The position numbers were made by a program, and so were the translations under genes. Shown piece by piece: positions 1 through 35,756 of a DNA stretch of 35,756 nucleotides (positions are counted from its first letter, which is position 1; every line of letters begins with the position of its first letter). Below the pieces are notes generated by a model that saw only the letters and a list, made by a program, of their open reading frames with translations, did not search any database and was not told where the DNA came from. Source of the DNA: Ideonella sp. A 288 (GTDB lineage Bacteria; Pseudomonadota; Gammaproteobacteria; Burkholderiales; Burkholderiaceae_C); contig NZ_MWLO01000077.1 in the NCBI RefSeq assembly GCF_002198735.1, positions 1-35,756 on the forward strand, in the 5' to 3' direction.

Positions 1-184
1 CCCTGCTCCCGCCCCCGTGGCTCAGGCCGCTTCTGCCGCTGCCTCGGCTGTCGCCGGTGCTGCCACCGCCGCTGCTGACGCTGCTGCCAGCGCCGCCGCC
101 GGTGCTGCCGCTGGTGCCGCTTCGGCCGTCGGTGACGCCGCCGCCAAGGCTGCCGACGCTGTCGCTTCGGCTGTCAAGAAGTAA
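1..184 (+). CDS. Ala-rich C-terminal end of an unidentified protein (5' partial)
   Basis: An open frame enters from the left edge and stops with TAA at 182-184. The visible 60 residues are almost entirely alanine with Ser, Gly, Val and scattered Asp/Lys, beginning with a Pro-Ala stretch and ending in VKK. The spacing of Asp and Lys among alanines suggests a long amphipathic helix. Such tails occur on phasins, histone H1-like proteins and secreted or periplasmic helical proteins of Burkholderiales, and the visible part does not decide between them. A strong terminator follows directly, so this is the last gene of its transcript. The function is not recognised. Confidence 0.6.
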   Translation, partial: PAPAPVAQAASAAASAVAGAATAAADAAASAAAGAAAGAASAVGDAAAKAADAVASAVKK

Positions 185-202
185 ATCGCAGCACGCTGCG
201 AT
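185..202. repeat. Perfect 8-bp inverted repeat just after the stop codon
   Basis: ATCGCAGC and GCTGCGAT flank a 2-nt centre, starting at the stop codon of the Ala-rich gene and ending 7 nt before the terminator stem. The dyad could be a hairpin that protects the mRNA 3' end or a protein-binding site. It has no T-tract of its own. Confidence 0.5.
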
Positions 203-209
203 TGCCACG

Positions 210-237
210 AAAAAGGCCGCCTTCGGGCGGCCTTTTT
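210..237. terminator. Bidirectional Rho-independent terminator
   Basis: The stem AAAAAGGCCGCC pairs with GGCGGCCTTTTT around a TTCG tetraloop. It has a T-run on the top strand and, because of the A-run, a T-run on the bottom strand as well. It lies between the convergent Ala-rich gene (ends 184) and bamC (ends 283), so it should stop transcription from both sides. Confidence 0.9.
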
Positions 238-282
238 CATGCCTGGATCGTCCCGGACGGGCCGGGACGATCCCTGTCGACC

Positions 283-1419
283 CTACTTGAGTTCGTCGAC
301 CAGGCGGGCGCCGATGGCCTTGGCCGCCGGCCCGGTGTCGGGTGCGCCCTGGCCACTGAGCACTGCCACCGTGGCCTTGTCGCCCGCGGCCTTCACCGAG
401 ACGCGGTAGCGCTGCAACTGGCTGGTCTTGTCCTTGTCGCCGCCGAACAGGCGGCTGAAGAAGCCCGGCTCTTCCTGGCCGGCGAGCTTGGGGTCGACGT
501 AGCGCACGTAGTACAGGCCGGCGCTGCGGTCGCGGTCTTCCACCGTGAAGCCGCTGCGGTCGAGTGCCAGGCCCACGCGGCGCCAGGCGCGGTCGAAGGT
601 GTCGTCCACCTCCACGGTGGTGCCGGGCTGCCCGGCCAGCAGCCGGGCGCGGGCGGTGGCGGCCTGGTCGGGGGCCCGGGCCACGGTGGTGCGGGCGACC
701 TCTTCCTTGGCGCCCAGCTTGACCATCAGGCGGGTCAGGAACTCGGCCTCGAGCTGCGGATCGGCCGGGCGGGGCTGCCACACCGTGCTGTCCTTGCGCT
801 CGCTGGTGTAGACCTCGATCACGCCCCGGTGGCTGATGAACACCTCGCTGCCGCCGCCGGCAGTGCGCTCGATGCGGGTGCGGAAGCGGTCGCGCTCGCC
901 GGTGGAATAGACGGAGTCGAAGACCCGGCCGATCGCGGACCGGATGGCATCCTGCGGCAGCTTGGCGCGGTTCTCGGCCCACTCGGTTTCCATCACGCCC
1001 ACCTCGGCGTTGTCGACGGCCAGCGTGAAGCCACGCTCTTGCCAGAACGCGCGCAGCTGGGGCCAGAGCTTGTCGGGCGGCAGGCCGCTGACCAGCCAGC
1101 GCTGGGTGCCCAGGCGTTCGATGCGCATGTCGCCAAGCGCGGTGGGTGCCGTGGCCGGAACGGCGGGCGCGGCGGTGGCCGCCGGCTGGCGCTGCATGGC
1201 ATTGGCGCTGACCACGCCCGATTGCGGCTGGTAGCGTGCATCGCGGGCCAGTTGGGTGAGGTCGGGCGGCACTTCGAGCGGGGCGGTCTTGGTGGCCTGC
1301 GACCGGTAGTCGATCTTCTCGCCGGACAGCAGGTTCTCGACGCTCGAGCATCCGGCCAGTGACAAGGCCAGGCCCAGCACCGCGGCATGGGCCGGGTTGA
1401 CGGCGAACACACGATTCAC
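283..1419 (-). CDS. bamC: Outer-membrane assembly lipoprotein BamC (NlpB)
   Basis: This 378-aa protein is the BamC component of the BAM complex, which folds beta-barrel proteins into the outer membrane. The N-terminus is a lipoprotein signal: a short basic start, a hydrophobic stretch, then the lipobox LAGC. Acylation would fall on the Cys at about residue 22. An unstructured Pro/Ala/Thr stretch follows, then two BamC-type alpha/beta domains (roughly residues 100-230 and 255-375). The start is GTG at 1419, preceded by CTGGAGAC at a normal Shine-Dalgarno distance and giving a complete signal peptide; a longer frame runs upstream into dapA without need. bamC directly follows dapA, the same dapA-nlpB pairing as in E. 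coli, which supports the call. Confidence 0.88.
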   Translation of the reverse strand: MNRVFAVNPAHAAVLGLALSLAGCSSVENLLSGEKIDYRSQATKTAPLEVPPDLTQLARDARYQPQSGVVSANAMQRQPAATAAPAVPATAPTALGDMRIERLGTQRWLVSGLPPDKLWPQLRAFWQERGFTLAVDNAEVGVMETEWAENRAKLPQDAIRSAIGRVFDSVYSTGERDRFRTRIERTAGGGSEVFISHRGVIEVYTSERKDSTVWQPRPADPQLEAEFLTRLMVKLGAKEEVARTTVARAPDQAATARARLLAGQPGTTVEVDDTFDRAWRRVGLALDRSGFTVEDRDRSAGLYYVRYVDPKLAGQEEPGFFSRLFGGDKDKTSQLQRYRVSVKAAGDKATVAVLSGQGAPDTGPAAKAIGARLVDELK

Positions 1420-1493
1420 AGTGGATGTCTCCAGGGGTGGCACGCCCGGGCGGGCGGCCGATTCAAGGGGGTCTTGCAGGCGCCGCGCGGCGT

Positions 1494-2375
1494 TCACAGC
1501 AGGCCCGCGTCGCGCATCGCGCCATCGACCAGGGCCCGGCCGGCGTCGGTCAGTGGCGTGATCGGCAGGCGCACGTCGGGGCGGCAGCGCCCCAGCCGGG
1601 ACATCGCCCACTTGGTGGGGGCCGGGCTCGGTTCGCAGAACAGTTGCTTGTGCAACGACAGCAGTTGCAGGTGGATCTCGCGGGCCCGCGCGAGCCGGCC
1701 CTCGATGGCGGCCATGCACATCTCGTGCATCAGCCGCGGCGCCACGTTGGCGGTGACGCTGACGTTGCCGTGGCCGCCCAGCAGCATCAATACGACGGCG
1801 GTACCGTCGTCGCCGGAGTAGATCGAGAAGCCCTTGGGCGCGTGCTTGATCAACTGGGCCGCGCGCTCGATGTTGCCGGTGGCTTCCTTGACCCCGACGA
1901 TGCCGGGCAACTGGGCCAGGCGCAGCGTCGTCTCGGGCTGCATGTCGGCCACCGTGCGACCGGGCACGTTGTACAGCACCACCGGCAGGTCCACCGCCTC
2001 GGCGATGGCCTTGAAGTGCTGGAAGATGCCTTCCTGCGAGGGCTTGTTGTAGTAGGGCACGACCTGCAGCGTGCAATCGGCGCCCACCTCCTTGGAGAAG
2101 CGGGTGAGTTCGATGGCCTCGCGGGTGGAATTGGCCCCCGCACCGGCCATGATCGGCACGCGGCCGGCGGCGTGGCGCACCGACACGCGGATGATCTCGC
2201 AGTGCTCCTCCACCGACACGGTGGGGGATTCGCCGGTGGTGCCCACGACGCCGATGCAGTCGGTGCCTTCGGCGATGTGCCAGTCGATCAGGGTGCGCAG
2301 GCCGTCGTAGTCGACGCTGCCGTCCTCTTGCATCGGCGTGACCAGGGCGACGATGCTGCCAACAATGGGTTTCAT
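1494..2375 (-). CDS. dapA: 4-hydroxy-tetrahydrodipicolinate synthase
   Basis: DapA condenses pyruvate with aspartate semialdehyde in the diaminopimelate/lysine pathway in the cytoplasm. The protein has 293 aa, a normal length for the family. Visible active-site elements are the Schiff-base lysine in GVKEATGN (K163), the tyrosine in YNVPGRT (Y135), the threonine pair in GTTGES (T46, T47) and Arg140 at the substrate carboxylate. The ATG at 2375 has a good ribosome site (GAGGAA) a few bases upstream. It lies 26 nt after the methyltransferase gene and 74 nt before bamC, all on the minus strand, so co-transcription is likely. Confidence 0.97.
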
Positions 2376-2401
2376 GCGAATTCCTCGGGGAACCGGCGAT
2401 T

Positions 2402-2953
2402 TTAGCCGTGCTCGGGCAGGGGGAACCGGGCTGGTCCGGGGACGGCCGGATCGGGCCGCACCGCGGCGATGCGCTGCACGAAGCGATCGGGGCCGGGCAG
2501 GAAGCCGTCTTCGAAGGCCACGGTGCGCAGGCCCTGGCAGCGTGACAGCAGTTCGCCGGGCTGAAGCAGGAAGTCGGCGCGCGACGGCCGACCCACGGTC
2601 TCGTTGCCCGCGGCGAAGGTTTCGTACAGCAGCACGCCGCCCGGGGCCAGCGCGTCCAGCAACTGCGGCCACAGCGGGCGCCACAGGTAGTTGGTGACGA
2701 GCACGCACCCGAAACGGCGGTCGGCCAGCGGCCAGGGCCCGCCTTCGAGGTCTGCCACGATCACCTCGGCCAGTGTGCGCAGCGGTGCCACCGCCTCGGC
2801 GTCGCGGTCGACCGCGGTGACACGGCAGCCCCGCGCGGCCAGCCAGCGCACATGCCGGCCGTTGCCACAGGCCAGGTCCAGCACGGTGGCCTGCGGCGCC
2901 AGCAGGTGCTGCCAGCGCGTGATCCAGGGCGACGGGTCGGGCGCGCCGTGCAT
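2402..2953 (-). CDS. Class I SAM-dependent methyltransferase
   Basis: This 183-aa single-domain protein shows the Rossmann methyltransferase signature. Motif I is DLACGNGRH at about residues 27-35, the acidic end of beta-2 is AVDRD, and [11 protein letters not shown] corresponds to the adenine-binding region. It resembles small TehB-like methyltransferases; the substrate is unknown. The ATG at 2953 is chosen because it overlaps the stop of the upstream 41-aa ORF as TGATG, a typical coupled start. A GTG five codons further upstream (2968) would also be in frame. It sits between the transporter/peptide pair and dapA in a minus-strand operon. Confidence 0.8.
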
Positions 2954-3078
2954 CAGAAGCAGGCCCACAGCCGGTTGGCCAGGTCGACCGCCAGGTGCGG
3001 GCTGAGGTAGGCGGCGAACACGGCCGCCAGCACGGCGGCCACCAGCAGCCCGGCGATGACTCGGTGGCCGCGCCGCAT
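2953..3078 (-). CDS. 41-aa predicted single-pass membrane peptide
   Basis: This small ORF starts at ATG 3078, only 5 nt after the transporter stop, and ends with a TGA that shares one base with the methyltransferase ATG. The product has a basic N-terminus (MRRGHR), one hydrophobic segment of about 20 residues rich in Ala/Val/Leu, and a short polar tail ending in NRLWACF with a penultimate-region Cys. The close spacing on both sides, the normal third-position GC and the membrane profile argue for a real gene. No family is recognised. It may assist the MFS protein or simply be a conserved operon member. Confidence 0.6.
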
Positions 3079-3083
3079 GGACC

Positions 3084-4325
3084 TCAAGCCCCCACCGCCT
3101 TGGGCACGGGCCGCACGATCGGCGTCTCTCGCACCGGCAGGTTGATCAGCGCGGCGGCCACGCCCAGCGCAATGGCAATCCACCACACCACGTCGTAGCT
3201 GCCGGTGCTGTCGTACAGGCGACCGCCCAGCCACACGCCCATGAACGAGCCGATCTGGTGGCTCAGGAACACGAAGCCGCCCAGCATCGACATGTACTGC
3301 ACGCCGAAGACCTGGGCCACGATGGCATTGGTGGGCGGCACGGTGGACAGCCACAGCAGCCCCATTGCCGAGGCGAACAGGTACACCGACCACGGCGTCA
3401 CCGGCGCCAGGATGAAGGCCAGGATGACCACCGAGCGCAGCAGGTAGATGGCCGACAGGATGTAGGGCTTGGGCACGCGCTGCCCCAGCATGCCGGCGCC
3501 GTAGGTGCCGAAGATGTTGAACAGCCCGATCAGCGCCAGCGCCGTGGTGGCCACCTCGGGCGCCAGGCCCTTGTCCTTCAGGTAGCTGGGCATGTGCACG
3601 CCGATGAACACCACGTGGAAGCCGCAGACGAAGTAGCCCAGCGTCAGCAGCCGGAAGCTGCCGTGGCTGAAGGCCTCGCGCACCGCCTCGCCCACGCTTT
3701 GGCGGTGCCCGCCATGGGCCGACGGCGGCGGCTCGCGCAGGCCCAGCGCCAGCGGCAGGATGGCCAGTGCCGCGCAGCCCAGGATGAACAGCGCGTTCTG
3801 CCAACCCCACTGGGCGATCAGCCAGCTTTCCACCGGCACCATCAGGAACTGGCCGAAGGAGCCCGCCGCGGCGGCCACGCCCATCGCCCACGAGCGCTTG
3901 TCGGCCGCCACGTTGCGGCCGATGACCCCATAGATCACCGCGTAGGTGGTGCCCGACTGCGCGATGCCGATCAGCAGGCCGGCGCTGCCGGTGAAGGCCA
4001 TGCCCGAGGTGGCCAGGGCCATCAACACCAGCCCGCCGGCGTAGAGCACGCTGCCGCCCAGCAGCACGCGCCAGGCGCCGTAGCGGTCGGCCAGCATGCC
4101 AGCCACCGGCCCGGAGATGCCCCAGGCCAGGTTCTGCACCGCCAGCGCGAAGGCGAAGGTCTCTCGCGTCCAGCCGCGGTCGGTGGTGATCGGCAGCAGC
4201 CACAGGCCGAACCCGTGGCGGATGCCCATCGACAGGGTCACGATGGCCGCGCCGAACAGCAGCACCTGCGCCAATGACAGTTTGGCGGGGGCACCGGTCG
4301 GGGAGGTGGGGGCGCTCGTACTCAT
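3084..4325 (-). CDS. Major facilitator superfamily transporter (monocarboxylate-type)
   Basis: The protein has 413 aa with about 12 hydrophobic segments in two halves and a hydrophilic loop after segment 6 (EPPPSAHGGHRQS). The loop after TM2 carries the MFS signature form GMLADRYGAWR. The overall look (GIRHGFG in TM1, GWTRETFAFA in the first loop) fits the MFS_1 / monocarboxylate-oxalate-formate antiporter group of inner-membrane secondary transporters. The substrate cannot be read from sequence. It is the first gene of the minus-strand run, starting 53 bp from parE, which it diverges from, so both promoters must share that gap. Confidence 0.88.
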   Translation of the reverse strand: MSTSAPTSPTGAPAKLSLAQVLLFGAAIVTLSMGIRHGFGLWLLPITTDRGWTRETFAFALAVQNLAWGISGPVAGMLADRYGAWRVLLGGSVLYAGGLVLMALATSGMAFTGSAGLLIGIAQSGTTYAVIYGVIGRNVAADKRSWAMGVAAAAGSFGQFLMVPVESWLIAQWGWQNALFILGCAALAILPLALGLREPPPSAHGGHRQSVGEAVREAFSHGSFRLLTLGYFVCGFHVVFIGVHMPSYLKDKGLAPEVATTALALIGLFNIFGTYGAGMLGQRVPKPYILSAIYLLRSVVILAFILAPVTPWSVYLFASAMGLLWLSTVPPTNAIVAQVFGVQYMSMLGGFVFLSHQIGSFMGVWLGGRLYDSTGSYDVVWWIAIALGVAAALINLPVRETPIVRPVPKAVGA

Positions 4326-4343
4326 TCACGCATTCTGCCGGGC

Positions 4344-4370
4344 TTGGCGCCGGAGCGCGCTGCCTACAAT
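4344..4370 (+). promoter_or_regulatory. Predicted sigma70-type promoter of parE, close to its start codon
   Basis: TACAAT (4365-4370) is a five-of-six match to the -10 box. TTGGCG (4344-4349) is a possible -35 with a short 15-nt spacer. The -10 ends only 8 nt before the parE ATG at 4379, so transcription would begin at or within a few bases of the start codon. No Shine-Dalgarno sequence lies in the gap. Confidence 0.5.
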
Positions 4371-4378
4371 CCGCCGCC

Positions 4379-6367
4379 ATGGCAACAGGCACCCCGCAAG
4401 GCCACTATGGCGAAGCCTCGATCCGCGTGCTCAAGGGGCTCGAGCCCGTCAAGCAGCGGCCGGGCATGTACACCCGCACCGAAACCCCGCTGCACATCGT
4501 GCAGGAGGTCATCGACAACGCCGCCGACGAGGCACTGGCCGGCTTCGGCAAGCGCATCGGGCTGACGCTGCACACCGACGGCTCGGTCACCATCGACGAC
4601 GACGGCCGCGGCATCCCCTTCGGCCTGCACCCGGAAGAGCAGGTGCCGGTGGTCGAGATCGTCTTCACCCGGCTGCACGCCGGCGGCAAGTTCGACAAGG
4701 GCGCGGGCGGCGCCTACAGCTTCTCGGGCGGCCTGCACGGCGTGGGCGTGAGCGTGACCAACGCGCTGGCCAGGCGCCTGCAGGTGAGCGTGTGGCGCGA
4801 GGGCCAGGTGGCCACGCTGGCGTTCTCGGGCGGCGACGTGATCGAGCCGCTGACGCTGCGCAAGCCCGTGGCCGGCGAGCGCAAGCAGGGCACCAGCGTG
4901 CGCGTGTGGCCCGACCCCAAGTACTTCGACAGCACCGAGTTGCCGCGCCACGACCTGATGCACCTGCTGCGCAGCAAGGCGGTGCTGATGCCCGGCGTGA
5001 CGGTCACGCTGGTCACCGAGAAGGCCGGCCAGAAAGACCCCGACGTGCAGACCTGGCTCTACAAGGGCGGTCTGCGCGACTACTTGATGCAGGGCCTGCC
5101 GGGCGACCCGGTGATCCCGCTGTTCGAGGGCGAGGCCTACGCCTCGGCGCAGGAGACCGAGAACTTCGCGGCAGGCGAGGGCGCCGCCTGGTGCGTGGCC
5201 TTCACCGAAGACGGCAACGTGCTGCGCGAGAGCTACGTCAACCTGATCCCCACCGTGGCCGGCGGCACCCACGAATCGGGCCTGAAGGACGGCCTGTTCG
5301 GTGCCATCAAGGCCTTCATCGACCTGCATTCACTGCTGCCCAAGGGCGTGAAGCTGATGCCGGAAGATGTGTTCTCGCGCGCCAGCTTCGTGCTGTCGGC
5401 CAAGGTGCTCGACCCGCAGTTCCAGGGCCAGACCAAGGAGCGCCTGAACTCGCGCGACGCACTGCGGCTGGTGTCCAGCTTCACCCGTGCGCCGCTCGAC
5501 CTGTGGCTGAACCAGCATGTCGAGCACGGCAAGCGCCTGGCCGAACTGGTGATCAAGCAGGCGCAGACGCGCCAGCGCGCCAGCCAGAAGGTCGAGAAGC
5601 GCAAGGGCTCGGGCGTGGCCGTGCTGCCCGGCAAGCTCACCGACTGCGAGAGCCGCGACCTGCTGTTCAACGAGGTCTTCCTGGTCGAGGGCGATTCGGC
5701 CGGCGGTTCGGCCAAGATGGGCCGCGACAAGGAGACCCAGGCCGTGCTGCCGCTGCGCGGCAAGGTGCTCAACGCCTGGGAGGTGGAGCGCGACCGGCTG
5801 TTCGCCAACAACGAGATCCACGACATCGCGGTGGCCATCGGCGTCGACCCGCACGGCGCCACCGACACGCCCGACCTGTCGGGCCTGCGCTACGGCAAGG
5901 TGTGCATCCTGTCGGACGCCGACGTCGACGGCTCGCACATCCAGGTGCTGCTGCTCACGCTGTTCTTCCGCCACTTTCCCAAGCTGATCGAGGCCGGCCA
6001 CGTCTACGTGGCCAAGCCGCCGCTGTACCGGCTGGACGCGCCGGCGCGCGGCAAGAAACCCGCGACCAAGCTCTACGCGCTCGACGACGGCGAACTCGAC
6101 GCCGCGCTCGACAGGCTGCGCAAGGAAGGCGCGCGCGAGGGCTCGTGGAGCATCAGCCGCTTCAAGGGCCTGGGCGAGATGAACGCCGAACAGCTGTGGG
6201 AGACCACGCTGAACCCCGAGACCCGGCGCCTGCTGCCGGTGGCCTACGGCCTGCTCGACTTCGACGCCACCGTGGCCACGATGACGCGGCTGATGGGCAA
6301 GGGCGAGGCCGCGGCCCGCCGCGAGCTGATGGAACTGCGCGGCGATTCGGTGGACATCGATGTCTGA
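4379..6367 (+). CDS. parE: DNA topoisomerase IV subunit B (ParE)
   Basis: ParE is the ATPase subunit of topoisomerase IV, which unlinks daughter chromosomes. The 662 residues contain the GHKL ATPase domain with EVIDNAADE (Asn47 binds Mg-ATP), DDGRGIP and the ATP-lid GGLHGVGVSVTNAL. A transducer domain follows, then the TOPRIM domain with EGDSAGGSAK (Glu437) and DADVDGSH (D513, D515, D517), and the C-terminal RFKGLGEMN block. The QTRQRASQKVEKRKGSG linker before TOPRIM and the short overall length mark it as ParE rather than GyrB, and parC lies downstream. The ATG at 4379 gives the usual N-terminus. There is no Shine-Dalgarno, and the promoter nearly abuts the start. Confidence 0.95.
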   Translation: MATGTPQGHYGEASIRVLKGLEPVKQRPGMYTRTETPLHIVQEVIDNAADEALAGFGKRIGLTLHTDGSVTIDDDGRGIPFGLHPEEQVPVVEIVFTRLHAGGKFDKGAGGAYSFSGGLHGVGVSVTNALARRLQVSVWREGQVATLAFSGGDVIEPLTLRKPVAGERKQGTSVRVWPDPKYFDSTELPRHDLMHLLRSKAVLMPGVTVTLVTEKAGQKDPDVQTWLYKGGLRDYLMQGLPGDPVIPLFEGEAYASAQETENFAAGEGAAWCVAFTEDGNVLRESYVNLIPTVAGGTHESGLKDGLFGAIKAFIDLHSLLPKGVKLMPEDVFSRASFVLSAKVLDPQFQGQTKERLNSRDALRLVSSFTRAPLDLWLNQHVEHGKRLAELVIKQAQTRQRASQKVEKRKGSGVAVLPGKLTDCESRDLLFNEVFLVEGDSAGGSAKMGRDKETQAVLPLRGKVLNAWEVERDRLFANNEIHDIAVAIGVDPHGATDTPDLSGLRYGKVCILSDADVDGSHIQVLLLTLFFRHFPKLIEAGHVYVAKPPLYRLDAPARGKKPATKLYALDDGELDAALDRLRKEGAREGSWSISRFKGLGEMNAEQLWETTLNPETRRLLPVAYGLLDFDATVATMTRLMGKGEAAARRELMELRGDSVDIDV

Positions 6368-6902
6368 GCTCGCACCCTGGGCGCTGCGCCTGCGCCCCAC
6401 GATGCTGTCGGACCTCGACTACGTCACCGGCGTCGAGACCGATTCGCACAACCTGCCGTTCATCACGCCCTGGGAACGCCCGCAGCACGAAGGCGCGGTG
6501 CGCATCCCCGACTTTCGCCACTTTATCGTCGAGGCCGGGCCGCAGTTCGAGCGCGCCGGCTTCGTCATCCTGCAGGGCTGCCGCAACCAGCACCGCAGCG
6601 TGGAACTCAAGCGCATCGTGCTGCAGCCCAAGGGCCGCGGGCTGGGGCGCGCCTGCGTGCGCTACCTCAAGCGCATGGCCTACCGCGACCTGCATGCGCA
6701 CCGCTTCTGGCTCGACGTGAAGCAGCTCAACACCCGCGCCCAGGCGCTGTATGCCAGCGAAGGTTTCGTCGAGGAGGGGCGCCTGCGCGAGAGCGTGCGC
6801 ATCACCATCGACGGCGCCGACGGCTACGACAGCCTGATCGTGATGAGCATGCTCGACCGCGAGTACCACGCCCGCGTCGCGCTGGGGCTGGAGGAGATCT
6901 GA
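6360..6902 (+). CDS. GNAT-family N-acetyltransferase
   Basis: This 180-aa GNAT acyltransferase resembles the RimJ/RimL-like or amino-acid acetyltransferase group. The acetyl-CoA pyrophosphate loop is visible as [10 protein letters not shown] (about residues 84-93). The later [20 protein letters not shown] stretch is the typical beta-5/alpha-4 region of the fold. The ATG at 6360 overlaps the parE stop by 8 nt, which implies translational coupling with parE, and parC follows 103 nt later. The acyl acceptor is unknown. Its placement inside the topoisomerase IV operon hints at a co-regulated role but does not prove a functional link. Confidence 0.85.
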
Positions 6903-7005
6903 CCCGGACCCGCACCGCGCGGCCCGCGCGCCCGATCCACCCGACCCCGTCCGTGTTGCCCGCAGCGCCCTCAGCGGCGACCTGTCCCTTTCGTTGTCCC
7001 GTCCC

Positions 7006-9321
<2,316 letters not shown>

Positions 9322-9332
9322 CGACCGCCGCG

Positions 9333-9351
9333 TCGGCCGCCGACCGGCCGA
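9333..9351 (+). other. Hairpin downstream of parC
   Basis: TCGGCCG and CGGCCGA form a 7-bp stem around a 5-nt loop, 11 nt after the parC stop. No T-run follows, so it is not a classical intrinsic terminator. It may stabilise the mRNA end or assist Rho-dependent termination. Confidence 0.35.
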
Positions 9352-9364
9352 TGGGCGTGGCGCA

Positions 9365-9390
9365 TTCGCGTGGCACCTTCGCGTGGCACC
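9365..9390 (+). repeat. Perfect tandem duplication of 13 bp
   Basis: TTCGCGTGGCACC occurs twice head to tail (9365-9377 and 9378-9390). Degenerate relatives of its GCGTGGC core lie on either side (near 9355 and 9425). It is upstream of the predicted promoter and could be a regulator's direct-repeat site or replication slippage. Confidence 0.6.
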
Positions 9391-9443
9391 GTCGCCTGGC
9401 CCCTGCGCCCGCCTCCGCGGCATGGGCGTGGCGACCGCCTGAA

Positions 9444-9457
9444 ATGATGTGGATCAG
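9444..9457. promoter_or_regulatory. FNR/ANR-like binding site
   Basis: The sequence ATGATGTGGATCAG contains the core TGAT-N4-ATCA and matches 8 of the 10 specified bases of the consensus TTGAT-N4-ATCAA. Its centre lies about 70 bp upstream of the start predicted from the promoter at 9486-9514. That is close to one of the class I positions used by FNR/CRP proteins. The site is inferred from sequence only. Confidence 0.45.
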
Positions 9458-9485
9458 GTCCCGTGCAAGGCGGGTTGCCCCGACG

Positions 9486-9514
9486 TTCACAAGCCCCGGT
9501 GCCGGAAGTAGACT
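9486..9514 (+). promoter_or_regulatory. Predicted sigma70-type promoter of the korCAB operon
   Basis: TTCACA (9486-9491, five of six to TTGACA) and TAGACT (9509-9514, four of six to TATAAT) are separated by exactly 17 nt. Transcription would start near 9521, giving a leader of about 100 nt before the korC GTG. Confidence 0.45.
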
Positions 9515-9618
9515 GCCGCGCGGATGACACACATCGCCCGTCGAGGCCCTGAGCGGGCGCGCGGAACCGGCGAACCCCGGGGGCGCAGCGGGCGGTCACA
9601 ACCTGGAGACATCAGCTC

Positions 9619-11457
9619 GTGCGACCCACCAACGTGGGCGACCCGGAATATTTCCACAAGGTCGTCGATTGCCAATGGGCGTGTCCCGCCCACACCCCCG
9701 TCCCCGAATACATCCGACTGATCGCGCAGGGTCGCTACGCCGACGCCTACATGGTCAACTGGGTGTCGAATGTGTTCCCCGGCGTGCTCGGTCGAACCTG
9801 CGACCGGCCTTGCGAGCCGGCCTGCCGCCGCAGCCGCGTCGAGGAAGAGAACACGGCCAAGCCGGAGCCCGTGGCCATCTGCCGCCTCAAGCGCGTGGCG
9901 GCCGACCACAAGGGCGATGGCATCCGCGCCATGATGCCGAAGCCGCTGCCGCGCAACGGCAAGCGCGTGGCCTGCGTCGGCGCGGGGCCGTCGTCGCTCA
10001 CGGTGGCGCGCGACCTGGCCTCGCAGGGCTACGCGGTCACGGTGTTCGACGGCGAGGCCAAGGCCGGCGGCTTCATCCGCAGCCAGATCCCGCGCTTCCG
10101 CCTGCCCGAGAGCGTCATCGACGAGGAGTGCGACCACATCCTCGACCTGGGCGTCGAGTTCCGCTCGGGCCAGCGCATCGAGTCGATGAAGGCGCTGATG
10201 GCCGAGGGCTGGGACGCGGTGTTCGTCGGCTGCGGCGCCCCGCGCGGGCGCGACCTCGACGTGCCGGGCCGCCAGGAGGCCGCGGCCGACATCCACATCG
10301 GCATCGACTGGCTGGCCTCGGTGTCCTTCGGCCACGTCACCAGCGTGAAGAAGCGCGTCATCGTGCTCGGCGGCGGCAACACCGCGATGGACTGCTGCCG
10401 CTCTGCGCGCCGCCTGGGTGCCGACGACGTGAAGGTCATCGTGCGCTCGGGCTTCGACGAGATGAAGGCCTCGCCCTGGGAGAAGGAAGACGCCCAGCAC
10501 GAGGGCATCCCCATCATCAACTGCCATGTGCCCAAGGCCTGCCTGCTGGAAGACGGCAAGCTGGTAGGCATGAGCTTCCAGGTCGTCACCCCGGTCTACG
10601 ACGACAAGGGGCGCCGCACGCTGGTGCCCACCGGGGAGACGGACGTGGTGTTCGAGTGCGACGAGGTGCTGGTGGCCATCGGCCAGGAGAACGCCTTCCC
10701 CTGGATCGAGTCCGACTGCGGCATCGCCTTCGACAAGTGGGGCCTGCCCAAGCTCGATGCGAAGTCGCTTCAGTCCACCGTGCCGAACGTGTTCTTCGGC
10801 GGCGACGCGGCCTTCGGCCCCAAGAACATCATCACCGCCGTGGCCCATGGCCACGAGGCCGCGGTGTCGATCGATCGCCTGCTGCACGGCGAGGCCGTCT
10901 CGCAGCGGCCGCCGCCGCACGTGAACCTCGTCTCGCAGAAGATGGGCATCCACGAGTGGAGCTACGACAACGACATCTCCAACGACATGCGCAACAAGGT
11001 GCCCTGGGCCAAGGCCGAGATGGCGCTGGCCAGCATCCGCGTCGAGGTCGAACTCGGCTTCGACGCCGCCACCGCCTTCAAGGAGGCCGAGCGCTGCCTG
11101 AACTGCGACGTGCAGACCGTGTTCAACGACCGCCTGTGCATCGAGTGCGACGCCTGTGTCGACATCTGCCCGATGGACTGCATCACCTTCACCGCCAACG
11201 GTGAAGAGGACGACCTGCGCGGCCGTCTCAAGGCGCCGGCCACGCACACCGACCAGGCGCTGTATGTCAGTCATGCCTTGAAGACACTGCGCGTGATGGT
11301 CAAGGACGAGGACGTGTGCCTGCACTGCGGCCTGTGCGCCGAGCGCTGCCCCACCGGGGCCTGGGACATGCAGAAGTTCCTGCTGCTCACGACCAAGGCG
11401 GGCCCGTCCTGCCGAGACTCCAAGCCCACCGCAGCCCGAGTGGAGACCACAGCATGA
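9619..11457 (+). CDS. korC: FAD/NAD(P)-binding Fe-S oxidoreductase, KorC-type electron-transfer subunit
   Basis: This 612-aa protein has a GltD-like body. An N-terminal Cys-rich Fe-S domain (CQWACP, TCDRPCEPAC) comes first. It is followed by an FAD-binding Rossmann motif VGAGPSSL (G121-P124) and an NAD(P)-binding motif VLGGGNTAMD (G251-G253). At the C-terminus is a two-cluster ferredoxin domain with CIECDACVDICP (C507, C510, C513, C517) and CLHCGLCAERCP (C567, C570, C573, C577). This matches the gamma subunit of the 2-oxoglutarate:NADP+ oxidoreductase of Azoarcus evansii and korC of Thauera, which carries electrons between the oxidoreductase and NADP. The start is GTG 9619 with TGGAGA upstream. 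The stop overlaps korA as ATGA. Automatic annotation may call it glutamate synthase small chain, but no large chain is nearby. Confidence 0.8.
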   Translation: MRPTNVGDPEYFHKVVDCQWACPAHTPVPEYIRLIAQGRYADAYMVNWVSNVFPGVLGRTCDRPCEPACRRSRVEEENTAKPEPVAICRLKRVAADHKGDGIRAMMPKPLPRNGKRVACVGAGPSSLTVARDLASQGYAVTVFDGEAKAGGFIRSQIPRFRLPESVIDEECDHILDLGVEFRSGQRIESMKALMAEGWDAVFVGCGAPRGRDLDVPGRQEAAADIHIGIDWLASVSFGHVTSVKKRVIVLGGGNTAMDCCRSARRLGADDVKVIVRSGFDEMKASPWEKEDAQHEGIPIINCHVPKACLLEDGKLVGMSFQVVTPVYDDKGRRTLVPTGETDVVFECDEVLVAIGQENAFPWIESDCGIAFDKWGLPKLDAKSLQSTVPNVFFGGDAAFGPKNIITAVAHGHEAAVSIDRLLHGEAVSQRPPPHVNLVSQKMGIHEWSYDNDISNDMRNKVPWAKAEMALASIRVEVELGFDAATAFKEAERCLNCDVQTVFNDRLCIECDACVDICPMDCITFTANGEEDDLRGRLKAPATHTDQALYVSHALKTLRVMVKDEDVCLHCGLCAERCPTGAWDMQKFLLLTTKAGPSCRDSKPTAARVETTA

Positions 11458-13295
11458 AGCGCCTCGAAGCCGTCAACGACTTCGTCATCAAGTTCGCAAA
11501 CGTCAACGGTTCGGGCTCGGCCTCGGCCAACGAGTTGTTCGCCAAGGCGGTGATGCGCATGGGCGTGCCCGTCAGCCCGCGCAACATCTTCCCCAGCAAC
11601 ATCCAGGGCATGCCCACCTGGTACGAGGCGCGGGTGTGCGAGAAGGGCTACCACGGCCGCCGCGGCGGCGTCGACATGATGGTGGCGATGAACCCGCAGA
11701 CCTGGGCCACCGACGTGGCCGAGGTCGAGCCCGGCGGCTACCTGCTGTACGACAGCACGCGGCCGCTGCCGGCGTCGAGTTTCCGGCCCGACGTGCAGGT
11801 GATCGGCGTGCCGCTCACGGCCATCGCCAACGACGCCTACACCGACCCGCGCCAGCGCCAGCTGTTCAAGAACATCATCTACGTCGGCGCGCTGTCGGTG
11901 CTGCTCGACATGGACCCGGCCGTGTTCGAGAAGCTGTTCGCCGAGCAGTATCGCGGCAAGGAACGCCTGCTCGACGCCAACCTGCAGGCGCTGAACCTGG
12001 GCCGACGCTACGTCGAGGAGCACCTGGCCTTCCCGCTCGGCCTGCGCGTGCGTCGTGCCGACAACGTGGGCGACCAGATCTTCACCGACGGCAACAGTGC
12101 TGCCGCGCTGGGCTGCATCTACGGCGGCGCCACCGTGGCCGCGTGGTATCCGATCACGCCCTCGTCGTCGGTGCCCGAGGCCTTCCAGAAGTACTGCGAC
12201 AAGTTCCGCATCGACCCTGCCACCGGCCAGCACCGCTTCGCCATCGTGCAGGCCGAAGACGAACTGGCCTCGATCGGCATGGTCGTCGGCGCGGGCTGGA
12301 ATGGCGCGCGTGCCTTCACCGCCACGTCGGGCCCGGGCATCTCGCTGATGTCCGAGTTCATCGGCCTGGCCTACTTTGCCGAGATACCGGTCACCATCAT
12401 CGACGTGCAGCGTGGCGGGCCGTCCACCGGCATGCCCACGCGCACTCAGCAGTCCGATCTGCTGTCCTGCGCCTATGCCTCGCATGGCGACACCAAGCAC
12501 GTGATGCTGCTGCCGCAAGACCCGTACGAATGCTTCGAGCACTCTGCCGCGGCGCTCGACCTGGCCGACCGCCTGCAGACGCCGATCTTCGTCATGACCG
12601 ATCTGGACATCGGCATGAACCAGCGCCTGTGCAAGCCCTTCGTCTGGGACGATTCGCGCAGCTACGACCGCGGCAAGGTGATGACCGCCGAAGAGCTGGA
12701 AGCCGGCAAGGACTTCGGCCGCTACAAGGACGTGGACGGCGACGGCATCCCCTGGCGCACGCTGCCGGGCACGCACCCGAGCAAGGGCAGCTTCTTCACG
12801 CGGGGCACCACCCGCGATGCCTATGCTCGCTACTCCGAACGCGGCCCCGACTACATCTACAACATGGAGCGGCTGCTGAAGAAGTTCAGGACGGCCGCCG
12901 ACCTGGTGCCGCAGCCTCTGGTGCGCCAGGCCAGCGCGCCCACGCGCCACGGCGTCATCTACTTCGGCTCCACCAGCCCGGCCATGCGCGAGGCGCTGGA
13001 TGTGCTGGAGGCGGACGGCGTGCATGTCGACGCGATGCGCCTGCGGGCCTTCCCGTTCCCGCAGTCGGTGCCCGACTTCATCGCCGCACACGACCAGGTG
13101 TTCGTGGTGGAGCAGAACCGCGATGGACAGATGCAGTCGCTGCTGGTCAATGAACTCGGCGTCGATCCGGCCCGCCTGCCCAAGGTGTTGCATTACGACG
13201 GCACGCCGATCACCGCCCGATTCATCGCCGGGGCGATCCGCACGGCGCTGGGCCTGGACAAGGTCGAACAGAACACGCAGAAGGAGGCCGCATGA
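11454..13295 (+). CDS. korA: 2-oxoacid:acceptor oxidoreductase alpha subunit (gamma-alpha fusion), KorA-type
   Basis: The 613-aa subunit has an N-terminal gamma domain (about residues 1-190, with ANVNGSGSASAN and SNIQGMPTWYE) followed by the alpha pyrimidine-binding domain (about 210-420, with the family motif YPITPSSS at Y232). A C-terminal domain (about 480-600) matches the PFOR domain II/transketolase C-type fold. It works with KorB to oxidatively decarboxylate a 2-oxoacid to its acyl-CoA, or to run in reverse. The start ATG overlaps the korC stop and the stop overlaps the korB start, both as ATGA, so the three are a translationally coupled unit. Similarity in plan to KorA of Thauera/Azoarcus suggests 2-oxoglutarate as substrate; this is inferred. 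Confidence 0.85.
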   Translation: MKRLEAVNDFVIKFANVNGSGSASANELFAKAVMRMGVPVSPRNIFPSNIQGMPTWYEARVCEKGYHGRRGGVDMMVAMNPQTWATDVAEVEPGGYLLYDSTRPLPASSFRPDVQVIGVPLTAIANDAYTDPRQRQLFKNIIYVGALSVLLDMDPAVFEKLFAEQYRGKERLLDANLQALNLGRRYVEEHLAFPLGLRVRRADNVGDQIFTDGNSAAALGCIYGGATVAAWYPITPSSSVPEAFQKYCDKFRIDPATGQHRFAIVQAEDELASIGMVVGAGWNGARAFTATSGPGISLMSEFIGLAYFAEIPVTIIDVQRGGPSTGMPTRTQQSDLLSCAYASHGDTKHVMLLPQDPYECFEHSAAALDLADRLQTPIFVMTDLDIGMNQRLCKPFVWDDSRSYDRGKVMTAEELEAGKDFGRYKDVDGDGIPWRTLPGTHPSKGSFFTRGTTRDAYARYSERGPDYIYNMERLLKKFRTAADLVPQPLVRQASAPTRHGVIYFGSTSPAMREALDVLEADGVHVDAMRLRAFPFPQSVPDFIAAHDQVFVVEQNRDGQMQSLLVNELGVDPARLPKVLHYDGTPITARFIAGAIRTALGLDKVEQNTQKEAA

Positions 13296-14347
13296 CCTTC
13301 ATCACCAAGCCCAGGCTGCACCACCCGACCCTGCACACCAACAAGGTCGGCTACACGCGCCGCGACTACGAGGGCCGCATCTCGACGCTGTGCGCGGGCT
13401 GCGGGCACGACAGCATCTCGGCGGCGATCATCCAGGCCTGCTGGGAACTCGACATCGAGCCGCACCGCGTGGCCAAGCTGTCGGGCATCGGCTGCAGTTC
13501 CAAGACGCCCGATTACTTTCTTGGTGCGTCGCACGGCTTCAACACGGTGCACGGGCGCATGCCTTCGGTGCTGACCGGGGCCAACCTGGCCAACCGCTCG
13601 CTGCTGTACCTGGGCGTGTCGGGCGACGGCGATTCGGCCTCGATCGGGCTCGGACAGTTCGCCAACGCGATGCGCCGCGGCGTGCGCATGGCCTACATCG
13701 TCGAGAACAACGGCGTCTACGGTCTCACCAAGGGGCAGTTCTCGGCCACGGCCGATCTCGGATCGAAGAGCAAGAAGGGCGTGGTCAACAGCGACAGCCC
13801 CGTCGACCTGGTGGGCCTGGCGCTGCAACTGGGTGCCACCTTCGTCGCGCGCAGCTTCTCGGGCGACAAGGAGCAGCTGGTGCCCTTGATCAAGGGCGCC
13901 ATGGCGCATGGCGGCGCGGCGTTCATCGACGTCATCAGCCCCTGCGTCACCTTCAACAACCACAGTGGCAGCACCAAGAGCTACGACTACGTGCGCCACC
14001 ACAACGAGGCGGTCAGCCGCATCGATTTCATGACACCGGGCTCGGAGGTCACCGCCACCTATGCGCCCGGCGAGGTGGTCGAGGTGCCGCAGCACGACGG
14101 CACCATGCTCCGCCTGCGCAAGCTGCACGCCGACTACGACCCCACCGACCGCTACGCCGCGATGAACTACATGCAGAAGCATGGCGAGCGGGGCGAGGTG
14201 GTCACGGGCTTGCTTTACCTGGATTCCTTGGCCACCGACCTGCACACTTCGCTCAACACCTGCGCCGCGCCGCTCAACAGCCTGGGCCTGGCGCAGTTGT
14301 GCCCCGGTTCGTCGGTGCTGGACAAGGTCAACGCGGCCCTGCGCTGA
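13292..14347 (+). CDS. korB: 2-oxoacid:acceptor oxidoreductase beta subunit (TPP and [4Fe-4S]), KorB-type
   Basis: The 351-aa catalytic subunit binds thiamine pyrophosphate and one [4Fe-4S] cluster. The TPP/Mg motif starts at GDGD (residues 111-114) and continues to ENNGVYGLTKGQ (about 138-149). The four cluster cysteines expected for this family are present: CAGC (C34, C37), GIGCS (C68) and ISPC (C218). The segment after the TPP motif (FSATADLGSKSKKG) differs from the usual SPTT form and from the second beta subunit in this window, so the two enzymes probably differ in partner or substrate. It is coupled to korA by a 4-nt overlap, and the CBS gene follows after 45 nt. Confidence 0.88.
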   Translation: MTFITKPRLHHPTLHTNKVGYTRRDYEGRISTLCAGCGHDSISAAIIQACWELDIEPHRVAKLSGIGCSSKTPDYFLGASHGFNTVHGRMPSVLTGANLANRSLLYLGVSGDGDSASIGLGQFANAMRRGVRMAYIVENNGVYGLTKGQFSATADLGSKSKKGVVNSDSPVDLVGLALQLGATFVARSFSGDKEQLVPLIKGAMAHGGAAFIDVISPCVTFNNHSGSTKSYDYVRHHNEAVSRIDFMTPGSEVTATYAPGEVVEVPQHDGTMLRLRKLHADYDPTDRYAAMNYMQKHGERGEVVTGLLYLDSLATDLHTSLNTCAAPLNSLGLAQLCPGSSVLDKVNAALR

Positions 14348-14392
14348 CGGCGCAGCGGGCCGTCCTCACGACATCTGGAAAGGAGCCACACC

Positions 14393-14836
14393 ATGCCCGA
14401 ACGCACCGTTTTTCAGGCGATGTCCATGCGCCGAGTCATCAGCCTGGCGCCGTCGGCTTCGGTTCATGAGGCCGCCTGCGTGATGACGCGCGCCAATTGC
14501 AGCAGCGTGCTGGTCATCGAGCATGGCGCCAGCACCATGCTGGGCATCGTGACAGAGCGCGACATGACCACGCGCGTGGTGGCCAAGGCACTCGATCCGC
14601 TCAAGACACCGGTGTCCTCGGTCATGACCGCCGACCCGGATTCCGTGACCCCCGAAACCAAGGTGGCCGATGCCGTGCTGGTGATGATCGAAAGGGGCTT
14701 TCGGCACCTGCCGGTCGTGGCCGCCAGCGGCAGGTTGCTGGGCGTGTTCTCGGTGCGCGACGCCTTGCCCCGCGAGGTGAACACCGCCTATGGGCTGTCC
14801 GAGTTCAACGAGCAGGTGAACGACGCGCTGGGTTGA
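14393..14836 (+). CDS. CBS-pair domain protein
   Basis: The 147-aa protein consists of two CBS motifs (about residues 8-65 and 75-130) and little else. The typical GIVTERD (around residue 51) and GVFSVRD (around 116) strands end the two repeats. CBS pairs bind adenine nucleotides or related ligands and act as energy or redox sensors. A very strong ribosome site AAAGGAG (14379-14385) lies 7 nt before the ATG, so it may be made at higher level than its neighbours. Its position as last gene of the korCAB run suggests that it regulates the oxidoreductase or reports nucleotide state, but no partner domain is fused to show this. A hairpin without T-run follows. Confidence 0.85.
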   Translation: MPERTVFQAMSMRRVISLAPSASVHEAACVMTRANCSSVLVIEHGASTMLGIVTERDMTTRVVAKALDPLKTPVSSVMTADPDSVTPETKVADAVLVMIERGFRHLPVVAASGRLLGVFSVRDALPREVNTAYGLSEFNEQVNDALG

Positions 14837-14842
14837 GGGGCG

Positions 14843-14860
14843 GGCGCCCTTCGGGGCGCC
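14843..14860 (+). other. GC hairpin with TTCG tetraloop after the CBS gene
   Basis: GGCGCCC-TTCG-GGGCGCC is a stable 7-bp stem 6 nt after the stop codon. The downstream sequence GATCGATCT lacks a T-run, so termination here would be incomplete or Rho-dependent. It separates the korCAB-CBS genes from the nfnAB genes. Confidence 0.45.
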
Positions 14861-14930
14861 GATCGATCTGGCGTCCGCGCGCCCTGCGCGACGCCACGGA
14901 CGCCCTGAATTGGCGCACCGGATTCCCTCT

Positions 14931-14950
14931 CGCTTGACTTGCCGCAAGCG
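14931..14950. promoter_or_regulatory. Operator-like inverted repeat upstream of nfnA
   Basis: CGCTTG and CAAGCG are inverted around an 8-nt centre, and a nested CTTG-CCG-CAAG dyad overlaps. TTGACT (14934-14939), a possible -35 box, lies inside the left arm, but no -10 stands at a normal distance. The element sits in the 237-bp gap between the two halves of the redox island. Confidence 0.35.
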
Positions 14951-14976
14951 TCGACGGGCGGGGCTCGTTAGTCTGT

Positions 14977-14986
14977 GTGTCGACAC
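14977..14986. promoter_or_regulatory. 10-bp perfect palindrome upstream of nfnA
   Basis: GTGTCGACAC begins just downstream of TAGTCT (14969-14974), a sequence that resembles the TAGACT -10 box of the korC promoter. A repressor bound here would cover a start site. The -35 region is poor, so the promoter itself is uncertain. Confidence 0.35.
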
Positions 14987-15073
14987 TGATCACGCGGCTT
15001 CCGGCCCATGCGTGACTTCCCGCGCCAAGGCGAGCAGCCACGTCGACGGAGAACCGCAACCCAAGAGGTTGCC

Positions 15074-15934
15074 ATGCTCAATTTCGAGATCGTCACGCGC
15101 ACGGATTTCTCCGACGTCACCTACCTGCTCGAGATCCGCCACCCGCTGATGGCCAAGGCCGCCAGGCCGGGGCAGTTCGTGATCGTGATGGAGCATGAGC
15201 ACGGCGAGCGCATCCCGCTGACCATCGCCGATTTCGACCGCGACAAGGGCACCGTCACGCTGGTCATCCAGGCCGTGGGCAAGACCACCCGCGAGATGCA
15301 GCAGAACTGCCAGGTCGGCACGCACCTGCACGCCATGGTGGGGCCGATGGGCGTCCCCAGCCACATCGGTCAGGCCCGAAAGGTGGTCTGCGTGGGCGGC
15401 GGCCTCGGTGTGGCGCCCATCTTTCCGCAGGCGCGCGCCTACAAGGAAAGTGGCGCCTACGTCATTGGCGTGCTGGGCTTCCGCAACAAGTCGCTGATGT
15501 TCTGGGACGACAAGTTCCGCGCCTGCTGCGACGAGCTGATCGTCTGCACCGACGACGGCTCGGCCGGCATCCAGGGCCTGGTGACCGAGGGCATCCGGCA
15601 GGCCATTGCCAGGCATCCCGACATCGACGAGGTGGTGGCCATCGGCCCGCCGATCATGATGAAGGGCTGCGCCGAGGCCACCCGCGCGCACGGCATCAAG
15701 ACCATGGTCAGCCTGAACCCGGTGATGGTCGACGGCACCGGCATGTGCGGCGGCTGCCGCGTGAAGATCGGCGAGCAGATCAAGTTCGCCTGCGTCGACG
15801 GGCCCGATTTCGACGGCCACCAGGTCGACTTCGACGACCTCATGGCGCGCCTCGGTCGCTACAAGCCCACCGAGAAGGCTGCGCTGGAAAGCTGGAAGGA
15901 AAGCTGCCGCATCCGCGGTGGTGCCGGGCACTGA
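15074..15934 (+). CDS. nfnA: NfnA-type ferredoxin:NADP+ reductase subunit (FAD, [2Fe-2S])
   Basis: The 286-aa flavoprotein has an FAD-binding barrel at the N-terminus, an NAD(H)-binding Rossmann domain beginning VGGGLGVAPIFPQA (about residue 116) and a C-terminal [2Fe-2S] loop. The loop reads VDGTGMCGGCR...FACVDGP, giving C225, C228 and C240 with Asp220 nearby. This is the Asp plus three-Cys arrangement described for the Pyrococcus SudB/NfnI small subunit. Together with the next gene it forms NfnAB, the cytoplasmic enzyme that couples NADH and reduced ferredoxin to reduction of two NADP+. The ATG at 15074 with AGAGG upstream is preferred; an in-frame ATG exists at 15008. nfnB follows after 30 nt. 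Confidence 0.85.
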   Translation: MLNFEIVTRTDFSDVTYLLEIRHPLMAKAARPGQFVIVMEHEHGERIPLTIADFDRDKGTVTLVIQAVGKTTREMQQNCQVGTHLHAMVGPMGVPSHIGQARKVVCVGGGLGVAPIFPQARAYKESGAYVIGVLGFRNKSLMFWDDKFRACCDELIVCTDDGSAGIQGLVTEGIRQAIARHPDIDEVVAIGPPIMMKGCAEATRAHGIKTMVSLNPVMVDGTGMCGGCRVKIGEQIKFACVDGPDFDGHQVDFDDLMARLGRYKPTEKAALESWKESCRIRGGAGH

Positions 15935-15964
15935 CCCACCAGACCCCGCGACCAGGAGCCGACG

Positions 15965-17470
15965 ATGGCCAAGAAGAAGACGATCCGCACCATCCCGCAG
16001 GCCCGCACGGCCATGCCCGAGCAAAGCCCGCAGGCCCGCGTGAAGAACTTCGAGGAGGTGGCCTGCGGCTACCGGCTCGAGGACGCGTTGCTCGAGGCCC
16101 AGCGCTGCCTCGACTGCGCCGACCAGCCTTGCGTGCGCGGCTGCCCGGTGGGCATCGACATCCCCGGCTTCATCAAGAAGATCGAGGGCAAGAACTTCCA
16201 CGGCGCCTACGACGTCATCACCGACACCAACCTGCTGCCCTCGGTGTGCGGCCGCGTCTGCCCGCAGGAGAACCAGTGCGAGGGCGTGTGCACCGTGGGC
16301 GAAACCCTGGAGCCGGTGGCCATCGGCCGGCTCGAGCGCTTCGTCGGCGACATGGCCATTGCCGAGGGCTGGGCCAACGTGCCCTACATCGAGCGCAATC
16401 GCTTCAAGGTGGGCATCGTCGGCTCCGGCCCGGCCGGCATGGCCTGCGCGGCCGACATGGCCAAGGCCGGCTGCGAGGTCACGGTGTACGAGGCCTTCCA
16501 CGAGCCTGGCGGCGTGCTCAAGTACGGCATCCCCGATTTCCGCCTGCCCAACCGCGTGGTCGACGTCGAGATCGAGAAGCTCACCCGGCTGGGCATCCGC
16601 TTCGAGTGCAATACCCTGGTCGGGCGGCTGTTCACCGTCGAGCAGATGCTCGGCGAGATGGGCTTCCATGCGGTGTTCATCGGCACCGGCGCGGGCTACC
16701 CCAGCTTCATGGGCATCCCGGGTGAATCGCTGGGGGGCGTGCTGTCGGCCAACGAGTGGCTGACCCGCTGCAACCTGATGCGCGGGCGCGACTTTCCGAA
16801 CTTCGACACCCCGCTGCAGCCGGGCAAGCGAGTGGCCGTGATCGGTGCCGGCAACACGGCGATGGACGCGATGCGCGTGTCGCTGCGCGTCGGCGCCGAG
16901 AAGGTCTATTGCATCTACCGGCGCAGCGCGGCCGAGGCCCCGGCGCGCGCCGAGGAGATCCACCATGCGCAGCAGGAGGGCGTCGACTTCCAGTGGCTGA
17001 CCAGCCCGGTCGAACTGCTCGGCGACGCCGACCACAACGTGCGCGCGATGCGCTGCGAGCGCATGGCACTCGGCGAACCCGATGCCTCGGGACGGCGGCG
17101 TCCGGTGGCAGTACCGGGCAGCACGTTCGAGTTCGAATGCGACATGGTGGTGTTCGCGATCGGCACCAACGCCAACCCGATCCTGGGACAGACCTCGGGC
17201 CTGAAGCTCGACAAGCGTGGCTACATCGCCACGGATGCCAACCTGGCCACCTCGATCGCCGGCGTCTATGCCGGCGGCGACATCGTCACGGGCGCCGCCA
17301 CGGTGATCGAGGCCATGGGCGCCGGTCGCAAGGCGGCCCGCGGCATGAAGGCCCACCTGGGCCTGCGCGACACCGACTCGGTCTACCTTCACGACAGCGC
17401 CGACGCCGCCGATCGTCTCTTCGGCATCGACCGCCGTGAACGCGGATTCGCCCGCGTTCACCTGGCTTGA
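15965..17470 (+). CDS. nfnB: NfnB / GltA-like NADPH-dependent Fe-S flavoprotein
   Basis: The 501-aa protein has the GltD-type plan. The N-terminal Fe-S domain contains CLDCADQPCVRGCP (about residues 47-60) and SVCGRVCPQENQCEGVC. The FAD motif is GSGPAGM (about 152-158) and the NADPH motif is GAGNTAMD (about 296-303). The adjacent YRRSAAEAPAR shows arginines that usually hold the NADPH phosphate. Alone it could be called a glutamate synthase small subunit, but its pairing with nfnA, in the same order as in Thermotoga and clostridia, supports the large subunit of the electron-bifurcating transhydrogenase. Its ATG has AGGAG (15954-15958) 6 nt upstream. The next gene starts 11 nt after the stop. 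Confidence 0.85.
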   Translation: MAKKKTIRTIPQARTAMPEQSPQARVKNFEEVACGYRLEDALLEAQRCLDCADQPCVRGCPVGIDIPGFIKKIEGKNFHGAYDVITDTNLLPSVCGRVCPQENQCEGVCTVGETLEPVAIGRLERFVGDMAIAEGWANVPYIERNRFKVGIVGSGPAGMACAADMAKAGCEVTVYEAFHEPGGVLKYGIPDFRLPNRVVDVEIEKLTRLGIRFECNTLVGRLFTVEQMLGEMGFHAVFIGTGAGYPSFMGIPGESLGGVLSANEWLTRCNLMRGRDFPNFDTPLQPGKRVAVIGAGNTAMDAMRVSLRVGAEKVYCIYRRSAAEAPARAEEIHHAQQEGVDFQWLTSPVELLGDADHNVRAMRCERMALGEPDASGRRRPVAVPGSTFEFECDMVVFAIGTNANPILGQTSGLKLDKRGYIATDANLATSIAGVYAGGDIVTGAATVIEAMGAGRKAARGMKAHLGLRDTDSVYLHDSADAADRLFGIDRRERGFARVHLA

Positions 17471-17481
17471 GAGAACCCACC

Positions 17482-19383
17482 ATGAACAGCACGCTCACCC
17501 TCGATCCGCCGGTGGCCCAGGCCACGCGCGCGGCGCAGTCGATCGCCGAACACATCGTCGAGGTCATCAGCGATTCGGGCGAAGGCGCCCAGCGCTGTGG
17601 CCAGTCGCTCGCTGCCATCGCCGCCCGCATGGGCAACGGCATCTGGACGACCGAGATCATCCCGGCCGAGATCCAGCCGCCGGCACGCAGCGTGGCCGGC
17701 GCCAGCGGCATCCGCATCCGCATCGGTTCGCAGCGCGTCACCAACGGCGGCGACCAGACCGACCTGGTGGTGGCCTTCAACGAGCAGGTCTTGATCGGCC
17801 GCGTGCAGGCCAGGGAGCTCAAGCCTGGGGCCACGATCCTGCTGGAGAGCATGTGGCAGCACCACCGCGACCCGAGCGTGGTGGCCTCTTACCTGAAGAC
17901 GGTCGAGGCCCTGCGCAGCGACGGCTACAAGGTGATCGAGGTGCCGCTCGAGGACCGGTGCAAGGAACTGGTGAGCGATCCGCGCAAGGGCAAGAACATG
18001 TTCGTGCTCGGCCTGCTGTGCAACCTGTACGGCCTGGACGCCAGCCTGGCACGCGAACAGATCGCACGCATCTTCGGCAAGAAGGACGACAAGGTCATCC
18101 AGAGCAATGTCGCGCTGTACGAAGCCGGCGCGGCCTGGGGTGAGTCGAACCTCGACTTCAAGTACCGCATCCCGGCGCAGCGCTCGAGCCAGGCGCAGAT
18201 CGTCATCAACGGCAACACCGCCATTGCCCTGGGCGTCATGGCCTCGGGCATGGACATCTGCGCCATGTACCCGATCACGCCGGCCACCTCGGCCTCGCAC
18301 TACCTGAGCGAGGTGTTCGAGAAGGTCGGGGGCCTGGTGCACCAGGCCGAGGACGAGATTGCCGCCTGCGCCTTTGCCATCGGCGCGTCCTATGCCGGCA
18401 AGTGCGCGGTGACCATCACCTCCGGGCCGGGCTATTCGCTCAAGCAGGAGGCCATCGGCCTGGCGGTGATGGCCGAGATCCCGCTGGTGGTGGTCAACGT
18501 GCAGCGCGGCGGGCCCAGCACCGGCCAGCCCACCAAGGTCGAGCAGGGCGACCTGCCGGCAGCCGTGTTCGGCAGCCATGGCGATGCACCCAAGGTGGTG
18601 ATGGCGCCGTGCAGCATCGAGGACTGCTTCTACTCGGTGATCACCGCACGCAAGATCGCCGAGACCTTCGGCATGGTGGTGGTGGTGCTGTCGGATGCCA
18701 GCCTGTCGACGGCGCAGCAACCCTTCCCGCGACCGCAGTTCAGCGAGGATTGGCTGGCGCCGCCGGTCGACCAGACCCCCGTACCCCCGGGCGCCAAGCC
18801 CTACGACTGGGATCCGGTCACCGGGCTGTCGCGTCGCTTCCAGCCGGGCCAGCCGGGCGGCATGCACACGCTCACCGGCCTGGCGCACGACCGCAACAGC
18901 AAGGTCGCCTACGACCCCAGCATCAACGAGGAAGGCCTGCGCGCACGCAGCCTGAAGCTGGCCGCGCTGCAGAAGACGCTGAAGGCGCCGCCGGTCGTCG
19001 GTGGCAGCGATGGCGACATGCTGCTGGTGGGCTGGGGCAGCACGATGGGCGCGATCGAAGAAGCCGTGAGCCGGCTCCGCGCCGAAGGGCTGGCCGTGTC
19101 GTCGATGCACCTGCGTTTCATCCAGCCGATGCCGTCGGGCATCCGCGAGATCTTCAAGCGCTTCAAGCATGTGATGACGATCGAGGGCAACTGGTCCGAC
19201 CGCATCGAGGACGAGTTGATCGACGAGGACAACCGCCGCTACTCGGCGCTGGCCATGATGCTGCGGTCGCGCTTCCTGGTCGACGTCGATTGCTGGAGCG
19301 AAGCGCGCGGCCAGCCCATCAAGCCCGGTGACATCTGCCGCGTCGTGCGGCGTGCGTTGAAACAAGAGGGGCCATCATCATGA
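17482..19383 (+). CDS. 2-oxoacid:acceptor oxidoreductase alpha subunit (second type)
   Basis: This 633-aa gamma-alpha fusion belongs to a subgroup clearly different from korA. The gamma domain opens with SDSGEGAQRCGQ and TTEIIPAEIQPPARS instead of the NGSGSASAN/SNIQGMPTW form. The alpha domain has YPITPATSASHYLS at Y263 and the VQRGGPSTGQPTK signature shared by the family (about residues 338-350). A C-terminal domain (about 510-620) completes the subunit. It should form an alpha2-beta2 enzyme with the next gene, to which it is coupled by an ATGA overlap. The substrate (pyruvate, 2-oxoglutarate, branched-chain or other 2-oxoacid) cannot be decided here. The position directly after nfnAB points to ferredoxin as electron acceptor. 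Confidence 0.85.
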   Translation: MNSTLTLDPPVAQATRAAQSIAEHIVEVISDSGEGAQRCGQSLAAIAARMGNGIWTTEIIPAEIQPPARSVAGASGIRIRIGSQRVTNGGDQTDLVVAFNEQVLIGRVQARELKPGATILLESMWQHHRDPSVVASYLKTVEALRSDGYKVIEVPLEDRCKELVSDPRKGKNMFVLGLLCNLYGLDASLAREQIARIFGKKDDKVIQSNVALYEAGAAWGESNLDFKYRIPAQRSSQAQIVINGNTAIALGVMASGMDICAMYPITPATSASHYLSEVFEKVGGLVHQAEDEIAACAFAIGASYAGKCAVTITSGPGYSLKQEAIGLAVMAEIPLVVVNVQRGGPSTGQPTKVEQGDLPAAVFGSHGDAPKVVMAPCSIEDCFYSVITARKIAETFGMVVVVLSDASLSTAQQPFPRPQFSEDWLAPPVDQTPVPPGAKPYDWDPVTGLSRRFQPGQPGGMHTLTGLAHDRNSKVAYDPSINEEGLRARSLKLAALQKTLKAPPVVGGSDGDMLLVGWGSTMGAIEEAVSRLRAEGLAVSSMHLRFIQPMPSGIREIFKRFKHVMTIEGNWSDRIEDELIDEDNRRYSALAMMLRSRFLVDVDCWSEARGQPIKPGDICRVVRRALKQEGPSS

Positions 19384-20369
19384 GCCGATCACTGAGCCAG
19401 TGCGTGATCAAGCTGCACGAGGAGCACCATGCCCTCGAGGACTACCAGGGCGGCGTGCCGCGCTGGTGCAGCGGTTGCGGCGACAACGCGATCCTGGCCG
19501 CCATGCAGCGCCTGTGCAGCGAAGAAGACCTGGCGCCCGAGAACACGGTGTTCGTGTCCGGCATCGGCTGCTCCAGCCGGCTGCCGCACTACATGAAGAC
19601 CTACGGCTTCCACGGCATCCACGGCCGCGCCTTTCCGGTGGCCGAGGGCATCAAGATGGCCCGGCCGGACCTGAACGTGTTCGTCAGCACCGGCGACGGC
19701 GACTGCTGCAGCATCGGCGCCGCGCACTGGATCCACGCCATCCGCTACAACATGAACATCACGGTCGTGCTGCACGACAACCATGTGTACGGGTTGACGA
19801 AGAAGCAGGCCTCGCCGACCTCGCCGCGCGGCTTGAAGAGCAACACCACGCCCTACGGCGCCACGCTGGAGCCGATGAACCCGCTGACGGTGACGCTGGG
19901 CGTGCAGGGCGCCTCGTTCGTGGCGCAGGGCGTCGACTGGGTGCCCGAGGTGCTGTACGACATCATGCACGCCGCGTTCAAGCACCGGGGTTTCTCGTTC
20001 GTGCGCATCCTGCAGCGCTGCCCGGAGTTCATGCCCAAAGCCTTCGACCCCTGGCTGCACGATCCGCAGCGCACCATGCTGCTCACGCACCCGGACGGCC
20101 TGCAGCTCAGCCCCAGCCTGTCCAGCGCCTACCGCAACCAGCGGCCACACGACCCGAGCAACATCGATCGGGCCCGCGAGATCGCCTCGATGGACGACCC
20201 GATCCCGGTGGGCATCCTGTACCGCAACCCCGATGCGCCGTGCTACGAGGACCTGCGGCATGCCGGCCAGATGCGCTCGCCGGAGTACATCCGCGCCGGA
20301 CTGAACCGCGAGTTCGACAAGTACACGGTCTGGCCCGAAGGCGAAGAGCCCGCGCAGCAGGCCGGCTGA
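19380..20369 (+). CDS. 2-oxoacid:ferredoxin oxidoreductase beta subunit (second type)
   Basis: The 329-aa TPP-binding subunit carries four cluster cysteines in the expected places: CSGC (C30, C33), GIGCS (C64) and LQRC (C214). The TPP motif runs from GDGDCCSIG (residue 105 onward) to DNHVYGLTKKQASPTSPRG (about 133-151), the classical form with SPTS. This differs from korB, which has ENN and SATAD at these places. It overlaps the alpha gene by 4 nt. The gene for the PFOR-like/ferredoxin protein begins 44 nt downstream, so the electron acceptor may be encoded next. Confidence 0.88.
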   Translation: MSRSLSQCVIKLHEEHHALEDYQGGVPRWCSGCGDNAILAAMQRLCSEEDLAPENTVFVSGIGCSSRLPHYMKTYGFHGIHGRAFPVAEGIKMARPDLNVFVSTGDGDCCSIGAAHWIHAIRYNMNITVVLHDNHVYGLTKKQASPTSPRGLKSNTTPYGATLEPMNPLTVTLGVQGASFVAQGVDWVPEVLYDIMHAAFKHRGFSFVRILQRCPEFMPKAFDPWLHDPQRTMLLTHPDGLQLSPSLSSAYRNQRPHDPSNIDRAREIASMDDPIPVGILYRNPDAPCYEDLRHAGQMRSPEYIRAGLNREFDKYTVWPEGEEPAQQAG

Positions 20370-20413
20370 GGCTGGCCCGGGCCGCCGCGGACAACCGACA
20401 ACGAGAACGTGCC

Positions 20414-22603
20414 ATGGACATGCATGCCAAGCCCCAGGACCAGCTGATCTTCCACCTCACCGGCAAATGCCAGGGCGACGGCGTCGTGTCGACGGCCGGC
20501 CTCGATCTGCGCCCCGCGCTGCTGGCGCCGTACCGAGACCTCAACGCGCTGCGGCACGACTTCCCGGCGGTGCTGGTGCAAGGCGCCGGCGGGCGGGAGT
20601 TCGTGCGCTCCTTGTCCAGCCTGGTCGACACCATGCTCGAGAGCGTGGCGCCACGGGGCATCGAGGGCGAGCGCCTGCGCCGTCACGCGCTGCAGCTCGA
20701 GCGCGAGATCCGGTCCGACGTGGCCGGGGGCGCCACCGGCAGCCTGTCGGAACTGTGGGACGCGGCTGCGGCGCGCCTGGGCGCGCGCGAGGGCGAGACC
20801 CTGGAAAAGGTGCTGGCCCACGCCGGCGGCGCCCTCAGCGTCGATGGCGACGTCGTGGGCTGCACGCACCAGATGCCGGCGCGGCTGATCACCCATGCCT
20901 GGCATGCCGCGCGCCGTGCCAAGGCCAAGCTGTTTCGAGCCGACCTGAGCCGCCTGGTGCTGAAGCTGTCCGACATCCTGCGTGCCGCGCACAGCCACTC
21001 GCAGGCGGGGCGGCAGCCGGACAGCCTGAAGGCCGCCGTCGGTGGGTCGCACCGCGATGCGTTCGACTTCGACCTGTTGTCGCGCATCGTCGGCAAGGGG
21101 GCGCCGCGCGACGAGTTGCCTGCGGCGCGGCGCGAGCGTCTGGTGCGCACGCTGGGCGTGCTGGAGTCGCAGCGCTTCTTCGGGCCGCCAGAGCGCGAGG
21201 CCGAAGAAGGCGCCGACTGCCTCGACTTCGAGTTCGACAACTGCGCCGCGGCAGCCCAGGCCTTTCGTCAGCGCCTGGGTGACCTGGCCGAGCTGGTCAA
21301 GGCGATGTCGATCGCCGAGCTGGAGGCCAAGGGCCACTACGTCGAGGCCGAGCACGACCTGGTCTTCGACGCCTTCGGCGAGCATTCGCTGACGGCTGCC
21401 GACCTGGCGCGCTTTCCGGATTACCTGGTGTGCATCCCGCCCGATCGCAACGACGCCCCGGAGAACGCCAACCTGATGGAGATGCTGTCGTCCGGCCTGC
21501 CCGTGAAGGTGCTGGTGCAGACCTCGGATCTGCTCGAAGAGGCATCGATCGGCACCGGGCACTTCGCCTTTGGCGTGCGCAGCGCGCGGCTGGCCACTGC
21601 GGCCATGGGCCTGGGCGGCATGTTCGTGCTGCAGTCGCCCAGCGCCAACCTGGTGGCGCTTCGCGCGCAGATCGGCCGCGGGCTGGCCTGTCAGGGGCCG
21701 GCGCTGTTCAGCGTCTTTTCCGGCTCGGCGCAGCCTGCCAGTCAGCTGCCGCCTTATCTCACCGCCGCTGCCGCGATGACCTCACGCGCCTTTCCGGCGT
21801 TCAGCTACGACGCCGCAGCCGGTGCCAATTGGGCCACGCGCTTCTCGCTGGAGAACAACCCGCAGCCCGATGGCGATTGGGCGGTCGAGACCCTGGCCTA
21901 TGCCGACACGGCCCTGCAGCAGCTTGCCGAGCGCTGCGCCTTCACCTTCGCGGACTTCGTGCTGTGCGACAGCCGCTGCGCAGCGCACTTTGCGCGGGTG
22001 CCCCGCGAGCACTGGAACGCGGCGATGCTGCCGGTGGCCGATTGGCTGGCGTTGGACGAGCGTGAGGCGGCGCAACGCGTGCCGTACCTGCTGGCGGTGG
22101 ATGCCGACGATGCCCTGCACCGGGTGATCGTCGATGCCCGGCTGATGCAGGCCACGCGCCGCAGCCTGCTGCTGTGGCATCGCCTGCAGGAGCACGGCGG
22201 CGTGCACGACTCGCACGCCGAACGGCGGCAGGTGCAGGAGAGTGCCTCGCAGAAGGCGCCGGCACCGGCCACGCCGGCTGCCGTGGCGCCCGCCGCACCG
22301 AAGCCCGCGACGGCCGAGGCTGCAGATGCCGCGCCCGACGTGCCGGCGCACTCGCGTGACGAGGCCTGGATCGACACGGCCCGTTGCCCGAGCTGCAACG
22401 AATGCCAGTTGATCAACGACCGCATGTTCGCCTACGACGAGCGCAAGCAGGCCTACATCAAGGACCTCACGGCGGGCACCTACCGTCAGCTGGTCGAGGC
22501 TGCGGAAAGCTGCCAGGTCGCGATCATCCACCCCGGCGAGCCGCGCGATACCAATGAACCCGGCCTGGCAGAGCTGCTGCTGCGAGCCGAGCCCTTCCGG
22601 TGA
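20414..22603 (+). CDS. Degenerate PFOR TPP-domain protein fused to a single-cluster ferredoxin
   Basis: No standard name applies to this 729-aa protein. An N-terminal region (1-330) is unrecognised and rich in Arg/Glu helices. Residues about 340-490 align by eye with the TPP-binding domain of one-chain pyruvate:ferredoxin oxidoreductase: LSSGLPVKVLVQTSDLLEE sits where PFOR has the SGE-VNVFVMDTEVYSN block. It is followed by counterparts of the AMG, FVLQS, GPALFSVFSG and YD elements. The TPP/Mg GDG is PDR here and the DTEVYSNTGGQ loop is lost, so it should not bind TPP. After an Ala/Pro linker (about 615-650) comes a ferredoxin domain with C658, C661, C664 and C700 for one [4Fe-4S] cluster. It may be electron carrier and scaffold for the preceding oxidoreductase. 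Confidence 0.7.
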   Translation: MDMHAKPQDQLIFHLTGKCQGDGVVSTAGLDLRPALLAPYRDLNALRHDFPAVLVQGAGGREFVRSLSSLVDTMLESVAPRGIEGERLRRHALQLEREIRSDVAGGATGSLSELWDAAAARLGAREGETLEKVLAHAGGALSVDGDVVGCTHQMPARLITHAWHAARRAKAKLFRADLSRLVLKLSDILRAAHSHSQAGRQPDSLKAAVGGSHRDAFDFDLLSRIVGKGAPRDELPAARRERLVRTLGVLESQRFFGPPEREAEEGADCLDFEFDNCAAAAQAFRQRLGDLAELVKAMSIAELEAKGHYVEAEHDLVFDAFGEHSLTAADLARFPDYLVCIPPDRNDAPENANLMEMLSSGLPVKVLVQTSDLLEEASIGTGHFAFGVRSARLATAAMGLGGMFVLQSPSANLVALRAQIGRGLACQGPALFSVFSGSAQPASQLPPYLTAAAAMTSRAFPAFSYDAAAGANWATRFSLENNPQPDGDWAVETLAYADTALQQLAERCAFTFADFVLCDSRCAAHFARVPREHWNAAMLPVADWLALDEREAAQRVPYLLAVDADDALHRVIVDARLMQATRRSLLLWHRLQEHGGVHDSHAERRQVQESASQKAPAPATPAAVAPAAPKPATAEAADAAPDVPAHSRDEAWIDTARCPSCNECQLINDRMFAYDERKQAYIKDLTAGTYRQLVEAAESCQVAIIHPGEPRDTNEPGLAELLLRAEPFR

Positions 22604-22611
22604 AGGCGCCG

Positions 22612-22638
22612 GGCCCGGCCGCCTTGCGGCGGGCCCCG
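22612..22638. other. GC-rich imperfect hairpin between convergent genes
   Basis: GGCCGCC and GGCGGGCC can pair around TTGC with one bulged G. It lies between the convergent ends of the PFOR-like gene (22603) and dsbB (22667). No T-run is present on either strand, so it is only a possible shared transcription end. Confidence 0.3.
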
Positions 22639-22666
22639 CCCACCATGCGCGCCGCAGGGCGCACGA

Positions 22667-23146
22667 TCAAGCAGGCTGGCGAAGCACCTTCAGCATGGCC
22701 CAGCCCAGCACGAGGAACAGCGCGAGGCTGAAGAACTCGTAGGGCACGCCGGCCATCGAGACCTTGGCATCGGCGCACGAGGCGTAGGCGGCAAACACCT
22801 GCGGCAGCAGCCCGTCCAGGCCGGTGGCCGACATCAGCTTGTCGGCGAAGGTGAGGTTGCACGAGGCCGACGCCGCCGCCACGAAGTGCTGCCACAGCGC
22901 TGCGGCGATGCCGCAGTTGGCGAACAACAGCGCCAGCCCGGCGCCCACGCGGCGCCCCAGCGGCGAGCGCCACAGCAGCCCCACCAGCGCGCCGGCGGCC
23001 AGCAGCAAGAAGATCAGCCGCTGCAGCACGCACCAGGGGCAGGGCTGCATGTCGTGCACATGCTGCGACACCAGCGCGGCGCCGACGGCGCCCAGCGCCA
23101 CCACCACCGTGCCGCCCAGCAGCAGGTCGGTTCTCGCGAGCGTCAT
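22667..23146 (-). CDS. dsbB: Disulfide bond formation protein DsbB
   Basis: DsbB is the inner-membrane quinone reductase that reoxidises periplasmic DsbA. The 159-aa protein has four hydrophobic segments. The first periplasmic cysteine pair is CPWC (C36, C39), directly followed by LQR, and the second pair is C96 and C124 in the other periplasmic loop, the full redox set. The ATG at 23146 is chosen because it overlaps the RidA stop as ATGA; an upstream in-frame ATG at 23179 would lie within ridA. It is the second gene of a two-gene minus-strand unit and converges on the redox island. Confidence 0.92.
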   Translation of the reverse strand: MTLARTDLLLGGTVVVALGAVGAALVSQHVHDMQPCPWCVLQRLIFLLLAAGALVGLLWRSPLGRRVGAGLALLFANCGIAAALWQHFVAAASASCNLTFADKLMSATGLDGLLPQVFAAYASCADAKVSMAGVPYEFFSLALFLVLGWAMLKVLRQPA

Positions 23147-23598
23147 GCCACTTCGGCGATCAGCTCGATTTCCACGCACGCGCCCATCGGGATCTGCGCC
23201 ACGCCGAAGGCGCTGCGGGCATGGGCGCCGGCGGCACCGAACACCTCGCCGAACAGCTCGGACGCGCCGTTGGTCACCAGGTGCTGCTCGGTGAAGGTGG
23301 CTGTGGAGTTCACCAGGCTCATCACCTTGACGATGCGGGTGACCTTGTTCAGGTCGCCCACCGCGGCGTGCAGCGTGCCCATCAGGTCGATCGCGATGGC
23401 GCGGGCGGCGGCCTTGCCTTCGTCGGTGGCCATCGTCAGGCCGAGCTGGCCGACCCAGGCCTTGCCGTCCTTCTTGGCGATGTGGCCGGAGATGAACACC
23501 AGGTTGCCGGTGCGCACGAAGGGCACGTAGGCGGCGGCCGGCACGGCCACCGGCGGCAGGGTGATGCCGAGCTGCTGGAGCTTGTCGTAGACGGACAT
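23143..23598 (-). CDS. RidA-family protein lacking the deaminase arginine
   Basis: This 151-aa member of the YjgF/YER057c/UK114 superfamily belongs to the longer subgroup. Classical RidA hydrolyses reactive enamine/imine intermediates and uses an Arg in a V-x-V-A-R-L-P context. Here the motif is FGVAQIPMGACVEIE, with Gln135 in place of that Arg, so enamine deaminase activity is doubtful. SGHIAKKDG near residue 38 and VEIELIAEVA at the end are typical of the fold. Its stop overlaps the dsbB start, and it is divergent from comEC with 48 bp between them. Confidence 0.85.
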   Translation of the reverse strand: MSVYDKLQQLGITLPPVAVPAAAYVPFVRTGNLVFISGHIAKKDGKAWVGQLGLTMATDEGKAAARAIAIDLMGTLHAAVGDLNKVTRIVKVMSLVNSTATFTEQHLVTNGASELFGEVFGAAGAHARSAFGVAQIPMGACVEIELIAEVA

Positions 23599-23632
23599 GG
23601 TTGGCGCCTCGAAACAGGGTGGGCCGGCATCC

Positions 23633-23638
23633 TACACT
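23633..23638 (+). promoter_or_regulatory. Predicted -10 box of comEC, 8 nt from its start codon
   Basis: TACACT fits the -10 consensus in four of six positions and sits in the context CCTACACT. It ends 8 nt before the comEC ATG, the same geometry as CCTACAAT before parE. No good -35 is seen at 16-18 nt. Transcription starting 6-7 nt downstream would give an almost leaderless mRNA. Confidence 0.35.
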
Positions 23639-23646
23639 GCGGCCCC

Positions 23647-26124
23647 ATGGCGGCAGGCGGGCTGGACACCGGGTGGCGCATCGCGCTGTGCTGCCTGGGC
23701 TGGCTGGCGGGCATGGCGCTGCAATTGCAGCAGCCGGTGCTGTGGCCAGCCGCGGTCGACGCGGGCCTGTGCGGCGGTGCCCTGGTGATGGCCGCGCTGG
23801 GCTGGCGCTGGCGCGGCGGCCCCGCCGTGCTGCTGCTGGTGGCGGCCTGCGCGATGCTGGGGGCGGCCAGCACCAGCCAGCGCGCCCAGGCCCGACTGGC
23901 CCAGGGCCTGGCGCCCGACCTGGAAGGCGCCGACCTGGTGCTCACCGGCGTGGTGGCCAGCCTGCCGCAGGCGGGGCCGGCGGGCACCCGCTTCACGTTC
24001 GAGGTCGAATCGGCGCAGCGCCACGGCCGGGCGCTGGCGGTGCCGGCCGAGGTGCCGGCGCGCGTGGCGCTGGGCTGGTACCGCAACGACCGCGACGAGG
24101 CCTTCCTGGCCGAACCCCAGGCCGACCTGCGCGCCGGCCAGCGCTGGCGCCTGCCGGTGCGGCTGAAGCGCCCGCACGGCGCGATGAACCCGGGGGGCTT
24201 CGACGCCGAACTGTGGTGGTGGGAGCAGGGCCTGCGCGCCACCGGCTACGTGCGCGTGGTGGCGGGCTGGGTGCCGGCCACGCTGCTGGCCGATGGCGTG
24301 GCCCACCCGGTGGAGCGGGCGCGCCAATCGATTCGCGACGCCATCCTGCGCGAGGTGCGCGACCCGCGCCTGGCCGGCGTGCTGGCCGCGCTGGTGGTGG
24401 GCGACCAGGCGGCCATCGAGCGCGACGACTGGGAGCTGTTCCGCCAGACCGGCATCGCCCACCTGATGAGCATCAGCGGGGTGCACGTGACGATGTTCGC
24501 CTGGATCGCCGGCCTGGCCTTCGGCTGGGCCTGGCGGCGCAGCACGCGGCTGATGCTGCGCGTGCCGGCGCCCACGGCCGGGCGCTGGGGCGGGCTGGCG
24601 GTGGCGGCCGGCTACGCACTGATCGCCGGCTGGGGCGTGCCGGCCGAGCGCACGGTGCTGATGCTGGCCTGTGGCGTGCTGCTGCGCTCGCTCGGGGCGC
24701 GCTGGCCCTGGCTGCTGGTGCTGATGGTGGCCGCGGTGGCGGTGACCCTGCTCGACCCCTGGTCGTTGCTGCAGCCGGGCTTCTGGCTGTCGTTTGCCGC
24801 GGTGGGCCTGCTGCTGGCGTCCGAATCGCCCGACCGGCGCGAGGCCGGGCCGGCCGACGAGCCCGCCTGGCGGCGCGCGCTGCGCGGCCACCTGCGTGCG
24901 CAGGGGGTGGCCACGCTGGGGCTGGCGCCGTTGTCGCTGGTGTGCTTCCAGCAGGTGTCCGTGGTGGGCTTCGTGGCCAACCTCGTCGCCATCCCCTGTG
25001 TCACGCTGCTGGTCACGCCGCTGGCGCTGTTGGGCGTGGCGCTGGCGCCGCTGTGGCAGGTGGCGGCCTGGGCGGTGCAGGCGCTGGGGTGGCTGCTGGG
25101 CGCGATGGCCGACTGGCCGTTCGCGGTGTGGACCGTGGCCGCCGCGCCCGCCTGGGCGGTGTGGGCCGGCCTGGCCGGTGCGCTGCTGGCCGTGCTGCCG
25201 CTGCCGTGGCGCCTGCGCGCGGCCGCGGTGCCGATGATGCTGCCGCTGCTGTGGCCGCCGGTGCAGCGGCCGGCCGACGGTGCCTTCGACCTGGTGGTGG
25301 CCGACGTGGGGCAGGGCACCGCCGTGCTGGTGCGCACGCGCGCCCACCTGCTGCTGTACGACACCGGGCCGCAGTACTCGCGCGAGAGCGACGCCGGCCA
25401 GCGCGTGCTGCTGCCGCTGCTGCGTGCCCGCGGCGAGACGCGCATCGACCGTCTGGTGCTAAGCCACCGCGACATCGACCATGTCGGCGGCGCCGCCACG
25501 CTGTTCGCGTCGCTGCCAGTGGCCGACACCACCAGTTCGCTCGAGGCCGGCCATCCGCTCTTGCAGCACGGCCCGCACCGGCCCTGCGAGGCCGGGCAGT
25601 CATGGACCTGGGACGGCGTGCGCTTCGACATGCTGCATCCCACCCCGGCGGACATGGCCAGCGCGCGCAAGCCCAACGCGGTGTCCTGCGTGCTGCGGGT
25701 GGTGGACGCCCAGGGTCGCAGCCTGCTGGTCACCGGCGACATCGAGGCGCCCCAGGAAGCGGCGCTGGTGCAACGCCACGGTGCATCGCTGGCCAGCACC
25801 TGGCTGCTGGTGCCGCACCATGGCAGCCGCACCTCGTCCACCGACGCGTTCCTCGACGCGGTGCAACCGACGCTGGCGCTGGTTCAGGCGGGCTACCGCA
25901 GCCGCTTCGGCCATCCGGCGCCTGACGTGATGGAACGATACCGAGAGCGTGGCATTGCCATCGAACGAACGGACCTTTGTGGTGCGTGGCTGTGGCACGA
26001 TGGTGCAGCCTCGTGCACCCGCGAGGTGCGTCGCCGATATTGGCACTGGAACTCGCACAACTCAGGTGTGAATGCTGGTGCGGATGTTGCTAACCCCTCG
26101 CAGGCAGGAGAACTCAAACCATGA
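23647..26124 (+). CDS. comEC: ComEC/Rec2-family DNA internalisation protein
   Basis: ComEC is the inner-membrane channel for uptake of single-stranded DNA in natural transformation. The 825 residues contain an N-terminal hydrophobic and OB-like region (1-230), the competence domain with many membrane segments (about 230-540, including LMSISGVHVTMFAW near 275) and a C-terminal metallo-beta-lactamase domain. The latter shows VVADVGQGTAVLV (about 555), LSHRDIDHVGG (H607, D609, D611, H612) and VPHHGSRTSS (H724). All three regions are intact, so the gene should be functional. The ATG at 23647 has no clear Shine-Dalgarno. The stop overlaps the start of the next gene as ATGA. Transformation ability would also need pilus genes outside this window. 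Confidence 0.9.
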   Translation: MAAGGLDTGWRIALCCLGWLAGMALQLQQPVLWPAAVDAGLCGGALVMAALGWRWRGGPAVLLLVAACAMLGAASTSQRAQARLAQGLAPDLEGADLVLTGVVASLPQAGPAGTRFTFEVESAQRHGRALAVPAEVPARVALGWYRNDRDEAFLAEPQADLRAGQRWRLPVRLKRPHGAMNPGGFDAELWWWEQGLRATGYVRVVAGWVPATLLADGVAHPVERARQSIRDAILREVRDPRLAGVLAALVVGDQAAIERDDWELFRQTGIAHLMSISGVHVTMFAWIAGLAFGWAWRRSTRLMLRVPAPTAGRWGGLAVAAGYALIAGWGVPAERTVLMLACGVLLRSLGARWPWLLVLMVAAVAVTLLDPWSLLQPGFWLSFAAVGLLLASESPDRREAGPADEPAWRRALRGHLRAQGVATLGLAPLSLVCFQQVSVVGFVANLVAIPCVTLLVTPLALLGVALAPLWQVAAWAVQALGWLLGAMADWPFAVWTVAAAPAWAVWAGLAGALLAVLPLPWRLRAAAVPMMLPLLWPPVQRPADGAFDLVVADVGQGTAVLVRTRAHLLLYDTGPQYSRESDAGQRVLLPLLRARGETRIDRLVLSHRDIDHVGGAATLFASLPVADTTSSLEAGHPLLQHGPHRPCEAGQSWTWDGVRFDMLHPTPADMASARKPNAVSCVLRVVDAQGRSLLVTGDIEAPQEAALVQRHGASLASTWLLVPHHGSRTSSTDAFLDAVQPTLALVQAGYRSRFGHPAPDVMERYRERGIAIERTDLCGAWLWHDGAASCTREVRRRYWHWNSHNSGVNAGADVANPSQAGELKP

Positions 26125-27569
26125 AACCCAGCTTCGACGAGATGCAGGCAACCGCCAGCACGGTGCGCGAGCATTACCGCGGCTATGCCCAGTGGCTGGC
26201 CAGACAACCAGGCGAGCAGATGGCCGCCCGGCGTGAAGAGGCGGAGATGATCTTCCGCCGCGTCGGCATCACCTTCGCGGTGTACGGCGCCAAGGACGAG
26301 GACGGCGCCGGCACCGAGCGGCTCATCCCCTTCGACCTGATCCCGCGCATCATCCCGGCCGACGAGTGGACCAGCATGCAGCGCGGCCTGGCGCAGCGCG
26401 TGACGGCCCTCAACCGTTTCATCCACGACGTCTACCACGACCAGGAGATCCTCAAGGCGGGCATCGTGCCCACCGAGCAGGTGCTCAACAACAGCCAATA
26501 CCGGCCCGAGATGAAGGGCGTCGACGTGCCGGGCAATGTGTACTCGCACATCTCGGGCGTCGACATCGTGCGGGCGGCGCAGCCCGATGGCAGCGGCACC
26601 TACTACGTGCTGGAAGACAACCTGCGCGTGCCCAGCGGTGTGAGCTACATGCTCGAAGACCGCAAAATGATGATGCGGCTGTTCCCCGAGCTGTTCGCGC
26701 AGCACCGGGTCGCTCCGGTCGCGCACTATCCCGACCTGCTGCTCGAAACCCTGCGCGACGTGGCCCCCGCCTCGGCCGACGAGCCGCACGTGGTGGTGCT
26801 GACCCCGGGCATGTACAACAGCGCCTACTTCGAGCACGCCTTCCTGGCCCAACAGATGGGCGTGGAACTGGTCGAAGGGCAAGACCTGTTCGTCAAGGAC
26901 CACTTCGTCTACATGCGCACCACGCGCGGCCCGCGCCGCGTCGACGTGATCTACCGCCGGGTGGACGACGACTTCCTCGACCCGCAGGTGTTCCGCCCCG
27001 ACTCCACGCTGGGCTGCGCCGGCCTGCTGGACGTGTACCGCCGCGGCAACATCACGCTGGCCAATGCCATCGGCACCGGGGTGGCCGACGACAAGTCGAT
27101 CTACCCCTACGTGCCGAAGATGGTGGAGTTCTACCTCGGCGAAAAGCCGATCCTGCAGAACGTGCCCACCTACCTGTGCCGCAACTCCGATGACCTGAAG
27201 TACGTGCTCGACCACCTGGCCGAGCTGGTCGTCAAGGAAGTGCACGGCGCCGGCGGCTACGGCATGCTGGTGGGCCCGGCGGCCACCAAGGCCGAAGTCG
27301 AAGAGTTCCGTGCGCAACTGCTGGCCAACCCCAGCAACTACATCGCCCAGCCCACGCTGGCACTGTCCACCTGCCCCACCTTCGTCGAGAGCGGCATCGC
27401 GCCGCGCCACATCGACCTGCGGCCCTTCGTGCTGTCGGGCAAGGCCTCGGGCAAGAGCGTGCAGATGGTGCCCGGGGGCCTCACGCGCGTGGCCCTGAAG
27501 GAAGGCTCGTTGGTCGTCAATTCGTCCCAGGGTGGTGGCACCAAGGACACCTGGGTCCTGGAGGGCTGA
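26121..27569 (+). CDS. Circularly permuted type 2 ATP-grasp protein (COG2308)
   Basis: This 482-aa member of the circularly permuted ATP-grasp family is predicted to form amide bonds between a carboxylate and an amine using ATP. The conserved parts are visible: YVLEDNLRVPSGVSYMLEDR (about 160-180), VVLTPGMYNSAYFEH (about 229), VDVIYRRVDDDFLDP (about 275-290) and VVKEVHGAGGYGM with Lys372 and the glycine-rich loop. DLRPFV near 435 and the final GGGTKDTWVLEG (Lys475) complete them. It overlaps comEC by 4 nt and is followed after 3 nt by its usual partner, the alpha-E protein. GGAGA at 26107-26111 serves as ribosome site. The substrate is not known for the family. Confidence 0.9.
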   Translation: MKPSFDEMQATASTVREHYRGYAQWLARQPGEQMAARREEAEMIFRRVGITFAVYGAKDEDGAGTERLIPFDLIPRIIPADEWTSMQRGLAQRVTALNRFIHDVYHDQEILKAGIVPTEQVLNNSQYRPEMKGVDVPGNVYSHISGVDIVRAAQPDGSGTYYVLEDNLRVPSGVSYMLEDRKMMMRLFPELFAQHRVAPVAHYPDLLLETLRDVAPASADEPHVVVLTPGMYNSAYFEHAFLAQQMGVELVEGQDLFVKDHFVYMRTTRGPRRVDVIYRRVDDDFLDPQVFRPDSTLGCAGLLDVYRRGNITLANAIGTGVADDKSIYPYVPKMVEFYLGEKPILQNVPTYLCRNSDDLKYVLDHLAELVVKEVHGAGGYGMLVGPAATKAEVEEFRAQLLANPSNYIAQPTLALSTCPTFVESGIAPRHIDLRPFVLSGKASGKSVQMVPGGLTRVALKEGSLVVNSSQGGGTKDTWVLEG

Positions 27570-27572
27570 ACG

Positions 27573-28529
27573 ATGCTGTCACGAACTGCTGACCACCTGT
27601 TCTGGATGTCGCGCTACATGGAGCGCGCGGAGAACACCGCCCGCATGTTGGACGTCAACTACCAGACCTCGCTGCTGCCGCAGTCGGCCGACCGGGCCGA
27701 GCAGGGCTGGGCCGGCGTGCTGGGCATCTCGGAGCTGACGCAGGCCTTCCACAAGCAGCACAGGTCGGTCGATGCCAAGAGCGTCATGCATTTCATGGTG
27801 CGCGACGCGACCAACCCCTCGTCCATCGTGTCGTGCCTGGGCGCGGCGCGCGAGAACGCCCGCGCGGTGCGCGGCACGCTCACCACCGAGCTGTGGGAAA
27901 CCACCAACGCCACCTGGCTCGAGTTCAACCGCATGCTGCGCGATGGCGCCTTCGAGCGCGACCCCGCCAGCGTGTTCGAGTGGGTGAAGTTCCGCTCGCA
28001 CCTGTCGCGCGGCGTGGCCGTGGGCACCATGCTGCAAGATGAAGCGTTGCACTTCATCCGCATCGGCACCTTCCTGGAGCGTGCCGACAACACCGCGCGT
28101 TTGCTCGACGTCAAGTTTCACGCACTGGCCGGCGACTACTTCGGCACCTGGGGCGAGAATGACGCCCCCGAAGTCGACTTCTACCACTGGTCTGCCATCC
28201 TGCGGTCGGTGTCCGGCTTCGAGATCTACCGCAAGGTCTACCGCAACGTCATCCGCCCCGACAAGGTGGCCGAGTTGCTGATCCTGCGCCCCGACATGCC
28301 GCGCTCGCTGGCGGCCTGCATGAATGAAACCGTCACCAACCTGGCCCTCGTGGCCAACGAGCACAGCGGCGAGACCGAGCGCCGGGCCGGCCGGCTGCGC
28401 AGCGACCTGCAGTTCGGCCGCATCGACGAGATCCTCTCCACCGGCCTGCATGCCTTCCTGACTCAGTTCCTCGACCGCGTCAACGACATCGGTGCCGGCA
28501 TCAGCCGCGACTTCCTCGTACCCGCCTGA
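27573..28529 (+). CDS. Alpha-E domain protein (COG2307/DUF403)
   Basis: The 318-aa all-helical protein has the family hallmark at the N-terminus, LFWMSRYMERAENTARMLD (residues about 10-28), and its echo RIGTFLERADNTARLLDVK (about 166-184). The repeated Arg/Glu pattern suggests an internal helical repeat. Alpha-E proteins nearly always accompany circularly permuted ATP-grasp ligases and transglutaminases, and are thought to act with them in a peptide-forming or modifying pathway. The start is 3 nt after the ATP-grasp stop, so the two are coupled. No catalytic residues are established. Confidence 0.9.
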   Translation: MLSRTADHLFWMSRYMERAENTARMLDVNYQTSLLPQSADRAEQGWAGVLGISELTQAFHKQHRSVDAKSVMHFMVRDATNPSSIVSCLGAARENARAVRGTLTTELWETTNATWLEFNRMLRDGAFERDPASVFEWVKFRSHLSRGVAVGTMLQDEALHFIRIGTFLERADNTARLLDVKFHALAGDYFGTWGENDAPEVDFYHWSAILRSVSGFEIYRKVYRNVIRPDKVAELLILRPDMPRSLAACMNETVTNLALVANEHSGETERRAGRLRSDLQFGRIDEILSTGLHAFLTQFLDRVNDIGAGISRDFLVPA

Positions 28530-28542
28530 TCCCATGAACCTG

Positions 28543-28567
28543 CCTGCCGCGTGCGCGCGGCGGCAGG
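28543..28567 (+). other. Hairpin between the alpha-E and transglutaminase genes
   Basis: CCTGCCGC and GCGGCAGG form an 8-bp stem around a 9-nt GC loop in the 105-nt gap. No T-run follows, so it may be an mRNA processing or stabilising element rather than a terminator. Confidence 0.4.
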
Positions 28568-28634
28568 GTCCACCCGATCGCTCACGGACCCACGGCCCGC
28601 AAGGGTCAGATCCGCCGCAAGAGAGACCCCTACC

Positions 28635-31600
28635 GTGTCCATCCACGTCGCACTGAACCACGTCACGCACTACCGCTACGACCGGCGCGTCGGGCTGTCG
28701 CCGCAGATCGTCCGCCTGCGGCCGGCGCCGCACTGCCGCACCAACATCCTGTCCTACTCGCTGACGATCGAGCCCACGGGCCACTTCATCAACTGGCAGC
28801 AGGACCCGTTCTCCAACTACCTGGCGCGCCTGGTCTTCCCCGAGCCCACCACCGAGTTCAAGGTCACCGTCGATCTGGTGGCCGAGATGTCGGTGCACAA
28901 CCCGTTCGACTTCTTCCTCGAGCCCGAGGCCGAGAACTTTCCCTTCGCCTACGACGAGGTGCAGGCCAAGGAACTGGCACCCTACCTTGTCAAGGAAGCG
29001 GCCACGCCGGCGCTCGCCGCGTTCGTCGCCAGCATCGACCTGAAGGAACAGCGCACCATCGACTTCCTGGTCGGCATCAACCAGCGCCTGCAGAAGGACA
29101 TCCGCTACCTCATCCGCATGGAGCCGGGCGTGCAGACGCCCGAAGAAACGCTCACCAACGCCAGCGGCTCTTGCCGCGACACCGGCTGGCTGATGGTGCA
29201 GGCGCTGCGCCATCTGGGCCTGGCCGCGCGCTTCGTCTCGGGCTACCTCATCCAGCTGAAGCCTGATGTGAAGGCGCTCGACGGCCCCAGCGGCACCGAG
29301 ATCGACTTCACCGACCTGCACGCCTGGTGCGAGGTGTTCCTGCCCGGCGCCGGCTGGATCGGCTTCGACCCCACGTCGGGCCTGCTGGCCGGCGAGGGCC
29401 ACATCCCGCTGGCCTGCACGCCGCAGCCTTCGGCCGCGGCGCCGGTGAGCGGTGCGGTCGACGAGTGCGAGGTCACCTTCGGCCACCACATGGCCGTCAC
29501 CCGCATCTACGAATCGCCGCGCGTCACCTTCCCCTACACCGACGAGCAGTGGGGCGACATGCTGTCCCTCGGCGACCAGGTGGACGAGGCCCTGGTGGCC
29601 GGCGACGTTCGCCTGACCATGGGCGGCGAGCCCACCTTCGTGTCGGTGGACGACCGCGACGGCGCCGAGTGGAACACCGACGCCCTGGGCCCCACCAAGC
29701 GCATGCGCGCGCAAGACCTGGTGCACCGCCTGCGCGAGCACTACGGCCAGGGCGGCTTCCTGCACTTCGGCCAGGGCAAGTGGTACCCGGGCGAGCAGCT
29801 GCCGCGCTGGGCGCTCAGCATCTGCTGGCGCGCCGACGGCCAGCCCTGCTGGCACGACCCGTCGCTGTTCGCCGACGAGCGCGACCACCACGCTTACACC
29901 GCCGACGACGCCAAGACCTTCATCAGCACCCTGGCCACCAAGCTCGGTGTGACGAATGAGTACGTCCAGACCGGCTACGAGGACACCTGGTACTACCTGT
30001 GGCGCGAGCGCCGCCTGCCGATCAACGTCGACCCCTTCGACACCAAGCTCGAGGACGAGATGGAGCGCGCGCGCCTGCGCCGCGTCTTCGACCAGGGGCT
30101 CGACGCCACCATCGGCTACGCGCTGCCCATCAAGCCGTCGGACGGCCCGGCGCTGGCTGGCCCGCGCTGGGTGACCGGCCCGTGGTTCTTCCGCGACGAG
30201 CGCATGTACCTGATCCCCGGCGATTCGCCGATGGGCTACCGCCTGCCGCTCGATTCGCTGCCCTGGGTGAAGGGCACCGACTACCCGTACCACGTCGACG
30301 CCGATCCGTTCGCGCCGCGCGGCGCGCTGCCGGGTGCGGCCAGCATCCGCACGCAGTACGCGTCGCACGTGCCCGGCGGCGGTTTTGCCGAGGGCGGGGT
30401 GGTGGGCTTCCAGGCGGGCCTGCCGGGCGATGCCGCGCTCACCGGCGCCGATGGCTCGGCCGGCAGCGCCGCTGCCGCGGCCGCCGGCCCGGCCACGCAG
30501 ACCACGCCACTGTCGCGCGAAGCCTTGTCGCGCGCGCCGCACCGCTTCGAGTCGGCCTACTGGATCACGCGCAGCGCGCTGGTGGTGGAGGCCCGAGACC
30601 CGCGCCGCGCCAACGGCCCCGAGGCCGAGACCAGCGCCAAGCCGGCCAGCAGCGTGCTCTACGTCTTCATGCCGCCGCTGCAGCACCTCGAGGACTATCT
30701 CGAACTGCTCGCCGCCATCGAGGCCACGGCCGCCAGCCTGCAGATGAAGATCGTGCTCGAAGGCTATCCGCCCCCGCGCGACCCGCGCCTGAAGCTGCTG
30801 CAGGTCACGCCCGACCCCGGCGTCATCGAGGTCAACATCCACCCGGCGCACGACTGGAAAGAGCTGGTCGAGCACACCACCTTCCTGTACGACGCGGCCT
30901 GGCAGTCGCGCCTGTCCACCGAGAAGTTCATGCTCGACGGCCGCCACACCGGCACCGGCGGCGGCAACCACTTCGTGCTGGGCGGCGCCACGCCGGCCGA
31001 CAGCCCCTTCCTGCGCCGCCCCGACGTGCTGGGCAGCCTGCTGGCCTACTGGCACAACCACCCGGCGCTCAGCTACCTGTTCACCGGCCTGTTCATCGGC
31101 CCCACCAGCCAGGCGCCGCGTGTGGACGAGGCCCGCAACGACCAGCTCTACGAGCTGGAAATCGCCCTCGGCGAGATCGAGCGCAACAAGGCGGTGTACG
31201 GCCAGAACATGCCGCCCTGGCTGATCGACCGCACGCTGCGCAACGTGCTGGTCGACGTGACCGGCAACACCCACCGCAGCGAGTTCTGCGTCGACAAGCT
31301 GTACTCGCCCGATTCCAGCACCGGTCGCCTGGGCCTGCTCGAGCTGCGCTCTTTCGAGATGCCGCCGCACGCCCGCATGAGCGTGGTGCAGCAGTTGCTG
31401 CTGCGTGCGCTGGTGGCCCGCTTCTGGAACGAGCCCTACCGTGCCGAGCTGGTGCGCTGGGGCACCGCGTTGCACGACCGCTTCCTGCTGCCCACCTTCG
31501 TGTGGATGGACATGGAAGACGTCATCGAGGACATGGGCCTGGCCGGCTTCGGCTTCCGCCCCGAATGGTTCGCACCGCACTTCGAGTTCCGCTTCCCCAA

Positions 31601-32132
31601 GGTGGGCGAGATGAGCGCCCGCGGCGTGAACCTCACGCTGCGCAACGCGCTGGAGCCCTGGCACGTGATGGGCGAAGAAGGCTCGGCCGGCGGCACCGTG
31701 CGCTATGTCGATTCGTCGCTCGAGCGCCTGGAGGTGCTGGCCACCGGCCTGGTCGACCCGCGCCACGTCATCACCGTCAACGGCGTCACCGTGCCGCTGC
31801 AGCCCACCGGCCGGGTGGGCGAATACGTCTGCGGCGTGCGCTACCGCGCCTGGCACCCGCCGTCGGCGCTGCACCCCAGCATCGGCGTCAACGTGCCGCT
31901 GACGGTGGACCTGGTCGACCGCTGGATGCAGCGCTCGATGGGTGGCTGCCAGTACCACGTGGCGCACCCGGGCGGGCGCAACTACGCCACCTTCCCGGTC
32001 AACGCCTTCGAGGCCGAGAGCCGGCGGCTGGCGCGCTTCTTCACCATCGGCCACACCCCGGGCCGCATGGTGGTGGGCGAGCCACAGCACAGCCTGGAGT
32101 TCCCGTTCACGCTCGACCTGCGCACGGCGTAG
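28635..32132 (+). CDS. Transglutaminase-like protease fused to DUF2126 putative amidoligase
   Basis: This large 1165-aa two-part protein begins with a bacterial transglutaminase N-terminal domain (1-90) and a core with the full triad: Cys180 in GSCRDTGW, His229 in DLHAWCEV and Asp245 in WIGFDPTSG. From about residue 325 the DUF2126 domain follows, with GGEPTFVS (Glu332) and the ELRSFEMPPH block (Glu903, Arg905). That domain is considered a putative glutamate-cysteine-ligase-like amidoligase. An Ala/Gly-rich insert lies around residue 610. The start is GTG 28635 with AAGAGAGA at proper spacing; the longer in-frame start overlaps the hairpin region. The protein combines a peptide-bond cleaving or transferring domain and a bond-forming one. 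Confidence 0.88.
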   Translation: MSIHVALNHVTHYRYDRRVGLSPQIVRLRPAPHCRTNILSYSLTIEPTGHFINWQQDPFSNYLARLVFPEPTTEFKVTVDLVAEMSVHNPFDFFLEPEAENFPFAYDEVQAKELAPYLVKEAATPALAAFVASIDLKEQRTIDFLVGINQRLQKDIRYLIRMEPGVQTPEETLTNASGSCRDTGWLMVQALRHLGLAARFVSGYLIQLKPDVKALDGPSGTEIDFTDLHAWCEVFLPGAGWIGFDPTSGLLAGEGHIPLACTPQPSAAAPVSGAVDECEVTFGHHMAVTRIYESPRVTFPYTDEQWGDMLSLGDQVDEALVAGDVRLTMGGEPTFVSVDDRDGAEWNTDALGPTKRMRAQDLVHRLREHYGQGGFLHFGQGKWYPGEQLPRWALSICWRADGQPCWHDPSLFADERDHHAYTADDAKTFISTLATKLGVTNEYVQTGYEDTWYYLWRERRLPINVDPFDTKLEDEMERARLRRVFDQGLDATIGYALPIKPSDGPALAGPRWVTGPWFFRDERMYLIPGDSPMGYRLPLDSLPWVKGTDYPYHVDADPFAPRGALPGAASIRTQYASHVPGGGFAEGGVVGFQAGLPGDAALTGADGSAGSAAAAAAGPATQTTPLSREALSRAPHRFESAYWITRSALVVEARDPRRANGPEAETSAKPASSVLYVFMPPLQHLEDYLELLAAIEATAASLQMKIVLEGYPPPRDPRLKLLQVTPDPGVIEVNIHPAHDWKELVEHTTFLYDAAWQSRLSTEKFMLDGRHTGTGGGNHFVLGGATPADSPFLRRPDVLGSLLAYWHNHPALSYLFTGLFIGPTSQAPRVDEARNDQLYELEIALGEIERNKAVYGQNMPPWLIDRTLRNVLVDVTGNTHRSEFCVDKLYSPDSSTGRLGLLELRSFEMPPHARMSVVQQLLLRALVARFWNEPYRAELVRWGTALHDRFLLPTFVWMDMEDVIEDMGLAGFGFRPEWFAPHFEFRFPKVGEMSARGVNLTLRNALEPWHVMGEEGSAGGTVRYVDSSLERLEVLATGLVDPRHVITVNGVTVPLQPTGRVGEYVCGVRYRAWHPPSALHPSIGVNVPLTVDLVDRWMQRSMGGCQYHVAHPGGRNYATFPVNAFEAESRRLARFFTIGHTPGRMVVGEPQHSLEFPFTLDLRTA

Positions 32133-32196
32133 CGCCGTGAAATCCGGCGGGAAGGGCCCGATGCCTGGCGGGGCAGGCTCAGGGCATGATGCGGGC

Positions 32197-34779
32197 ATGC
32201 CCAACCGCCCCTCCACTGCCGCCCTGGCCCTGCCGCCCGCAGCGGCCGACGGCCTGCAGCTGGCGTCGGCGGCGGCCGAGCCCGGCCTGCCCGGCCACTA
32301 CGACGAGTGGCGCGGCAGCACTGATCCCGACGACCCGCCCACCGAGCGCTGGCAGGCCTTCTTCCGCAGCCTGGGCCCGCGCGGCTGGGCCGACCTGGCG
32401 GCGCGCGCCGTGCGCGTGCAGCACCGGGTGCGCGAAGACGGCGCCACCTACAACGTCTACGCCGAGCAGGGCGAAGATGGCAGCCGCACCTGGCCGCTGG
32501 AGCTGCTGCCGCTCATCCTGGACGCCGACGAATGGGCCGTCATCGAGCACGGCGTGCTGCAGCGCGCCCGCCTGCTCGAAGCCACGCTGAACGACCTGTA
32601 CAGCACGCAGACGCTGCTGCGCGACGCGCTGCTGCCCGCGTCGCTGGTGTTCGCCCACCCCGATTACCTGCGCGCCGCGCACGGCCTGGTGCCGGTGGGC
32701 GGCACGCACCTGCACATCGCCGCGTTCGACCTGGCGCGCGCACCCAGCGGCGGCTTCAGCCTGCTGGCGCAGCGGGTGCAGGCGCCGTCGGGCCTGGGCT
32801 ACCTGCTGGAAAACCGGCTCATCATCGCGCCGCAGTTTCACGACCAGTTTGCCGAGCTGCGGGTGCAGCGGCTGGCCAGCACCTTCCGCTCGCTGCTCGA
32901 CGGGCTGCTGCGCGCCAGCCCCGCCGGCGAGCGCAGCCGCATCGTGCTGCTGACGCCCGGCCCGCGCAACGAAACCTACTTCGAGCAGGTGTTCCTGGCC
33001 CGCTACCTGGGCCTGGCCCTGGTGGAGGGCAGCGACCTCACCGTGCGCGCCAACAAGCTCTACCTCAAGACCCTGCACGGCCTGGAGCGCGTGCACGTGG
33101 TGCTGCGCCGGGTGGACGACGAATGGCTCGACCCGCTGGAGCTGCGCGCCGATTCGGCCCTGGGCGTGCCCGGCCTGCTGCAGGCGCTGCGCGCCGGCGA
33201 GGTGGTGATGGCCAATGCCCCGGGCGCGGGCTTCCTGGAAAGCCCCGGCCTCAGTGCCTTCTGGCCCGGCGTGGCCGAGCGCCTGCTGGACGAAGACCTG
33301 CTGCTGCCCGCGTCCACCAGCTGGTGGTGCGGCGAGGCGGCGGTGTGGGCGCGCCAGCGCCCGCGGCTGGCCGACTTCGTGGTGGCGCCCACCTTCCCCG
33401 ACGGCGGCTTCGGCCCCTTCAACGCCGGCGAGCTGAGCCGCGCCGAGCTGGAAGCGCTGGCCCGCCGCATCGACGCCGACCCCGCGGCCTACACCCTGCA
33501 GGCCCCCGTGCTGCCGTCGGAAACCCCGGTGTGGGTGGACGGCCACCTGCAGCCCCGCGCCGCGGTGATGCGCGTGTTCGCGCTGGCCGACGGCACCGGC
33601 GGCTGGACCGTGCTGCCCGGCGCCATGACGCGCGTGGCCGGCCGCAGCGAGGGCGCGGTGGACCCCGGCCTGTCGATGCAGCGCGGCAGCTCCACGGTGG
33701 ACACCTGGGTGGTGGCCCGCGGCGCGGTCGATGCGATGTCGCTGCTGCCCAAGCCCCTGTCGGCCGAAGAGCTGCAGGGCTGGCACCGCAGCGTCACCAG
33801 CCGCGCGGCCGAAAACCTGTTCTGGCTGGGCCGCTACACCGAGCGCGCCGAGAACGCCGTGCGCCTGGCCCGCCTGACGCTGGAAAGCGTGCAGGAATCC
33901 AGCCCGCCCGTGCTGCGCCTGCTGGACGAGCTGGCCCGCTGGCACGGCCTGGTGGCGCCGCAGGTGCCGTCGGCCAAGCTGTCGCCGCGCCTGTTCGAGC
34001 GCGCGCTGGTGCACGGCCTGGGCGCCGACCCCACCAAGGCGCAGGGCGTGGCCGGCAACCTGCGCAGCCTGCGCGATTGCGCGCAAAGCCTGCGCGAGCG
34101 CCTGTCGCCCGAGCACTGGAAGCTCATCCACGAGGTGGGCTCGCACTTCGAGCAGCACTTGTCCGATGCGCTGAAGGCCGGCGCCGGCACCGCCGCCACG
34201 CCCGACGTCATGGGCGTGCTGGGCCGCGCCGCCACCCACCTGGCCGCCATCACCGGCGCGCAGACCGACCGCATGACGCGCGACGACGGCTGGCGCCTGC
34301 TGAGCGTGGGCCGCCAGATCGAGCGGCTGGACATGCTGAGCCACGCGCTGGCGCTGGGCTTCGAGTACGGCGTGCACGAGGCCGACGACGGCTTCGCGCT
34401 GCTGCTGGGCCTGTTCGACAGCGTCATCACCTACCGCGCGCAGTTTCAGGCGCGGCGCGAGGTGCTGCCGCTGCTGCACCTGCTGGTGTACGACACCGAC
34501 AACCCGCGCTCGCTGGCCTGGGTGGCCCGCACCATGCGCGACCGGCTGCGCAAGCTGGCCCGGCACGACACCGCCTGGGCCAGCGCCGTCACCGCCGACC
34601 TGCCGGCGCCCGACACCTGGTCGCTGGCCGAACTGGACCAGCGCGACGAGAAGGGCCGCCACGCCACGCTCGTCGCCGCGCTGCGCGGCTGCAGCGCCAG
34701 CGCCCGCAAGCTGTCCGACGAGATCGGCCGGCATCTCTTCGCGCACGTCGAATCGCCCGACCGCACGGTGTGGCAGTGA
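32197..34779 (+). CDS. Fused circularly permuted ATP-grasp / alpha-E protein
   Basis: This 860-aa fusion covers residues 1-515 as circularly permuted ATP-grasp and about 530-855 as alpha-E (LFWLGRYTERAENAVRLARL near 541). It is the second copy of both functions in the cluster. Family blocks such as LLTPGPRNETYFEQ and VLRRVDDEWLDP are kept. However, the lysine of the glycine-rich loop (Lys372 in the stand-alone copy) is Ala397, and the KDTWV lysine is Val501. The ATG at 32197 is preferred because the 12 codons from an alternative ATG at 32161 lack the usual third-position GC, although GGAAGGG stands before that one. A 64-nt gap separates it from the transglutaminase-DUF2126 gene. Confidence 0.87.
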   Translation: MPNRPSTAALALPPAAADGLQLASAAAEPGLPGHYDEWRGSTDPDDPPTERWQAFFRSLGPRGWADLAARAVRVQHRVREDGATYNVYAEQGEDGSRTWPLELLPLILDADEWAVIEHGVLQRARLLEATLNDLYSTQTLLRDALLPASLVFAHPDYLRAAHGLVPVGGTHLHIAAFDLARAPSGGFSLLAQRVQAPSGLGYLLENRLIIAPQFHDQFAELRVQRLASTFRSLLDGLLRASPAGERSRIVLLTPGPRNETYFEQVFLARYLGLALVEGSDLTVRANKLYLKTLHGLERVHVVLRRVDDEWLDPLELRADSALGVPGLLQALRAGEVVMANAPGAGFLESPGLSAFWPGVAERLLDEDLLLPASTSWWCGEAAVWARQRPRLADFVVAPTFPDGGFGPFNAGELSRAELEALARRIDADPAAYTLQAPVLPSETPVWVDGHLQPRAAVMRVFALADGTGGWTVLPGAMTRVAGRSEGAVDPGLSMQRGSSTVDTWVVARGAVDAMSLLPKPLSAEELQGWHRSVTSRAAENLFWLGRYTERAENAVRLARLTLESVQESSPPVLRLLDELARWHGLVAPQVPSAKLSPRLFERALVHGLGADPTKAQGVAGNLRSLRDCAQSLRERLSPEHWKLIHEVGSHFEQHLSDALKAGAGTAATPDVMGVLGRAATHLAAITGAQTDRMTRDDGWRLLSVGRQIERLDMLSHALALGFEYGVHEADDGFALLLGLFDSVITYRAQFQARREVLPLLHLLVYDTDNPRSLAWVARTMRDRLRKLARHDTAWASAVTADLPAPDTWSLAELDQRDEKGRHATLVAALRGCSASARKLSDEIGRHLFAHVESPDRTVWQ

Positions 34780-34819
34780 TAGCCGCCACGCGTCGAATGT
34801 GCGTCAGCACGGGGGCCCC

Positions 34820-35722
34820 ATGACCGACCACGCGGTGCGCCTGTCCGTCTGCCACGAGACGGTGTACGACTACGACGCCCCGGTGGAGGTGGCCCACCAC
34901 AGCGCCTGGCTGCGCCCGCGGGACACCGCCTGGCAGACGGTGAGCGACTGGCAGCTGCAGATCGACCCCGAGCCCGAATGCCCGGTGCAGGAAAGCCTGG
35001 ACGCTTTCGGCAACTGGCGCCACGGTTTCAGCCACTCGCGCGTGCACGACCGGCTGCAGGTGACGTCCACCTTCGAGGTGACGCTGACGCCCCCGCCGCC
35101 GCTGGACGACGACGCCATCGCCCGCAGCCCGCCGTGGGACGAGGTCGCCCACGAGCTGCGTTATCGCGCCGGCCAGCAGCAGCCCGAGGCCGCGGCCTTC
35201 GTGCTGGGCACGCCCTTCGCGCCACGCGACCCCAAGCTGGCGGCCTTCGGCCAGGGCCTGTTCGCGCCCGAGCGCAGCCTGGCGGCGGTGGCCATCGGCC
35301 TGATGCAGCGCGTGCACGCCCGCATGAAGTACGTGCCCAACAGCACCGACGTGGCCACCGACGCGCTGCAGGCCCTGGCCCAGGGCCGCGGCGTGTGCCA
35401 GGACTTTGCGCACCTGATGATCGGCACCCTGCGCAGCCACGGCCTGGCCGCGCGCTACGTGAGCGGCTACCTGCTCACCCAGCCCCCGCCCGGCCAGCCC
35501 CGCCTGGTGGGCGCCGACGCCAGCCACGCCTGGGTGGCGGTGTGGTGCCCGGTGCTGAACTGGATTGCGCTGGACCCCACCAACGACATTGCCGTGGTGC
35601 AGGACCACGTGACGCTGTCGTGGGGGCGGGACTATGCCGACGTGGCGCCGCTGCGCGGCGTGATCCGCGGCGGCGGGCAGGCGCCGCCGGACGTAGCGGT
35701 GACGGTGGCCCCGATCGAGTAG
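34820..35722 (+). CDS. Transglutaminase-like cysteine protease (COG1305)
   Basis: The 300-aa protein has an N-terminal bacterial transglutaminase domain (1-95) and a core with Cys193 in GVCQDFAHLM, His236 in ASHAWVAVW and Asp252 in IALDPTND, an intact catalytic triad. Proteins of this family, found with ATP-grasp/alpha-E partners, are predicted peptidases or acyl-transfer enzymes acting on the ligase product. The ATG at 34820 is 40 nt after the fused gene stop; a GTG at 34799 is possible. It is the last gene seen, and the cluster may continue beyond the window (a proteasome-like Anbu peptidase is a usual neighbour). Confidence 0.9.
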   Translation: MTDHAVRLSVCHETVYDYDAPVEVAHHSAWLRPRDTAWQTVSDWQLQIDPEPECPVQESLDAFGNWRHGFSHSRVHDRLQVTSTFEVTLTPPPPLDDDAIARSPPWDEVAHELRYRAGQQQPEAAAFVLGTPFAPRDPKLAAFGQGLFAPERSLAAVAIGLMQRVHARMKYVPNSTDVATDALQALAQGRGVCQDFAHLMIGTLRSHGLAARYVSGYLLTQPPPGQPRLVGADASHAWVAVWCPVLNWIALDPTNDIAVVQDHVTLSWGRDYADVAPLRGVIRGGGQAPPDVAVTVAPIE

Positions 35723-35756
35723 GGGGTAGGGAAAGTCCTCCGGGGTGGTGCGGGGC

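Follow-up and report, generated by a model that had tools for sequence, protein, structure and literature searches.

In Ideonella sp. A 288, the gene directly downstream of korB encodes a protein, here referred to as SUB3, that is homologous along its whole length to the C-terminal half (domains V and VI and the terminal ferredoxin) of PFOR-like enzymes of ~1635–1700 aa. Apart from the ferredoxin, the cofactor sites of this half have been lost, and it is probable that the operon encodes a 2-oxoacid oxidoreductase in which a hollowed-out PFOR half acts as the ferredoxin-bearing subunit. The window, i.e., the whole stretch of DNA analysed (35,756 nucleotides, contig NZ_MWLO01000077.1), carries the following features of this operon:

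15068–15934, + strand: NfnA-like FAD/NAD-binding protein with a DHODB-type Fe-S domain (NF004862 above cut-off, PF10418)
15965–17470, + strand: NfnB/GltD-like FAD/NAD(P)H and Fe-S oxidoreductase (TIGR01316 above cut-off, Fer4_20)
17482–19383, + strand: KorA, fused gamma and alpha subunit (OAFO_sf TIGR03710 above cut-off)
19380–20369, + strand: KorB beta subunit, intact GDG...N TPP motif and four cluster cysteines (TPP_enzyme_C, PFO_beta_C)
20414–22603, + strand: SUB3, 729 aa, degenerate PFOR C-terminal half plus ferredoxin (reading frame, BLASTP, profile comparison)
20444–20830, + strand: SUB3 residues 11–139, remnant of PFOR domain V without its two [4Fe-4S] cysteine motifs (hhalign)
20831–22213, + strand: SUB3 residues 140–600, degenerate PFOR domain VI and C-terminal extension (BLASTP, hhalign, Foldseek, cysteine table)
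21434–21565, + strand: SUB3 residues 341–384, region in which GDG and DTxVYSNTGGQ have been lost (alignment)
22364–22531, + strand: SUB3 residues 651–706, single [4Fe-4S] ferredoxin with C658, C661, C664 and C700 (Fer4_13)

The genes are tightly packed on one strand in the order NfnA-like, NfnB/GltD-like, KorA, KorB and SUB3, with an overlap of 4 bases between korA and korB and a gap of 44 bases between korB and SUB3, whose reading frame was checked and is as the first-pass annotation had described it. KorB scores 254.5 against TIGR02177, just below the NCBIfam cut-off of 261.9. The genes of KorAB and of an NAD(P)H reductase are thus found together in one operon, the combination by which a 2-oxoglutarate:NAD(P)+ oxidoreductase complex is recognised.

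A second KorA/KorB pair (11316–13295 and 13292–14347; 27% and 34% identity to the SUB3-linked pair) is also present in the window, with a GltD-like Fe-S oxidoreductase gene (9619–11457) immediately 5' of it, the whole region spanning 9619–14347. Further along, at 26121–35722, genes for a circularly permuted ATP-grasp protein, an Alpha-E protein, a transglutaminase-like protein and a DUF2126 amidoligase apparently form an uncharacterised peptide-modifying cluster.

What is the origin of SUB3? The first-pass annotation had recognised in residues ~340–490 the order of elements of the PFOR TPP domain. This order is real (SGLPVKVLV, AMGLGGMFVLQ, GPALF and FSYDAAAG in residues ~335–490), and the link to PFOR runs through long PFOR-like proteins (~1635–1700 aa, one of 1771 aa). 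BLASTP of SUB3 against one of them, L083, gave 192 bits with 27% over 687 aligned columns, and the SUB3 profile aligned with the C-terminal halves of 12 long PFORs over 724 columns, collinearly from SUB3 residue 11, at an hhalign E-value of 4.1e-92 (a single-pair value, as are all hhalign E-values for SUB3 given here). Of 13 long PFORs, the truncated L047 was not taken into this alignment, and further long frames were left unaligned. The homology, previously limited to residues 340–490, stands there and extends more widely: the part covering residues 11–139, as a profile of 12 window-type and three Rnf-type members, by itself matched the long-PFOR profile (probability 97.7, E 2.3e-12) and aligned with domain V, where the first cluster motif loses three of its four cysteines to a 13-column gap. 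For comparison, this N-terminal profile gave E 0.057 against KorA and a weak E 0.024 against a second dead PFOR paralogue (see below), and the whole SUB3 profile gave E 0.45 against an ORF that proved unrelated, a comparison not designed as a negative control. PFOR-type proteins of ~550 aa were also reached by the family profile; the two that were read, L132 and L133 (E 1.1e-21 and 7.1e-21), have GDG and NTGGQ intact, and L132 scores with TPP_enzyme_C and TIGR02176. L083, the sole long PFOR scanned whole, matches TIGR02176 (below cut-off), TPP_enzyme_C and Fer4_13. The nearest intact relatives found are the Rnf-linked long PFORs and not the neighbouring KorB.

The motif counts that follow are based on an alignment of the window protein with members from 34 of 47 loci, 13 (similar, truncated or of the long type) having been omitted before counting. 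The long PFORs keep GDGAxxDIG, DTQVYSNTGGQ, the proximal CxxC and two further cysteines in 13 of 13 cases, and both domain V cluster motifs are kept in all 12 that reach domain V. Among the 35 SUB3 members, neither an intact GDG nor the loop Asn occurs even once; the latter bears out the replacement of the DTEVYSNTGGQ loop noted earlier. The GDG motif had been read as PDR, and its loss stands, with the aligned residues being P342-P343-D344, one residue off. The place of the GDG Asp is occupied by P or A in 28/35 members, and the Asp alone remains in two (L035 and L042), both without the loop Asn. At the eight domain V cysteine places, no member has a cysteine (35/35), the two CxxCxxCxxxC motifs being absent, and three of the four proximal-cluster cysteines are gone throughout, C150 alone being kept. 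The TPP site is therefore lost, as had been claimed, and the degeneracy affects the whole C-terminal half and not the TPP domain alone. GDG..N strings were noticed in 3 of 40 sequences, none of them at the aligned TPP-motif place.

C150 (window 20861–20863) is invariant in 35/35 members and is unable to bind the proximal cluster alone; in five Rnf-type relatives of SUB3, its place is taken by Tyr. These five were aligned separately, without L080, whose frame stops short of the ferredoxin in the assembly, and without L081, which is of the window type. They are without GDG and without all four proximal cysteines, and the loop Asn is present in 5/5, as if decay had followed a different or less complete course.

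The fold predicted by AlphaFold2 from the SUB3 alignment (pLDDT 84.6, pTM 0.76) was compared with the PDB using Foldseek. Ranks 1–24 were PFOR, oxalate oxidoreductase or OFOR chains, with modest E-values (best 4.5e-3, none below 1e-3) and TM-scores by query length of up to 0.23 among the 50 best rows. Because of these modest E-values and low TM-scores, the fold result, for which the first-pass annotation had called, supports the profile result and does not stand alone.

The ferredoxin end is the only part of SUB3 visible to Pfam, and NCBIfam gives no match. Residues 653–706 score 25.2 bits against Fer4_13 (cut-off 24.5), and a PDB sequence search matched this end to ferredoxin I (1dax, E 4.6e-4). 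All four cysteines assigned to it by the first-pass annotation (C658, C661, C664 and C700) are present and are kept in 35/35 aligned members, which likewise all match Fer4_13, with E-values up to 1. No direct match to the PFOR-like part was returned by the Pfam, NCBIfam and PDB sequence searches, and TIGR02179 (OFOR delta subunit PorD/KorD) has no match to SUB3 at E ≤ 1. Taken together, profile homology, the loss of motifs in 35/35 members, the fold comparison and the intact ferredoxin cysteines uphold the proposal of a PFOR-type TPP domain that is without its TPP site and joined to a ferredoxin. One relative, L081, has three tandem C-terminal ferredoxins on a single scaffold (10152–13070), which fits a carrier role for SUB3.

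How constant is the link to KorAB? A scan of genome contigs revealed 47 loci with a SUB3 relative, mostly in Burkholderiales, with some in alpha- and gammaproteobacteria and two in Gemmatimonadetes. korB lies directly 5' of SUB3 in 40/40 loci with enough upstream DNA, and korA (36/36), nfnB-like (31/34) and nfnA-like (30/32) genes were found upstream in the testable loci (the counts exclude L047 and L048 as well as the partial loci L031 and L045). Alpha- and gammaproteobacteria share the operon order with Burkholderiales. In a set of 274 genomes of the class, KorA reaches at least 53% identity in eight (one of them with 62% over an incomplete match), and it is in exactly these eight that the SUB3 match starts in the N-terminal part; two others with a KorA of 39% have no SUB3 match. 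In total, 22 of the 274 match SUB3, 14 of them solely from about residue 275 or later: 12 via frames of 555–1724 aa, of which the ones fetched whole are long PFORs, and two via 543-aa frames. Neither SUB3 nor a close KorA was found in the four same-genus genomes drawn. The TPP motif and the four cluster cysteines of KorB are intact in 48/48 cases, so the chemistry is probably performed by KorAB, and the earlier picture of a dead paralogue beside a working neighbour agrees with both this conservation and the KorAB linkage. An apparent truncation of SUB3 in G290 was traced to a stretch of N that follows residue ~55 and gives no sign of a short form. A plasmid search returned two distant matches (29% and 33%), neither of them coinciding with an annotated feature.

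The Rnf-linked relatives provide a second case of a degenerate PFOR. In L079, L080 and L078, the operon contains KorA, KorB, a SUB3 relative, an RnfB-like protein, a second PFOR paralogue (1490–1573 aa) and RnfC; SucC and SucD precede RnfC in L079 and L080 and are absent there in L078. SucC, SucD, RnfB and RnfC in L079 and SucC and SucD in L080 were confirmed by Pfam/NCBIfam, the other gene names in L078 and L080 being read from sequence. L090 (SucC, SucD and RnfC confirmed by Pfam) and L091 repeat this layout, and L092 ends before that point. The positions of the second paralogue and of the intact long enzymes are as follows:

Second degenerate PFOR paralogue: L078 9512–13984; L079 7794–12515; L080 4806–9443
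Second degenerate PFOR paralogue: L090 11214–15074; L091 12072–15848; L092 85–4884
Long single-chain PFOR-like enzymes with C-terminal ferredoxin: L083 3718–8811; L084 3997–8940; L085 5943–10850; L086 3679–8601
Long single-chain PFOR-like enzymes with C-terminal ferredoxin: L087 3962–8968; L088 3799–8754; L089 3703–8661

In 6/6 cases, the NTGGQ loop, the proximal cysteines and GDG are gone from the second paralogue (the GDG Asp stays in five); it has no ferredoxin domain and keeps both domain V cluster motifs in 6/6. The SUB3 relative keeps the ferredoxin, so the two shells hold complementary clusters. A midpoint-rooted tree of the region they share, with 14 of the 35 aligned SUB3 members, has a branch with support of 100/99 that separates these 14 and the five Rnf-type relatives from the intact PFORs and the second paralogue, whose place among the intact PFORs is less well supported. 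The simplest reading of this split would be that the TPP site was lost twice, separately. The long PFOR of L083 is located between the genes of an RnfB-like Fe-S protein and RnfC, that of L048 likewise, and RnfC-type genes lie 3' of the long PFORs in L083 and L084 (all Pfam); the long enzymes are possibly direct donors to Rnf. We consider the chances about even that PFORs were twice dismantled, complementarily, into wiring for KorAB, in which case the two dead shells of the Rnf-linked operons would form a relay to the membrane pump and the operon in the window would represent a reduced version, with SUB3 alone and Nfn replacing Rnf.

The Gemmatimonadetes locus L048 (27–11038) contains, in a row, KorA, KorB, an unrelated 370-aa ORF, an RnfB-like protein, an intact long PFOR and RnfC, possibly the state before decay. 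The 370-aa ORF was considered as a reduced SUB3, which profile comparison did not support (E 0.45).

These data raise the question of what such a protein does. The reading we favour, with a probability of about 0.68, is that a KorAB-type 2-oxoglutarate oxidoreductase has in SUB3 a third, non-catalytic subunit, with the hollowed PFOR half as scaffold and the tethered ferredoxin as electron acceptor. Its ancestor would be a long Rnf-linked PFOR, of which SUB3 represents the C-terminal half with domains V and VI and the terminal ferredoxin. With the TPP/Mg site, the proximal cluster and both domain V clusters gone, the fold would remain as a docking scaffold, and electrons would move from the KorB cluster to the tethered [4Fe-4S] ferredoxin and on to the NfnAB-like NAD(P)H reductase, whose genes lie upstream, or to Rnf in the case of other operons. 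The order of the genes and the domains present lead us to infer that SUB3 carries the electron acceptor of its neighbour, as the first-pass annotation had suggested; the formation of a complex, its substrate and the direction and partners of electron flow are likewise inferred. The succinyl-CoA ligase genes in the operons of relatives (L079, L080 and L090, Pfam) point to 2-oxoglutarate as the presumed substrate; such genes were seen in Rnf-type loci alone, and none was detected among the 24 window frames scanned. Counted against the subunit reading are the modest Foldseek E-values, the GDG Asp in 2/35 members, the fast N-terminal part and a normal 2-oxoglutarate dehydrogenase E1 encoded in the same genome (C40:100062–102854; TIGR00239, 1204 bits), so that the Kor operon might provide an additional route.

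Could SUB3 instead be mainly a docking or assembly factor that places KorAB beside Nfn or Rnf, with its ferredoxin as a recognition or regulatory element and a soluble ferredoxin as the electron path? Most of the chain is a cofactor-free scaffold, and intact long PFORs occur between rnfB-like and rnfC-like genes (L083 and L048, Pfam), which agrees with this; we nevertheless regard it as rather unlikely, given the invariance of the four ferredoxin cysteines in 35/35 members, the triplication of the ferredoxin in one relative, and the pattern of selection. Whole-gene dN/dS was 0.16–0.62 in the 15 lowest-dS pairs (of 396 pairs with dS < 1.2), and the ferredoxin had the lowest dN/dS of four regions in 11 of these 15; the values are rough, since the synonymous sites have a GC bias and, in wider pairs, are probably saturated. 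Purifying selection on SUB3 is indicated by these estimates, with the N-terminal part evolving fast and single regions reaching 0.76. This fast evolution and the patchy distribution (0/4 same-genus genomes) are what would be expected of a decaying gene heading for loss, an explanation that we find scarcely credible, as whole-gene dN/dS is below 1 in 15/15 pairs, Burkholderiales, alpha- and gammaproteobacteria have the operon order in common, and the frames are open through to the ferredoxin in most loci (L045 and L063 are exceptions, and L031 is cut by the contig at its other end). Alternatively, the altered pocket might bind another ligand, e.g., CoA or a nucleotide, and the domain might be a sensor or an allosteric site. 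The replaced loop is alike among near relatives (QTSDLLEE-S-G) and C150 is invariant in 35/35; yet the loop is mostly absent in L037 and L040, and the aligned loop positions differ from member to member, as those of a conserved binding site would not, which makes this proposal quite improbable.

The subunit reading can be set against known systems. Single-chain pyruvate:ferredoxin oxidoreductase (Moorella 6CIN, also 7PLM), the source of the top Foldseek matches, has domains V and VI collinear with SUB3 via the long PFORs; unlike it, SUB3 is without both domain V clusters, the proximal cluster, the TPP site and the N-terminal half, which by the domain numbering we take to be domains I–IV, and bears its ferredoxin at the C-terminus. 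The Rnf-linked long PFORs (L083–L089, L094, L096 and L048) share the C-terminal extension and the ferredoxin with SUB3 and, in contrast, keep the TPP motifs and cluster cysteines, each being one complete enzyme. The PorD/OorD delta subunits of four-subunit 2-oxoacid:ferredoxin oxidoreductases are non-catalytic and carry an Fe-S relay for the catalytic core. By analogy, SUB3 would be a non-catalytic Fe-S relay subunit, although it differs from them in having no TIGR02179 match, a single cluster and a large pseudoenzyme scaffold. To our knowledge, the 2-oxoglutarate:NADP+ oxidoreductase of Azoarcus evansii has no SUB3-like subunit. One subunit of that enzyme groups among NfnB/GltD homologues, according to a passage of PMC10134865. 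A proposed precedent for a redox subunit that is without cofactor sites and keeps a structural role is NqrA, a derivative of RnfC (as presented in an excerpt of PMC4014512), which belongs to a different family and has no attached ferredoxin. In an excerpt of a Riftia-symbiont study, a "PFOR-like" gene falls together with a korAB pair (PMC11636981), and an excerpt on Thiomargarita nelsonii gives three consecutive gene tags for korAB (PMC4853749), the third of which might be a SUB3 relative. No described pseudoenzyme PFOR subunit was found in the titles and abstract beginnings of open-licence literature among the matches listed, which is weak evidence of absence.

SUB3 thus offers a clear example of how a redox enzyme with several cofactors has become a scaffold, for which both intact relatives and a second, complementary shell are available for comparison. 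A function is proposed for a large protein known to Pfam solely by its ferredoxin end and to NCBIfam not at all, and for proteobacteria, 2-oxoglutarate oxidoreductases of a new composition are predicted. Deducing carbon-fixation pathways from genomes calls for caution, since a PFOR-like gene close to rnf may be catalytically dead, as the "PFOR-like" gene in the excerpt of PMC11636981 may illustrate.
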